In this document: piece by piece, positions 1 to 54,497 of the stretch
Layout of the letters: each line of letters starts with the position of its first letter
Position numbering within the stretch: position 1 is the first letter of the stretch
Assembly (NCBI GenBank): GCA_000687655.1
Contig: JHWR01000017.1
Coordinates: forward strand, 1-54,497
Source of the DNA: Lachnospiraceae bacterium YSB2008
GTDB lineage: Bacteria; Bacillota; Clostridia; Lachnospirales; Lachnospiraceae
DNA: 54,497 bases
Reading direction: 5' to 3'
Position numbers and translations under genes: made by a program
Notes under the pieces: model-generated
What the model was told of the DNA's origin: nothing
Databases searched by the model: none
The model's input: only the letters and a program-made list of their open reading frames with translations

Positions 1-150
1 GCTCTTCTTGTCGTAAGAATACTTTTTTACCTCCTTCGCAATGGTTGTGCGATCACGTCCCAGTTCTTTGCCAATTTCTCCGAAGGAGGCACTCTCCTGG
101 AGTCGCTGGGCTATGATCAAACGATCTTCATATGATAAAAACTTTGACAT
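1..150 (-). CDS. IS30-family transposase, N-terminal part (runs off window)
   Basis: Only the first 50 codons are in the window; the gene reads out through base 1. The start is the ATG at 150, preceded by a GGAAAGGAGC-type ribosome site. The visible protein begins MSKFLSYEDRLIIAQRL and continues with a helix-turn-helix (FGEIGKELGRDRTTIAKEV), which is the typical N-terminal DNA-binding helix-turn-helix of IS30-type transposases. The catalytic DDE domain lies outside the window, so activity cannot be judged. A terminator-like hairpin sits just upstream in the leader. The call rests on the HTH alone; a related IS30-like HTH regulator is the only serious alternative. Confidence 0.8.
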   Translation of the reverse strand, partial: MSKFLSYEDRLIIAQRLQESASFGEIGKELGRDRTTIAKEVKKYSYDKKS

Positions 151-188
151 GGTAGCTCCTTTCCAGCCGCCAGAAATCAAAGCATAAC

Positions 189-218
189 AAAAATGAGACC
201 AACCTTCCAGTCGGTCTC
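189..218 (-). terminator. Hairpin plus T-tract in the leader of the IS30-type transposase
   Basis: On the minus strand the stem is GAGACCgAC / GTtGGTCTC around a six-base loop, followed by ATTTTTG. This is a plausible intrinsic terminator only about 40 bases before the transposase start. It would stop transcription entering the element from the neighbouring minus-strand gene. Confidence 0.55.
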
Positions 219-225
219 GCATGTT

Positions 226-312
226 TGTAAGAGAGAATCCATACCCTTCTCTTACACCTATAATTATTAACTTGTACTACTCATCCGAGATACTGGGTAT
301 GGAATCTCGGAT
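226..312. repeat. Two adjacent hairpins with mutually complementary loops
   Basis: Hairpin A (226-256) has a perfect 9-bp stem TGTAAGAGA/TCTCTTACA. Hairpin B (283-312) has a perfect 9-bp stem ATCCGAGAT/ATCTCGGAT. Loop A contains TCCATACCC (238-246) and loop B contains its exact complement GGGTATGGA (295-303). B is therefore roughly an inverted copy of A, and the loops could pair. The site lies between the insertion sequence and the end of the small Cys-rich gene. Neither hairpin is followed by a T-tract, so an ordinary terminator is unlikely. Function unknown. Confidence 0.5.
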
Positions 313-358
313 TACAATTGAGGAAATAACCTTATTGCTGAAATGCGCCATTTTCCTT

Positions 359-559
359 TTAATGTTTATAATCCGCAGATACATCCATAAAAGACCTCTT
401 ACCATTGATATAATCATCATAGGCATTCTCAGGATCTTTCCCATGGAATACTTTGCATAGTCCACACATGTCACAATCTGAAATGCATGGATATCGATTC
501 TTTATATATTCTCTACGTTCTTCAATTGTAGATTCTTCAATATTTGGTGCAGTATTCAT
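359..559 (-). CDS. Small four-Cys protein (CX3CX2CX2C), copy A
   Basis: A 66-residue soluble protein that I do not recognise by function. It has a compact cysteine cluster, CISDCDMCGLC, that is C-x3-C-x2-C-x2-C, and then a conserved-looking tail ending in AYDDYINGKRSF. The cluster could bind zinc or an iron-sulfur centre; this is inference. It is followed by an intergenic region with paired hairpins. The next gene upstream (562-786) encodes a clear relative with the same Cys spacing and the same DYI-GKR tail, so the two arose by tandem duplication. The start ATG at 559 has a weak GGGATAG ribosome site two bases after the upstream stop, suggesting translational coupling. Confidence 0.75.
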   Translation of the reverse strand: MNTAPNIEESTIEERREYIKNRYPCISDCDMCGLCKVFHGKDPENAYDDYINGKRSFMDVSADYKH

Positions 560-561
560 CT

Positions 562-786
562 CTATCCCTTTATCTGTCTATCTTGACGATATTCTTCCAT
601 ATAACCCATATTTATCTCTCTAATTTCACGTTTTCCATCTATGTAGTCCTGATATATTCCCCAGGGATTACCACCACCTAGCCAACAGGAAGAACAATTT
701 TCACAACCTCCGCCACAATCAAGCGAGTTACGGATTATTTCTTCTCTTTCTTCCCTTGTTGTATCTTTAATCAGAATTGATTTCAT
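562..786 (-). CDS. Small four-Cys protein (CX3CX2CX2C), copy B
   Basis: A 74-residue relative of the next gene downstream. It starts MKSILIKDTTREEREE, has the cluster CGGGCENCSSC with identical C-x3-C-x2-C-x2-C spacing, and carries the shared motif IYQDYIDGKRE near the C-terminus. I chose the ATG at 786 rather than a longer reading because the longer one would run deep into the upstream HD gene and the similarity to copy A begins here. No membrane segment or signal peptide. Function unknown; metal binding by the four cysteines is the only inference I would make. Confidence 0.75.
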   Translation of the reverse strand: MKSILIKDTTREEREEIIRNSLDCGGGCENCSSCWLGGGNPWGIYQDYIDGKREIREINMGYMEEYRQDRQIKG

Positions 787-802
787 GAGTATCACCCCAT
801 TT

Positions 803-1399
803 CTACTCTTCAGCAGCCATTTCAGAATTAATAAGATCCTCATTCGCTGCCATGGCCTGTAATGTCATAGTCAGCAGTTTATCAAGTTCCCATCCAAGTT
901 GTTCTGCACCACGTTCTATAACTTCTCTTGAACATCCGGCCGCAAATCCTTTACTCTTATATTTCTTCTTTAGTGATTTAAGCTCCATATCCTTTGTACT
1001 TTTTGATGGTCTCATAAGTGCTGCAGCCCATATAAGACCGGTGAGCTCATCAGCTGCAAAAAGAACTTTTTCCATTTCCCTTGTAGGCTCCACATCAATT
1101 GTGACACCATTTCCTACTGTTATACCATAACCATGTGAGCACACTGCATGAATAATATCATCACTTACCCCGCCTTCTTTTAATAGTGCAGGAGCCTTGA
1201 GACAGTGTTCATCAGGATATAGTTCAAAATCTATATCATGAAGTAAGCCTACTATTCCCCAGTATTCAGCTTCATCCGCATATCCAAGTTCATTAGCATA
1301 CCATCTCATAACCGCTTCAACAGTAAGTGCATGCTGTATATGAAATGGATCCTTGTTGTATTTTTTTAATAGATTAAATGCATCATCTCTTGTAATCAT
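803..1399 (-). CDS. HD-domain (HDIG-type) metal-dependent phosphohydrolase
   Basis: A 198-residue soluble protein. The first His is near residue 20-23 (PFHIQHALTVE), the HD pair at about 54-55 (LLHDIDFE), then a further His in CSHGYG and an Asp in FAADELTGL. This order matches the HD superfamily of metal phosphohydrolases, usually annotated as HDIG-domain proteins in Clostridia. The substrate is unknown. I took the ATG at 1399, which begins MITRDDAF and has an AGAGG site about 11 bases upstream; an extended frame to 1504 adds 35 residues without family similarity. It lies among small accessory genes that give no pathway clue. Confidence 0.85.
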   Translation of the reverse strand: MITRDDAFNLLKKYNKDPFHIQHALTVEAVMRWYANELGYADEAEYWGIVGLLHDIDFELYPDEHCLKAPALLKEGGVSDDIIHAVCSHGYGITVGNGVTIDVEPTREMEKVLFAADELTGLIWAAALMRPSKSTKDMELKSLKKKYKSKGFAAGCSREVIERGAEQLGWELDKLLTMTLQAMAANEDLINSEMAAEE

Positions 1400-1510
1400 A
1401 TTTCTTAATTCCTCTCTTCCACCCTCATTTTGAACTGTCGCAAAAGATGCGACTTTCCGATATAATCTACGCTCCATTTTCCCTTTGATTTTATCGGATG
1501 CCACAATAAT

Positions 1511-1951
1511 TCACTTCCCAGCATCCTTCTCTTCAAACAGTTTATTCCATGATCCGATCTCAATTAGGTTGCCTTCCGGATCGGCTATATAACAGGTTCT
1601 CTGTCCCCAAGGTTCCAACTCCGGTGGAAGTACCGGGATTGCACCATTCTCAACCGCCTTCTTAAAAGCCTCATCAACCTCTTCAAACGTATCAACATAA
1701 AGGGCTATCTCAAAATGTCCATTCAATCCCTTAATATATTCATACTTACGATTCGTCATATTCTCGAAATCTTTTCTACCATACAGGAGAAATAGCGTCC
1801 CATCTTTCACAAGATAAACATTAGATGTATCTTCGGCTTCCTTTATCTCAAAACCGAGTACATCTCTGTAGAAACGAATCATATTTCCCATATCTTCAAC
1901 AAGCAAACCAAAACCATCTAATCTCATACTAGTTCTAACTCCTTCTATCAC
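1511..1951 (-). CDS. VOC/glyoxalase-fold protein
   Basis: A 146-residue protein of the vicinal-oxygen-chelate fold. It has the two typical beta-alpha-beta halves: DGFGLLVEDMGNMIRFYRDVLGFEI near the N-terminus and HFEIALYVD followed by YIADPEGNLIEIGSW at the C-terminus. A His in the middle (HFEIAL) and the final Glu (NLIEIG) are at the usual metal-ligand places. Family members include glyoxalase I, bleomycin-resistance proteins and dioxygenases; the substrate here is not evident. Its ATG overlaps the stop of the upstream TfoX-N gene (ATGA, 1948-1951), so the two are probably translationally coupled. An internal Met (MRLDGFG) is an alternative start. Confidence 0.85.
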   Translation of the reverse strand: MIEGVRTSMRLDGFGLLVEDMGNMIRFYRDVLGFEIKEAEDTSNVYLVKDGTLFLLYGRKDFENMTNRKYEYIKGLNGHFEIALYVDTFEEVDEAFKKAVENGAIPVLPPELEPWGQRTCYIADPEGNLIEIGSWNKLFEEKDAGK

Positions 1952-2271
1952 TTCTTTTTCTTTGGACTTGGAAGTTCTTCATACATTGCCATTAACAACT
2001 CTGCAAGAAATTCCTTATTCTCCACATCATCCACAAGTATCATCTCTTTAGCCCCTTCATAAGGAAGCTGCATATCCGCCTCAGGCATCATCTCCTTAGC
2101 GGACTTGCAAGGTTTAACCAAAAAACGATCATCGTAGATACCGCCAATCACTTTACTTTTGTAGTAAAGAATATACTCTCCCATCATTGCCCGATAGCTT
2201 ATATCAGCAAGTTCTGATAACTGTTCTAATATGAAATCTAAATACTCTTTTGTTGATGACATGTTATTCAT
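1948..2271 (-). CDS. TfoX/Sxy N-terminal domain protein
   Basis: A 107-residue protein with the pattern of the TfoX N-terminal domain: an N-terminal helix (TKEYLDFILEQL), then SYRAMMGEYILYYKSKVIGGIYDDRFLVKP, and a lysine-rich C-terminus (SPKKKK). In gamma-proteobacteria the domain is part of the competence regulator Sxy; in Firmicutes it is usually a stand-alone small protein of unknown role, and competence regulation should not be assumed. It forms a two-gene unit with the VOC protein through a 4-base ATGA overlap. Confidence 0.85.
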   Translation of the reverse strand: MNNMSSTKEYLDFILEQLSELADISYRAMMGEYILYYKSKVIGGIYDDRFLVKPCKSAKEMMPEADMQLPYEGAKEMILVDDVENKEFLAELLMAMYEELPSPKKKK

Positions 2272-2348
2272 CCCCCTTCAATACTAGTATGCAAAGGACC
2301 AACCTTTCTGTTCTAATTGTCTGAGTACCTACATGCCTAACCATAAAA

Positions 2349-3353
2349 TCATACTCCTTTAAATGTTCTTGCAACAGGCAATACTTTGTTTTCAATGAAA
2401 TCAACCCTATCGAAAATCCTTGGCTTGAAAGTACCTGTCATTCCAACAGATACATTTTCCTCTTTATTTACATAGATGATATTTCCGCTGTCACCAATCG
2501 CCGCATATACATCTCTGTCATCATGGGGCTTATACCATAAGTATCCATAGTTCATAAAGCCAAATCGCTCACCAAGCTTAATGTGAGGTGCCAACATGTC
2601 TTTTAAGTAGTCTTCGGAGATGATTCTCTTGCCATCATATAGCCCGCCCTCCAGAATGAGTTCACCGATTACAGCCATATCTTTTGCCGACATGCATAAT
2701 CCCCATCCTGCAGTAACGCAACCCTGAGGGTCAGAGTACCACTCGTATTTCCTGGGATTTTTGTTCATGAAGAAATCAAACTGATCTTCTTTGGAACTGT
2801 CACCGTGTGGTATTCGTTCCGGCAGTCCCAATGGCTCAAAGAGATTTTTGTTGGCAAAATCTATGCATTTTTCACCGGAGGCTTTCTCGATTATTCCTGC
2901 CAGTATCTGAATGCCAAGCGTAGCATACCTGAACTCACCTGTGATTCCATTACGGCCTCCAAGATAATCAAGGATTGCATACGTAAAACTCTGTGAAGTA
3001 CACACCTTCTTCCATGGCTCCGACTTACCTTTATAAGGTGCTGTCATAGTAAGCAAATGCCTGATCGTAACATCATAGATAGTTTTCTCACCGCGCTTTA
3101 CAGTATAATCAGGGAAGAAATCCATCACCTTTTGATCCAAATTTTTGATAAATCCCTTATCCAGCGCAATTCCTGCAAGCAGCCCCATGACACCTTTAGT
3201 CACGGAATTGACATTCATTGCGTCAAGAGTCTTAAATCCATGCCAGCAATCATCAAGTGCCACTCCGTTGTCTTTGATGGCATAGATCTGGCATATATTA
3301 CTCTCATTCCCGGTGTTCTCAGAAATAAAAGTGTGTAGCTGTTCTTTATTCAT
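2349..3353 (-). CDS. Serine hydrolase, beta-lactamase (class C / DD-peptidase) family
   Basis: A 334-residue serine hydrolase of the class C beta-lactamase/PBP4* fold. The catalytic S-x-x-K appears as NSVTKGV near residue 50, and the second-motif Tyr probably lies in FRYATLG (around 145), where the family usually has YxN. It lacks a signal peptide, so it is probably cytoplasmic and more likely an esterase or peptidase than a resistance enzyme. I chose the ATG at 3353 because an AGGAGG lies 10 bases upstream; a TTG two codons earlier is too close to that site. It stands apart from its neighbours, with short gaps on both sides. Confidence 0.85.
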   Translation of the reverse strand: MNKEQLHTFISENTGNESNICQIYAIKDNGVALDDCWHGFKTLDAMNVNSVTKGVMGLLAGIALDKGFIKNLDQKVMDFFPDYTVKRGEKTIYDVTIRHLLTMTAPYKGKSEPWKKVCTSQSFTYAILDYLGGRNGITGEFRYATLGIQILAGIIEKASGEKCIDFANKNLFEPLGLPERIPHGDSSKEDQFDFFMNKNPRKYEWYSDPQGCVTAGWGLCMSAKDMAVIGELILEGGLYDGKRIISEDYLKDMLAPHIKLGERFGFMNYGYLWYKPHDDRDVYAAIGDSGNIIYVNKEENVSVGMTGTFKPRIFDRVDFIENKVLPVARTFKGV

Positions 3354-3378
3354 AATCAAAAATCCTCCTCTTAGGGAA

Positions 3379-4704
3379 TTATTGTTCCTTCATTATCACC
3401 GTATTCACCCTGTCTTCAGCAAATCCCACAGACAAAGCTGTATGTTTTGACCCCTCATTGGAAATCGCATGCGCCCAGACGGGCTTCCTGCCGGTTGATA
3501 CTATCTCACGGCACATTATATCTGCAAGAGCTTTGGCCAGTCCTTTATGTCGGTAGTTTTCATCCGTCTCAACACCAACATCTACTTCGTCTGAGCTAAC
3601 AGCAGCTGAAAATGCTATCGCGACCACCCTGTCCCCATCCATCGCTACATAGCCGAATCCATTTTCAAGAAACTGTTCTTTACTTGACCAAGAAAATGAT
3701 GGAATAATCCTGCCCTGGATTTTATCGAAATTCAATTCGTTAATTCGTTCGACTTTGTAATCACATTTACAATCTTCTTGGGTTAATGTATCAAAATGAT
3801 ATTCTACTCTTTTATCTGATTCCATATCTTCCTTGTTTGAGAAAAAATGAATCACCTTAGGATTATCTGTTATAAGAATAAATCGTCTTTCATTTTCAAC
3901 CAGAAAAAAGTCCTCATATATCCTCTGAAGAAAAGTCTCGTCCGCATCTCCGGAAAGATAAGCAAAGCCGCAGAAATGCCAGAACAAAACCGCCTTAACG
4001 TTATTCTCATCATCCGGAATAATCCTGCCGTCCTGCAGTCCTTCAACTATTGACATCGGATATACTCTGTTACTGCTACACCTTCTTGCATATTCGTTAT
4101 ATAGGATTCGGTTCCTATACTTTTCAAACAGTTCATGTGAATACTCTTTGGGCATATCAGACTCTCTGACAACTTTCCACAGAGTGGCAGCCGCCTTCAG
4201 TCTATCACGGAACACCATGGTACTGTCATCTTCACAGAAATCCTTAACAAATCTATTCCACTGAAGCATAGACTTGTCATATACTGCATAGGTTTTCTTT
4301 CCGTAATATATATCCAACAGATCACCAAGTGTAAACGACTCATCGCCGTTTTCTTTCACTGCCTTGGCAGTGGCAACCATATCCACATTGAACTTAAACG
4401 GATTCACACCCGTCTGTTCAGAAAAGAACTCACGGAACCTGTTTCCAAAAGTAAAACCACACGCAATCAGGCCGGTATCCAGAGTCAACTCTTTAACTAC
4501 CGACCTATTCTTTCTCTCACGCTTCTTCTCAGGGAGAATCTTCTCACCTGAGAAATATGCTTCAATCACCTTATTCAGTTCTATCTTCCCACTGGGGGCT
4601 TTTAGTCCATGCGCCTTGCATATCTTTATCAGTTCATCACGATACCAGTAGTACTTGCAAAACTCATCGTAATCCCTGATATCATCAAACTCCGGTCTTT
4701 CCAT
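3379..4704 (-). CDS. SAP-like/DUF domain fused to GNAT acetyltransferase
   Basis: A 441-residue protein with two unrelated halves. Residues about 1-165 contain a SAP-like helical pair (LIKICKAHGLKAPSGKIELN) and a segment (LIACGFTFGNRFREFFSEQTG) seen in small stand-alone cytoplasmic proteins of Firmicutes. Residues about 175-441 form a GNAT acetyltransferase of the larger Firmicutes type, with the acetyl-CoA loop near the C-terminus (VGVETDENYRHKGLAKAL, the R/Q-x-x-G-x-G/A equivalent) and an ending VGFAEDRV. SAP-like helices often bind nucleic acid, but that is inference. The ATG lies four bases after the stop of a 37-codon ORF, so initiation may be coupled. Substrate unknown. Confidence 0.8.
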   Translation of the reverse strand: MERPEFDDIRDYDEFCKYYWYRDELIKICKAHGLKAPSGKIELNKVIEAYFSGEKILPEKKRERKNRSVVKELTLDTGLIACGFTFGNRFREFFSEQTGVNPFKFNVDMVATAKAVKENGDESFTLGDLLDIYYGKKTYAVYDKSMLQWNRFVKDFCEDDSTMVFRDRLKAAATLWKVVRESDMPKEYSHELFEKYRNRILYNEYARRCSSNRVYPMSIVEGLQDGRIIPDDENNVKAVLFWHFCGFAYLSGDADETFLQRIYEDFFLVENERRFILITDNPKVIHFFSNKEDMESDKRVEYHFDTLTQEDCKCDYKVERINELNFDKIQGRIIPSFSWSSKEQFLENGFGYVAMDGDRVVAIAFSAAVSSDEVDVGVETDENYRHKGLAKALADIMCREIVSTGRKPVWAHAISNEGSKHTALSVGFAEDRVNTVIMKEQ

Positions 4705-4707
4705 CTG

Positions 4708-4821
4708 CTAGAAATTAACCTTTTCCCTTCTCATATTCCTTCTGCCACTTCTCATTCTTTGTCTTTGCGCATTATCGCATACAATTTGTGCCTCTTCGTT
4801 TTTTGCTTTTCTGTATTCCAT
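4708..4821 (-). CDS. 37-residue ORF resembling the N-terminus of a GNAT enzyme, possibly a remnant
   Basis: Starts at ATG 4821 with a strong GGGAGG eight bases upstream, inside the last codons of the preceding gene. It begins MEYRKAKNEEAQIVCD, which looks like the first strand and helix of a GNAT acetyltransferase, then turns into an Arg-rich tail (RMRSGRRNMRREK) and stops. In another frame the same bases read KTKNEKWQKEYEKGKG, so a frameshift or truncation of an old GNAT gene is plausible. The good ribosome site and the tight coupling to both neighbours mean it may still be translated. I cannot tell remnant from real small protein. Confidence 0.4.
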   Translation of the reverse strand: MEYRKAKNEEAQIVCDNAQRQRMRSGRRNMRREKVNF

Positions 4822-4824
4822 CAC

Positions 4825-5214
4825 TTATACCTCCCGTTCTTCACGTTTTTTTCGACGCTGCTCACGGTTGTTTTTTTCTGATTCAAAAAGCTCTACTGCT
4901 GCATCTGTCAATTCGTCCGGCCACACCTTTCCGCTTGAGACAACATTCGCCCAGGGACAGAGCTTTTCATAATCATCATCGAATACAACTGTATAAGGCG
5001 GACCACAACGGTCATCTACATCCATATACAAGTGACGTCCTTCTGTGATCACTTTATAAACCTCATCATCAGACACTCCATTTTCAAGCTGATCATAAAT
5101 CTCCTTTGTAATTTCATACAAATTATAGGCGCCTACTCCACCGCGTTCAGCAGTATAAAGATTTCTTTCCTCATCATAGCAGGCCTTCCAGCCGATTCCT
5201 TTTTTGAATTCCAT
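4825..5214 (-). CDS. Uncharacterised soluble protein
   Basis: A 129-residue acidic-then-basic protein that I do not recognise. The first 100 residues look like a mixed alpha/beta domain (MEFKKGIGWKACYDEERNLYT, with aromatic and acidic runs such as YTVVFDDDYEKLCPWANVV), and the C-terminus is a charged helix (EQRRKKREEREV). No membrane segment. The second ATG (5214) is preferred because AAAGG is directly adjacent to the first ATG (5220) but properly spaced for the second. Its 3' end contains the ribosome site of the next small ORF. Confidence 0.65.
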   Translation of the reverse strand: MEFKKGIGWKACYDEERNLYTAERGGVGAYNLYEITKEIYDQLENGVSDDEVYKVITEGRHLYMDVDDRCGPPYTVVFDDDYEKLCPWANVVSSGKVWPDELTDAAVELFESEKNNREQRRKKREEREV

Positions 5215-5235
5215 AATCATCCTTTCATGATTCTT

Positions 5236-5895
5236 TTATTTCACAACCACAACGGTAAAATACCCTGCCTCATCCGGCATGGATTGAATACTGTAATAAA
5301 CCCTTTCGTCCGGCATACCACAGTTTTCAACCATATATGCTGTCTTTCCACTTTCTGAAACTTTATTCTTTATTTCCTTTAAATGTCCTCCGGCCTTTAA
5401 TATAATCAGCGTACCATCGAATGTGGTATACTCCCCCGAGGTGATCATTACCGGTTCACTACCCAGAGCGAGAGGAAGCTCCAGTCTCGAGCCAACAGCA
5501 CTGAACGATGTGATTCCATTTATTATTTCTACATCATATCCCTGCTCTTTAATAATATCGGCAATATAGTAAAACGTCGAATAAAACTCCGGATCTCCAA
5601 GCGTCAGAAACACTACATTTTTACCTGATTTAAGCCTATCCAAAATCTGACCGGCCGCTTCCTGATGTGCTTTTCTTAAATCTCCCATTTTCATAGGGAA
5701 TCTCAGTACCATTGTTTCTTTCGCAGAAACACTCGGGCACGCCTGCTTCACTATCTGATATGCAATGCCCGGCTCGGAGTCTCTTGCCGGACATGCAATA
5801 ACATCTGCCATATCAATTGTCTTAACTGCTTTTATTGTCAGCATATCCGGATCTCCCGGGCCAACACCTACGGCATATAATATACCATTCATCAT
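5236..5895 (-). CDS. cobI: Precorrin-2 / cobalt-factor II C20-methyltransferase
   Basis: A 219-residue SAM-dependent tetrapyrrole methylase. The N-terminal GVGPGDPDMLTIKAV motif is the family signature, followed by LTLGDPEFYSTFYYI and the ING-TSFSAVGSRLELPLA segment typical of CbiL/CobI, which methylate C20 of precorrin-2 or cobalt-factor II in cobalamin synthesis. Length fits the family. It is alone here: no other cob or cbi gene is in the window, so the rest of the pathway must lie elsewhere. The gene begins with two consecutive Met codons and lies 15 bases after the exporter permease. Anaerobic Firmicutes normally use the early-cobalt route, for which the symbol cbiL is equally used. Confidence 0.88.
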   Translation of the reverse strand: MMNGILYAVGVGPGDPDMLTIKAVKTIDMADVIACPARDSEPGIAYQIVKQACPSVSAKETMVLRFPMKMGDLRKAHQEAAGQILDRLKSGKNVVFLTLGDPEFYSTFYYIADIIKEQGYDVEIINGITSFSAVGSRLELPLALGSEPVMITSGEYTTFDGTLIILKAGGHLKEIKNKVSESGKTAYMVENCGMPDERVYYSIQSMPDEAGYFTVVVVK

Positions 5896-5910
5896 TACTC
5901 TCTTTTCTGA

Positions 5911-8532
5911 TTATTCCACTCTGAGCCTATCAATAACGCTTCTCTTGCTAAGCTTATTATATGCGATTACCGGTATAATGACAATCAACGCCAAAATGAA
6001 CGGCAGACATATCACGATAGGCATTACTGTGAAGCACCAGTCAAACATTGGGAAACCTACAACCAGTAATCTTAGGGCAGTCACGCTCAGGATTACGGAC
6101 AGGATTATCGAAACAACTGCTGTCCAGATGAAGTAAGTCAATCCCTCCTTCATAAGACTCTTCCTCTGCTGATTGCCTGTCATTCCGACAGCCTCAAGCA
6201 TCGCAAGCTCTCTGCTTCTTACGATGATTGATGTTGCCATAGTATTTGCAAAGTTCATAAGTCCGATAAGACCGAGTATTGTCGCAAGAACTATTCCGAC
6301 CATACGGATCATTTTATTGAAAGAATCATACTCTCCTTTTACAGTATCCTTTGAGTCATAATCCATATCAGGATTAACAGTTGTTGTATAGTTATTAAGC
6401 CACTCCTCAAAAGCTGCTTCCTTATCATCTTCCACATCTATGATGGTTCTCATAGCTCCGCACTCTCCATTTACTGCGAGATACTCATCCTCAGGAAGAA
6501 TGAAATAACAATTAAATGAATTGAATACTCTGTACTGCATCGCAAGCGGTATATCCACTACCGCATATACGGTATATTCCTTAACCGGTGCATTTTCATA
6601 GCTCATATACGGAACTACCTCTCCGTTTTCAAGCTCTATTTCCGTCTCTTCAGCATTCTCCGTCGCGTAGCTTCTTACCTTAACCTTGTCACCCGGATCG
6701 ACGAAGTTCAGATAATTCTCATCATCATTAGTCCATCTGTTAACGAGTACATAATCTCCGGAGTTAAACTTCTCCCAATCAATCGTGTTGCCTCCGTCTA
6801 TAGTGCTTATTACATTCAGCCTGCTGACAGCATATTCGCCCATTCCGTAGGTTTTTCCTTCGAGTGTTTTACCATTTTTCAGCTCAGAAATATAATCATC
6901 AACGGTATAATCCGCCGGCATATCTGAATACCATTTCCTCATATCTTCAACATTACGCTCGAGTTCTGAATGAACTATCGGATCGGTGAAGTAATTATCT
7001 TCAATCTTCTTCCATGCCTCATCAGTAAACTCCTGATCAACATATTTTACATATATGTTTCCAACCGCATTTACTCCCGGCTGTGCCTTGATTTCATCAA
7101 CAAGTTCCTTATCTATTGCTTCTGTTTCATGAAATGAAACAGCCATGTTATCGAGCGACGCATCCTGAATACTGAAATCCGAAACGACCAGCGTCGATAT
7201 ATATTCATCCATATTAAAACCCTTTACGAAGCTTATAACACTGTTAAGTACAACAAGTGCCAGCGAAAGTGAAAGGATAACAACCACTAACTTCTTTCTG
7301 TTTTTTCCGTTATCATCCGATTCTCCTGTAAACTTCAGTGTCTCGATAGGCGAAACCTTTGATGCCTTCCTGCACGGTCTTCCTGCACTGAGTATAACAG
7401 TGACATACGAGAAAACTGCCGCACCCAGAAGTATCCATACATTTAAATGTAACGCTCCCTTATCAACGGTTACCGTAGACAACTGATCTGATATTACAGG
7501 AAGCATAAATGCTCCGACACCGATTCCGAGTATCAGTCCAACAGGGATTCCGATAAGAGAGATAATATTTGCCCTTGTCATTACAACCTTCTTAAGCTGC
7601 TTTCCGGATGTTCCGATGGTCTTAAGAAGTCCGTATTCCTGCATATCAGATATGATATTGATATCAAAAATATTATATATAATAAGGTATCCTGCAATGA
7701 AAAATGTAATGAGAAGACATATGCTCACAACAATCATAGATGGATCAAGACTCTGAGACATATAAGCCCAGTTAACACCATAATCAACATTATCTCTGAT
7801 TCCGGTTCTTGCAATCAGCGCTTGAACCTTCTTCTCAATGTTCATACTGTTGCTGAAGTTAAAATCTACGCTTATGCAGCCTGACAGGTTATTCATATCT
7901 TCCTGCTCGGGATATGGAACTGTCCACGTAGGTGCATATTTTTCCTGGAAAGCTTTGGAAACGAGAACCATCTGTGACTGTGATATAATATCACCCTCGT
8001 AGAAACCGCAGAGCACAAAGTTCTCAGTTACAGATTCATCACCGATTCTTATTGTGAGTGAAAATTCAGATCCTATCTCATGAGGGACACCCAGCTTATC
8101 AAGTACGATATCACTTGTTACAATTTCATTTTCTGCCTCAGGCATTCTTCCTGTTTCAGGATAGCAGAAACCCATCTTTGCATTCAGCGGTTCGCTGTAA
8201 TATACCTCTGCAGTAATCTTCTTAAAGGCATCGCCCTCAGCATATCCTACATTTATTCTATAAGATACATCCTTTATCTTTTTATCATCCTTAACCTGAT
8301 CATATTCCGACTGACACAGATACTTAAATCCTGCATGTGTGCTTCCGCCCACCTGTCTCATGGTTGCTGTCTGCATTTCAGATACAAGACTTCCACCCAC
8401 GGTGAAAAGTGATGAAAAAAGAAGTGTTGTAAGAATGACTGCCGCGATAAGCACTGCGTACTTCTTCGGATTTGACTTAATGCCGCTTATGGCAAGATTA
8501 TTTATAACTTTTCTGTTCTTTACTCTCTGCAT
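5911..8532 (-). CDS. ABC transporter permease, FtsX/MacB type
   Basis: An 873-residue integral membrane protein with a duplicated FtsX layout: one N-terminal membrane helix (about 27-50), an extracellular domain of about 200 residues, three helices (about 265-390), a central helix near 415, a second larger extracellular domain, and three final helices (about 740-860). This is the architecture of permeases that pair with LolD/MacB-like ATPases, often exporting or sensing peptide antibiotics or lipids. The cognate ATPase is the next gene upstream. A two-component system follows upstream, as in BceRS-BceAB-like modules, but the helix count and double external domain fit the FtsX-FtsX form better than BceB. 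Confidence 0.9.
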   Translation of the reverse strand: MQRVKNRKVINNLAISGIKSNPKKYAVLIAAVILTTLLFSSLFTVGGSLVSEMQTATMRQVGGSTHAGFKYLCQSEYDQVKDDKKIKDVSYRINVGYAEGDAFKKITAEVYYSEPLNAKMGFCYPETGRMPEAENEIVTSDIVLDKLGVPHEIGSEFSLTIRIGDESVTENFVLCGFYEGDIISQSQMVLVSKAFQEKYAPTWTVPYPEQEDMNNLSGCISVDFNFSNSMNIEKKVQALIARTGIRDNVDYGVNWAYMSQSLDPSMIVVSICLLITFFIAGYLIIYNIFDINIISDMQEYGLLKTIGTSGKQLKKVVMTRANIISLIGIPVGLILGIGVGAFMLPVISDQLSTVTVDKGALHLNVWILLGAAVFSYVTVILSAGRPCRKASKVSPIETLKFTGESDDNGKNRKKLVVVILSLSLALVVLNSVISFVKGFNMDEYISTLVVSDFSIQDASLDNMAVSFHETEAIDKELVDEIKAQPGVNAVGNIYVKYVDQEFTDEAWKKIEDNYFTDPIVHSELERNVEDMRKWYSDMPADYTVDDYISELKNGKTLEGKTYGMGEYAVSRLNVISTIDGGNTIDWEKFNSGDYVLVNRWTNDDENYLNFVDPGDKVKVRSYATENAEETEIELENGEVVPYMSYENAPVKEYTVYAVVDIPLAMQYRVFNSFNCYFILPEDEYLAVNGECGAMRTIIDVEDDKEAAFEEWLNNYTTTVNPDMDYDSKDTVKGEYDSFNKMIRMVGIVLATILGLIGLMNFANTMATSIIVRSRELAMLEAVGMTGNQQRKSLMKEGLTYFIWTAVVSIILSVILSVTALRLLVVGFPMFDWCFTVMPIVICLPFILALIVIIPVIAYNKLSKRSVIDRLRVE

Positions 8533-8605
8533 TGTTTTTGTTTCCTTTAAATATATGTAAGATGAGTTTTACAAGTGTCGACGCCTCTATTGGCAGCGGT
8601 ACATT

Positions 8606-9268
8606 TTACATGATATGTCCGTCCTCGATCCGGATGGTTCTGTCTGCCATCTGGGCAATCTCATCATTATGTGTGATCATCACGATAGTCTGATTGAATT
8701 TCTTTCCTGTTGTCTTAAGAAGTCCCAGAACATCCTGACTGGTCTTGCTGTCAAGATTTCCTGTAGGCTCATCTGCAAGAATTATCGCAGGCTTTGATGC
8801 AAGCGCTCTTGCTATCGCAACTCTCTGCTGCTGTCCTCCTGAAAGCTTAGAAGGAACTCTGTTTAACTTATTGCTAAGTCCAAGCGTTTCTATTACATTA
8901 TCAACGAATTCCTTATCAACTTTCTTTCCGTCAAGCTTGATCGGAAGGACTATGTTTTCATAAACTGTTATCGACGGAACCAGGTTGAAGCTCTGGAATA
9001 TGAATCCTATCTTTCTTCTTCTGAAGATGCAGAGGTCATCGCCCTTCAGATCCGAGATATCTTTATCATCTATTATTACTTTTCCCTCAGTCGGATTATC
9101 AAGCCCGCCGAGCATATGGAGCAGCGTTGACTTACCGCTTCCGCTCGTTCCTATGATGCTGACAAACTCGCCTCTCTCAACCTGAAGGCTTACATCATCA
9201 AGTGCCTTCACAAGGGTCTCACCTTCGCCATAATATTTCTTTAAATGTTCTGCAATTAATATACTCAT
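8606..9268 (-). CDS. ABC transporter ATP-binding protein (MacB/LolD type)
   Basis: A 220-residue nucleotide-binding subunit. Walker A is GTSGSGKST (about 39-47), the Q-loop lies in [18 protein letters not shown], the signature is [15 protein letters not shown], Walker B is [13 protein letters not shown], and the switch His is MITHNDEIA. The NLVP-x-x-TVYEN and TGNLDS segments are characteristic of ATPases that serve FtsX-type permeases. It is 73 bases upstream of the permease gene and surely forms the transporter with it. A terminator separates it from the histidine kinase gene, so the pair must have its own promoter in 9269-9379. Confidence 0.95.
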
Positions 9269-9375
9269 TTCTTTCCTCCATCTATGAGACTAAAACTCAT
9301 TTCTTTCTTCGATGGTATTACTTTAACACAGACTTCTTTCCAGATTATTTCTCAAATCTTTCACTTTTGAAAGAA

Positions 9376-9416
9376 TTTAAAAATGGACCGATTCCCGAAC
9401 AGAATCGCTCCATTTT
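9376..9416 (-). terminator. Intrinsic terminator after the histidine kinase gene
   Basis: On minus the stem AAAATGGAgCGATTC / GAATCGgTCCATTTT, with one G/G mismatch, surrounds a 7-base loop and ends in TTTTTAAA. It is 29 bases beyond the kinase stop and would uncouple the regulators from the transporter genes. It also has TTTT on the plus side. Confidence 0.8.
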
Positions 9417-9445
9417 CATAACCTCATATCTATATTTCAGACCGC

Positions 9446-10354
9446 TTATTTCCTTAGATACAGTACAAACTCTCCGCCTTTTCTCTTTTCATTTGATATT
9501 ACTTTGATATATCCATCTTCCTTTGAGAGAATCTCTCTCGTAAGGTAAAGCCCGATTCCGACGCCTTCGTCCTGCTGAACTTCGCTTCCTCTGAAGAATC
9601 TTCCAAAGATCCTTGTTGCATCTTCTTCCGAAATGCCCTGTCCTTCATCTATGACATGAATGGCCACATACATTTCTGTTTCCGAAAGCTTAACTTCTAT
9701 CTTTCCACCTTCCGGAGAATATTTGACTGCATTATCCAGCACATTAATCAATGCTTCCAGGGTCCACTTCATATCAAATGAAGCGATTACTGAATCAGCT
9801 CCTTCTGCATCGTCAGTGACAAATGAAATATTCTTCGTATCGGCCTTAGGTTTTACGGCTGATATGCCGGCCTTAACAAGTTCATTTACAGCGGAAGGAT
9901 TTGCTACTACTTCAAGCGTACCACTTTCAAGCCTAGAGAGCTTCGTGAGCGAATCAATAAGAAACTCAAGGCGCTCATTCTGTCTTCTTATCTCCTCAGC
10001 ATACTTCTTGATTCTGTTTACTGAAGCATTTATCTCCGTATCATCAATCCCCTGACCACCGGCCTGCTTCTTCTGAAGGGCATTCACCTCCTCATTCAGC
10101 AGCTCAGTATACATCTTGATATTAGTCATAGGAGTTTTGGTCTGATGAGATATATCCGATATAAACTGCTCGAGCCTGTGTCTCTCAGCTTCAAGATTCT
10201 GATTTGAAAGGACCGATGTTCCAAGGAATTCTTTCCACTTGGATTCAAGTCTGGAAAGCTTCGTCTCATCATAACTGCTTTCCGAAAATGTACCGTTCAA
10301 TGCATCATCCAGCATCTGATCCAGTCTTTCAATTACTTTGTTTGAAGAAAACAA
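9446..10354 (-). CDS. Cytoplasmic sensor histidine kinase
   Basis: A 302-residue histidine kinase with no membrane segment at all. The phospho-acceptor is His70 in ISDISHQTKTP; the ATPase domain shows the N box (LDNAVKYSPEG), G1 (DEGQGISEED), F box (IFGRFFRGSE) and G2 (GVGIGLYLTREI). The start is TTG at 10354, with AAAGGGG about 9 bases upstream. The lack of an input domain suggests that it either reads an internal signal or, as in BceS-like systems, relies on the transporter for sensing; BceS itself has membrane helices, so this is inference. It follows the response regulator gene by 61 bases. Confidence 0.9.
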   Translation of the reverse strand: MFSSNKVIERLDQMLDDALNGTFSESSYDETKLSRLESKWKEFLGTSVLSNQNLEAERHRLEQFISDISHQTKTPMTNIKMYTELLNEEVNALQKKQAGGQGIDDTEINASVNRIKKYAEEIRRQNERLEFLIDSLTKLSRLESGTLEVVANPSAVNELVKAGISAVKPKADTKNISFVTDDAEGADSVIASFDMKWTLEALINVLDNAVKYSPEGGKIEVKLSETEMYVAIHVIDEGQGISEEDATRIFGRFFRGSEVQQDEGVGIGLYLTREILSKEDGYIKVISNEKRKGGEFVLYLRK

Positions 10355-10373
10355 TTGTTTAATCCCCTTTACC

Positions 10374-10439
10374 TGTTACGATTCATTCGAATCTGTATCC
10401 CTGTCCATTTATGATTCACTCGAATCTATATCCCTGTCC
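10374..10439 (-). repeat. 33-bp tandem duplication of the response-regulator 3' end
   Basis: Two adjacent 33-base copies (10407-10439 and 10374-10406) match at 28 of 33 positions. The first contains the last codons of the response regulator (GQGYRFE then TGA); the second repeats GQGYRFE plus stop in the same reading frame, but beyond the stop. It is untranslated unless the TGA is read through. Confidence 0.85.
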
Positions 10440-11135
10440 ATATACAGTGTTAATATGCTTTGCTTCCCCGGAGCCTTCAATCTTGCTTCTTAAGCGGTTG
10501 ATAGTTACGGACAATGCATTTTCCTCTACATACTCACCGCTGTCGCCCCATAATCTTTCGATAAGCGTATCCCTGGTAAGAAGCAGGCCCTTATTATCAA
10601 GAAAGACCTTGAGAAGCTTCTGCTCATTTACGCTGAGGAACAATTCCTCATCTCCCTTTTTGAAGACAAGCTTATCAAAATCAAATACCATATCATCGAT
10701 TTCATATACGCCGGATTTTTCATTCGAACTATTATTCTCACTACCCGAGCCCGCGTTTCCTGCCATCTGACTGCGGCGCACCAGAGCATTTACCCTGGCT
10801 CTTAAGACTGCAAGGCTGAATGGTTTTGTAAGAAAATCATCAGCTCCCATAGTAAGTCCTGTAACCTCATCCATCTCGAGATCATTTGCCGTAAGGATAA
10901 GAACAGGAACATCGCTTCTTTCTCTTACATATTTGAGATAATCGTAGCCTATTCCATCCGGAAGATTAAGATCAAGAATTATAAGACTTATCTCATCACC
11001 GTACTTTTCGAAACCCGCCTTTGCTGTTTCTATCTTATACTCTTTATAAAAACTATCCGCATAATCTCCCAGAGATATAGATATTCCCTCACTGAGCGTT
11101 TTATCATCTTCTACTATCTGAATTACCAAACCCAT
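10416..11135 (-). CDS. Response regulator, OmpR/PhoB family
   Basis: A 239-residue transcription regulator. The receiver has the acidic pair (VEDDKTL), the phospho-Asp in LIILDLNLPDG (about 53), the switch Thr in LILTAND, and the Lys in FLTKPFSL. The C-terminal winged helix contains LSVNEQKLLKVFLDNKGLLLTRD and ends INRLRSKIE...VYGQGYRFE, the OmpR signature. A low-complexity linker (GNAGSGSENNSSNEK) joins the two. It is the partner of the kinase encoded just downstream and probably controls the neighbouring ABC exporter. A luxS terminator lies upstream, so its promoter is in the short gap 11136-11165. Confidence 0.93.
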   Translation of the reverse strand: MGLVIQIVEDDKTLSEGISISLGDYADSFYKEYKIETAKAGFEKYGDEISLIILDLNLPDGIGYDYLKYVRERSDVPVLILTANDLEMDEVTGLTMGADDFLTKPFSLAVLRARVNALVRRSQMAGNAGSGSENNSSNEKSGVYEIDDMVFDFDKLVFKKGDEELFLSVNEQKLLKVFLDNKGLLLTRDTLIERLWGDSGEYVEENALSVTINRLRSKIEGSGEAKHINTVYGQGYRFE

Positions 11136-11162
11136 TCACCTCACACAATTTCTTATTACACC

Positions 11163-11196
11163 TAATAAAACCACCTATCCGGGAAAGATAGGTGGT
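11163..11196 (-). terminator. Intrinsic terminator after luxS
   Basis: A perfect 10-bp stem ACCACCTATC / GATAGGTGGT with a 7-base loop, followed on minus by TTTTATTAGG. It is 15 bases past the luxS stop. Confidence 0.88.
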
Positions 11197-11211
11197 CAGT
11201 ATTATAACACT

Positions 11212-11736
11212 TTACGAGTCAAAGAATTGCTGTCCGTCATCTGTCACAAGTCTTTCTGTTTTCGGATATTCAAAGATATCGCTGTTATCCGCATTTGCTT
11301 CAAGATAAGCAGCAAATTCATTTGCGTACCATTTTGCCATCTCAAGATTATGCATACGATAGTATCCGCAGTTTTCCGGAGATGTACCCGGCACATCCTG
11401 CGCATCCTCTACGGACTTGAAGGCTCCAAGTACCAGATTATAAAGCTCTCCAGGAGTACGGTTACCTTTAAGTATAAGATAAAAACCTGTAAGGCATCCC
11501 ATAGGTCCCCAATATATGACTTCATCCTTCCAATCAGGATCATTTCTAAGATATGTTGCAATTAAATGCTCAAGCGAATGCATGGCCAGAATATCTATGA
11601 CCGGCTCCCTGTTAGGTCTTTTGAGCCTTATATCATAAGTTGTAACTGACTGATCACCCAGATGATCAACTCTGCTTGTAAAGATACCCGGCACTATACG
11701 GGTATGATCTACTGAAAAGCTCTGTATCAATTCCAT
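11212..11736 (-). CDS. luxS: S-ribosylhomocysteine lyase (autoinducer-2 synthesis)
   Basis: A 174-residue LuxS. It cleaves S-ribosylhomocysteine to homocysteine and DPD, the precursor of AI-2, in the activated methyl cycle. The metal site is His53 and His57 in MHSLEHL plus Cys123 in SPENCGYY; the catalytic Glu56 and Cys81 (GPMGCLTGFY) are present. Length is slightly above the usual 155-160 because of a longer C-terminus. It is the last gene before a strong terminator, at the end of a run of signalling genes. The gene for the nucleosidase Pfs, its usual metabolic partner, is not in the window. Confidence 0.96.
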   Translation of the reverse strand: MELIQSFSVDHTRIVPGIFTSRVDHLGDQSVTTYDIRLKRPNREPVIDILAMHSLEHLIATYLRNDPDWKDEVIYWGPMGCLTGFYLILKGNRTPGELYNLVLGAFKSVEDAQDVPGTSPENCGYYRMHNLEMAKWYANEFAAYLEANADNSDIFEYPKTERLVTDDGQQFFDS

Positions 11737-11753
11737 TTGTAAAACTCCTCTCT

Positions 11754-12317
11754 TTAGTTAGTTCCATAATTATATATAACGATTCGTCCGGTTTCGGGGT
11801 TCGCAGCTATCGCATGTATCTCTGACCCCGCCCCGTCATAGGCGTTATAATACAGGATTGTATAATCTGAAATGTCGTCATCGATAACATAACCGAACTT
11901 ATCAAGCGGGAACCCTATATATTTATCGTAGTTATCACGATAGTTTGCAGTTTCGGACACCTTCATCCCCGTATAGTCCAGTTTTTCATCTGTGTAACCC
12001 TGAACCAAACCTCTGTCCATTTCTGATATATCAGCTACAAAATCATCATAATCCTGCCCTTTTAATGTAAAGGCTGCTGATGAATTTGCGCCTAATCCCA
12101 TATTGAATGCATAGTATCTGAAGTCCTCTGCTCCGGCAGGCAGTTCTTCATAGAAGAATCCTCGGTAGGCTCTTTTTTCATAGTCTTCGAAAGAAGTGCC
12201 TTTCCATGTTCCGAGTCCCATCCCATAATGAAAAATCAGAACAGCTACCACAATCGCAGCAACCAGAATGACCGGTATCAGAATTATCCTAAGCTTCCCT
12301 GTCTTTTCCTTTTTCAT
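11754..12317 (-). CDS. Membrane-anchored extracytoplasmic protein, unknown function
   Basis: A 187-residue protein with a basic N-terminus (MKKEKTGKLR), one membrane helix (about 10-30), then an external domain rich in Tyr, Asp and Gly ending in ETGRIVIYNYGTN. No lipobox Cys follows the helix, so it is anchored by the helix rather than lipid. I recognise no family. It lies between luxS and the 7TM receiver protein with gaps of 17 and 18 bases, so it is in the same transcript and could be an accessory sensor subunit; this is only a context guess. Confidence 0.7.
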   Translation of the reverse strand: MKKEKTGKLRIILIPVILVAAIVVAVLIFHYGMGLGTWKGTSFEDYEKRAYRGFFYEELPAGAEDFRYYAFNMGLGANSSAAFTLKGQDYDDFVADISEMDRGLVQGYTDEKLDYTGMKVSETANYRDNYDKYIGFPLDKFGYVIDDDISDYTILYYNAYDGAGSEIHAIAANPETGRIVIYNYGTN

Positions 12318-12335
12318 TCCAATCCGTATCCTCTA

Positions 12336-14984
12336 TCAAAGCCTTTCCGCCTCATAAACCTGTTCGCCGAGTACACGTACCAGCTCATCAATTTCTATAG
12401 GTTTACTGAGATGTGCATTCATTCCTGACTGCATTGATCTCTGAATATCATCCTCAAAAGTTTTTGCAGTAAGTGCAATGATAGGGATTCTCTTTGCATC
12501 TGCTCTGTCCATAGACCTGATCACTCTCGCCGCCTCAAGTCCATCCATAACAGGCATACGAACGTCCATAAGAATCGCTGCATATATCCCTTCGGTACTC
12601 TTTTCAAAAAGATCTACAGCAACTCTTCCATTTATGGCATGATCAACCTTTATATTCTCCATTTCAAGAGAATCAACAAGTATTCCGGCATTCAGATCCA
12701 CATCCTCAGCCAGAAGTATACGACGTCCTGACAGATTAGCCGTCGGTTTTTCCTCATTTTCTTCGGAAATGGAATGAATACCTATTTTTTCTATCTTCTC
12801 AGAAACATTCGATACAAGCAGAGGCTTCTGGATGTAATTCTCTACACCTACAACCTGCACTTCCTCCTGAATATCATCCCAGTCATATGCAGTGAGAACT
12901 GCAACTGTAATATCTTTACCATACAGCTTTCGTATCTCAGCAGTAGTTTCCTGACCGTTCATTCCCGGCATATTCCAATCCATGAGCACCAGGTTATACG
13001 GCTGTTTTTTGTTATACTGCTTCTCTATCATATGCAGTGCTTCCTGTCCGCTTGTACAGAAGTCGGCGCGAATTCCGGCCTCCTTGATAACTGCACCGGA
13101 ATATTTTGCCTCTATAGGATCATCATCAACCACGAGAACATATAAATCTTCTTTTCGAACAATCTTTTCTTCGGCAGTGTCCTCCGGTTTCACCTCATCC
13201 TTCGGAGTTTCATTTTCAGATTCCGGACGAATCACATCATGCATATCATTGATTGCTTCAAGAAGCTCATTGGAGCTTTGAGCTATCTCTTCAAGATATT
13301 TACGTGTCCTTGAATCAATAGCGTCATTTTTAAGTGCAAATGTATCGAACCCTATGATTGCATTGAGAGGAGTACGTATCCTGCGGATCATCTCTGCTAC
13401 TACAGTTGTCTTTTCTCTGTTTGCTTTCTCAGCCCTATCCAGTGCATCTGCAAGAGATTTGTTCTTGGCCATAGTCTCACGTATTTCCGCATCAACGTTC
13501 GTTATGCCCATGATGATATACTTCTCATCCTCCATACGGGAGATTTTCATATTAACATATACCATACTTCCCGCATCCATCTGGCGGTATGTCATGGCAA
13601 ATGTATCTTTCCTGCTCAGTATCTTCATGAGTGTTTTTCTCTTCAATGCCATCATAAAAGCATCACGATCATCCTCGAAAACACTTTCAGCCAGTTCCTT
13701 CCTGCAGTCACTGAAGAAATGCCATCCTCGTCTTATCTCGGAAAGGGTACTGTTGTCCTCACTTATTTTGTATTCTATATACTCCTCGCTATCCGTATTG
13801 ATGTAATACATATCTATGTAATCACGAGCAAGTGTAACAGCTATATTGTTATACAGCAGTCCTGAACTGACAGCCTTTTCATACGCTTCCTTTGTCATAG
13901 CGTGTTCATGCTGTATACGGACCATATCTGTAACATCCTGGCATATACCAAGCACACAGATTCTGCCTAAGGTATCCTTGTATTTTACTTTTGTAGTCTG
14001 TAACTGTCTCTGTTCCCCGGCTGCGTCAGGAACATCTTCAAAGAAAATGTATGGCTTGCTGAGAGACAGTGCCGTTCTGTCGTCCTCAAGCAAACGAGCT
14101 GCAGTTTCGGCATCAAATATCTCGGCGTCAGTAAGTCCAACCACGTCCTCAGTTTTTTCTTTTTTTGCATACTCTGCAAATGACTGATTACATGCCAGAT
14201 ATACACCTGTTTGGGCATCCTTCGTAAATGCCATTCCGGGCATATTGTTTAATAACGCACTTATAGTATCATTAAGCTCAGTGATCTTCTTTGTTTCCAT
14301 CAGTTCGCGCTTGTGCTCTTCTTTCTCATCAGCAGCGACAAAGGTATGAAGCAGAGAGGTACCCAGCATATATCCGACTGAATATAACGGAAGATATGGA
14401 AACCACAGCTGGACAAAAAGCAAGAGTGCCATAATAAATCCAAAAGAACCCAGAATACGGTATCTCTGATACTTTCTTGCTTTACCATGCCGGAACATTG
14501 ATATAAATGCATATACTGATATAAGAAGCAGTAAAACAATCTGTATGGTCAATAAGACGTAACGAACCGGAAGAGCCTGGTAAACGCAGTCACTGTCAAC
14601 CGAAAAGAGAATCGGTTTGAAAGTATTCACAATGGCTACGAAAGACACAATCGCTGCCAGTAAACGTCCGGAAAGCACCAGAAGCCTTCCATGGATACTA
14701 TTCATCTCCAGATAAGCAACTGTATACTCTGCCCAGAAAAGTATGCCGACAGCCATTGCTATAAAATACACAGTGGTGTCTATAAAAAGGAGCCTCGCCA
14801 TCTTCTGACTCTCTATGATTCCCCATAATATATCCGTAATGTAATATGCCAGAACGGCAAACAGGAATCTCCTGTATACTTTCCAAGCGGGCTTGTCGTA
14901 TGAAGTTTTAGGATTTCGCAGTATATCCTGATTTACGATTAATAGTATCAGTACTGCAAGAACGCCAATCGCAGAATAATACAT
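12336..14984 (-). CDS. 7TM multi-PAS protein with pseudo-histidine-kinase module and two receiver domains
   Basis: An 882-residue membrane signalling protein. About residues 1-230 form seven membrane helices; two PAS-like domains follow (about 245-370 and 375-500). Next comes a DHp-like helix where the usual M-S-H-E-I-R-T-P reads M-I-R-R-I-R-T-P: the phospho-acceptor His is Arg534 (codon CGC), and no ATPase domain follows. Instead there are two receivers, with phospho-Asp sites in LVLMDWNMPG and AILMDVRMPV and Lys in QKPLL and SKPIE, both looking intact. It cannot autophosphorylate, so it must receive phosphate from elsewhere. The nearby hybrid kinase with HPt (20184-23951) is a candidate. 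The start ATG is 7 bases after the upstream stop, with AGAGG in the last codons of that gene. Confidence 0.88.
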   Translation of the reverse strand: MYYSAIGVLAVLILLIVNQDILRNPKTSYDKPAWKVYRRFLFAVLAYYITDILWGIIESQKMARLLFIDTTVYFIAMAVGILFWAEYTVAYLEMNSIHGRLLVLSGRLLAAIVSFVAIVNTFKPILFSVDSDCVYQALPVRYVLLTIQIVLLLLISVYAFISMFRHGKARKYQRYRILGSFGFIMALLLFVQLWFPYLPLYSVGYMLGTSLLHTFVAADEKEEHKRELMETKKITELNDTISALLNNMPGMAFTKDAQTGVYLACNQSFAEYAKKEKTEDVVGLTDAEIFDAETAARLLEDDRTALSLSKPYIFFEDVPDAAGEQRQLQTTKVKYKDTLGRICVLGICQDVTDMVRIQHEHAMTKEAYEKAVSSGLLYNNIAVTLARDYIDMYYINTDSEEYIEYKISEDNSTLSEIRRGWHFFSDCRKELAESVFEDDRDAFMMALKRKTLMKILSRKDTFAMTYRQMDAGSMVYVNMKISRMEDEKYIIMGITNVDAEIRETMAKNKSLADALDRAEKANREKTTVVAEMIRRIRTPLNAIIGFDTFALKNDAIDSRTRKYLEEIAQSSNELLEAINDMHDVIRPESENETPKDEVKPEDTAEEKIVRKEDLYVLVVDDDPIEAKYSGAVIKEAGIRADFCTSGQEALHMIEKQYNKKQPYNLVLMDWNMPGMNGQETTAEIRKLYGKDITVAVLTAYDWDDIQEEVQVVGVENYIQKPLLVSNVSEKIEKIGIHSISEENEEKPTANLSGRRILLAEDVDLNAGILVDSLEMENIKVDHAINGRVAVDLFEKSTEGIYAAILMDVRMPVMDGLEAARVIRSMDRADAKRIPIIALTAKTFEDDIQRSMQSGMNAHLSKPIEIDELVRVLGEQVYEAERL

Positions 14985-14990
14985 ACTCTC

Positions 14991-17900
14991 TTATCCTCTG
15001 TGTTTTTTTCTAGCCTTCAGATTACCCTTATTCTCGTACATTCTTCGGTCAGCTCTTTCATACACCGGAGCCACCTTGTCCTCATGTTCATATTTAGCCA
15101 TTCCTACAGCTATTACCACGCCACCATTTTCTATGGCATCATCATTATGCTTATTCATCTGATCCAGGAGTTCATCGATACGCGCATAATCATCGCCCTG
15201 AGAAAGAACTGCAAATTCATCTCCACCTACGCGGAATACAGGGCTCCGCTTAAAGGTCGTACATATGATCCTGCAGGCATCCCTGAGATACTGATCACCA
15301 GCCTTATGGCCCTGAGTATCATTAACCATCTTCAGGTCATTTACGTCAAGGATAGTGAGTGCAAAGTCAGGCGCACGATTTATCTCTATCTGAGCGTTAA
15401 GGCGCTCCTCATATATACGATAAGCATTTCTGTTCTTAACACCTGTAAGGGCATCAATATTGGCCTCAATACGAGCCTGTGCAAGTCTTTTTCCATACTC
15501 CTCTTCCTGACGGACCTGTGCATCTATATCATTGATACCTACGATAAGCTGTGATTCATCTCCTTCATCTACCATGGCGGCTTTCAGCTGAACAAATAAA
15601 GGCTCACCATCCTTTACTATTCTGTAACTGAGAGTAAACACTCCGTTTTCTTCTACCTCACCGAGTATATTCTCTTTTGTAAGTGCAGAACAGAAACGAT
15701 CCATATCCTCAGGATAGACAATCTTGTCAGCCAGATTTCTGGTATCCGCATAGAAATCCCATCCTTCCCGGGACAGTCCATAGTTTTCAAGTCCAATATT
15801 GTCACTGAATTCTCTGTAGTGTCCTTTCTCCGGATTAACAACATAGATACAAAGGAACTCACCGGCAAGAGCACTGATTCTGTTATATGCTATCTGCTCC
15901 TCCTGCATCTTCTGAACCGCATTGTGTTCCCTCATCTGCTCATCTACATCAGTTATTCCAAGAATGAGATATCGTTCATCATCCTTCATTCGTGCAATTC
16001 TCATGCTGACATACCTTGGGTCAGGATTTCCATTAATACGGAACGACATCGTAAAGCTGCCGTCCTCTTCCATGGCAGCCTCAAGAGTCTTTCTGTCCAT
16101 GGCCTCTTTCACAACTTCCCAGTCGTCAGGATATACCAGCTCTTCAATCTCATCGAGACATATCTCAAAGAAATGCCATCCCCGCTTTCTCTCAGCAAGC
16201 ACTCCGGTTTCTCTGTCAATTCGGTATTCTATGAATTCCTCAGAATTAAAGTCTATATAATAAAGCTCCAGATATCCTTCAGCCAGCGTCTGCGCGATGT
16301 GGGTAAATATAACACCCGAGTTTCTTGCACTTTCATAAGATTCCTTGGAAGAAACATTGTTCCTTGAAATGCGGAAGGAATCTGTAACATCCTGGAATGT
16401 ACCCAGCACACAGGTTTTTCCGTTAGCATCAATATATTTACGCTTAGTTGTCTTGACCTGACGAGGTTTTCCATCCTTATCCGGCATCACATCGAAGAAG
16501 ACATACGGTTCATCCATGGAGAGTGCCAAATTGTCATCCTCTATGAAGTGCTTTGCCGTTTCTTCATCAAAGAGTTCTTTAGGAGTATGTCCCACTACCT
16601 CTGAAGGACTGTCCTTATGAACATACTCAGCAAATTCCTGATTGCAGGCAAGATATGCTCCGGTCTCTGCATCCTTGGTAAAACTCATTCCCGGCATATT
16701 GTCAAGCAGTGACGATATGGTCTGCTTCAGGTCTGCAACCTCTTTTGCTTCTTCAAGGAGCATCCTCTGTCTTACGGCGATTCTGTCTGCCTTCATTTTC
16801 TGTGTAAGCAGGAATATGATCAAAGCAAAGATAACAAAAATAGCCAAGAGAACTGCTATCATATTCTCTCTGAGGAACTGTTTAATTGTAACCTTCCCAC
16901 TGACATTCATGTAAGAAGCCAGCGCAGCATCCATATCCTCAGTTTCTGTTACCAGTACCGTTTTATTCATGAGGAAATAAAGCTCTGTATCTTCCTTCCT
17001 CATTGCAAATGAAAACTCCATAGGTTCACCGGTTGGGAAAGAGTAAAGCTTATTCTTTTCCATGTCATACTCTAAATCGTGAATTCTGTAGTTGGGAATC
17101 AGAAAACAATCTGCATCACCTTTTCCTACAGCTTCACAGCATTTTGAAAGACCTTTGTAAGGTACAATTATACCTTCCGGATATTCCTCCTTTATGAAAG
17201 TCTCAACATTCACAGTTCTTGCATTATATGCAAATATAATCTGGCTATCCTTCGAAAGGCCGCTGCTATCAGACTTACGCATAACAGCAGTCACTTCTGT
17301 CTTCATAGCAGGCTCAGTCACTCTGAGTCCCTTCTGATCCGCATCATAGGTAGTCAGGTAAACAGGGAATACACAATCGATTTCCCCCTTTGAAAGCGCC
17401 TCAAGGGCTGCTTCAACCGATTCATAAGATACGGGTTCAAACTTAAGATCAGGATTATTCAGAGTCCTTTCAGAATGTGCCAGATAATCCTTGAGAGCCC
17501 CGGTGAGTTCACCTGTCTCATCATCAGTATCACAGAAAGGTAGGTAATCATCTCGATATCCTACTCTGATAGTTCCGTGTTCCTTCAGCCAGTCTTCCTG
17601 ATTAGGCTTAATAAGTGCATTATTTCTTGAACTATAGAGTCTGTCTTCAGATATTTTATGATTAAAATATGGGTCATCATCCTGTATCTCAGCAAGTGCC
17701 AGATTAAGCTCCTTTAGTAGATCAGGTCTGTTTTTATTTACAGCATAGTAATAATCCGAACCACCTATCCTGAATACAGGAGTTATCTTATCTTCGAAGT
17801 CATAGGTATAAACTGAAGCATAGCCATCCAGCTTACCGCTTGAGACCATGTTCATGTACTCTTCTTCAGAAACTGTGAGTGGAACGATTTCAAACTTTAT

Positions 17901-18401
17901 ATTATACTTATCAGCCCACTCAGCAAGGAATCCCTCCTGAACACTGCCCTTATTTACACCTATACGTTTTCCTTTCATAGACTCGGGATTGTCTGAGTTT
18001 ATCTCTTTATTATCAACGCTTACGAAGATATAGTAAGACTCAGTTCCCATAGGAAGGTCGGGATACAGTACGTACTCCTCCCTCTCAGGCTTATATGAGA
18101 CATCGCTCAGGATATCTATCTCGCCATCCTGAAGCATCTTGAACAGAACCGGCCAGCTGCCCTCAACATATTCGTAGGTCCAGCCGGTGTAGGCTGAGAT
18201 TTTCTGCTGATACTCATAGTCGATACCGCAGCGTCTCCCGAATTTATCATAGTAACAGAAAGATGAATCATACCATCCCACACGTACAACCTTATTCTCC
18301 TTTTCCTCTGCAAATGCAGAAATAGGAAATGCATAGCTTATCACAAATGCAAAAAGCAGAAAAAGCACTATTATTCGTTTCAGATTATTACGCTTTTGCA
18401 T
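14991..18401 (-). CDS. Diguanylate cyclase with two periplasmic-binding-protein domains and three PAS domains
   Basis: A 1136-residue membrane sensor. An N-terminal signal sequence is followed by two SBP_bac_3-like domains (about 35-270 and 270-515), which bind amino-acid-like ligands in this family, then one membrane helix (about 520-545). Inside the cell there are three PAS-like domains, starting with LLDNMPGMSFTKDAETG, and a GGDEF domain (RVGGDEFAVL, about 1056). The first two PAS domains are close relatives of those in the adjacent 7TM receiver protein. The GGDEF motif is intact, so c-di-GMP synthesis is expected. The product-inhibition site RxxD is absent: FKRSPVFRV precedes GGDEF. Confidence 0.92.
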   Translation of the reverse strand: MQKRNNLKRIIVLFLLFAFVISYAFPISAFAEEKENKVVRVGWYDSSFCYYDKFGRRCGIDYEYQQKISAYTGWTYEYVEGSWPVLFKMLQDGEIDILSDVSYKPEREEYVLYPDLPMGTESYYIFVSVDNKEINSDNPESMKGKRIGVNKGSVQEGFLAEWADKYNIKFEIVPLTVSEEEYMNMVSSGKLDGYASVYTYDFEDKITPVFRIGGSDYYYAVNKNRPDLLKELNLALAEIQDDDPYFNHKISEDRLYSSRNNALIKPNQEDWLKEHGTIRVGYRDDYLPFCDTDDETGELTGALKDYLAHSERTLNNPDLKFEPVSYESVEAALEALSKGEIDCVFPVYLTTYDADQKGLRVTEPAMKTEVTAVMRKSDSSGLSKDSQIIFAYNARTVNVETFIKEEYPEGIIVPYKGLSKCCEAVGKGDADCFLIPNYRIHDLEYDMEKNKLYSFPTGEPMEFSFAMRKEDTELYFLMNKTVLVTETEDMDAALASYMNVSGKVTIKQFLRENMIAVLLAIFVIFALIIFLLTQKMKADRIAVRQRMLLEEAKEVADLKQTISSLLDNMPGMSFTKDAETGAYLACNQEFAEYVHKDSPSEVVGHTPKELFDEETAKHFIEDDNLALSMDEPYVFFDVMPDKDGKPRQVKTTKRKYIDANGKTCVLGTFQDVTDSFRISRNNVSSKESYESARNSGVIFTHIAQTLAEGYLELYYIDFNSEEFIEYRIDRETGVLAERKRGWHFFEICLDEIEELVYPDDWEVVKEAMDRKTLEAAMEEDGSFTMSFRINGNPDPRYVSMRIARMKDDERYLILGITDVDEQMREHNAVQKMQEEQIAYNRISALAGEFLCIYVVNPEKGHYREFSDNIGLENYGLSREGWDFYADTRNLADKIVYPEDMDRFCSALTKENILGEVEENGVFTLSYRIVKDGEPLFVQLKAAMVDEGDESQLIVGINDIDAQVRQEEEYGKRLAQARIEANIDALTGVKNRNAYRIYEERLNAQIEINRAPDFALTILDVNDLKMVNDTQGHKAGDQYLRDACRIICTTFKRSPVFRVGGDEFAVLSQGDDYARIDELLDQMNKHNDDAIENGGVVIAVGMAKYEHEDKVAPVYERADRRMYENKGNLKARKKHRG

Positions 18402-18427
18402 CCTTATGTACCCCCTTCAGATTGTTG

Positions 18428-18982
18428 TCAGACTATATCACCAATAATACCATATTCACGTCCCATATTCAAAACTGATTGAACTGTATTTTCAATAAAT
18501 CCATCTTCCTCTGACACAATTATGTCAGCATATTTTTCATAGAGCTTCGAGCGGACTTCAAACATACTCTCCATGCTCTCATCCTCCCTCAGAACAACCC
18601 CTCGTTCTTTGATATCTATAAGCCTTCTTTTCAGTTCATCAAGCGGCACCTTCAGATAAATAATCTTTGCTCCCATACCCATCTGCTTCATAGCGGCATC
18701 ACTGTACACTGCACTTCCACCGGTTGCTATTACAGTGTTCGATACATTTATACTTAGAAGTGCCTCTTCTTCCTTTTTCAGGAATCCATCGACTCCCTCT
18801 TTCTCTATGATTTCATTCAGCCTGGCTCCTTCTCTCTGCTGGATAACTATGTCGGTATCCAGAAAGTCCATTCCAAGTACCTTGGCAAGTATTACACCGA
18901 CCGTACTTTTACCCGAAGCCGGCATGCCGACAAGTACTATATTATCTCTTCCTGTATTCATATCCAACACCCTCTTAAACAC
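18428..18982 (-). CDS. aroK: Shikimate kinase
   Basis: A 184-residue P-loop kinase that phosphorylates the 3-hydroxyl of shikimate in aromatic amino acid synthesis. The P-loop is GMPASGKST (about 19-27), the shikimate-binding Asp is in FLDTDIVIQ, and the GG motif is in VIATGGSAVY; the Arg in LKRRLIDIKERGV is in the lid region. Length is normal. It follows aroB by 67 bases, but a strong terminator lies in that gap, so it either depends on readthrough or has its own promoter. The downstream diguanylate cyclase follows after 26 bases. Confidence 0.93.
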   Translation of the reverse strand: MFKRVLDMNTGRDNIVLVGMPASGKSTVGVILAKVLGMDFLDTDIVIQQREGARLNEIIEKEGVDGFLKKEEEALLSINVSNTVIATGGSAVYSDAAMKQMGMGAKIIYLKVPLDELKRRLIDIKERGVVLREDESMESMFEVRSKLYEKYADIIVSEEDGFIENTVQSVLNMGREYGIIGDIV

Positions 18983-19011
18983 TCAATAACTATCTAAAAA
19001 ACACTTATTAC

Positions 19012-19036
19012 AAAACGAGGCTCCGGATGGAGCCTC
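19012..19036 (-). terminator. Intrinsic terminator between aroB and aroK
   Basis: A perfect 8-bp GC-rich stem GAGGCTCC / GGAGCCTC with a four-base loop, followed on minus by GTTTTG. It begins 13 bases after the aroB stop. The T-tract is short, so termination may be partial. Confidence 0.75.
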
Positions 19037-19049
19037 ATAGATTATTACA

Positions 19050-20180
19050 TCATTTATATTCACCCACGGGCATAGCCATAATGATTTTCCTTGCCAGTTT
19101 TTCTTCTATCGGCGCAGCAAAAACACCCGGTTCGAATTCCTTAACACTACCTATTCCGTCCTGTAGAACAAAACGAAGCCTTCCGTCACGAACCTTCTTG
19201 TCGGTATAGAGCTTCCTTACAAGTGCTTCCCTGTCAATGTAAGCAGGGATTGCTGTCGGAAGTCCTGCCTTGTCCAGAAGCCTTATCACCGCCTCCTTAT
19301 CTTCAGAAGACAAAAGCCCCAGCTTCTCTGCCAGCATCACCTCAGCCACCATTCCTATGGATACAGCCTCTCCATGAAGAAGTTGGTAATCGCTGACTGT
19401 TTCTATGGCACGGCCAACAGTATGCCCGAGATTAAGCACCTCTCTGAGTCCGCTCTCCAGCTCATCCTTCATAACAACCTCGTACTTGATCCTGCAATTT
19501 GCTTCTGATATATGCTCACAGGCTTCTCTTTCAAGGCTGAGTATATCCTCCATATGAGCATCGAGATAATCGAAGAATTCTCTGTCTGCCAAACATGCAT
19601 GCTTGATAGTCTCAGCAAGTCCGCTGATTATCTCCCTCTTCGGAAGAGTGCTCCATGTAGCTATATCAATATAAACCTTCTTCGGCTGTTTGAAGAGTCC
19701 AATGAGGTTCGTTGCGAGAGGTGTATCGACTGCTGTCTTTCCGCCTACTGACGCATCCGCCGCTGCAAGAAGTGTCGTTGCATAATTGATGCACGGAACT
19801 CCGCGACCGAAGGTTCCTGCCAGGAAACCCGCCAGATCGGTAACGACTCCGCCACCGACTGCTAAAACAGCGCAGTCTCTCCTGTAGCCCTTCTCAAGCA
19901 TCTGATCTTCAAGCTCGGCCTTAACCTCACGGGTCTTGCTCTTCTCTCCTTCCGGAAAAACGAACATATCAGCCTGGTATCCCGCCTTTACCAGGGCCTC
20001 GTATATCGGTTCTGCATAGAGATCCTTTACCTTGCTGTCCGTTACGATAGCAAACTTATGGATCTTTCCAACCAGCCCCTCTGAGATATCCTTCAGAAAG
20101 CTTTCCATCAACTCATATCCGACCTCAATATCATAGCTGTCATCGACAACCTTTCTGAGGTCAACTCTGAAATTCTTCAT
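19050..20180 (-). CDS. aroB: 3-dehydroquinate synthase
   Basis: A 376-residue enzyme that converts DAHP to 3-dehydroquinate, step two of the shikimate pathway. Family motifs are FPEGEKSKT, the NAD-binding VGGGVVTDLAGFLAGTFGRGV, and LAAADASVGGKTAVDTPLATNLIGLFKQPK. The metal ligands are expected in ETIKHACL and in NLGHTVGRAIE and LLHGEAVSIGM, all present. It begins four bases after the stop of the hybrid kinase gene, so it is transcribed with a signalling gene rather than with the rest of the aromatic pathway. Confidence 0.96.
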   Translation of the reverse strand: MKNFRVDLRKVVDDSYDIEVGYELMESFLKDISEGLVGKIHKFAIVTDSKVKDLYAEPIYEALVKAGYQADMFVFPEGEKSKTREVKAELEDQMLEKGYRRDCAVLAVGGGVVTDLAGFLAGTFGRGVPCINYATTLLAAADASVGGKTAVDTPLATNLIGLFKQPKKVYIDIATWSTLPKREIISGLAETIKHACLADREFFDYLDAHMEDILSLEREACEHISEANCRIKYEVVMKDELESGLREVLNLGHTVGRAIETVSDYQLLHGEAVSIGMVAEVMLAEKLGLLSSEDKEAVIRLLDKAGLPTAIPAYIDREALVRKLYTDKKVRDGRLRFVLQDGIGSVKEFEPGVFAAPIEEKLARKIIMAMPVGEYK

Positions 20181-20183
20181 TTT

Positions 20184-23100
20184 CTACTCCTCTTGTTCCG
20201 GCAAAAATTCCAACACTTCCATATCATCAGATTCATCTTCTTTATCTGAAAATGAATCGATATCCGCATCATCCATGCCGAGAATGGTCTTCAGTTCTTC
20301 CACAACTCCCGAATACTCTGACATCATTTCATCGAAGCCTTCATATATCATTTTTTCTTCGTATGCCTTTGACGCTTTTTCCTGAACAAATGCCTTGTCC
20401 GCCAGGGAATCAGCACCTATGGTCCTGGATGCACTCTTAAGCGCATGAACCTGAACTCTGTAATCATCCCATTTCTTATCTTCGCAAAACTCTTTTAAGG
20501 CTGACTTTTTCTCAGCTGACGACTTAACGTAGGTCTCCAACAGATCCTTGTAGAAATCAGCATCATTCATGGAATATGTAAGAGCCGCTTTAACGTTAAA
20601 GCCCTTCTCTGTCAGTCTTTCCAGCATTTCGTCTATATTATACGTATTCACATCCTGTGTGTTTTCTGTATCATTATCTGTATCACTGTAAACATCATTC
20701 TTTGCTTCGGTTACAGTATTCCCTACGGAACCACTGCTCTCGTAGCTATATGTTCCTGACGGAAGATACTCTGCGAGCATATTCTCCAGTTCCTCAGGAA
20801 CTATAGGCTTACTCAGATAATCTCTGAAGCCTTCACTTATATACATTTCCTTTGCGCCTGATATAGCATTTGCAGTAAGGGCTATAACCACAGTAGAGTC
20901 ATCAATGAGTGACTGTTTATTAATCTCTCTCAGAGTCTCTATTCCGTCCATTTCAGGCATCATATGATCCATAAGAACAATATCATAATGTCCGGCCTTA
21001 AGCATTTCGATAGCCTTCTTTCCACTGCCGGCCAGATCCGGAACTGCATCCATCCTCTTCATAAGTCCGGATACAACCTTAAGATTCATCTCATTATCAT
21101 CAACAACCAGAATTCTCGCATTAATTAACTTCAGGTTATTCTGTGACTTAGTGTCATCTGACAGCTCTCTGTGTTTCTGATACTCTCCCATAGGAGTTAT
21201 ATCAGTAACACCCTGAACTATCCTGAAAGAGAAGCTGGAACCTTCACCATACACACTGCTTACATTCAGTGAACTGTCCATAAGTTTAAGAATTCCGTCT
21301 ACTATGGACATTCCAAGTCCTGTACCTTCGATGGTTCTGTTTCTTCTTTCTTCTATACGCTGGAATGAAAGGAAGAGCTTATCCATATCCTCTTTCTTAA
21401 TTCCGATTCCCGTATCTTTTACTTCAACAAAAAGTGTACAGTCTTTCTCATTTATATCCTCTCCGCGCATGGTAAGAGTAACCGAACCCTTTTCAGTATA
21501 CTTTACGGCATTCGTAAGAAGATTTGTTATAACCTGCCTTATCCTTACATCATCACCATAGAGATACTTCGGCAGATTCTCATCTATATCAAGCTTAAGC
21601 TGAAGTCCCTTCTTCTCAGCCCTGTCAGATATCAAATTGACCAGATTGTCGACCATATCCGATGTTTCATACTGAACAGGAACTATATCCATCTTTCCAC
21701 TCTCAATCTTTGAGAAATCGAGAATTCCATTTATAAGAGTCAGGAGAGTCTTACTTGCACTCTTGATATCAAGTGCGTATTCTTTGATTCCCGGATCCTT
21801 ATTCTCTCTGAGTATCATTTCGTCCATACCGATAACAGCATTGATAGGCGTTCTTATCTCATGGCTCATCTGTGCAAGGAAGTCTGACTTAGCCCTTCCT
21901 GCTGCTTCCGCTTCCTTTACAGCCACTGAAAGCTTATCATTCATTTCAGCCTGGGAACGTATAACCTTATTGATCAGAACTACAATAAGGATAATAATGA
22001 TCAGTATAAGGATTATGTAAGCAATGGTATATACTATAGGAAGCCCGTAAAGGTATTCCCAATTTGTCACAAATATCAGTGAGAAACCAGTCACATCACC
22101 TCTGTTGAGAAGTCCTACTCTGAGTGATCCGTCATAATCAGTGAATGCTGTCGGTTGATTGTTCTTTCCGTTGAAAATCTCGTTATACGGCGTATCCTTA
22201 ACATTCATTTTACTTCCGGCAGACATCTGATAATCCTTGTTCGGATGATTGATGATATCTCCATTCGGATCTATCATGAATGTATAATCACCATAAATAT
22301 TATTCTGTCCGAATATCTTCATGAGCTTATCCATATAGAGATCAAGCCCGAAGATTCCCAGGAACTCACCGTTCTTTCCATATACCATCTGAGATATGGT
22401 TATACAGTACTCGCCTGTCTGAGCATCCACATAAGGTGCTGAGATGCTGTAGCCCTCCGGTGATTTCTCTGTTTCCTTATACCAGTCTCTTTCCTCTACC
22501 TTCCAGTCCTCATCAGGCTGCCATCCATTATTCATGATAACAGTATGTTCATTATATGGATTTGCAAGGTAGCATACCGATATAGTCGGATAATCCTTTG
22601 CTATGCTGTCGAGCCACTCAACAGCCTCGTCATAATCTTCTATTATTGATGGATCGGAAGAGATATAGCTCGAGAACATTCTCAGGATAGTGAGCTGTTC
22701 ATTTTCCCACTTCTCCAGATAATTTGCATAATTGTTGCTCTCCATTTTCAGAATATCGGCACTTGCTTCAAATCCCGAATCATAGAAGAAGTATGAGCTT
22801 ATTACCATTACACCGAACAGAAGTCCTACTATGATATTTCTGAATACACGTATACTTCTTGAAAGATTCTTACTCTCTTTTCTTTTCTTTTTCTTTTTAT
22901 CATTAATATCTGATACGATGGATGAATATGAGTTAAGATCCCTCCTCACCTCATTCATATCAGGAGAAGTATTCAGCTTCTCTATGATTCCTTCTACAAA
23001 AAGCTCTCTGCTGTACAGGGCTTCCTCAGCTTTGGCTCTGTTTCTGATTCCGAAAATGTAGAGGAAGAGAATCAGCGCAAGCATGCCGACATTGATGAGT

Positions 23101-23951
23101 ACATTCATGGATACCTGCTTTATAACCTCGCGATAAAGCTGACTGTTATCTATGCAGAGTATCATATACCAGTTATTATTCGTAACTGCATGAAATACCG
23201 TATGACGCTTATCATCTATTGACTGAACAAATGATTCTTCATCAGGATAGTTCAGAATATGTTCAAACGCTAATGTATACTGATAAAGATCCACATCAAG
23301 CTTCTTTCCGACATATGACATATCGGAGTATCCGACTATAAGTCCGTCCTCAGTAGTGATGATAGCTACACTGCCCTCGTTGAGTGACATCTTCTCTATC
23401 GACTGCTGTATCTCTGATAAAGTGAAGTCCATAGCCACAACAGTCTCACCGTCGGAGAGCAGCACTGACATAGTGAAGCACATATCACCTGTCATACTGT
23501 CTATGTATGGCTCGGTTATGTATATCTCTCCCTTGGATTCGACAGCTCCTATATACCACTTTCTTTCGGTCGCATGATAATCAGCAGGTGCATCAAAATC
23601 AGGAATGATCTCCCAGCCTTTTCCTGCAATATAAACATTAAAATTAACTCCATTGGAGGCTTCTATCTGAGCCTTCTTCTGAGCTATGATAAACTCCTCC
23701 AGAGAAGCCCTGTCATCATTCTCATCCATCAGCTGCTCTGCGCCGCTTGATACCTTGATAAGAGAATACTCTGCATTTGTTATATAGCTCTCAAAATCAG
23801 TTTTAATGCTGTTGATCTGTGTTTTTCCGACCTGTTCTGTCTGATTACCCATCGACTTCATAATGAGTCTTGAGTTCATTATTATGATTGTGACAAAAAC
23901 TATCGTCAGTACCAGTATTACGGTCAGATCGGATTTCTTTAACTTTTTCAT
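20184..23951 (-). CDS. Hybrid histidine kinase with two extracellular Cache-type sensors, receiver and HPt
   Basis: A 1255-residue protein. Layout: membrane helix, first Cache-like sensor (contains RKWYIGAVESKG and EPYIDSMTGDMCFTM), helix, about 60-residue charged linker, helix, second Cache-like sensor (RDWYKETEKSPEG, APYVDAQTGEYCITI), helix, then kinase. The kinase H box is AQMSHEIRTPINAV (His about 697), with N box LLTNAVKYTEKG and G2 EGTGLGMSIV. A receiver follows (IVLMDHMMPEMDG, LSKPIV) and a C-terminal HPt with VHALKSASRTIGA (His about 1168). This gives a complete internal phosphorelay. I chose ATG 23951 (MKKLKKSD) with AAGGAAG upstream rather than a GTG at 23993 that overlaps the PARG gene. 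Confidence 0.93.
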   Translation of the reverse strand: MKKLKKSDLTVILVLTIVFVTIIIMNSRLIMKSMGNQTEQVGKTQINSIKTDFESYITNAEYSLIKVSSGAEQLMDENDDRASLEEFIIAQKKAQIEASNGVNFNVYIAGKGWEIIPDFDAPADYHATERKWYIGAVESKGEIYITEPYIDSMTGDMCFTMSVLLSDGETVVAMDFTLSEIQQSIEKMSLNEGSVAIITTEDGLIVGYSDMSYVGKKLDVDLYQYTLAFEHILNYPDEESFVQSIDDKRHTVFHAVTNNNWYMILCIDNSQLYREVIKQVSMNVLINVGMLALILFLYIFGIRNRAKAEEALYSRELFVEGIIEKLNTSPDMNEVRRDLNSYSSIVSDINDKKKKKRKESKNLSRSIRVFRNIIVGLLFGVMVISSYFFYDSGFEASADILKMESNNYANYLEKWENEQLTILRMFSSYISSDPSIIEDYDEAVEWLDSIAKDYPTISVCYLANPYNEHTVIMNNGWQPDEDWKVEERDWYKETEKSPEGYSISAPYVDAQTGEYCITISQMVYGKNGEFLGIFGLDLYMDKLMKIFGQNNIYGDYTFMIDPNGDIINHPNKDYQMSAGSKMNVKDTPYNEIFNGKNNQPTAFTDYDGSLRVGLLNRGDVTGFSLIFVTNWEYLYGLPIVYTIAYIILILIIIILIVVLINKVIRSQAEMNDKLSVAVKEAEAAGRAKSDFLAQMSHEIRTPINAVIGMDEMILRENKDPGIKEYALDIKSASKTLLTLINGILDFSKIESGKMDIVPVQYETSDMVDNLVNLISDRAEKKGLQLKLDIDENLPKYLYGDDVRIRQVITNLLTNAVKYTEKGSVTLTMRGEDINEKDCTLFVEVKDTGIGIKKEDMDKLFLSFQRIEERRNRTIEGTGLGMSIVDGILKLMDSSLNVSSVYGEGSSFSFRIVQGVTDITPMGEYQKHRELSDDTKSQNNLKLINARILVVDDNEMNLKVVSGLMKRMDAVPDLAGSGKKAIEMLKAGHYDIVLMDHMMPEMDGIETLREINKQSLIDDSTVVIALTANAISGAKEMYISEGFRDYLSKPIVPEELENMLAEYLPSGTYSYESSGSVGNTVTEAKNDVYSDTDNDTENTQDVNTYNIDEMLERLTEKGFNVKAALTYSMNDADFYKDLLETYVKSSAEKKSALKEFCEDKKWDDYRVQVHALKSASRTIGADSLADKAFVQEKASKAYEEKMIYEGFDEMMSEYSGVVEELKTILGMDDADIDSFSDKEDESDDMEVLEFLPEQEE

Positions 23952-23982
23952 ACTACTATTCTTCCTTTTGGTCCCGCGGGCA

Positions 23983-24819
23983 TTATCTGTCACGGGTATT
24001 CAAAACTTCTCTGAAGGCATCTATATTCCTGCCCGTTTCATTCCCGTATATTGCAAAGCATATCTCATCAAAGAACTTACCCAGTCCTTCATCTATTATT
24101 ACACGTCTGAAATAGTCAGCAACTTCCATAGGCTTATTGCCAAATGCACCGCACCCCCAGGCACCAAGTACAAGTGTCTTATACCCTTCTCTTATAGCTG
24201 CTCTCAACATGATCCGTATACGTCGAACCATGGTCTCTTCCACAAGTGCACTGCTTGCAGCAACAGCAGCTCCGTATTTATTCGGAGCCGGAACCGTTAC
24301 GACTCCCATGACCACAGGTTCCGGAAGAAGTCTGTACTTCTCATCTCTGAACACACATACATTCGGGGATATCAGCATATAATCAGATTCAACACGGCTT
24401 ACATGCGTATTATTGAACCTGTACATCTCAGATGCTTTTTTTGATTTGATTGAAACATATAGCGTACTGCATCTGCAGAGCGCTTCTTCCTGGGCATTTG
24501 CCCCGATCTTAAAGCCGCCTCCCGGATTATGAGCATTAGCAAAATTCATGACCAGTGGATTCTCGTATCTTCTTCCTGCCTGGAACGAGTCTTCGTTAGT
24601 GACTGTGACTCTGCACATTTCTCTTTCCTCTGCTCCGGCTGTTGCTTTGCCTGCCAGCTCCTCAGGATTCCGGCTTATGAGTTTTTGACCGTCGTCCGGA
24701 CTGATTACAAGAACCTCTGTAAAGTCAATCTCGGGCAGGAGCACATTCTTTCCGTCCAGCGTGTAGTTTCTCTCTTTTGTAATTTTTAAAGTCTCTTTTG
24801 CGATTTCTATATTGCCCAT
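23983..24819 (-). CDS. Bacterial-type poly(ADP-ribose) glycohydrolase (TIGR02452-like macrodomain)
   Basis: A 278-residue macrodomain enzyme. The PARG signature is clear: NFANAHNPGGGFKIG (GGG at 100-102) followed by AQEEALCRCSTLY (QEE at 110-112), where the second Glu is the catalytic residue. The later LGAWGCGAFGNKP loop binds ADP-ribose. Such enzymes remove ADP-ribose polymers or end units from proteins or nucleic acid. The start is ATG 24819, with GGGGAG six bases upstream; a longer frame to 24876 adds residues outside the family. It sits directly before the hybrid kinase gene (31-base gap). No ADP-ribosyltransferase is visible in the window. Confidence 0.9.
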   Translation of the reverse strand: MGNIEIAKETLKITKERNYTLDGKNVLLPEIDFTEVLVISPDDGQKLISRNPEELAGKATAGAEEREMCRVTVTNEDSFQAGRRYENPLVMNFANAHNPGGGFKIGANAQEEALCRCSTLYVSIKSKKASEMYRFNNTHVSRVESDYMLISPNVCVFRDEKYRLLPEPVVMGVVTVPAPNKYGAAVAASSALVEETMVRRIRIMLRAAIREGYKTLVLGAWGCGAFGNKPMEVADYFRRVIIDEGLGKFFDEICFAIYGNETGRNIDAFREVLNTRDR

Positions 24820-24879
24820 AGCTGCTCCCCGGAATTGACTTCTTAGGCCAATTTTTCCCTTCGATATAAAAGACAATCA

Positions 24880-24910
24880 GGAACGGTCCATTTATGGTCA
24901 AAACCGTCCC
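24880..24910 (-). terminator. Weak hairpin after the second GGDEF gene
   Basis: An 8-bp stem GGAACGGT / ACCGTCCC with one wobble pair and a 15-base loop, 10 bases beyond the stop of the gene at 24920. On minus it is followed by TGATTGTCTTTT, an interrupted T-tract, so termination would be inefficient. Confidence 0.4.
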
Positions 24911-24919
24911 TTGTCAGTC

Positions 24920-26404
24920 TTATCTGTATCCGCCGTGTTCATTCTTGAATTTTGCTTTATCAGCGTACATTGCCTTATCAGCACGTTTAAATACCAGTTC
25001 TACTGTTATATCGTCTGAAGCATTTTCAGCCATTCCCACTGCAGCGGAATATCTGTGCCAAGGTTTCTTATCAACTAACCCATAGCTTTCTTCATATTGC
25101 TTCTTAAGCTGTTCCGTAAGCTCCTTACGGTTCTCATAATCCTGTCCGCGGAGGACGACAACAAACTCATCTCCTCCGATCCTGAATACAGGAGAATGTT
25201 TGAATATATCACATGCCAGATGGCAGCATCCACGTATATACTGATCACCGGACTTGTGGCCGAAATCATCATTGATCTGCTTCAGATTATTCATATCAAC
25301 CATAACAAGGGCAAACTCTGCATTATGCTCCTGAATATCCCTGTTAAGCTTCTCAACCTCTCTTACGTATGCAGCCTTATTTCCTACACCTGTAAGCGCA
25401 TCTCTGTAGGTCTCTATATTCAGTCTGCCGATCTCTTCGTCTTTGTCACGGATATCGTCTTCAGCCTTCTTCTTATCCTTTTCGAGCTTGGACATATTTT
25501 TAAGATAGTCAATTATGTCTGTCTCCATCGTTTTGATTCCGTTATATATCTCAGCTATCTCATCATGGCTGTGAATATCCAGATTCATAACGCCGGCTTT
25601 CTCCGTATCTTCATACTCCGAAGGAGTAAACTTCTTAAGCTCCTTTGTCATCATATTGATCGGCTTTATAACTATTTTATTAATGAACAGCATGGCGCAG
25701 ATCTGGACGATCGCTGTAAAGAGAAATGCGCCTACAATAAGATAAGCCAGAAGCTTCATCCTCTCCTGCATAACCTCATCCATACCAAAATCACAACCGA
25801 CTATGCATACACATTCGCCGTTTGAATCGTACACCGGACTGAATGCGGAACAGAGATATCCCCAGTCACCATTGCTGATTCTGGGTTCGGTCATGTTCTC
25901 AAGATCAACGCCTCGAAGCTCTGCCTCACGCTCCTCGTAGTAACCAGTCTCATATAGATCGGTATCTTCATCATCTATCAGATACATGTCATAATCATCG
26001 TTGGCGCCACCGTGAGCCACTACATACATGTACTTGATTTCTTCCATGTTATCTACATAATGAGAAAGTCGCATACGGATATTATAGTATTCATCCCAGA
26101 AACCATTTTCCCTGAGGTAATCCTCAATAAGTTGTTCATTTTCTTCTGCCTCAGCTTTTTCACGAATCTCCTGATATTCATCAGATTCTATCGCAGCACG
26201 AAGCTCTCTCAGAAAATCACCATCAACCTCCGCCGCCATATTTCTGGCGTTATCTGCCGTACTCTTCTTATAGTATCTGTCAATCTGATGAGAGCTTGTA
26301 ATATAAGCTATGGCAGCTGTTCCTGCCGCAACGGCAAAAGCAGTCAGAACGACAAATATGTACATCTTGGTTTTTATTGAAAACTTACGATTCTTATCAC
26401 TCAT
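24920..26404 (-). CDS. Membrane diguanylate cyclase (extracellular sensor, HAMP-like linker, GGDEF)
   Basis: A 494-residue protein. A membrane helix (about 14-36) leads to an external Cache-like sensor with SNGDWGYLCSAFSPVYDSNGECVCIVG, then a second helix (about 220-245), a HAMP-like region (INKIVIKPINMMTKELKKF), a coiled coil (about 300-330) and the catalytic domain: YRDALTGVGNKAAY, VDMNNLKQINDDFGH, and RIGGDEFVVV (about 409). The motif is intact. The inhibitory RxxD is absent (FKHSPVFRI precedes GGDEF). An AGGAGG nine bases upstream supports the ATG at 26404, which overlaps the stop of a 19-residue ORF. Confidence 0.92.
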   Translation of the reverse strand: MSDKNRKFSIKTKMYIFVVLTAFAVAAGTAAIAYITSSHQIDRYYKKSTADNARNMAAEVDGDFLRELRAAIESDEYQEIREKAEAEENEQLIEDYLRENGFWDEYYNIRMRLSHYVDNMEEIKYMYVVAHGGANDDYDMYLIDDEDTDLYETGYYEEREAELRGVDLENMTEPRISNGDWGYLCSAFSPVYDSNGECVCIVGCDFGMDEVMQERMKLLAYLIVGAFLFTAIVQICAMLFINKIVIKPINMMTKELKKFTPSEYEDTEKAGVMNLDIHSHDEIAEIYNGIKTMETDIIDYLKNMSKLEKDKKKAEDDIRDKDEEIGRLNIETYRDALTGVGNKAAYVREVEKLNRDIQEHNAEFALVMVDMNNLKQINDDFGHKSGDQYIRGCCHLACDIFKHSPVFRIGGDEFVVVLRGQDYENRKELTEQLKKQYEESYGLVDKKPWHRYSAAVGMAENASDDITVELVFKRADKAMYADKAKFKNEHGGYR

Positions 26405-26460
26405 ATCGATATTCCTCCCGGAAGATCAAAGCCCATGTTACCGCTGCTGTCGGCCGTCAT
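26401..26460 (-). CDS. 19-residue ORF bridging the HAD and GGDEF genes
   Basis: The ATG overlaps the TAA of the HAD gene (TAATG), and the TGA overlaps the ATG of the GGDEF gene (ATATGA). The GGAGG ribosome site of the GGDEF gene lies inside it. The peptide MTADSSGNMGFDLPGGISI has no recognised family. It could serve only for translational coupling, or arise by chance in a 55-base gap. No independent ribosome site is obvious. Confidence 0.25.
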   Translation of the reverse strand: MTADSSGNMGFDLPGGISI

Positions 26461-27095
26461 TACATTTCCAATTCTGACATTACCTTCGGCAACTCCGCAA
26501 ATTCCGAAATAGTTATAACCTCATCCTCTATCTCTCCGAAGCCATACGCCGCATGTATAAACCTGACGCCTGCTTCCTTACTTGAAACATAGTCGCCCAT
26601 GATATCGCCAACATATACCGCGTCATCAAGGTGATTTCTGTCAGCAACAAGCCTTATATTATCGCCCTTGCCGAGCTGATTATTGCCATAGCACTCTATA
26701 TCCTCGAAATATTTCCCGAAATCATAGTACTCAAGGAAAGCCTCTATATAACCACTCTGGCAGTTGCTCACTATATAGAGCGGATATTTCTTCTTCAGTT
26801 CTATAAGAGTTTCTTCAAGCTGTGGATAAAGGATTCCTCCATGCTGTCTGAGATATTCATTCTCATCATTCCCGCATGCATCGAGAAGCTTCATCCTCTC
26901 ATCCTTAGGAAGCTCAGGGAACAGAATGTCCGCAATCCTGTCCATGGTCAGTCCCATGATGCTGTGAATGTCTTCTGTCGTTATGACTCTTTCCTTATCA
27001 TGAAGTCGCTGCACAACCTCAGTCCAGCTTTTAGCTACGCCCTCTGCTGAATCCCACAGCGTTCCATCCATATCAAATATAATTCCGAATTTCAT
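26460..27095 (-). CDS. HAD-superfamily phosphatase (phosphoglycolate phosphatase-like)
   Basis: A 211-residue hydrolase. Motif I is IIFDMDGTLWDS (nucleophile and acid Asp), motif II is YIVSNCQSGY, and motif IV is DDAVYVGDIMGDYVSSKEAG, with a helical cap inserted after motif I. This fits subfamily IA enzymes that dephosphorylate small sugar or glycolate phosphates; the substrate is not evident. I chose ATG 27095 (MKFGII), seven bases after AAAGGA, over the frame start at 27110. The TAA overlaps a tiny ORF that leads into the GGDEF gene. Confidence 0.9.
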   Translation of the reverse strand: MKFGIIFDMDGTLWDSAEGVAKSWTEVVQRLHDKERVITTEDIHSIMGLTMDRIADILFPELPKDERMKLLDACGNDENEYLRQHGGILYPQLEETLIELKKKYPLYIVSNCQSGYIEAFLEYYDFGKYFEDIECYGNNQLGKGDNIRLVADRNHLDDAVYVGDIMGDYVSSKEAGVRFIHAAYGFGEIEDEVITISEFAELPKVMSELEM

Positions 27096-27140
27096 TGTGT
27101 TTCCTTTCAAACAACTGACAGCATACAGCCATTAGGAGTT

Positions 27141-28979
27141 TTAGTGTCTTGGTCTGTTACTGCTCTGTCCGCTTCCACTGCGTGTTCTGTCGCCACTGTT
27201 ACGCGGTCTGCTTCCGCCCTGTCCACTGCTGCTACGCGGTCTGTCGCCACTATTGCGTGGCCTGCTTCCACTCTGCCCACTACTGCTACGCGGTCTGTCG
27301 CCACTGTTACGCGGCCTGCTTCCACTCTGTCCACTACTGCTGCGTGGTCTGTCGCCACTGTTACGTGGCCTGCTTCCGCCCTGTCCGCTTCCACTGCGTG
27401 GTCTCTCTCCGCCGGCGCTGTGAGCTGCCTGCTGCTTCTTTCTGCGTGCCGCCGCACGACGTCTCCTTCTTCTCTCTTCTTCAATCTTCTTCTGAATTAT
27501 GAAGAGTGCCACAATGGCTATAACAAGTACAACAATTAGAACTATCAGAATAGTCAGGAGCGGTGATTTCTTCTCGCCTTCCTTTTTCTCGGTCTTTTTT
27601 CCGAATAAACCTTTCTTACTCTCTGCTTCCTTCTTCTTCGCAGCATCCTGCTCTGAAGCTATCCTGGCAGCTTCTTCCTCAGCCTTCTTCTTGGCATCAA
27701 GTTCAGAAGCAATCCTGTCCTGTTCCTCATAGGAAACAACATTTTCCATCATGTCATTTCCCGTATCATTTCCGACAGTCGTACGATACATTCCAAAATC
27801 AGCACAGCTGTACTCATAATCGTCTGAAACATAGAACCAGCACCACTGCTGGGATACATGCTTTTTATATGCATCGGATGCAACCTCAAGTGCCGTCCTG
27901 CCCTGGAATTTATCAAGCGGCTGACGAAGATCCATCCTTATCTTATTCTCTGACCAGAGATGCAGATAAGTCTTAGGAACATCATAGGTTCCATACTTCT
28001 CAACTGATTCAGGATTGAAGTCTTTTTCATTGGCATGATCAACACTGTCCTGAACAGCATGTGCAAGAAGCATATGTCCTCCATGGCCATACTCTCCATT
28101 TATATCCTGAGTAACAACTACGAGCGGCTGGAATCTACGAACCTGTTCAGTCATAAAGGCCGTAACCTCATCCTGGTTATATACATGCAAAGCGCCTTCA
28201 TAGCTCGTTGCATAGAGATCAGGAAATGGAGCGTTTATAGGATAATGCTTAACTCCGGTCTCCCAGATACCATCAAGCTTCTCATGTTCACGAATTTCAG
28301 CAGCCCCCCAGTAATTGGTCATATATACAAGCTGAACTTTAAGATCCTGCACTCCGGCATATTGTACAAGCACGCCGCCCAGGAAAAGTATTTCGTCATC
28401 AGCATGTGTTGAGAAAACAAGAAAATCTGCTCTGTCACAAGGCGGTTCCCACTTCTGTACTGTACGAGGGAGCTCGCCTGCTCCATACGCGAAGAGGTCG
28501 CACATCTTAGCTTCGGAATTCACATGAATCTTACATTCCTTCGTACCTTCAGGAAGCTCAACGTATTCATGAAGGAATCCGTACTTTCCGTAAGTAGTAT
28601 CCTTGCCATTAACAGAAAGAGTCCACTCTCCCGGCTCAGACTTCCATTTGATATAAAGACACTGAAGTGCAGTCTCAGAGGTAACGGTTATCTCTTCCCC
28701 TGCTGCAAGTGTCATATTTGTATCTGTTGAACTGTCTGTAAGATATCCAGTCGACTGACCGTTAGAGTCATTAAGTGTTACATCTGCCACAGCCGCTTCC
28801 GGAGCTGCTTCTTCTTCAGTAGCATTTTCCTCAGTAGTTGTTTCTTCAGTAGTTGTTTCCTCAGCATATGCATCTATGGTAAACATATTAATAATTGAAA
28901 ATGTAATGATAATGCTGAAAATAACTGTCAGCATTTTTATATAAGTTATTTTTCTTCCTGTTGCACTTGAAGTACACAT
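27141..28979 (-). CDS. Membrane-anchored extracellular PIG-L-type deacetylase with Arg-rich repeat tail
   Basis: A 612-residue protein from ATG 28979. An N-terminal signal segment ends near DAYAEE, followed by a Thr/Glu-rich spacer. A beta-sandwich-like region leads to a PIG-L/LmbE catalytic domain: FSTHADDEILFLGG (zinc-binding H-x-D-D-E) and GEYGHGGHMLLAH. Such enzymes deacetylate GlcNAc-type sugars. Near the C-terminus a Lys/Glu coiled segment precedes a membrane helix (about LLTILIVLIVVLVIAIV), then a run of Arg and five 18-residue repeats of G-D-R-P-R-S-S-S-G-Q type. By topology the catalytic part is outside and the basic tail inside. The tail is unusual for the family. Confidence 0.85.
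   Translation of the reverse strand: MCTSSATGRKITYIKMLTVIFSIIITFSIINMFTIDAYAEETTTEETTTEENATEEEAAPEAAVADVTLNDSNGQSTGYLTDSSTDTNMTLAAGEEITVTSETALQCLYIKWKSEPGEWTLSVNGKDTTYGKYGFLHEYVELPEGTKECKIHVNSEAKMCDLFAYGAGELPRTVQKWEPPCDRADFLVFSTHADDEILFLGGVLVQYAGVQDLKVQLVYMTNYWGAAEIREHEKLDGIWETGVKHYPINAPFPDLYATSYEGALHVYNQDEVTAFMTEQVRRFQPLVVVTQDINGEYGHGGHMLLAHAVQDSVDHANEKDFNPESVEKYGTYDVPKTYLHLWSENKIRMDLRQPLDKFQGRTALEVASDAYKKHVSQQWCWFYVSDDYEYSCADFGMYRTTVGNDTGNDMMENVVSYEEQDRIASELDAKKKAEEEAARIASEQDAAKKKEAESKKGLFGKKTEKKEGEKKSPLLTILIVLIVVLVIAIVALFIIQKKIEEERRRRRRAAARRKKQQAAHSAGGERPRSGSGQGGSRPRNSGDRPRSSSGQSGSRPRNSGDRPRSSSGQSGSRPRNSGDRPRSSSGQGGSRPRNSGDRTRSGSGQSSNRPRH
27144..27413 (-). repeat. Five 54-bp tandem repeats encoding an Arg/Ser/Gly tail
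   Basis: The unit encodes 18 residues of the form GDRPRSSSGQSGSRPRNS. Units 2-4 are nearly identical in DNA; the first and last are diverged. The repeat also opens long meaningless frames on the other strand. Confidence 0.85.
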
Positions 28980-29116
28980 TATACGAGTACCTTTCCTGGA
29001 GTTATTTGAATATGATTTATAATTAAAATTCGTATTTTTACACGCACAAAAACTAAAGCATGCCAAATGCGCATACACGGTTTATTCTACACAGAAAATG
29101 GCGTTTTTTCAATACT

Positions 29117-29146
29117 TTGTTACACACTTAGTAAGTCGTATATGAT
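29117..29146 (+). promoter_or_regulatory. Candidate promoter of the polyphosphate:AMP phosphotransferase gene
   Basis: TTGTTA (29117-29122), an 18-base spacer, then TATGAT (29141-29146), with TATAAT overlapping at 29146-29151. The region 28980-29239 is A/T-rich and divergent between this gene and the PIG-L gene; nothing else is evident in it. Confidence 0.4.
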
Positions 29147-29239
29147 ATAATTCTGTTAACAATTGCAATAATAATTAAGACGAGTGTTAATGCATTGAAT
29201 TATGGGGGTATTTAAAAAGCGAGAGGAGGTAAAACATAT

Positions 29240-30724
29240 ATGTTAAAAGAGTGGGTTAAGGATGAACAGCCTTCTGACGAGGAGCTGGATGCAAGGCTCG
29301 AAAAGGCGCGTTTTGAACTGGCAAAGCGTCAGATGTCAGTTAAAGAAAAAGGTCTTCCTGTACTTATCGTGTTTGACGGCTGGGGTGCCGCCGGCAAGGG
29401 CAGCGTACTTGGAAGAGTCATCAAGAATATGGATCCAAGATTCTTCAAATGTGAAACTCTTACAGAGCCGACATCAGAAGAAACAAGGCGTCCTTTCCTC
29501 TACAGGTATTTCGTAAGGATTCCGAAGGAAGGCAAATTCTCCTTCTTTGACGGAAGCTGGATGGGTGAGGTCACATCCCATTATCTTATGGGCGATATCA
29601 CTGAAAAGAAGTACAAGGAGCACCTCACCAGCATCAAACGTTTTGAACGAACACTGAATGATAATGGATATCTGGTTGTCAAATTCTTCTTCCATATAGA
29701 TGAGAAGACTCAGAAGAAACGTCTCAAGGATCTTCTGAAAAATGAGCACACCAAATGGCGTGTATCCGATAAGGACTTATGGCAGAACAAGCATTATGAT
29801 AAATGTCTCGATGTCTTTGATGAATACATTGAAGCCACAAACCAGTTCGTTGCCCCATGGTATTTCATAGATTCATCCAAGAAGAAGTGGGCCGAACTCC
29901 AGGTTACTGAAATTCTCATTTCAAGCATAGATACCGCACTTGCAAATGCAGAGGCACACGTGGCACCTCTGCTTCAGAATACATTTTCACTCAGGAATAC
30001 ACCTCCTCTTTCAGAGATTAAACTTGATAAGACACTGACAGAGGAAGAATACCGGACCGAGCTTGATAAACTCCAGAAAAGGCTGGGCGAGCTTCATAAT
30101 GAGCTCTACCACAAAAAGATTCCTGTGATCATAGCTTACGAAGGCTGGGATGCTGCCGGCAAAGGTGGAAATATCAAGCGAATCGCCGCCGCTCTTGATC
30201 CGAGAGGCTACGAGGTTCACCCTATAGCAAGTCCTGAGCCGGCTGAGAAAGCAAGGCATTATCTCTGGAGATTCTGGAACCGCCTGCCAAAAGACGGACA
30301 CATAGCTATATTTGACAGAACCTGGTACGGACGTGTAATGGTTGAGAGGCTGGAAGGCTTCTGTTCTGAAAACGACTGGCAGAGAGCTTATAACGAGATA
30401 AATGAATTTGAGAAGGAGCTTGCCGACTGGAACGCAGTTATTATCAAATTCTGGGTGCAGATAGATAAGGATACACAGCTGGCCAGGTTCACAGAACGTC
30501 AGAACACTCCTGAGAAACAATGGAAGATCACTGACGAAGACTGGAGAAACCGCGAGAAGTGGGATCTCTATGAAGAAGCCATAGACGAAATGCTTCAGAA
30601 AACGAACACGACCTACGCTCCATGGTACGTACTTGAATCAAACGACAAAAAATATGCACGAATCAAGGCACTCAAAACAGTTATTAAGGCTATGGAGAAG
30701 AAACTCGATAAGAAGGACAAATAA
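29240..30724 (+). CDS. pap: Polyphosphate:AMP phosphotransferase (two-domain PPK2)
   Basis: A 494-residue protein with two PPK2 domains in tandem, the class II form that uses polyphosphate to make ADP from AMP. The C-terminal domain is intact: Walker A EGWDAAGKGGNIKR (about 293) and the Walker B/lid segment FDRTWYGRVMVERL. In the N-terminal domain Walker A is kept (DGWGAAGKGSVLGR), but the second motif is FDGSWMGEV, lacking the Arg and Tyr, so this half is probably structural, as known for class II PPK2. An AGGAGG lies nine bases before the ATG. It is a one-gene transcript ending at a strong terminator. Confidence 0.93.
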   Translation: MLKEWVKDEQPSDEELDARLEKARFELAKRQMSVKEKGLPVLIVFDGWGAAGKGSVLGRVIKNMDPRFFKCETLTEPTSEETRRPFLYRYFVRIPKEGKFSFFDGSWMGEVTSHYLMGDITEKKYKEHLTSIKRFERTLNDNGYLVVKFFFHIDEKTQKKRLKDLLKNEHTKWRVSDKDLWQNKHYDKCLDVFDEYIEATNQFVAPWYFIDSSKKKWAELQVTEILISSIDTALANAEAHVAPLLQNTFSLRNTPPLSEIKLDKTLTEEEYRTELDKLQKRLGELHNELYHKKIPVIIAYEGWDAAGKGGNIKRIAAALDPRGYEVHPIASPEPAEKARHYLWRFWNRLPKDGHIAIFDRTWYGRVMVERLEGFCSENDWQRAYNEINEFEKELADWNAVIIKFWVQIDKDTQLARFTERQNTPEKQWKITDEDWRNREKWDLYEEAIDEMLQKTNTTYAPWYVLESNDKKYARIKALKTVIKAMEKKLDKKDK

Positions 30725-30754
30725 GAGTCGTGTGCCAATGTGTACACTGAACGA

Positions 30755-30787
30755 AAAAGAACCGCCCCATAACGGAGCGGTTCTTTT
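30755..30787. terminator. Bidirectional intrinsic terminator between convergent genes
   Basis: The stem AAAAGAACCGCcCC / GGaGCGGTTCTTTT with a 5-base loop has T-tracts on both strands. It closes both the plus-strand pap gene and the minus-strand symporter gene. Confidence 0.88.
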
Positions 30788-30795
30788 CATGTAAT

Positions 30796-32376
30796 TTATT
30801 CCTCACCTGTCTCAGCAATCTTCTTTATATTCTCTTCCTCAATTTCCTTGAAGTGAGAAAGCATAGGTCTTACATCTGTCTTACCCTTGATACGTCTGTC
30901 AACGTAGTTCTTCGTAAGCTTCATAACAAGTGGTGACATCGCAAGTACACCGATAAGGTTAGGAAGCATCATCATACCGTTAAATGTATCGGATATATCC
31001 CATGCAAGACTTGAAGTCATGATCGCACCTAAAACTATCATGAGTACAAATATAATCTTGTAGATTATGGTTACTACAGGTGCTAATTCACCTGCAAGGT
31101 ACTCAACTGCCTTTGATCCGTAATGTGACCATCCAAGTATGGTAGTAAATGCAAAGAGCAGAATTGCAAGGGCTATGAAATAACGTCCGAACTCAAATTT
31201 ACCAAACTTAAATACTGTATTGAACGCTTCAGCAACAAGTGTTGAATCATTGTCTGTTACAGCCACACCTGTTGAAAGATCAACAACCCCTGATGTAAGG
31301 ATTGTAAGTGCTGTCATTGTACATACGATTATTGTATCAGCAAAAACTTCGAATATTCCCCAGATTCCCTGCTTAACAGGTTCAAGAACATTTGAATTTG
31401 AATGAACCATAACTGAAGAACCAAGACCTGCCTCGTTTGAGAACACACCTCTCTTGCAGCCCATTGTTATAACCTGCTTGAGTGCAAGACCTGTCACACC
31501 GCCCCACGCAGCTCTTCCTGTAAATGCACTGCTGAATATAGCTGCGAAAGCAGGTCCAACATGCATTACATTTTTAAATATGATAATAAGTGATCCGAGA
31601 ACGAACGCAACAACCATGAATGGAACTATATTCTCAGCTACACTTGCTATACGCTTAAGTCCGCCGAGGATTATGAATCCAACCAGAAGCATGAGCACGA
31701 TTCCGACGATGAGATGATAAAGTGTTATTGTGCCTGAACCGTCTGCTGATGTGTAAAGCACATATTTTGAAAGCAGTCTGATGTCGAATGCAGAGGTGAA
31801 GTTAACAACTATCTTATTGACCTGACCCATGTTTCCGATACCAAATGAAGCGAGAGCCGCACAGATAGCAAAGATTATGGCAAGAACCTTACCAACAACC
31901 TTCATACCCTTATATCCGCCGAGACCGTCCTCGAGGTAGTACATAGCACCACCGGACCACTCACCTGCTTTATTCTTTCTTCTGAAATATATACCGAGTG
32001 TATTCTCAGAATAGTTTGTCATCATTCCGAAGAACGCTGCTACCCACATCCAGAATACTGCGCCCGGGCCGCCGCTCATGATCGCAGCTGCGACACCTGC
32101 TATATTACCGACACCTACTGTAGCTGCAAGAGCTGTACAGAGCGCCTGGAACTGAGAGATAGATGCCTTTTCTTTCGTATGTCCCTTAACCTTACTGTCA
32201 AAAAGACTTCCGATGGTCTTCTTCATCCAGTGACCGATATGTGTTACCTGGAAGAACCCGGTAAGGACTGTCATTATGACACCGACTACAAGAAGAAGCC
32301 ATACGCCGACCTTAGTCCATACAAATGTATTGACAATGTCATTGATGCCTGCCAATGTTTCCAAGATTCCGTTCAT
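30796..32376 (-). CDS. Sodium:alanine/glycine symporter (AGCS family)
   Basis: A 526-residue transporter with about 10-11 membrane helices. The AGCS signature GNIAGVAAAIMSGGPGAVFWMW lies near residue 85, followed by MTNYSENTLGIYFR and, later, CKRGVFSNEAGLGSS. Members import alanine or glycine with sodium. The ATG at 32376 is 8 bases after GGAGG; an in-frame start at 32424 would lie within the terminator hairpin. A promoter and a terminator-like hairpin sit in the 5' leader, which suggests attenuation. No glycine riboswitch is visible. Confidence 0.94.
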   Translation of the reverse strand: MNGILETLAGINDIVNTFVWTKVGVWLLLVVGVIMTVLTGFFQVTHIGHWMKKTIGSLFDSKVKGHTKEKASISQFQALCTALAATVGVGNIAGVAAAIMSGGPGAVFWMWVAAFFGMMTNYSENTLGIYFRRKNKAGEWSGGAMYYLEDGLGGYKGMKVVGKVLAIIFAICAALASFGIGNMGQVNKIVVNFTSAFDIRLLSKYVLYTSADGSGTITLYHLIVGIVLMLLVGFIILGGLKRIASVAENIVPFMVVAFVLGSLIIIFKNVMHVGPAFAAIFSSAFTGRAAWGGVTGLALKQVITMGCKRGVFSNEAGLGSSVMVHSNSNVLEPVKQGIWGIFEVFADTIIVCTMTALTILTSGVVDLSTGVAVTDNDSTLVAEAFNTVFKFGKFEFGRYFIALAILLFAFTTILGWSHYGSKAVEYLAGELAPVVTIIYKIIFVLMIVLGAIMTSSLAWDISDTFNGMMMLPNLIGVLAMSPLVMKLTKNYVDRRIKGKTDVRPMLSHFKEIEEENIKKIAETGEE

Positions 32377-32396
32377 TGTTTTTCCCTCCTTCACAG

Positions 32397-32443
32397 AAAA
32401 AGAGACCCACAGTGAAGCATTCACACCATTGTGAGTCTCTTTC
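32397..32443 (-). promoter_or_regulatory. Terminator-like hairpin in the leader of the symporter gene
   Basis: On minus a 13-bp stem AAAGAGACuCACA / TGTGgGTCTCTTT (one wobble) with an 18-base loop ends in TTTTTC, just 20 bases before the symporter start. It lies between a good promoter and the ribosome site, so it behaves either as an attenuator or as the terminator of the upstream zinc-ribbon gene. A 9-codon ORF (MLHCGSLFL) starts in the loop and stops at the ribosome site. Confidence 0.6.
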
Positions 32444-32451
32444 GATTTGTT

Positions 32452-32480
32452 ATTTTATAAGTAATCCCTTGAAAAATCAA
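32452..32480 (-). promoter_or_regulatory. Sigma-A-like promoter for the symporter gene
   Basis: On minus: TTGATT (32480-32475), a 17-base spacer, TAAAAT (32457-32452). Transcription would start near 32445, directly ahead of the hairpin. Confidence 0.6.
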
Positions 32481-32489
32481 GCATTTTCT

Positions 32490-33767
32490 TTATTTATTCT
32501 GATTTCTAGGAGTCTTCTTCTCTTCCTTCCTTACGAAGTTATCATATTGTCTGGTGAGCTTGAATGTATCCTTCAGAACATAACTGGCCGCCTGCGTTGC
32601 CTTATGGACAGACTTCGTTGCGCCCTTAAATCCAAATGCAACAAGTGCTGCGATAGCAAGTGATATAAGGATCTCAACTATAGCAACTCCCGCTGTAGGG
32701 CCGCCCTTGGATATTGAAACACCGAGCATTATACCTGCGAGAACTGCGAAAACGCCTATGAGAATGCCCCAGAACTTACCCTTGCTGTAAGGAACATCAC
32801 CAACGAAGGTTCCTGTCTGTCCGTTCATTGCAAAGGTATACTTCTTACCATTCCAAGTTGTATTGAGAAGCCATACAGGGAAGAGCGCATACTTAACAGA
32901 ATTATTGCTCTGCTTAACATCACTGCTTCTCATATTCTTGGTTGTATAATTCTTAACCTGATCACTCAGCATCTGTTCTGCTGTGTTCTTGATACGAATA
33001 TCAGCTCTCGGCTTACAGTCCTCAGCTGTCACATCGTACTTATCAGCCATATATCCTGCAAGATATGCAGCGCTGAATGGAACAGCTTCATTTACGTTGT
33101 AAGGCTCTATGGAATCCATGAGATTATCGTCCATCTTGGTCGAAGCATCTGCAGGAATATTACGGAAGGTCATATCGCCCTCACGAAGTACATCATAGTG
33201 CTCTATCTCTTCATAGTCATACTGATTGTCAGAATGCTTATGCTCTTTAGTGGCATCAAAATCTGCCCTTGCATGTACATCTGCATCATAAAGCCAGAAA
33301 GGAACGTATACACCTTTTAATTCCTGAATATGGTTATTTGACTTAAATGCAGCAGGTGCAAGCTTAATCTTATTTACATGATTCTTAAGCTTCTCAGTAG
33401 CTGCATGCTTATTAAGCTTAAATGGAATGATAAGATCCGGCTTAAGGTTGCCCTTGAACATACTTGCGATAACTATAGGATTATCACAATATGGGCACTT
33501 GGTTGAACCGATTGTCTCATCTCCGACTATCTCACCGCCGCAGGTCTTACATTCGTATACTATAAGTCCTTCATTTGCAGGATTCCAATCATCCTGCTTA
33601 GCTACATACTCATCTGCGCCCTGTCCGCCTGCAGCTGCATTGTCTGCATCAAACTGCTCTACCGGATAAGTGGCACCGCAGCTGTCGCACTCGAGCATCT
33701 GCTTGCTGCTGCTGAATTTAAGAATTCCGCTGCACGCAGGACACGTGTACTTGTTTAATTCTGACAT
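32490..33767 (-). CDS. Zinc-ribbon membrane protein (TFIIB-type zinc ribbon)
   Basis: A 425-residue protein. It has two N-terminal zinc ribbons: CPACSGILKF...CDSCGATY (about 9-35) and CKTCGGEIVGD...CPYCDNP (about 73-98). A central domain contains YVPFWLYDADVHARADF and LFPVWLLNTTWNGKKYTFAMNGQTG, and two membrane helices lie near 335-380. This architecture is common in Clostridia and often annotated as a TFIIB-type zinc ribbon protein of unknown role. The C-terminus is basic. It has GGGGG as ribosome site ten bases upstream. Function unknown. Confidence 0.85.
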   Translation of the reverse strand: MSELNKYTCPACSGILKFSSSKQMLECDSCGATYPVEQFDADNAAAGGQGADEYVAKQDDWNPANEGLIVYECKTCGGEIVGDETIGSTKCPYCDNPIVIASMFKGNLKPDLIIPFKLNKHAATEKLKNHVNKIKLAPAAFKSNNHIQELKGVYVPFWLYDADVHARADFDATKEHKHSDNQYDYEEIEHYDVLREGDMTFRNIPADASTKMDDNLMDSIEPYNVNEAVPFSAAYLAGYMADKYDVTAEDCKPRADIRIKNTAEQMLSDQVKNYTTKNMRSSDVKQSNNSVKYALFPVWLLNTTWNGKKYTFAMNGQTGTFVGDVPYSKGKFWGILIGVFAVLAGIMLGVSISKGGPTAGVAIVEILISLAIAALVAFGFKGATKSVHKATQAASYVLKDTFKLTRQYDNFVRKEEKKTPRNQNK

Positions 33768-33787
33768 CTTTTTAACCCCCTTTTATC

Positions 33788-33819
33788 AATCAAACGGGGA
33801 CGGTCTGCGTCCCCGTTTG
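33788..33819 (-). terminator. Intrinsic terminator after the AMP-dependent ligase gene
   Basis: A perfect 12-bp stem CAAACGGGGACG / CGTCCCCGTTTG around a 5-base loop, four bases past the ligase stop, followed on minus by ATTGATAAAA. Confidence 0.8.
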
Positions 33820-33823
33820 TTAA

Positions 33824-35428
33824 TTAGCTTGGAATGTTCTTATAACGAACGATTTTCATACTTGCATTCTTGATAAACTCCTCTTTGCGGAGCTTAACCT
33901 TTGCAATCTGCTTATAGAGAGGTCTTCCCTTGTTGACCTTATCCTTAAGCTTATTGAAATATATGATATCATCGAAATGATCTTCGGTCGGGAATATCTC
34001 GGCAACTATCTTGCCTGCCTCGTCATAAACGAGAACCTCTGCAACCGCAGGATCTCTCGCCAAATCCTGTTCAAGTTCCTCAGGAGAAATATTCTCACCA
34101 TTGCTGAGGATTATGAGGTTCTTCTTACGTCCCGTAAGGATTATGAATCCCTCATCATCTACATAACCAAGGTCTCCGGTATGATACCAGCCATCTATAA
34201 GAACCTCGTCAGTAGCTTCCTGATTTTTGTAATAACCCTTCATGACGATGTCGCCCTTGAATGCTATCTCGCCTTCATCCGTTACCTTTACCTCAAGTCC
34301 CGGAACCATCTGTCCTACCGAACCATCTCTATGATGATGAGGACGGTTAACAGCTGTACATGGTGAGCACTCTGTAGTACCGTAGCCATTCAGTATCTCT
34401 ATACCCCAGGTACGGAACTCCTTGACATACATAGGATCAAGTGCAGCACCGCCGCAGATGATATATTCAAGATTACCACCAAATACATTGTGAATCGAAG
34501 CGTAAGTCTTACGTCTTACATCTACTCCCGTCTTCAGGAGAAGGTCCGTAGACTTCATAAGTCCCTTGAATGCAGTAACCTTACCCTTCTTCTCAACCTC
34601 AGCCCATATCTGCTTATGGAAGAATTCTACGAAGAGAGGCACAAGGAACATGGTCTGAGGCTTGAATTCAGCCATATTCTTCTTAACGAACTTAAGACTC
34701 TTGTTTATATATATGGCGAATCCATAATTAAGAACCATCAGCACGCCTACAACAAGTCCAAATGCATGATGGAACGGTAGCACTGCAAGTACTCCGCCTT
34801 CAGGAGCAAACAGCTGACAGGTACGATTGATCTCTGCAGCTATATTTCTGTTCGTAAGTTCAACACCCTTGCTAGAACCTGAGGTTCCTGATGTGAAGAG
34901 TATTGTTGCTGTCTTATCAGGCTCAACGCCATAATTATCATACTCTATAGCACCGCCTGCTATAAGCTTCCTTCCTTCTGCAAGGAAATCATCGAAATCC
35001 GCGAAACTGTATATCTTTCTTCCGGCCTTTTTCGGAATCTTGTTTATGTATGTCTGTGATACAAATACTGCATCAACGTCAGCCTTCTTAAGAAGTTCCT
35101 TGATTTCCTCTTCCGGAAGTCCCTTGTCTATGCCGACTGCAACATTGCCACCACCGACAGCTGCAAGATAAGTAACCAGCCATTCATAGGAATTCTCACC
35201 TATGATAGCTATATGCTTATCCTTCATCTTCTTATCATACATGAAGGTTCCGATGGCACTTACATCATCTGCAAGATCCTGAAACGACTTCTTCATCTCT
35301 CCTGTTTCACACGGATATACGAATGCTGTCTTCTCCGGAATCTCCGATGCCTGTCTTGTCACCAGTTCCTTCAGATCACTTATATCTTTTAAAGAATCAT
35401 ATAATGGATACGGTCTGTTCTTCATCAT
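33824..35428 (-). CDS. AMP-dependent acyl-CoA synthetase / ligase family enzyme
   Basis: A 534-residue adenylate-forming enzyme. The P-loop-like motif is TILFTSGTSGSSKGV, the A5 motif is LNGYGTTECSPC, A7/A8 are WYHTGDLGYVDDEGFIILTGRKKNLI, and the ending ASMKIVRYK carries the catalytic Lys. These fit long-chain fatty acid or aryl acid:CoA ligases; the substrate is not clear. The start may be ATG 35428 or 35425; a TTG at 35440 overlaps the upstream gene. It lies four bases after the degenerate AAA gene, implying co-translation with it. Confidence 0.9.
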   Translation of the reverse strand: MMKNRPYPLYDSLKDISDLKELVTRQASEIPEKTAFVYPCETGEMKKSFQDLADDVSAIGTFMYDKKMKDKHIAIIGENSYEWLVTYLAAVGGGNVAVGIDKGLPEEEIKELLKKADVDAVFVSQTYINKIPKKAGRKIYSFADFDDFLAEGRKLIAGGAIEYDNYGVEPDKTATILFTSGTSGSSKGVELTNRNIAAEINRTCQLFAPEGGVLAVLPFHHAFGLVVGVLMVLNYGFAIYINKSLKFVKKNMAEFKPQTMFLVPLFVEFFHKQIWAEVEKKGKVTAFKGLMKSTDLLLKTGVDVRRKTYASIHNVFGGNLEYIICGGAALDPMYVKEFRTWGIEILNGYGTTECSPCTAVNRPHHHRDGSVGQMVPGLEVKVTDEGEIAFKGDIVMKGYYKNQEATDEVLIDGWYHTGDLGYVDDEGFIILTGRKKNLIILSNGENISPEELEQDLARDPAVAEVLVYDEAGKIVAEIFPTEDHFDDIIYFNKLKDKVNKGRPLYKQIAKVKLRKEEFIKNASMKIVRYKNIPS

Positions 35429-35432
35429 GACT

Positions 35433-36527
35433 TTACTCAAAATCCTCTACACTGACTTCATTTCCGCCTCTTGCATTACATTTCTCAATGATGCCGTCAA
35501 GAAGCTCTACGAATCTGTCTATGTTACCTGTTTCAATCATCTTAAGTGAATTCTTAAGTTTCTCAATTACCGGCTTATCTGCCTTGAGACCCTTCTCCTT
35601 GAAGTAGCCTCTTGCTATTGATATCATTCCACGCTCTCTTACCTTATGGATATCTATAAGGTAAATGAAATGATCAACGATTTCCTGATTATCTTCGAAG
35701 AAACCTGCAAGTGAATCAATCTCACCTGTAAGCATTACTACATAATCATTTACATCAGGCTCAGAATTCTTGATAACCTCAACCAGCTTTGCAGGAGTAA
35801 CGAGACCTGCATTTTCTATGATAAGACATCCGCCCTTAAGACCTTCCAGCTTCTCAAGACCTATCTTGTTGAGCTGTCTTGCTTTGATCTTCGCAATCTT
35901 GTCTGACTTAACAAGTCCTGTTGCATAGAAGCTTCTTGCAAAGTCCTCGCCGACCTTGACTGTACCGAATCCATTTCTACCAAGAACAACTATGTTCTTT
36001 GGCATATCAGGATGCTTCTGTATAGAATTCATAGCAACAAGTATATCATCTGAAGTAGTTGCAATCTTAAGATACTTCTGAAGGTAAACTGCTTCTTCAG
36101 GAAGTGGATTGAGTTCGAGATCCTCACCTGTTACAGGGTCAACATTCTTCTTACCTGACTCTTCCTTAGCATCCTCAGCAGCTCTCTTGGCAGCTCTCTC
36201 AGCACGCTTCTTAACTTCCTCATCGTACTTCTGCTGTTCTTCCATATCCTTGGAAGACATTGCAGGAGCAGAAGGTGCCTTCTTTCCACCCTTCTTCTTG
36301 CTTGCCGCAGCCTTAGCTCTTTCTTCAGCAGCCTTTGCAGCTTCCTCAGCCTTTCTGGCTCTCTCTTCAGCAACCCTGAGTCTCTCCTCGGCAGCCTTCG
36401 CAGCTTCCTCAGCAGCCCTGATCTCTTCTTCCTGCTTAGCTAACTCTTCAGGAGTTTTATTATCTTTCTTAAAACTTGCAAGAAGTTTCTTGATTGCTTC
36501 GTACGCGTTCTTAAAAGGTTTAATCAT
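35433..36527 (-). CDS. Coiled-coil protein with a degenerate AAA+ (CbbX/SpoVK-like) domain
   Basis: A 364-residue protein. Residues about 25-125 are an Ala/Glu/Lys/Arg-rich coiled coil with repeated KAAEERAR-type heptads. Residues about 140-350 resemble the AAA+ domain of the intact ATPase encoded at 37335: KNIVVLGRNGFGTVKVGEDFA lines up with the P-loop strand, and GGCLIIENAGLV with GGILFIDEAYSL. The Walker A GKT is lost (GRNGFGTVK, 183-191) and Walker B lacks the Asp-Glu pair (IIENA). It is therefore probably a non-catalytic partner. It is followed by the ligase after four bases. The alignment was done by eye. Confidence 0.75.
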   Translation of the reverse strand: MIKPFKNAYEAIKKLLASFKKDNKTPEELAKQEEEIRAAEEAAKAAEERLRVAEERARKAEEAAKAAEERAKAAASKKKGGKKAPSAPAMSSKDMEEQQKYDEEVKKRAERAAKRAAEDAKEESGKKNVDPVTGEDLELNPLPEEAVYLQKYLKIATTSDDILVAMNSIQKHPDMPKNIVVLGRNGFGTVKVGEDFARSFYATGLVKSDKIAKIKARQLNKIGLEKLEGLKGGCLIIENAGLVTPAKLVEVIKNSEPDVNDYVVMLTGEIDSLAGFFEDNQEIVDHFIYLIDIHKVRERGMISIARGYFKEKGLKADKPVIEKLKNSLKMIETGNIDRFVELLDGIIEKCNARGGNEVSVEDFE

Positions 36528-36566
36528 GTCAAAGTTCCCCCTTGTATGTAGTAAAGTAACAAAATC

Positions 36567-37064
36567 TTATTTCATAAATAAAGCTGTAAATGTAGTCAGT
36601 CCCAAGTACGAGACAAGCCCCATAATGATTCCCGCAAGGACTACTCCGGACATAACAGCTATTACGCTCTTCTTAAAATCGAGATCAAGAAGGCTGGCAG
36701 CCAGCGTTCCTGTCCATGCACCTGTTCCCGGAAGTGGAATTCCGACAAAAAGAAACAGTGCCAAATATGTGCTTCTTCCGACCTTTTCAGTGAGCTTATC
36801 TCCACCCTTCTTACCTTTCTCAAGGCAGAATCTGAAGAACTTACCCATCCATCCCAGTCCCTTCGGCCACTCTATCTTGGCGCCCCATTCAAGGACTTTC
36901 CTGGCGAAGAAGAATATGATCGGAACCGGAAGCATATTGCCTACTATTGCTATAACGTAGGAAAGCGGAACATTAAGACCTCTGATAATTGCAAAAGGTA
37001 CAGCACCTCTGAGTTCTACAAGAGGTACCATCGATATAAGAAAAACCAAAATGTAATTAAACAT
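36567..37064 (-). CDS. Small multidrug export protein family (COG2426-like membrane protein)
   Basis: A 165-residue membrane protein with four or five helices. It begins MFNYILVFLISMVPLVELRGA, then contains LPVPIIFFFARKVLEWG and LFLFVGIPLPGTGAWTGTLAA; the ELRGA and PLPGTGAW motifs are characteristic of the Sm_multidrug_ex family. Despite the name, transport has not been established for most members. It is the first gene of the minus-strand set downstream of the divergent region at 37065-37334, and lies 39 bases upstream of the degenerate AAA gene. Confidence 0.88.
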   Translation of the reverse strand: MFNYILVFLISMVPLVELRGAVPFAIIRGLNVPLSYVIAIVGNMLPVPIIFFFARKVLEWGAKIEWPKGLGWMGKFFRFCLEKGKKGGDKLTEKVGRSTYLALFLFVGIPLPGTGAWTGTLAASLLDLDFKKSVIAVMSGVVLAGIIMGLVSYLGLTTFTALFMK

Positions 37065-37264
37065 AAAATCTACAAGCCTTTACCATTTAATTCGCTAATC
37101 CCGCTAGAATATAATTTATCACAATACTGTCATTCTGTAAACTAAAATTACCACTCGAACACCCCATAAACCACGTATTTTAAGCACTTTATGCATGATG
37201 CACAAATTGAGTTTTTTTATTTTAACATTTGATTAATTTTTAATGGTGTATTTCCTACAGTTTA

Positions 37265-37273
37265 TGGTATAAT
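37265..37273 (+). promoter_or_regulatory. Extended -10 promoter of the AAA ATPase gene
   Basis: TGGTATAAT (37265-37273) is a good extended -10; no clear -35 precedes it. The rest of the 270-base divergent region 37065-37334 is A/T-rich, and I see nothing else in it. Confidence 0.55.
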
Positions 37274-37334
37274 AACTCTATCTATTGTGACCCCATTCGG
37301 TCACAGTAAAAATAACGTATTGGTTGGTGGTGTT

Positions 37335-38984
37335 ATGAACGTAAGAAACTTACAAAACATGATCGCAGAGTGTATCAATTACGCTGATGCGATTAACAGT
37401 GATGTCAATCTCTATCCTGATGATGCGAAGATGCAGCTCAGGGACCTCTTCAGATATGATGTTATCATATTCTTAGGATTTCTTTATGAACCTGACAACG
37501 GTAATCTCCAGGATCAGGTTGAATTCATCAGACTTAATCTCAGAATGAACCTTTCTGATGAAAAGTTCCTCGATTTCGTTGAGCAGAGATGTCTTGATAC
37601 AAGATTCCTCAGCGAAGCTCCTAAGTCACTTACATATTTCATCAAAGCAGACCGTGCTCAGATGACCCAGGGCGGTCTTGGACGTGTTGCTAAGTCCAAG
37701 TTCGTTGTAGACTGCTTCAGAAAGCTCGGTGAAGGCTTCATCTCATATGACAAGGTTAAGGATGATACCAAGAAAAGACTTACCGATTATATCGATGTAC
37801 TCTATGCAACACTTAACAGTGCCGGCATAGTTACTACAACTCATACATCTGTTCTTACAGCTGCTATGAATCCTCATGATTCATCAGCAATGCCTGAGAA
37901 ACCTGCTCAGCGAGTTGAGAACAAGATCACAACCTTCGATGTTGATACAGGTGAGTTCGTAGTTAAGAATAAGATCAGTATATCCGGCCACAATATTGTT
38001 AAGAAGCGTGCCGATGATATTACCGAATTCCAGAACTTTGTAAAAGCTGAGGAAGAAGAAGTTAAAGACGCTTTTCATAGAGGAAAGTCACGTGTCGGCG
38101 GAAACCGTCGTGGAAGCGATGAGTCCGAAGAGCTCGAAGCTTCACTCGATGATCTCATCAAAGAGCTTCAGGGACTTACCGGACTTGATACAGTTAAAGA
38201 TGATGTTATGCATATCATCAATATCATCAAGGTTCGTAAGCTCCGTGAGTTGAAAGATCTTAAGCGTATAGACATGTCATTCCACCTTGTATTTACTGGT
38301 AACCCAGGTACAGGTAAGACAACAGTTGCCAGACTCCTGGCTAAGATCTATAAGCAGCTCGGAGTTGTTAGTAAAGGACAGTTCATAGAAGTTGACCGTT
38401 CAGGTCTTGTTGCTCACTATTCAGGTGGTACAGCTATCAAGACAACGGAAGTTATAGACCGTGCAGTCGGCGGTATCCTCTTCATCGATGAGGCATACTC
38501 ACTTACCCATAACAAAGAGATGGGTGACTACGGACAGGAAGCAGTTGATACACTCCTTAAGCGTATGGAGGACGACAGAGACGATCTCATCGTCATCGTT
38601 GCAGGATATACAAATGAAATGCGCGAGTTCATCAACTCCAACCCTGGTCTTCAGTCCCGTTTCAACAAGTATATCAACTTCCCTGATTACACAAGCGGCG
38701 AGCTCATGACGATCTTCAAGCATATGTGTGATGAGACAGATTACTCACTCACTGAGAGTGCAGCTTCCATGGCTGAGACATACCTTACAGGTCTTGCAGA
38801 AGGTAAGAAGGATAACTTCGCAAATGCCCGTCTCGTTCGTAACTATTTCGAGCGTTGTATAGACCGTCAGGCAAACCGTCTGGTTAAGGATAAGCTTATA
38901 AATACAGACGATCTCGTAACCTTCGTTCGTGAAGACATGATCGAGAACAGTACCATGGTACAGGCTATCGAGAAGGCCGAGTAA
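37335..38984 (+). CDS. AAA+ ATPase of the CbbX/SpoVK type with N-terminal TerB-like region
   Basis: A 549-residue protein. The first 200 residues are helical and resemble TerB-like folds (LYPDDAKMQLRDLFRYDVI). A charged linker leads to a CbbX/SpoVK-family AAA+ domain: Walker A VFTGNPGTGKTTVARLL (about 322), Walker B GGILFIDEAYSL (about 379), the sensor region LIVIVAGYTNEM, and the Arg in GLQSRFNKYINF. Family members remodel protein complexes such as inhibited Rubisco, but in Clostridia the role is unknown. ATG 37335 follows GGTGG by four bases. The degenerate homologue at 35433 is in the divergent operon. Its terminator was split by an insertion sequence. Confidence 0.92.
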   Translation: MNVRNLQNMIAECINYADAINSDVNLYPDDAKMQLRDLFRYDVIIFLGFLYEPDNGNLQDQVEFIRLNLRMNLSDEKFLDFVEQRCLDTRFLSEAPKSLTYFIKADRAQMTQGGLGRVAKSKFVVDCFRKLGEGFISYDKVKDDTKKRLTDYIDVLYATLNSAGIVTTTHTSVLTAAMNPHDSSAMPEKPAQRVENKITTFDVDTGEFVVKNKISISGHNIVKKRADDITEFQNFVKAEEEEVKDAFHRGKSRVGGNRRGSDESEELEASLDDLIKELQGLTGLDTVKDDVMHIINIIKVRKLRELKDLKRIDMSFHLVFTGNPGTGKTTVARLLAKIYKQLGVVSKGQFIEVDRSGLVAHYSGGTAIKTTEVIDRAVGGILFIDEAYSLTHNKEMGDYGQEAVDTLLKRMEDDRDDLIVIVAGYTNEMREFINSNPGLQSRFNKYINFPDYTSGELMTIFKHMCDETDYSLTESAASMAETYLTGLAEGKKDNFANARLVRNYFERCIDRQANRLVKDKLINTDDLVTFVREDMIENSTMVQAIEKAE

Positions 38985-38991
38985 TATCCAT

Positions 38992-39015
38992 AAAAAAAGC
39001 AGCCGCTAGGCTGCT
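38992..39015. terminator. Bidirectional terminator interrupted by an insertion sequence (left part)
   Basis: A7-GCAGCC, loop GCTA, GGCTGCT, then the insertion element begins. The missing T-tract continues on the far side as GCT-TTTTTT (40462-40470). Joined, the two pieces give a perfect bidirectional terminator between the AAA gene and secDF. Confidence 0.85.
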
Positions 39016-39053
39016 TGAAGTGAACCCCAAATGTTGGACGCTTTAATTAATTG

Positions 39054-39839
39054 TTAAGCGACTTCTATGGACTTAGTTCTGTATTGCACAGGACTAAGTC
39101 CTTTTAGTTTTTCTTTTATCCTTTTATTGTTGTAATAATCTATATATTCTTTTATGGCGACTATAAGTTCATCTGTTGAATTGAACTTATGGCGATAAAA
39201 CATTTCACTTTTTAACAACCCGAAAAAGTTTTCCATTACAGAATTATCCAAGCAGTTACCTTTTCTGGACATACTTTGAATAATGCCTTTATCTTTTAAT
39301 CTTTTCTGATAAGGCTTCATCTGATACTGCCAGCCCTGGTCTGAGTGGAGGATTGCTCCGGAACTATCAGGAATAATCTCGAATGCTTTGTCTAACATCC
39401 TATTCGTTTGAGCGAATGTCGGTCTTAAAGATAAGTCATACGCAATAATCTCGCCATTATAAAGATCGAGTATTGGTGAAAGATATACCTTCTCATCTTT
39501 AACAGCAAACTCCGTTACATCAGTAACCAGCTTCTTCAAAGGCTCATTCGATTTGAAATCTCTTTTAAGTACATTAGGTGCTACTTTACCGATTTCGCCT
39601 TTATAAGATTTATATTTCTTTCGCCTTATTTCGCATTTAAGACCATTTTTCTTCATGAGCTTTTGAACAAGTTTATGGTTTATAAAATATCCTCTGTTAT
39701 GCATTTCCAAAGTAATTCTTCGATATCCATAACGACCTTTATTTTCGGCGAATATTTGTTTAATAACGAGCTCTGCTTCTTTATGCTTATCGGGTTGCTT
39801 CATCCTTTTTAGGTAGTAATAAAATGTACTTCTTGGCAT
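39054..39839 (-). CDS. IS3/IS150-type transposase catalytic part (OrfB)
   Basis: A 261-residue visible ORF with the DDE integrase core: VTDVTEFAV (first Asp), ILHSDQGWQYQM (second), and NCLDNSVMENFFGLLKSE (Glu). The C-terminal YYNNKRIKEKLKGLSPVQYR is typical of the group. The real N-terminus is upstream of the ATG in the same frame: translation after a -1 shift gives IIDELRHKYRLSDLLAF leading into MPRSTFYYYL, which is the family's conserved start. OrfB is therefore normally made as an OrfAB fusion of about 454 residues. Confidence 0.93.
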   Translation of the reverse strand: MPRSTFYYYLKRMKQPDKHKEAELVIKQIFAENKGRYGYRRITLEMHNRGYFINHKLVQKLMKKNGLKCEIRRKKYKSYKGEIGKVAPNVLKRDFKSNEPLKKLVTDVTEFAVKDEKVYLSPILDLYNGEIIAYDLSLRPTFAQTNRMLDKAFEIIPDSSGAILHSDQGWQYQMKPYQKRLKDKGIIQSMSRKGNCLDNSVMENFFGLLKSEMFYRHKFNSTDELIVAIKEYIDYYNNKRIKEKLKGLSPVQYRTKSIEVA

Positions 39840-39880
39840 ACCGTCAAACGCAAGTAAGTCAGAGAGCCTATATTTATGCC

Positions 39881-40417
39881 TTAATTCGTCGATGATGGTG
39901 GCTCTTTCCCATTCTCTCGATCTATGCGTTCTTGAACTAAGGCTCTCAATTTTTTTAAGTATTCATTCTCCATACGAAGACGTTGAACTTCAGCAATAAG
40001 ATCTTCTTTGGTTTCTTCTGAAAGTTCTTTCTTTTTCGAAACTGTTTTATTCTTTTCCATAGTTTTGGGTGGCCTTCCACGGGACTTCTTCCTAAGCAAG
40101 CCCTCCGACCCCTCCTCATAATAAATACGCTCCCATTTGGCAACATTTGAATGGCTCTTTATTCCAAAATAAGCCGCTGTAGAAACATATGACAAATGGT
40201 TACTATGCATATATTCTACAACCATGATCTTAAAAGCGCCATCATAAGATGCACCACCATTCCTTAATGCCTCCCATCCGTGATTTTCATATAAGTGAAA
40301 CCATTTTTGAACTTGAGCAAAAGACACGCCCATTATTCTTGCACTTTCATGTATAGACATTCCATCCAAGATACGCTGGACTGCTTCGAATTTTTCCTCA
40401 AAAGTATATTTAGACAT
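39881..40417 (-). CDS. IS3/IS150-type OrfA (DNA-binding, helix-turn-helix)
   Basis: A 178-residue protein with two HTH segments (HESARIMGVSFAQVQKWFHLY and TAAYFGIKSHSNVAKWERIYY), a basic stretch (KKSRGRPPK) and a C-terminal leucine-zipper-like helix (EVQRLRMENEYLKKLRALV). It binds the element ends and forms the N-terminal part of the OrfAB transposase. The ribosome site GGGGTG lies within the leader hairpin, five bases before the ATG at 40417. The A7 slippery run lies near the 3' end. Confidence 0.93.
   Translation of the reverse strand: MSKYTFEEKFEAVQRILDGMSIHESARIMGVSFAQVQKWFHLYENHGWEALRNGGASYDGAFKIMVVEYMHSNHLSYVSTAAYFGIKSHSNVAKWERIYYEEGSEGLLRKKSRGRPPKTMEKNKTVSKKKELSEETKEDLIAEVQRLRMENEYLKKLRALVQERIDRENGKEPPSSTN
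39950..39956 (-). other. Programmed -1 frameshift site of the insertion sequence
   Basis: On minus the heptamer A-AAA-AAA is in phase with OrfA (codons TTA AAA AAA TTG). A -1 slip gives AAA ATT GAG and enters the OrfB frame, which is open from there to its stop. A TGA three codons upstream in the -1 frame limits the window. Confidence 0.85.
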
Positions 40418-40454
40418 AAAAACACCCCGAATGTTTTGTCTAACATTCGGGGTG
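40418..40454 (-). terminator. Leader hairpin/terminator that masks the orfA ribosome site
   Basis: A perfect 13-bp stem CACCCCGAATGTT / AACATTCGGGGTG with a 6-base loop is followed by TTTTT directly before the orfA ATG. It includes part of the terminal repeat and holds the GGGGTG ribosome site in its stem, so transcripts from outside would be terminated or untranslatable. Confidence 0.8.
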
Positions 40455-40518
40455 CAGTTCAGCTTTTTTTATTACTGCTTTATGAAGTCAACATTCTTAC
40501 CTACATTCTCGTTCTCAT

Positions 40519-42735
40519 CTACTGTGCTGCTTTTTTACCGATCTTATTTCTGAGTGTGAGCCAGAGTGGTCCGGTTATGAAGATGGACGAGTAAGCTCCA
40601 CATATGATACCGATCATAAGTGTAAGTGTGAATTCCTTGAGTGATGAAACACCAAGAATAAACAGCATGAATATTGTAGCAAATGAGGTTAAGTTCGTAT
40701 AAATGTTACGTGTAATTGTCTGTGAAATGGATGTATTAACAACCTTAGTATATCCTTCAGCATCCTTTGTGAACTGCATTGTCTGCATATTCTCACGGAT
40801 ACGGTCGAATATGATGATAGTTGAGTTGATGGAGTAACCGACAAGTGTAAGCATACATGCAATGAATGTACTGCCGACTGAAAGCCATGCAACCGAGTAA
40901 ACCATGAATACGACCATAACGTCGTGGATAAGTGCTATAACTGCAGATGCACCGAAACGTACATCGTTGAATCGAAGTGCTATGTAGATAAGCATGAGGA
41001 GTGCTGCTATGGAAACTGCAAGGAATGCATCTCTACGCATCTCATGACTTATGGTACTGCTTATGTTCTCTGATTCGATATCTGCCTTATCAAGTCCAAA
41101 CTTCTCAATAAGAGCATTATCAAGTGCTTCTCTCTTATCCTGAGAAAGCTCAGCTGTCTTGAATACTACCTGATTGTTTGCATCAACAACCTGAATCTGA
41201 GTTGTACCAGGATTGATACCTGTTGCTTCTTCTATAACCGGAACAACCTCACTCTCAGCCTCTGCAAGAGTATATGCGTGATCAAATGTAACGGTTGTTG
41301 AAGTACCGCCACTGAACTCAAGTGAGTAATTAAGTGTATTGTTACGTCCTGATATTCCCTTATTTACAAAGAGGAATGCTATACCAAGTACTACTGCAAT
41401 AATTGATATAGAACCTGTAATCTTGAAGTACTTAGCGAAGTTTCTAACCTTAGCTTCCTTTGCTCTTCCGTAAAGCTTTTCATTTGTAACACCAAGCTCA
41501 GCGAACTGCTTAAGAAGGAATCTTGTTATAACAAGTGCTGTGAACATGGACATGATAATACCGAGGATAAGTGTTCTTGCGAAGCCCTTAACCTGACCTG
41601 AACCCATCCAGAGGAGCACGAGACCTGCTATGATAGTTGTAATATTTCCATCGAAGATAGCCGAGAAAGCCTTCTTGAAACCTGACTCAATAGCTGACTT
41701 GACTGACAGTCCATTTCCGATCTCTTCCTTGATACGCGTGAAGATGATGACATTCGCATCGACCGCCATACCTATGGAAAGAAGTATACCTGCAATACCC
41801 GGAAGGGTAAGTGTTATCTTGCATATATTGATGCCGAGAAGTTCAAGAACAACATAGCATCCAAGTGCTAAACAAGCAACAAATCCAGGGAATCTGTATA
41901 CTACGATCATGATAAGGAATATGATAAGTATACCTATAGCTCCTGCTATAAGTGCTGTATGTATAGCATCGTTACCGAGCTTAGCACCAACAACCTGTGA
42001 ACGGAGTTCTGAAAGAGTAAGAGGAAGTGCACCGATCTTGATAGTACTTGCAAGAGTTCTTGCCTCTTCAAGACTTTCCTGTCCATCGATCTGAGCAGAA
42101 CCGCCAAGTATTGCATCCTTAACTGTAGGAGCACTTACAACCTCGCCATCATATATGATATAGAGAGGCTTACCTATATTTGCTGAAGTTGCATCACCAA
42201 ATTTCTTGGCGCCCTCTTCATTGAACTGAAGCTGAACTATGTACTCATTTCCGCCCGTTCCATTTGCCTTGTCGATAGCTGCATCAGCGTTCTCAACATC
42301 TGCACCTGTAAGTGCCGGCTCGTATTCTTCGCCCTGTGAGAACTTGGTGTAGTTATCCTGATCCATGAACATAAGGTCGCCCGGCTTACCGAGTTCTTCA
42401 AGAACCTTGTTTGGATCATACTTAGCTGTATCAAGAGGAATCTCGACAGTTATACGGTCCTGTCCTTCCTTGTATACTTCACCTTCTGTACTATAGTTCT
42501 CAACTCTTCGCTGGAGCTTCTCTATAGTAGTGTCAATCTGGTCTGAAGTTGCATCTTCATCCATAATCTGGTAAGTAATACTTACACCACCCTGAAGGTC
42601 AAGTCCGAGCGCTATGTCTTTCGCACGGCCTGTCTTATTCTCACCAACACCCTGAAGTGCCATATATACAGCACCTGCTACGATGAGGCAGAACAGAAGG
42701 AGGAAGATTACTGCATTTCTCTTTGTCTTCTTCAT
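40519..42735 (-). CDS. secDF: Protein translocase subunit SecDF (fused)
   Basis: A 738-residue fusion of SecD (about 1-440) and SecF (about 440-738) that uses the proton motive force to aid late steps of Sec export. SecD features: DIALGLDLQGGVSITYQI near the N-terminus, then LPGIAGILLSIGMAVDANVIIFTRIKEE in the membrane part. SecF features: NTLNYSLEFSGGTSTTVTF and LTLVGYSINSTIIIFDRIREN. About 12 membrane helices in total. It is the last gene before the IS insertion and lies 88 bases after the SCIFF maturase gene. Its original terminator was disrupted by the element. Confidence 0.95.
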   Translation of the reverse strand: MKKTKRNAVIFLLLFCLIVAGAVYMALQGVGENKTGRAKDIALGLDLQGGVSITYQIMDEDATSDQIDTTIEKLQRRVENYSTEGEVYKEGQDRITVEIPLDTAKYDPNKVLEELGKPGDLMFMDQDNYTKFSQGEEYEPALTGADVENADAAIDKANGTGGNEYIVQLQFNEEGAKKFGDATSANIGKPLYIIYDGEVVSAPTVKDAILGGSAQIDGQESLEEARTLASTIKIGALPLTLSELRSQVVGAKLGNDAIHTALIAGAIGILIIFLIMIVVYRFPGFVACLALGCYVVLELLGINICKITLTLPGIAGILLSIGMAVDANVIIFTRIKEEIGNGLSVKSAIESGFKKAFSAIFDGNITTIIAGLVLLWMGSGQVKGFARTLILGIIMSMFTALVITRFLLKQFAELGVTNEKLYGRAKEAKVRNFAKYFKITGSISIIAVVLGIAFLFVNKGISGRNNTLNYSLEFSGGTSTTVTFDHAYTLAEAESEVVPVIEEATGINPGTTQIQVVDANNQVVFKTAELSQDKREALDNALIEKFGLDKADIESENISSTISHEMRRDAFLAVSIAALLMLIYIALRFNDVRFGASAVIALIHDVMVVFMVYSVAWLSVGSTFIACMLTLVGYSINSTIIIFDRIRENMQTMQFTKDAEGYTKVVNTSISQTITRNIYTNLTSFATIFMLFILGVSSLKEFTLTLMIGIICGAYSSIFITGPLWLTLRNKIGKKAAQ

Positions 42736-42823
42736 TGCCTTTTTAGCCTTTCTTTGATTTGTTTGTTTCTATATTTATGTGATGTCTTGTCCGTCACCAC
42801 ATTTATTTCATCTATTGCGTTTA

Positions 42824-44284
42824 TTACGCATTGGCGCATTCATGCTCACATGCTTCTGCATCTTCACAGTTCTCCGGTGATTCCTTTACCTTCGGAGCAT
42901 CTAGGTCTGCGAGCGCTGCCTTGATCATGATAGCGCACTCAACTCTCTTTCTCTCGAGTTCACATCCGATATCATAAGCATCAAGTATGTGTCCATGGAA
43001 CTGATATGAGTTAGCTGCACATCCGCCACTGCAGAAGAACCTTGCAAAGCAGTCTTTACATTTATCCTTAGCATAAACGTTGCAGAGCTTGAATTCATTC
43101 ACTATGTCGTCACGGTTTATACCATTAAACACATCACCGATCTTATAATCATCAATTCCTACGAACTGATGACATGGATAAAGGTCTCCCCATGGTGTCA
43201 CGGCCAGATATTCCGTGCCTGCGCCACATCCCGCAAGTCTCTTATATACACAGGGCCCTCCGGTCAGATCTATATTAAAATGGAAGAAATTAACAGGTTT
43301 ACCGTCTTTCGCTCTCTGAATGATAAGCTTCGCAAGTTCATCGTACTGATCAAGTATCGCCGGAACATCCTCTTCTTTAATGGCATAATCCATTTCAGGA
43401 GAAGCTACTACCGGTTCCATTGAAATTTCTTCGAAGCCTTCATCTATGAGATTCTGTACATCTTTGCAAAAATCAAGATTATGATGTGTAAATGTACCGC
43501 GAACGTAATACTCTCCCTTTCTTCCTTCGGCAAAGTGCTGGAATTTCGGAAGTATCACATCGTAGCTTCCCTTTCCATTTACGGTAGGACGCATATTATC
43601 ATTCACTTCACGTCTTCCGTCAATGCTGAGAACTACGTTCTTAAGCTCTCTGTTCGCATATTCTATGATATCATCTGTAAGAAGTACACCGTTGGTAGTA
43701 AGGGTAAAACGAAAGTTCTTGCCCTTCTCCTTCTCTATGCTCCTTCCATACTCGACAAGCTGCTTAACAACTTCGAGGTTCATAAGAGGCTCGCCGCCGA
43801 AGAAGTCCACCTCGAGATTTCTTCTTGTTCCCGAGTTTTCAACAAGGAAATCAAGTGCTGCTTTTCCAACCTCATAACTCATAAGAGCTCGGTCCCCATG
43901 ATATTCTCCCTGTCCGGCAAAACAGTATTTGCACGCCAGGTTGCAGTCATGAGAAACATTGAGGCAGAGAGCCTTGACTACTGTCTTTCTCTTCTTGAAA
44001 TCAATGACTATGTCCTTATACTGATCCTCTGTAAATAGCTGGCCTGCATCCTTCAGTACGGTTACAGCATCATATGCTTCCTTTATATCAGAAGCATTGA
44101 CCTCTTCACCGTACAATCCAGGCATATCCTCCTGCTTCATCAGGAGCATGGCCTCTATAGTCTCATAGGACTTATCTTCGTACAGATCGATAATATCATA
44201 TACTAATTCATCTACAACATGTACAGAACCACTGCATACATCAAGAACGATATTGTAACCGTTATTCTTATACTGATGTACCAT
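42824..44284 (-). CDS. scfB: SCIFF thioether-forming radical SAM maturase
   Basis: A 486-residue radical SAM/SPASM enzyme. The SAM-cluster cysteines are C114, C118 and C121 in NVSHDCNLACKYCFAGQGE; GGEPLMN and NGVLLTDD follow as usual. The C-terminal SPASM region has Cys-rich motifs (GCGAGTEYLAVTPWGDLYPCHQF, CKDCFARFFCSGGCAANS) that hold auxiliary clusters. The N-terminal about 90 residues form the RRE-like peptide-binding domain. It makes Cys-to-alpha-carbon thioethers in the SCIFF peptide encoded just upstream. The start is ATG 44284 after AAAGGA; a longer frame runs into the structured repeat. Confidence 0.95.
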   Translation of the reverse strand: MVHQYKNNGYNIVLDVCSGSVHVVDELVYDIIDLYEDKSYETIEAMLLMKQEDMPGLYGEEVNASDIKEAYDAVTVLKDAGQLFTEDQYKDIVIDFKKRKTVVKALCLNVSHDCNLACKYCFAGQGEYHGDRALMSYEVGKAALDFLVENSGTRRNLEVDFFGGEPLMNLEVVKQLVEYGRSIEKEKGKNFRFTLTTNGVLLTDDIIEYANRELKNVVLSIDGRREVNDNMRPTVNGKGSYDVILPKFQHFAEGRKGEYYVRGTFTHHNLDFCKDVQNLIDEGFEEISMEPVVASPEMDYAIKEEDVPAILDQYDELAKLIIQRAKDGKPVNFFHFNIDLTGGPCVYKRLAGCGAGTEYLAVTPWGDLYPCHQFVGIDDYKIGDVFNGINRDDIVNEFKLCNVYAKDKCKDCFARFFCSGGCAANSYQFHGHILDAYDIGCELERKRVECAIMIKAALADLDAPKVKESPENCEDAEACEHECANA

Positions 44285-44310
44285 GTTTTTTTCCTTTACT
44301 GTGGCTCTAG

Positions 44311-44388
44311 TTACGCCACCTGCTCGTACATGCACTATCGTGCATGCACGACACTGTGGCTATCTGGATGTTTTCTGCGAAAACATCC
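44311..44388. repeat. Structured repeat, copy 1 (before scfB)
   Basis: About 78 bases with three pairings: an outer GCCA/TGGC helix, an inner hairpin CGTxCATGCAC / GTGCATGxACG (loop TATC), and a downstream hairpin GGATGTTTTC / GAAAACATCC. Copy 2 is at 44633-44708. Differences between the copies keep the pairing. Confidence 0.75.
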
Positions 44389-44401
44389 GAAACGCACCAA
44401 A

Positions 44402-44426
44402 GAGGACTATCACGCGGATGGTCCTC
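44402..44426 (-). terminator. Hairpin between scfA and scfB
   Basis: A 10-bp stem GAGGACCATC / GATAGTCCTC (one mismatch/wobble) with a 5-base loop, followed on minus by TTTGG. The weak T-tract suggests partial termination or an mRNA-stabilising end, which would favour the precursor over the maturase. Confidence 0.5.
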
Positions 44427-44452
44427 CTTAGCTCGGTAGATTGTACTATAAA

Positions 44453-44602
44453 CTACTTATTTTCACAACTCTGATTTCCTACTGTACAGGATGTCTTGCA
44501 AGCTGACTGGCATGATGTCTGGCACTCGCCGCATCCGCCTTCTGCAGCAGTATTCTGATAAGTAGTTGTCGTGATTGTCTTAATTCTTTCCATGATTTTC
44601 AT
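44453..44602 (-). CDS. scfA: SCIFF ribosomal peptide precursor (six cysteines)
   Basis: A 49-residue peptide. It begins MKIMERIKTITTTTY and ends with the family signature CGECQTSCQSACKTSC followed by TVGNQSCENK. The six cysteines are at 24, 27, 31, 35, 39 and 46. SCIFF peptides are near-universal in Clostridia and are cross-linked by the adjacent radical SAM enzyme; their role is unknown. The ATG at 44602 has AAAGGA about five bases upstream; a second ATG at 44593 is too far from it. A promoter and copy 2 of the structured repeat precede it, and the maturase gene follows after a hairpin. Confidence 0.96.
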   Translation of the reverse strand: MKIMERIKTITTTTYQNTAAEGGCGECQTSCQSACKTSCTVGNQSCENK

Positions 44603-44617
44603 GTTTCCTTTCGAAAT

Positions 44618-44626
44618 ATTATATCA
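44618..44626 (-). promoter_or_regulatory. Extended -10 promoter of scfA
   Basis: On minus TGATATAAT (44626-44618), with no good -35. The start site would be about 10 bases before the ribosome site, giving a very short leader. The structured repeat lies just upstream, outside this transcript. Confidence 0.5.
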
Positions 44627-44632
44627 AAGTTA

Positions 44633-44708
44633 TACGCCGCCTGCCCGTACATGCACATCCGTGCATGCACGGCACTTCGGCTACTGGATGATTCCTTCGG
44701 AATCATCC
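44633..44708. repeat. Structured repeat, copy 2 (before scfA)
   Basis: About 76 bases, homologous to 44311-44388. Outer GCCG/CGGC helix, inner hairpin CCCGTxCATGCAC / GTGCATGxACGG, and a hairpin GGATGATTCC / GGAATCATCC. It begins exactly at the stop of the Ig-like surface protein gene. Confidence 0.75.
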
Positions 44709-47700
44709 TAATTCTTCTGATTCCATCTATTCTTATAGATGATAAAGAAGATTATAAGCAGTAACAGTATAGCTGCGATAAGGATTATCAGCCACCACCA
44801 GTTAGCAGTCTTACCGAATGTAAAGGTGTATTCGATGGTCGATACATTTCCTGCCTTATCAACTGCCTCAACCTTAAGAGTATATGTACCCTTTTCGTTG
44901 ATTGTCAGCTTAGCTGTATTGTTTGCTACTGATATAGCCTTGCCGTTCAGAGTAACGCTTCTAAGCATATCCTCATCAAGCTGAAGTGATATATCAATAT
45001 TTCTTTCCTCAAGTATTACTTCACCATTCTCAACACCTGTTACAAGGATTGTAGGTGGCTTAGTATCTACAAGGAATGTGTACTCAGCACTGCTCTCATG
45101 TCCAAGTTCATCAACAGCTTCTATACGAAGTGTATGACTTCCGTCGCTGAGCTCTGTAAGACCGTCGTACTCAACACCATCCATAAGGATAGTTACCTGA
45201 CATACTGTAAGGTCTGTAACAAGATCATCCGGATCCTCATCCCATTTGAACTCTGAGAAAAGTGTTCCGTCATATTCAGGAAGACTCTTGATGATAGGAG
45301 CCTTAGAGTCGATAGTGAAGTGAACCTTCTTATTATCCTCGTTTCCGGCCTTATCTACGGATCTTACATTAATATCATAGATACCGTCTTCCTTGAACTG
45401 CTGAGGAATTGTAGTTACCTTAGCAGCATTTACGTTGTAGCCTGTAAGGTTGAGCTTCTCTACATCGCCGTTGATATCAGTTCTTGTACCTGAAATGCTG
45501 AGCTTGTTTGTTGTATAGAAGTTCTCAGTAACCTTAACTATAAGGTCAACTGCCTTATCTGTTGAATCGTAATTCTTAACACCTGAAAGCTCGATGAGCG
45601 GTGCATTTGCATCTACTATAAATGAATATGTATAGGTTGTATGGTTACCACACTTATCTGTAGCTTCCATCTCAAATCTGTACTCACCGTCTTCTGCAAG
45701 TGCTCTGTTAATTGCTGTTCTTGCTGATGTAGGATTAACCTTAACATCTTCGAAGAGTCTCTCGCCCTGACCATCGACCTTCTTGTAGATCTTACAAGTT
45801 ACACTTGTCATATCCCAGTAGAAGTCTTCTGTTATGATCATTGATGCAGAAACATTCGTTCTTGCTGTTCCACCTGATGCTGCACCGGTAACCTCTAACT
45901 TAGGAGCTACCTTGTCAACACGGAACTCTATAGGACCAAGTGTAGTCTCACGACCTGCTCTGTCGACTACCTTGTATGTTATCTCATAATCAGCATCTGT
46001 TGTATATGGTGTGCTGCCGTTTGAGATATTGCTTGTATCATTGTTAACTGCCTTGTCAGGAGTAGTTCTCTTAACTACTCTTGTGAAGTCATCTTCATCG
46101 AAGTACTTATCATTTGCTGTAACAACAACGTTTCCGTTAACGTTCAGATATCTTACACCTGAACCACCTGATATAGCTGAACCATTCAGAGAAGCTGTAA
46201 TGGTAGGTGCTGTATTATCTACGTTGTAGGTAACAGCCTTGGCTGTAGCCTTCTGACCTGCTCTATCGGTAGTAGCTATTGTTATAGTATGGCTGCCTTC
46301 ATTACTTGTTGAGTAAGAAGCCTTGTAACCAGCCTTACCGTTTATAGTAGCTGCTGACCATGAAACATTAACTCTGTCACCATTATCAGTAACAACTATA
46401 TCATTTGTATCAACGTTATCATCAATAACCTGAAGATCAACGCTTACCTTACCTGCATAATACTGACCATATTCATATGACACACCTGATTCAGGATTGC
46501 TGTATGAGCTATGATACTTCTCAAACTTAGCAGGTTTAGCTGTTGTAATAATTACATCGTTAACAGGCTTTGTGTTATCTACGATGAACTTAGTTGTAAC
46601 TGTATCAAGTGCATTTCCTGCACTATCCTTTGCTGTAAGTGTAAGTGTATATGTGCCGTTAGCAACTGCCTGGCCGATTATCTCACTTACCTTCTTGCTT
46701 GATGAAACAGACTTAACACTGTCTGTAAATCCAGGATTTGTTCCTTCTACAGTCTTTGTTCCAACCGGAGATTCAACTGTAAGCTTATAAGCAGCAATAT
46801 TAAGATTATCCTTAATACCAAATGCTACTACTGGATCACCTTCGTAAACCTTATCGCCTATATTCTCAGCTGTTATACCGCCGACTGTGAAGTTTTCCTT
46901 GGTAGGCTTGTCTTCATCGACATGATAAGTCTTGCTTACTGAATATGTTCTTCCTACATTATCTTCAACATTAATCTTTATAGTCGTTCCACTTACTGAA
47001 CTTGACTGTGCAACAGTAAATGAAGGAATCTCTGTAGGATCACCACTAAGTATATTCTGCTCACCATTACCGGATACGCCACCTGACTGAGTGAGCTTAG
47101 CAGTTTTGAGTCCGGAATAATAGTTTCCATCTTTATCCTTACATGTAATCTTTATTACAAGACTGCTGTACCAGGTATTTTCATCACCGTTAAGTGTTGC
47201 TGTAGGATCGGTAAGATCGACGCTGATTATAGTAATCTTATCAGTAACTGAATAACCATTAACATTTTTAAAATCAGCCGTAATATTTGATCTTGACGCA
47301 GATTCTGTTTCTTCATACTCAACTACAAATACATATTTGTATGGTTCAGTTCCTGTACTTACCAGAGCCTTATCTGCATCTCCATACTCTCCATTTATAT
47401 CTTTAAGAATCATACCATCCTTAGCTTTAGCTCTGATAGTGATGTCTGCACCATCATAATTAAAGGCCGGAAGATCAGACAATTGTAACTTAACATCATT
47501 TGTTGTAACGGTATATTCTACATAAATCTTACTGAGGTCAGTTCTGAATTTTGTTGTTCCCTCTTCATAAGGAGAAAGAACCTGTTCTATTGCCTTGACC
47601 ACAGGCTGAACTGTTATGGTCTCATTTATAAATTTGTACTTATAAAACATGGTTGCAACATTACCAGCTTTATCAGCAACCTCAACTCTATAGGTAATTA

Positions 47701-49525
47701 CATTATTAAAGCAACCACTTGGTTTAGCAGTAAAGTCTTCATTTACCACATAAAGCCCCTGAGTACCCGAATCTTCTGTAGCAGGAACTTCGCTCTCTGT
47801 GCCATTACCTATCTTTCTATAAACATGTAACGAACTAGCATCCAGTGAAGAGCCTCCTGCATCAGCCAGATTGAAATTAATAGAAAATGCTTTTGTGGAT
47901 GTCAGTGGAGCATCTGGTTGCTCTGTTGTAGCATCTTCCTCATTAGCCCCACCTATATTTCCAACACCTGAAGCATCAAGTCCGGTCTGGAAAAGCTTAA
48001 AGTTGCTTATTGTAGGAGCTGCATTATCACGAACTACCGTTACAGTTTTAGGTGTAGCACTAAGTCCAGTGCTGCTCTTTGCAGTAATTTCAATATCGTT
48101 AGCGCCATCGACTACCGGCGTACCAGCAGCAACAGTATACTGATTTCCGCCTTCAGTAACAAGAGTAGCCGGAACCGGATTACCGTCACCATCCTCGCCT
48201 ATTGTAACTCCTGATACCGTTGCTCCGTTTGCATTCGTCGGCATTGTAACCTTTGTTGTGATGAAAACATTATCTACATCTTTCTTGACATAGTATTTTC
48301 CTTCAATCGGAGAAATACTGTTATCATCTGCATCCTTTACGGTAAGTTCATCTGAAATAACTGGTTTAGAATCTCCTACTGATAATGTGATACTACCATC
48401 ATAATCAGGTTCATCATCATCACCTTTTTTACTCTTTATTTTATAAGTAACAGTAACATCACCATTATTAGCTGCATTACCTAAAACAAACTCATAAGTC
48501 CAACCCTTTGTATGAGCAATTGTATCATCACCGGTAGAAGTACTATTCTCAGTTCCATTCCATTTAACAGATGTTGCTGTATCCGAAGTAGTAATACAAA
48601 TCTGTATAGTATCACCTACGTTTACACCACCATATTTTCCTTCGGAAGGAGTTAAAGTGGTTCCTTCCGTACCTACTACTTTTTGAACTGTAGGAGTATC
48701 ATTTATAGGTGCTGCAGGAGTGCTCATCCTTACAGCAGACGGAGATGTTATCGTGCAATCACATACTTTTGTTTCACCTACAAAATATGCCTTATGAAGA
48801 TAATATGTACCATCGCTCTCATAATCCTTGGTCTCATTAACAGAACTCTTGGCTTCACTGTATGATTTAAAATCAGTTTCATCAGTTGTATCACTATTCT
48901 TATCAATACAATACTTTACTTGACCTACAAAAATATTATTCTCATTACCCGAACCAGCTCCCTGCTCCAAATTCCCTTGAAATCTGCTGGCATCTATATC
49001 GTTTTCTTCCCCAACCAGTATCTGTGCATCATAATTTGAATCAAAACTTAAGGTCGGATCATAAAACCCTACAGAAGCCACTGACCAAATATACTCATAG
49101 CATAATTCCTCAGTTACTGCGTCTGGATTAAGCTCCGTAGGATTAGGTTTGGTAACATAAATCTTAATTGAGGTATTAGTACTTGACAGTGTCATGTTCA
49201 ATCCATCTTCACCATCACTGTCTACATATTTAATTCCTGTAAATGGCGACTTTAATCCTTCAGCACTTGCTATCTGGACTACATTTACAGAAACGGCATT
49301 CGTCCCAACAATAAATTTTAATGTCTTTTTTACGACATTTACCGTTTCGCCCTCAACAGTTATGCATGAGTTCAAATCCGAAATAGATGTAGCCGAGTAG
49401 CTAATCGACGGGCTATCTGCCAGAGCCACTTTATCCCTGTCATTGATGTAGAGAATTCCTATGATCATGCACACTGCAAGTATCAGTGCTATGAACCTTG
49501 TCTCTTTTCTGTTTAACCTTTTCAT
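44708..49525 (-). CDS. Large Ig-like-repeat surface protein with C-terminal membrane anchor
   Basis: A 1605-residue exported protein. Signal sequence (about 1-36: MKRLNRKETR then a hydrophobic run, ALADS). The body is a string of bacterial Ig-like domains of about 90-100 residues, many starting or ending with V-D-[KTN]-x-x-P-x-[IL] and containing [VA]-x-D-x-x-G-[NR]; examples are VDKVAPKLEVTG, VDANAPLIELSG and VDTKPPTILVTG. It ends with a membrane helix (about 1575-1597) and a short basic tail (YKNRWNQKN), with no LPxTG. It probably reaches from the cell surface as an adhesin or a structural or ligand-binding stalk. It is the last gene of the kinase operon (15 bases after the T-x-V-L protein). 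Confidence 0.88.
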   Translation of the reverse strand: MKRLNRKETRFIALILAVCMIIGILYINDRDKVALADSPSISYSATSISDLNSCITVEGETVNVVKKTLKFIVGTNAVSVNVVQIASAEGLKSPFTGIKYVDSDGEDGLNMTLSSTNTSIKIYVTKPNPTELNPDAVTEELCYEYIWSVASVGFYDPTLSFDSNYDAQILVGEENDIDASRFQGNLEQGAGSGNENNIFVGQVKYCIDKNSDTTDETDFKSYSEAKSSVNETKDYESDGTYYLHKAYFVGETKVCDCTITSPSAVRMSTPAAPINDTPTVQKVVGTEGTTLTPSEGKYGGVNVGDTIQICITTSDTATSVKWNGTENSTSTGDDTIAHTKGWTYEFVLGNAANNGDVTVTYKIKSKKGDDDEPDYDGSITLSVGDSKPVISDELTVKDADDNSISPIEGKYYVKKDVDNVFITTKVTMPTNANGATVSGVTIGEDGDGNPVPATLVTEGGNQYTVAAGTPVVDGANDIEITAKSSTGLSATPKTVTVVRDNAAPTISNFKLFQTGLDASGVGNIGGANEEDATTEQPDAPLTSTKAFSINFNLADAGGSSLDASSLHVYRKIGNGTESEVPATEDSGTQGLYVVNEDFTAKPSGCFNNVITYRVEVADKAGNVATMFYKYKFINETITVQPVVKAIEQVLSPYEEGTTKFRTDLSKIYVEYTVTTNDVKLQLSDLPAFNYDGADITIRAKAKDGMILKDINGEYGDADKALVSTGTEPYKYVFVVEYEETESASRSNITADFKNVNGYSVTDKITIISVDLTDPTATLNGDENTWYSSLVIKITCKDKDGNYYSGLKTAKLTQSGGVSGNGEQNILSGDPTEIPSFTVAQSSSVSGTTIKINVEDNVGRTYSVSKTYHVDEDKPTKENFTVGGITAENIGDKVYEGDPVVAFGIKDNLNIAAYKLTVESPVGTKTVEGTNPGFTDSVKSVSSSKKVSEIIGQAVANGTYTLTLTAKDSAGNALDTVTTKFIVDNTKPVNDVIITTAKPAKFEKYHSSYSNPESGVSYEYGQYYAGKVSVDLQVIDDNVDTNDIVVTDNGDRVNVSWSAATINGKAGYKASYSTSNEGSHTITIATTDRAGQKATAKAVTYNVDNTAPTITASLNGSAISGGSGVRYLNVNGNVVVTANDKYFDEDDFTRVVKRTTPDKAVNNDTSNISNGSTPYTTDADYEITYKVVDRAGRETTLGPIEFRVDKVAPKLEVTGAASGGTARTNVSASMIITEDFYWDMTSVTCKIYKKVDGQGERLFEDVKVNPTSARTAINRALAEDGEYRFEMEATDKCGNHTTYTYSFIVDANAPLIELSGVKNYDSTDKAVDLIVKVTENFYTTNKLSISGTRTDINGDVEKLNLTGYNVNAAKVTTIPQQFKEDGIYDINVRSVDKAGNEDNKKVHFTIDSKAPIIKSLPEYDGTLFSEFKWDEDPDDLVTDLTVCQVTILMDGVEYDGLTELSDGSHTLRIEAVDELGHESSAEYTFLVDTKPPTILVTGVENGEVILEERNIDISLQLDEDMLRSVTLNGKAISVANNTAKLTINEKGTYTLKVEAVDKAGNVSTIEYTFTFGKTANWWWLIILIAAILLLLIIFFIIYKNRWNQKN

Positions 49526-49540
49526 AGTTTTTTACCTTTC

Positions 49541-50458
49541 TTAAACTAACGTTTCGTCGGTATGAACTACAGTTTCTTTGTAAATAACTACTATCTGTTT
49601 TACCGGGCTGAGCTGATCCGGTAATGGTGCCATACTGTCTGTACTTCTGAGTACGGCTGTTTCTTCAGGGCTGTAACGTCCTATGATGTCATCGCTCGTC
49701 ATGCTTCCGCCTATGGTCTCAACTTCGTCGAGATCCTCGCCTGAAAGAACTTCTGTCTCTGCATCATTTGCAGGAGCATTGCTGCTGTGCACTTCAACTC
49801 CGAGTGCCTTAAGTACGTCTGTCTTCTCTTCGTACTCAGGGTTGAATGCTCTCTTTGCCTTTAATGGATCTTCACCTTCTGAATCTCCTGAAAGAACATC
49901 TGTAGGTGCGTCATAATCACTCATCATGTCGCCTGCTACATTGTCATCGAAGAGAAGATCTGTGTCTGCTTCGCTGTTGTCTGTAAGGACTTCAGTACTT
50001 GTTTCGTCATCCATCATTACAGGTTCTGCACTGAGGAGCTCTGTCTCCTCAACGTCGTCATAAGTTCTCTTGCTTCTTGGTTTAACTGTCTTTGGATCCG
50101 GTTCAACTGATTTGAAGTCCGGAGCCGGAATGTTAGGTTTAACACTCTCGGCTGCTGCCTGAGCTGCAGGCTTTGTTGTTTCTTCGGTGGCATCCTTGCT
50201 TCCGCTGAGCTTATCTGAATCAGCTGCATCTCTTGCGTGGATAGTTCCGCCGAACCTTCTTCTTGACTTGTTTTCAGTGCTCTTTTTCTCGGAGTATCCG
50301 GATTCGCGGATTTCCTGTATAGCTTTCTTCTCTGTTCTACCTGATACAACACCGAACACCTTCGGTATCTTAAGTACAAAGAAGATTATAACTGAAAGTA
50401 TGAGGAAAAGTATCGCGAGGACAAGTCCTCCAATAAAAAGTATATTATATAATCCCAT
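49541..50458 (-). CDS. Membrane protein with repeated T-x-[VL]-L motifs (candidate kinase substrate)
   Basis: A 305-residue protein: one N-terminal membrane helix (about 8-32), a basic stretch (about 40-70), then a long acidic, disordered-looking cytoplasmic tail. The tail contains seven similar sites: ETELL, STEVL, DTDLL, PTDVL, KTDVL, ETEVL and ETAVL, each with Asp/Glu nearby. These look like multisite acceptor or docking motifs for the kinase and FHA protein of the operon: FHA domains bind phosphothreonine and read the +3 residue, here Leu. This function is inference; no catalytic domain is present. It is six bases after the kinase stop. Confidence 0.75.
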   Translation of the reverse strand: MGLYNILFIGGLVLAILFLILSVIIFFVLKIPKVFGVVSGRTEKKAIQEIRESGYSEKKSTENKSRRRFGGTIHARDAADSDKLSGSKDATEETTKPAAQAAAESVKPNIPAPDFKSVEPDPKTVKPRSKRTYDDVEETELLSAEPVMMDDETSTEVLTDNSEADTDLLFDDNVAGDMMSDYDAPTDVLSGDSEGEDPLKAKRAFNPEYEEKTDVLKALGVEVHSSNAPANDAETEVLSGEDLDEVETIGGSMTSDDIIGRYSPEETAVLRSTDSMAPLPDQLSPVKQIVVIYKETVVHTDETLV

Positions 50459-50464
50459 TTCTCA

Positions 50465-52630
50465 TCACTCTCCTTCCTCGTTATTTTCCGCCTCAGGAGA
50501 GGAGTTGTCAGTTGCTTCTGTTGCCTGCTCTTCCGGTTTCTTTTCTTCTTCCGGAGGAGCTGACATCTGTTCCTTCAGCTTGTTCATGACTGAAGAACGT
50601 TTGATCCATGTAGTATTCTCATTTATTCCGGTAACTGTAAGACCTTCATTGTAGAGATCCAAGATTGCCTGCTTGTTGGTCTTGGTCCATTTCTCAGGAT
50701 CCTTGTTACCCTTTTCAAAGGTTTCATACATGAAGTTAAGATGCTCTGCATAAACCTTCGCAACATAGCTGCTTTCCTTACCGAGTGTAGCTTCTGCTTC
50801 TTCGTAGGTAGCTATGGCTTCATCATATTTGCCGAGCTTTCCGTTAAGCTCTGCTATCTTACACATCTTATTTACATATGACTGTGTATATGCCTTAACC
50901 TTAGGATTGTCGCTTTCCTTTGAAACATCAACCTTACCTGTTATCTGATTTACAACGTCCTCACAGGAATTGATTGCAAGGTCATAGTTGATTTCAGGAT
51001 TGTCGAGATTTCCCATCTTTTCATATATAATAGAAAGGCTGTCGCTGAAGCTGTAGTAGAAGTCCTGTGCATCACTTCCTTCGTACTCATTCAGTTCTTC
51101 CATGGCAGTAGCCATAACCTCTTCTGCCTTATTTGGAACTCCCGGTTCATTTATATATGTAGTATAGATGTTACCAAGCACTGCATAATTCGTGAATTTT
51201 TCCTGCTCTGTGTTGGCGTATCTGTTCCTATTATAATCTGCAAATCCATTTACGTTATCGAGAAGACTCGATACATTTACATTTGCACTGGAACGGATCA
51301 TGGATATGTCACCGTAGTAATCGGCAAGCGTTCCATAATCTTCATCCTTAGGATCTACCATCTTGAAGTACTTGGTTGCGGTTGCGTAATCCGACATTTC
51401 AGTATAATACGCAAGTCCCAGTCTGTAAAGCACTTCGTCATTTTTGTCTACGTTTCCGTATCCGTTCTTTATTCTGTTTGCAACTACTGTAAGACCTTCG
51501 TCAAGCTTTAAGAAAGGCTCTCCCTCTCCATTTACATCATTTGATGCATCTATATAAAGGTCTATGAACTGTACATAGGCTGCGGATTCCTTACCATCCA
51601 GATCCATTGCCGTTTTGTACTTATCAGCTGCTTCTACATAATTAGCTGAAGCCTTGAAGTTATTTCCTTCCTCTATATATGAAGCATAATTCTGAGCTGT
51701 CAGCTTGTTTCTTCCTGAAAGACCGATGAGGGAAACAATACCGAAGAGTATAGTAAGAATTGCTGTTGCTCCGAAGAGGGCAAGCTTCTTCTTGTTCTCC
51801 TTCATGTAGCTTTCATCGAGCTCTGTATAATGATCAAGAGCATACATAAGCTCTGAACATGACTGATATCTGTCTGCAGGACTCGGCTGAGTACATTTCA
51901 GAATGATCTTCTCAAGACCTGTTGAAAGTGATGGGTTCCACTCACGGATAGGCTTCATTTCATATGGTGGATCGTTAGGATTCTTACCTGTTACCATATG
52001 ATACATGGTTGCGCCGAGGTTGTAGATATCAGTACGGGCATCTGTCTTATATATACCACGTCCCTTATCATCACCGAACTGCTCAGGTGCAGCATAACCT
52101 CTTGTACCGAGAGCCGTTGTATCTGCTATATTCTCTGCCTTGAACTCTTTAGCTGTACCGAAGTCGATGAGCTTAACATCTCCTTCAGGCTTAAGCATAA
52201 CGTTCGAAGGCTTCATATCTCTATATATAATAGGAGGAGTCATGTTATGCAGATAGTCGAGAGCTGATGCCAGCTGACGTCCCCATGCTATAACATCTTC
52301 CTGAGGCTGTGCGCCTTCTTCCTTCAGTACGTCTGCAAGGTTTGTACCTTCTATGAAGTCCATGACAACGTAGATAGTACCTTTGTTGTTTATGATATCA
52401 ACTATACGAGGAAGAACCGGATGGTCAACGTCCTTAAGGATGTTAGCCTCTCGCTCAAGTCCCTTAAGAAGTGTCTTAGTAGACTTGGTTCCGTCATTCT
52501 TCATCTCCTTGACAGCCCACTGCTTGTTCAGTCGGTTATCCATAGCAAGATAAACTATAGACATACCGCCACGGCCGATCTCTTTCAGTATTTCATATTT
52601 TCCGTCAAGTACGGTTCCTTCTTTAGTCAT
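50465..52630 (-). CDS. Transmembrane Ser/Thr protein kinase (Hanks type) with extracellular TPR-like domain
   Basis: A 721-residue kinase. Catalytic residues: glycine loop IGRGGMSIVYLA (about 18-29), Lys41 (AVKEM), catalytic Asp138 in YRDMKPSNVML, DFG at 156-158, and activation loop TTALGTRGYAAPEQ (about 171-183). A membrane helix lies at about 282-304. The outer part (about 315-690) is made of TPR-like helix pairs (ASANYVEAADKYKTAMDLDG, YDEAIATYEEAEATL). The tail is acidic. TPR rather than PASTA outer domains suggests a protein ligand, not peptidoglycan. It sits between the PP2C and the T-x-V-L protein genes. Confidence 0.94.
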   Translation of the reverse strand: MTKEGTVLDGKYEILKEIGRGGMSIVYLAMDNRLNKQWAVKEMKNDGTKSTKTLLKGLEREANILKDVDHPVLPRIVDIINNKGTIYVVMDFIEGTNLADVLKEEGAQPQEDVIAWGRQLASALDYLHNMTPPIIYRDMKPSNVMLKPEGDVKLIDFGTAKEFKAENIADTTALGTRGYAAPEQFGDDKGRGIYKTDARTDIYNLGATMYHMVTGKNPNDPPYEMKPIREWNPSLSTGLEKIILKCTQPSPADRYQSCSELMYALDHYTELDESYMKENKKKLALFGATAILTILFGIVSLIGLSGRNKLTAQNYASYIEEGNNFKASANYVEAADKYKTAMDLDGKESAAYVQFIDLYIDASNDVNGEGEPFLKLDEGLTVVANRIKNGYGNVDKNDEVLYRLGLAYYTEMSDYATATKYFKMVDPKDEDYGTLADYYGDISMIRSSANVNVSSLLDNVNGFADYNRNRYANTEQEKFTNYAVLGNIYTTYINEPGVPNKAEEVMATAMEELNEYEGSDAQDFYYSFSDSLSIIYEKMGNLDNPEINYDLAINSCEDVVNQITGKVDVSKESDNPKVKAYTQSYVNKMCKIAELNGKLGKYDEAIATYEEAEATLGKESSYVAKVYAEHLNFMYETFEKGNKDPEKWTKTNKQAILDLYNEGLTVTGINENTTWIKRSSVMNKLKEQMSAPPEEEKKPEEQATEATDNSSPEAENNEEGE

Positions 52631-52646
52631 TTGAATGAATTTCCTT

Positions 52647-53417
52647 TTAGAATGTTCTGATTACAGCAACAGTAATATTATCTGTTTCACGTCTGCTCTT
52701 AACGAGGTCTGTTAAGTATTTGCATCCGTATTCCATTTTCTCTTCATCAGTTGCAACGTTCGGTCCAAGATAATCCATAACCTCTTCGTCTGATACCTGG
52801 TGTCTGAATCCGTCAGAACAGAGAAGGTATATAGCATTCTTCTTCATCTGTCCTCTGAGGAAATCAGGCTCAACTACCTGAGATGCACCTACGCACTGAA
52901 GAAGTACGCTTCGTCTCGGATCTACCTTTGCTTCTTCCTCGGTCATCCTCCCAAGAGATACTTCTCTGTGTACGAATGTCTGATCCTCTGTAACCTGCTT
53001 GGTTGTATCTGTCATCTCATATATACGGCTGTCACCAACATGAACAACATAGTATACATCCTGGAGCATAAGTATTGCAGAAACTGTTGTTCCCAGCATG
53101 AGATTATGAACTGCTCCATAGCTTCCAAGTCTGTTGTTCTGGAACTGGATTATATTATTCCAGTCATTTCTAAGTGATGCCGGTGTGAAGGTACCATCAC
53201 AAACCTGCTGTGTAAATGTATTGTCAAACCAATCGCAGAAGGCATTTATTACTTCCTTGCTGGCGAGCTCGCCTTTCTCAAGACCACCCATTCCGTCACA
53301 AACTATTGCAAATGTAACTTTTCCTATAGGTGAATCTATGATTCTGATTGCAAGGGAATCCTGATTTGTCTTCTTTCTTATTCCTATATCAGTATGATAT
53401 GCTGCTGTAAAATCCAT
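52647..53417 (-). CDS. PP2C-family Ser/Thr phosphatase
   Basis: A 256-residue phosphatase, the usual counterpart of Hanks kinases. Motifs: HTDIGIRKKTNQDS at the N-terminus, VCDGMGGLEKGELAS (metal-binding Asp-Gly), VVHVGDSRIYEM, and LLCSDGFRHQVSDEEV, ending with RRETDNITVAVIRTF. All metal ligands are present. No membrane segment. It follows the FHA gene by 31 bases and precedes the kinase by 16, so the three are one operon. Confidence 0.95.
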   Translation of the reverse strand: MDFTAAYHTDIGIRKKTNQDSLAIRIIDSPIGKVTFAIVCDGMGGLEKGELASKEVINAFCDWFDNTFTQQVCDGTFTPASLRNDWNNIIQFQNNRLGSYGAVHNLMLGTTVSAILMLQDVYYVVHVGDSRIYEMTDTTKQVTEDQTFVHREVSLGRMTEEEAKVDPRRSVLLQCVGASQVVEPDFLRGQMKKNAIYLLCSDGFRHQVSDEEVMDYLGPNVATDEEKMEYGCKYLTDLVKSRRETDNITVAVIRTF

Positions 53418-53448
53418 GAAATCTTAATCCTTTCAAAACGGCCGATTC

Positions 53449-54497
53449 TTAGTCTTCTCTTCTGAGCTTGAATATGAATTCCTCGCCGCCCATCCAAACT
53501 ACGGTTCCATTCTTGAGAAGAACTTCCTTACCCGGTTCGATCTTCTCTCCGTCTACGTATGTTCCGTTTGTTGAGTTATTATCAACTATATAATTAACAC
53601 CATTCTTCTGAGCAATTATCGCATGAACACGGCTTACTGCTGTATTCTCCTTGATTGTGAAGTCAGCCTGTGAGTTTGACTTACCAATCTTGAAGTCAGG
53701 ATGTGTGAAGAATATCTTCTCCTGAGTCTTTGTTCTTATGAAGTGTGGTTCCGGCTTCTTTGTGAAGTCTACCGGACCTGCCTGTGCAGGCTGTGCTGCA
53801 GGTGCTGGTGCAGGTGTCGGCTGTGGTACCGGTGGTACAGGAGCGCTTGTAAGCTCAGATGTATTGTTCTTTGTATCTTCTACAGGTGCCTGTGGTGCTA
53901 CAGGAGCTTCAGGTGCTTCCGGTGCTTTCGGCATCTCCGGTGCCTTTGGTGCTTCCGGTGCAGGTGTTGGTGCCTGTGGTGCTACAGGAGCCTGTGGTGC
54001 TACAGGAGCCTGTGGTGCTACAGGAGCCTGCGGTGCTACAGGAGCCTGCGGTGCTGCTGGCGCTGCCGGCTGTGGTGCAACCGGTGTTGGTACTACAGGT
54101 GGTACAGGTGCCTGCGGTGCTGCCGGAGCTTCCGGTGCTTTCGGCATTTCCGGTGTCTGCGGTGCTGCCGGTGCCTGCGGTGCTACTGGAGCTTCAGGTG
54201 CCTTTGGCATCTCTGGTGCTTTTGGTGCCTCAGGTGCCTTTGGCATCTCCGGTGCCTTCGGCATTTCTGGTGCTTTTGGCATCTCTGGAGCCTTTGGCAT
54301 TTCAGGTGCTTTTGGCATTTCAGGCGCCTTTGGAGCTTCTGGTGCCTTTGGCATTTCAGGTCCATTCATTGGTGGAACGCCAGGTCCACCCTGTGGTCCG
54401 TTCTGTGGTGGCATTCCAGGTCCGCCCTGTGGTCCACCCATCGGGCCGTTTGGTCCCATCGGTCTTCCCTGCTGTGGCATGCCCTGTGGTGGCATTC
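53449..54497 (-). CDS. FHA-domain protein with Pro/Ala-rich repeat region (5' end outside window)
   Basis: The last about 349 residues of an FHA protein; the gene reads past the window end. The C-terminal FHA domain (about residues 250-345 of the visible part) has FKIGKSNSQADF (GR/K motif), NTAVSRVHAII (S-R-x-H) and VDNNSTNGTYVDG, so pThr binding should be intact. Before it lies a long Pro-rich segment with PEMPKAPEAPK and VAPQAP repeats, and at the very front a Gly/Pro/Met-rich region. The region is disordered and may contact the cell surface or other proteins. First gene seen in the kinase operon. Confidence 0.9.
   Translation of the reverse strand, partial: MPPQGMPQQGRPMGPNGPMGGPQGGPGMPPQNGPQGGPGVPPMNGPEMPKAPEAPKAPEMPKAPEMPKAPEMPKAPEMPKAPEMPKAPEAPKAPEMPKAPEAPVAPQAPAAPQTPEMPKAPEAPAAPQAPVPPVVPTPVAPQPAAPAAPQAPVAPQAPVAPQAPVAPQAPVAPQAPTPAPEAPKAPEMPKAPEAPEAPVAPQAPVEDTKNNTSELTSAPVPPVPQPTPAPAPAAQPAQAGPVDFTKKPEPHFIRTKTQEKIFFTHPDFKIGKSNSQADFTIKENTAVSRVHAIIAQKNGVNYIVDNNSTNGTYVDGEKIEPGKEVLLKNGTVVWMGGEEFIFKLRRED
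53881..54360 (-). repeat. Pro/Ala-rich low-complexity repeats within the FHA gene
   Basis: Short units encoding E-M-P-K-A-P and V-A-P-Q-A-P are repeated many times. They produce spurious frames and will cause length variation by slippage. Confidence 0.85.

Follow-up and report, generated by a model that had tools for sequence, protein, structure and literature searches.

A probable T7SSe-type phospho-signalling cassette with a giant Ig-like surface protein in Lachnospiraceae

Results

Gene content of the locus

The window, i.e., the whole stretch of DNA that was analysed, is an entire contig of 54,497 bases and carries five consecutive minus-strand genes separated by gaps of 31, 16, 6, and 15 bases. 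When recomputed, gene order, strands, gaps, and lengths were all as originally described, and the assigned identities (FHA protein, PP2C phosphatase, Ser/Thr kinase carrying a TPR-like domain on the outside, membrane protein with T-x-[VL]-L sites, and Ig-like protein) were confirmed. The start of the FHA gene that had been placed at 54495 is not the true one: as the window is the entire contig, the gene is incomplete, being truncated by the contig end. In the same genome (G000), contig C10 has a matching N-terminal piece at its edge, together with a second FHA protein and mltG; the two contigs were compared and not joined. The features are as follows.

44708..49525, minus strand: giant Ig-like surface protein (TseI-like), 1605 aa, from Pfam, hydropathy, and its position in 25/25 loci
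49541..50458, minus strand: membrane protein with N-terminal transmembrane segment and phospho-acceptor-like tail (TseK/TseH-like), 305 aa, from hydropathy and motif count
49544..49600, minus strand: C-terminal element of this tail protein, ending YKETVVHTDETLV, alike in most orthologues and drifting in some
49649..50044, minus strand: the seven T-x-[VL]-L sites, whole stretch
50033-50044, 49985-49996, 49952-49963, and 49892-49903, minus strand: T-x-[VL]-L sites 1-4
49811-49822, 49745-49756, and 49649-49660, minus strand: T-x-[VL]-L sites 5-7
50465..52630, minus strand: transmembrane Ser/Thr kinase (TseD-like, long form), from Pfam, catalytic motifs, and an AF2 model of the outer domain
52647..53417, minus strand: PP2C phosphatase (TseF-like), from profile matches and conserved motifs
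53449..54495, minus strand: FHA protein 2 (FHA2, TseJ-like), C-terminal part with Pro/Ala-rich linker and FHA domain, from Pfam
Contig C10, 3-1043: N-terminal piece of FHA2 (L110)
Contig C10, 1141-2760: FHA1, the second FHA protein
Contig C10, 2798-3880: mltG

Scans for promoters (31 sites versus 23.8 expected) and terminators (7 versus 6.1) stayed close to expectation.

Conservation and spread of the cassette

We then searched relatives for the co-occurrence of the five families. All 25 long-kinase loci compared hold the five genes in the same order and on the same strand, and the order was likewise intact in 33/33 named-genome loci with all five genes (33 of 41 loci returned; the organisms partly overlap those of the 25-locus set). 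Chance adjacency, the objection raised with the original prediction, is ruled out by the order in the 25 loci. Upstream of the five genes, the relatives carry mltG and usually the second FHA protein. The long kinase is present in 31/31 high-quality and 56/61 total genomes of the genus, and the long-kinase cassettes form one clade with a support of 100/100. The set A3 took in the window and 26 of the 41 loci.

Among 12 more distant cassettes, which were picked by kinase or DUF6382 matches, the T-x-[VL]-L protein was matched in all 12 and the Ig protein in eight, one of them at E 0.001 and one being the reference itself. The other four comprise two cassettes truncated by a contig end and two without the Ig protein. 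DUF6382 as a guide to further stand-alone cassettes was dropped, as by eye most of the DUF6382 loci viewed, among those listed, have the DUF6382-FHA protein beside apparent Tad-type genes. Locus L162 has no separate FHA1 and contains two other genes between mltG and the cassette.

Kinase, phosphatase, tail protein, and Ig-like protein

The kinase (Pkinase, E 1.9e-47) consists of a kinase domain (residues 12-255), a single transmembrane segment (284-302, by hydropathy), and an outer domain for which all Pfam TPR matches remained under their cut-offs. Modelled with AF2 (pLDDT 95.6), the outer domain also gave TPR matches, and a fold search with this model returned generic TPR proteins and no hint of a ligand. 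The catalytic Lys, the YRD loop, and DFG...APEQ are intact in 25/25 kinases. The phosphatase matches PP2C_2 (E 3.1e-9), and the DN[IV]T pattern is absent from 7 of 25 PP2C rows.

The tail protein has one transmembrane segment (residues 11-29, by hydropathy) and no match above any cut-off in Pfam and profile searches. It contains seven T-x-[VIL]-L sites versus 0.24 expected, a number reached in 0/2000 shuffles, and the motif density is 22.4 per 1000 aa, as compared to 0-0.95 in six other families. The single transmembrane segment seen by hydropathy would fit TseK/TseH, of which the protein is a candidate counterpart. The Ig protein matches Big_13 (E 1.5e-24), Big_3_3, and Big_3_2, and has, by hydropathy, a putative N-terminal signal segment and a C-terminal transmembrane segment (1578-1596). 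An Ig homologue occupies the same place in 25/25 loci, and this protein is long and variable, the two closest relatives sharing 40.9% and 50.7% identity over the best segment.

FHA proteins and the DUF6382 fold

The FHA domain was detected in FHA2 of the window (E 1.2e-15) and in FHA1 (E 6e-15), which also matches DUF6382 (E 8.7e-12). The N-terminal domain of FHA2, itself without a Pfam match, is akin to the DUF6382 domain of FHA1 (hhalign 99.7%). The FHA core pattern GK...SRxH...STN is found in 16/17 FHA1 and 23/25 FHA2 proteins and fails in one and two, respectively; nearly all have Gly-Lys where Gly-Arg is usual. Three of 22 FHA2 frames viewed (L181, L200, and L204) are without the full N-terminal domain. 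In L049, the FHA2 reading frame is broken in the repeat region, and the sequence was used unchanged. Set A2 comprised 20 of the 23 FHA1 proteins (L188, L200, and L202 were omitted) and A4 15 of the 22 FHA2 proteins, omitting the three without the full domain and four near-copies or offset starts.

The DUF6382 domain of FHA1 is predicted to adopt a pseudokinase-like fold. The best of five AF2 models, whose confidence ranged from 87 down to 67, had a pLDDT of 87, and Foldseek matched it to Rv3910/MviN (E 1.3e-5) and YukC/EssB (6z0f, E 2.1e-5). The superpositions on the Rv3910 and YukC pseudokinases gave TM-scores of 0.57-0.62 at an rmsd above 6 Å; over the best 50 rows, TM-scores (query) were 0.40-0.63 and rmsd values 5-12 Å. 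The best match by E-value was TraF of a type IV system, and true kinases were matched as well. A profile search revealed no sequence homology to a solved pseudokinase, the only chain at E<=1 being a retron protein (E 0.59). At the position assigned by eye to DFG, a PVE motif is invariant in 20/20 proteins.

MltG in the neighbourhood of the cassette

Exactly one full-length YceG/MltG is encoded per genome in 58/61 genomes. In all 31 genomes with kinase and mltG on one contig, the distance between them is at most 7.9 kb, and in 23 of the 54 genomes with both genes they lie on separate contigs. The probable tie of MltG to the cassette is read from gene order alone.

EssC and WXG100 genes

An EssC-type ATPase (E<=1e-20) was found in 8/31 high-quality and 17/61 total genomes, and WXG100 proteins (E<=0.001) in 11/31 and 21/61. 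At these thresholds, 23 of the 31 high-quality genomes carrying the kinase, mostly drafts, gave no EssC match, and 20 gave neither EssC nor WXG100, including the single-contig genome G005. The available flanks of 41 long-kinase loci gave no EssC match at E<1e-8, with three short, weak matches of 56-59 residues. TIGR03928 matched at E<=0.001 in 58/61 genomes and above its cut-off in 14/61; most sub-cut-off matches (about positions 469-661) are read as FtsK/SpoIIIE-type ATPases, and some are EssC gene fragments (G186, G195). On contig C3, the genome of the window has a T7SS locus that includes EssC and WXG100 (five matches, of which two are below the family cut-off); WXG100 was found on C3 only and not on C17. 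This locus has its own paralogous cassette beside EssC. Of five other genera that have the long kinase, three also have EssC.

Discussion

Relation to known systems and alternative explanations

Garrett, Higginson and Palmer (2024; PMC11217815, in part) list TseD, TseF, TseI, TseJ, and TseK among the T7SSe (and T7SSj) components, and the kinases, phosphatases, and FHA proteins of T7SSe were discovered via gene neighbourhood. The cassette resembles T7SSe, as described in that part of the source, in its architecture, with a transmembrane kinase, a PPM phosphatase, a DUF6382-FHA protein, and a giant Ig-like protein that has a putative signal peptide and a C-terminal transmembrane segment. Its small transmembrane protein may correspond to the T7SSe component described as having an unstructured cytosolic part. 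The cassette differs from T7SSe in that the TsxC ATPase and WXG100 were not found at the locus, nor in most genomes, and in that it adds mltG and a further FHA protein of the DUF6382 type. The cassette tails have 4-10 T-x-[VIL]-L sites, of which we found no mention in the available part of PMC11217815. We read the operon, with a probability of roughly 60%, as a T7SSe-type phospho-signalling/envelope cassette whose motor was lost or never present and which gene order links to the only full-length MltG of the genome. As most genomes of this gut genus are without the secretion motor, what the cassette switches at the cell surface is probably something other than secretion.

Phospho-controlled adhesin display, in which the Ig protein is the output adhesin, kinase, tail, and FHA proteins control its assembly, and mltG is a growth-linked neighbour, appears unlikely to us. 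In L164, and probably also in L168 and L170, a related cassette adjoins pilus genes of the Tad/Flp type, and the length and variability of the Ig protein would suit an adhesin. However, mltG adjacency is very constant (the 31/31 same-contig cases), and five ORFs flanking mltG and the cassette in L041 and L042 showed no pilus family in Pfam.

An auxiliary role of the operon in a T7SSe whose EssC and WXG100 are encoded elsewhere in the genome is improbable. Such an arrangement would agree with the architecture of the gene set (PMC11217815, in part), the T7SS locus on C3, and the occurrence of EssC in other long-kinase genera, but it is disfavoured by the EssC-less genomes, including those that also lack WXG100 matches, by the EssC-free flanks, and by the separate paralogous cassette of the C3 locus.

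We regard an ordinary wall-stress PrkC/Stp-type kinase-phosphatase pair beside a passenger surface gene as very improbable. The phosphatase does resemble the Stp1-like model (E 1.5e-49), albeit with 169 bits under the cut-off of 230, and in Enterococcus faecalis the PASTA kinase IreK is coupled to MltG under wall stress and phosphorylates its cytosolic part (PMC12369325, in part). However, our kinase reached only 216 bits versus a cut-off of 450 with the PASTA-kinase model, confined to the kinase domain, and has TPR-like repeats and no PASTA repeats in Pfam. Moreover, a canonical PASTA kinase with its own PP2C gene is already present on contig C8, and the constant five-gene linkage in 25/25 loci contradicts a passenger. 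Direct phosphorylation of MltG in the Enterococcus mode is also not supported, as the cytosolic stub of the cassette-linked MltG, where start codons are uncertain, is mostly short and without a conserved Thr.

An anti-phage defence operon can practically be dismissed, as the PADLOC matches listed for the kinase (PD-T4-6 and mad6 among them) sit on or about the kinase domain and are generic, a single candidate model is matched by PP2C and none by the FHA, Ig, or tail protein at E<=1e-10, and the cassette occurs as a single clade in every high-quality genome of the genus.

Proposed mechanism of the T7SSe-type cassette

For the favoured T7SSe-type envelope cassette, we propose that the Ig protein spans into or across the wall and, jointly with the outer, TPR-like part of the kinase, may report the envelope state. 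In the tail of the small membrane protein, the kinase would phosphorylate the acidic T-x-[VIL]-L sites that recur there. Both pseudokinase-like adaptors would bind the phosphothreonines through their FHA domains and form a multivalent patch under the membrane, with PP2C removing the phospho-mark. Judged from gene order, the output would most likely be control of peptidoglycan synthesis near MltG. The original prediction had envisaged outside-in signalling, with the kinase sensing the surface protein and the FHA protein reading the phosphorylated tail, and finds partial support. Reading of a phosphorylated tail by FHA is well motivated, given the motif enrichment and the conservation of motifs in kinase and FHA proteins, but that picture was drawn from one contig and did not include mltG, FHA1, the pseudokinase-like domains, or the match to T7SSe.

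Related phospho-switches have been described. In the mycobacterial PknB-MviN-FhaA system, the kinase phosphorylates a membrane protein that bears a pseudokinase, and the FHA protein reads the mark, by which peptidoglycan synthesis is controlled (PMC12599244, in part). The pseudokinase domain of MviN (Rv3910) is among the matches of the DUF6382 model, but the cassette fuses the pseudokinase-like domain to FHA, and a membrane protein of its own, with multiple sites, would supply the phospho-tail. In the T6SS PpkA-Fha pathway, the kinase phosphorylates Thr14 of the inner-membrane protein TssL, and Fha binds the phosphothreonine (PMC3953482, in part), whereas the cassette is without a known secretion machine and offers many candidate sites rather than one.

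Tentatively, and with somewhat less than even odds, the T7SSe-type cassette may be taken further as a 'headless' type VII-like envelope complex that is core and inherited vertically, in which a phospho-switched, membrane-anchored, condensate-like scaffold with wall-sensing by the Ig protein directs the only full-length MltG. The scaffold would consist of the multi-site T-x-[VIL]-L tail and the two Pro-rich or acidic pseudokinase-FHA adaptors. If this is true, a ready-made module for surface sensing was taken up by T7SSe (and Tad) systems or came from them.

A natural ATPase-free version parts signalling from secretion, the tail with its recurring acidic T-x-[VIL]-L sites supplies a concrete candidate substrate, and DUF6382 gains a predicted pseudokinase-like fold, so that sensing and switching by such cassettes become directly testable. 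The cassette is carried by the probable isolates Eubacterium ruminantium FB3002 and Lachnospiraceae bacteria AC2029, AC2031, and NE2001 and is thus open to study.

The five-gene cassette and its probable continuation on a second contig

The original prediction described five closely spaced minus-strand genes, with gaps of 31, 16, 6 and 15 bases, and this arrangement is present. Domain searches supported the identities of the FHA protein (FHA2), the PP2C phosphatase, the Ser/Thr kinase and the 1605-residue Ig protein (bacterial Ig-like repeats), gave weak TPR matches, and found no family above cut-off for the 305-residue membrane protein (tail protein). Because the window is an entire contig, the FHA2 gene is truncated on its 5' side. 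In this genome, a fitting N-terminal segment of FHA2 is found at the left edge of contig C10, together with another FHA protein (FHA1) and mltG; this order, with C10 and the window compared as separate contigs, is the intact order in relatives. The FHA2 linkers (53449-54495, minus strand, and orthologues) are long, low-complexity Pro/Ala/Met-rich repeats that vary between species (APEMPK, PPQGMP, PQQPYMDP).

Conservation of gene order and linkage to mltG

The long transmembrane kinase was detected in 56 of 61 genus genomes (E ≤ 1e-150) and in all 31 with completeness ≥ 90% and contamination ≤ 5% (high-quality). We analyzed 25 loci, namely the window, 19 from genus relatives and five from other genera; the latter were chosen for a near-full-length match among the 71 of 347 sampled family genomes that matched at E ≤ 1e-70. 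The expected co-occurrence was borne out, as FHA2, PP2C, kinase, tail and Ig genes lie on one strand in the same order in 25/25 loci. A scan of named genomes, whose organisms partly overlap these 25, gave 41 loci, each in a record labelled Lachnospiraceae, Eubacterium or Clostridiales; all five genes are present in 33, with the order kept in 33/33. In a tree of PP2C and the kinase domain, the 25 stand-alone rows formed one clade (support 100/100), apart from 12 other cassettes.

mltG was present in 18 of the 25 loci, and FHA1 as a protein distinct from FHA2 in 17; locus L162 has mltG and a single FHA protein, with two other genes in between. At the seven loci without mltG, the FHA2 frame is at or near the end of the retrieved DNA. 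Full-length YceG/MltG, besides shorter matches, occurs exactly once per genome in 58/61 genus genomes. Where both genes exist (54 genomes), the kinase and mltG, which flank FHA2 on either side, share a contig in 31, where they are never more than 7.9 kb apart, and are on separate contigs in 23.

Domain features and the tail protein

All 25 kinases have the kinase lysine, the YRDMKP[SA]N loop and DFG...APEQ, and the outer domain is predicted with high confidence to be all-helical, its model matching TPR proteins. PP2C retains DGMGG and GDSR in 25/25 and DN[IV]T in 18/25. The FHA core GK-SRxH-STN is present in 16/17 FHA1 (one reads GV) and 23/25 FHA2 proteins, the exceptions being the broken frame of L049 and a GR...SSN variant in L160. 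The DUF6382 domain of FHA1 reached pLDDT 87 in its best model (others 67-81), which resembled TraF of a type IV system, the Rv3910/MviN pseudokinase, YukC/EssB and true kinases, with TM 0.40-0.63 among the matches listed; a sequence-profile search retrieved no solved pseudokinase for this domain. By profile, using 15 of 22 FHA2 proteins, the N-terminal domain of FHA2 is homologous to DUF6382 of FHA1. The window's genome also encodes a separate canonical PASTA kinase together with its own PP2C gene.

All 25 tail proteins contain 4-10 T-x-[VIL]-L sites, versus 0.14-0.43 expected from shuffling, the threonine being mostly preceded by acidic residues. Such sites, with a hydrophobic residue at +3, suit FHA recognition. 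The density of T-[DETAS]-[VIL]-L per 1000 residues is 22.4 for the tail family; the values for the other families are 0.95 (FHA1), 0.69 (MltG), 0.51 (kinase), 0.25 (Ig protein), 0.15 (PP2C) and 0 (FHA2). Most tail proteins share an HT-[DE]-E-like C-terminal element. Tail proteins of the 12 other cassettes have 1-6 T-x-[VIL]-L sites, with only 1-2 in L164, L167, L168, L169 and L170, a count met by 2-12% of shuffles.

Relation to type VII secretion and other contexts

Published components of the type VII system T7SSe (Garrett, Higginson and Palmer 2024, PMC11217815) include the kinase TseD, the phosphatase TseF, the giant Ig-like protein TseI and TseJ, which combines DUF6382 with FHA; TseH and TseK each have one TM segment and a cytosolic region that is unstructured. 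By architecture, the window set corresponds to these components. Contig C3 of the same genome carries a paralogous set: PP2C, a first kinase, a tail protein of 186 residues bearing three T-x-[VL]-L sites, an Ig-like protein of 1746 residues, a further kinase, the ATPase EssC (TIGR03928, 1110 bits) and a regulator of the LytTR type. WXG100 matches lie beside it. In place of DUF6382-FHA, the FHA domain there apparently ends a trypsin-like protease with FIVAR domains, in a frame spanning two fetched loci:

L010:2-1639 and L009:19570-19899, minus strand: protease-FIVAR-FHA frame

EssC (E ≤ 1e-20) was matched in 17/61 genus genomes (8/31 high-quality) and WXG100 in 21/61 (11/31). As most genus genomes gave no EssC match, and 20/31 high-quality genomes have neither EssC nor WXG100, the module seems not to require a type VII system. 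No long-kinase match was obtained in five genus genomes (G013, G033, G031, G006, G021), none of which is of high quality; three of them have EssC. In the other genera with the long kinase, EssC is present in three genomes (G264, G320, G299) and absent in two (G238, G064). Related cassettes with a shorter kinase lie near EssC in L009, L127 and L163, and some lie elsewhere. Three more of these short-kinase cassettes, each with the gene set FHA-PP2C-kinase-tail-Ig, have pilus-type neighbors: that of L164 clearly adjoins Tad/Flp-type genes (T2SSF, prepilin peptidase, DUF5702), that of L168 neighbors DUF5702 and a below-cut-off TadE match, and for L170 the pilus-type genes were recognized by eye only. 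Near another cassette, which has a pair of FHA proteins but lacks an Ig gene next to it, lies a gene for an LXG protein that carries a GHH nuclease domain (L171:14590-16506, plus strand).

Proposed phospho-switch

The anatomy of the cassette and its conservation are observed directly; from them we infer every biochemical step of a phospho-switch, the reading that we favor. The Ig and TPR-like ectodomains would read the envelope state, the tail protein could then be phosphorylated at multiple sites, pseudokinase-FHA adaptors may dock onto the phosphorylated tail, and PP2C would reset the switch; the output would probably be wall synthesis, through or around MltG. Comparable elements are described in several reports: in mycobacteria, the phosphorylated MviN pseudokinase domain recruits FhaA, restraining wall synthesis (PMC12599244); in T7SSb, the ATPase has FHA domains to which the YukC/EssB pseudokinase binds (PMC9600267); in Agrobacterium, Fha binds phospho-TssL (PMC3953482); and in Enterococcus, MltG is a substrate of the PASTA kinase IreK (PMC12369325). 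Full-text searches of open-licence literature, judged on titles and abstract openings, found no description of the stand-alone module.

Other features of the window

44453-44602, minus strand: gene for a SCIFF ranthipeptide (TIGR03973, E 1e-21), a short way downstream from the Ig gene
42824-44335: radical SAM maturase (TIGR03974), with the SCIFF gene
40519-42735: SecDF-like gene (by eye), with the SCIFF gene
39054-40417, minus strand: two ORFs resembling an insertion-sequence transposase pair (by eye), flanked by secDF and a gene for an AAA protein
27141-29078, minus strand: protein with an Arg/Ser/Gly-rich C-terminal repeat tail (by eye)

In the retrieved flanks of the 41 related loci, the SCIFF maturase was found in 13 and SecDF in 23.
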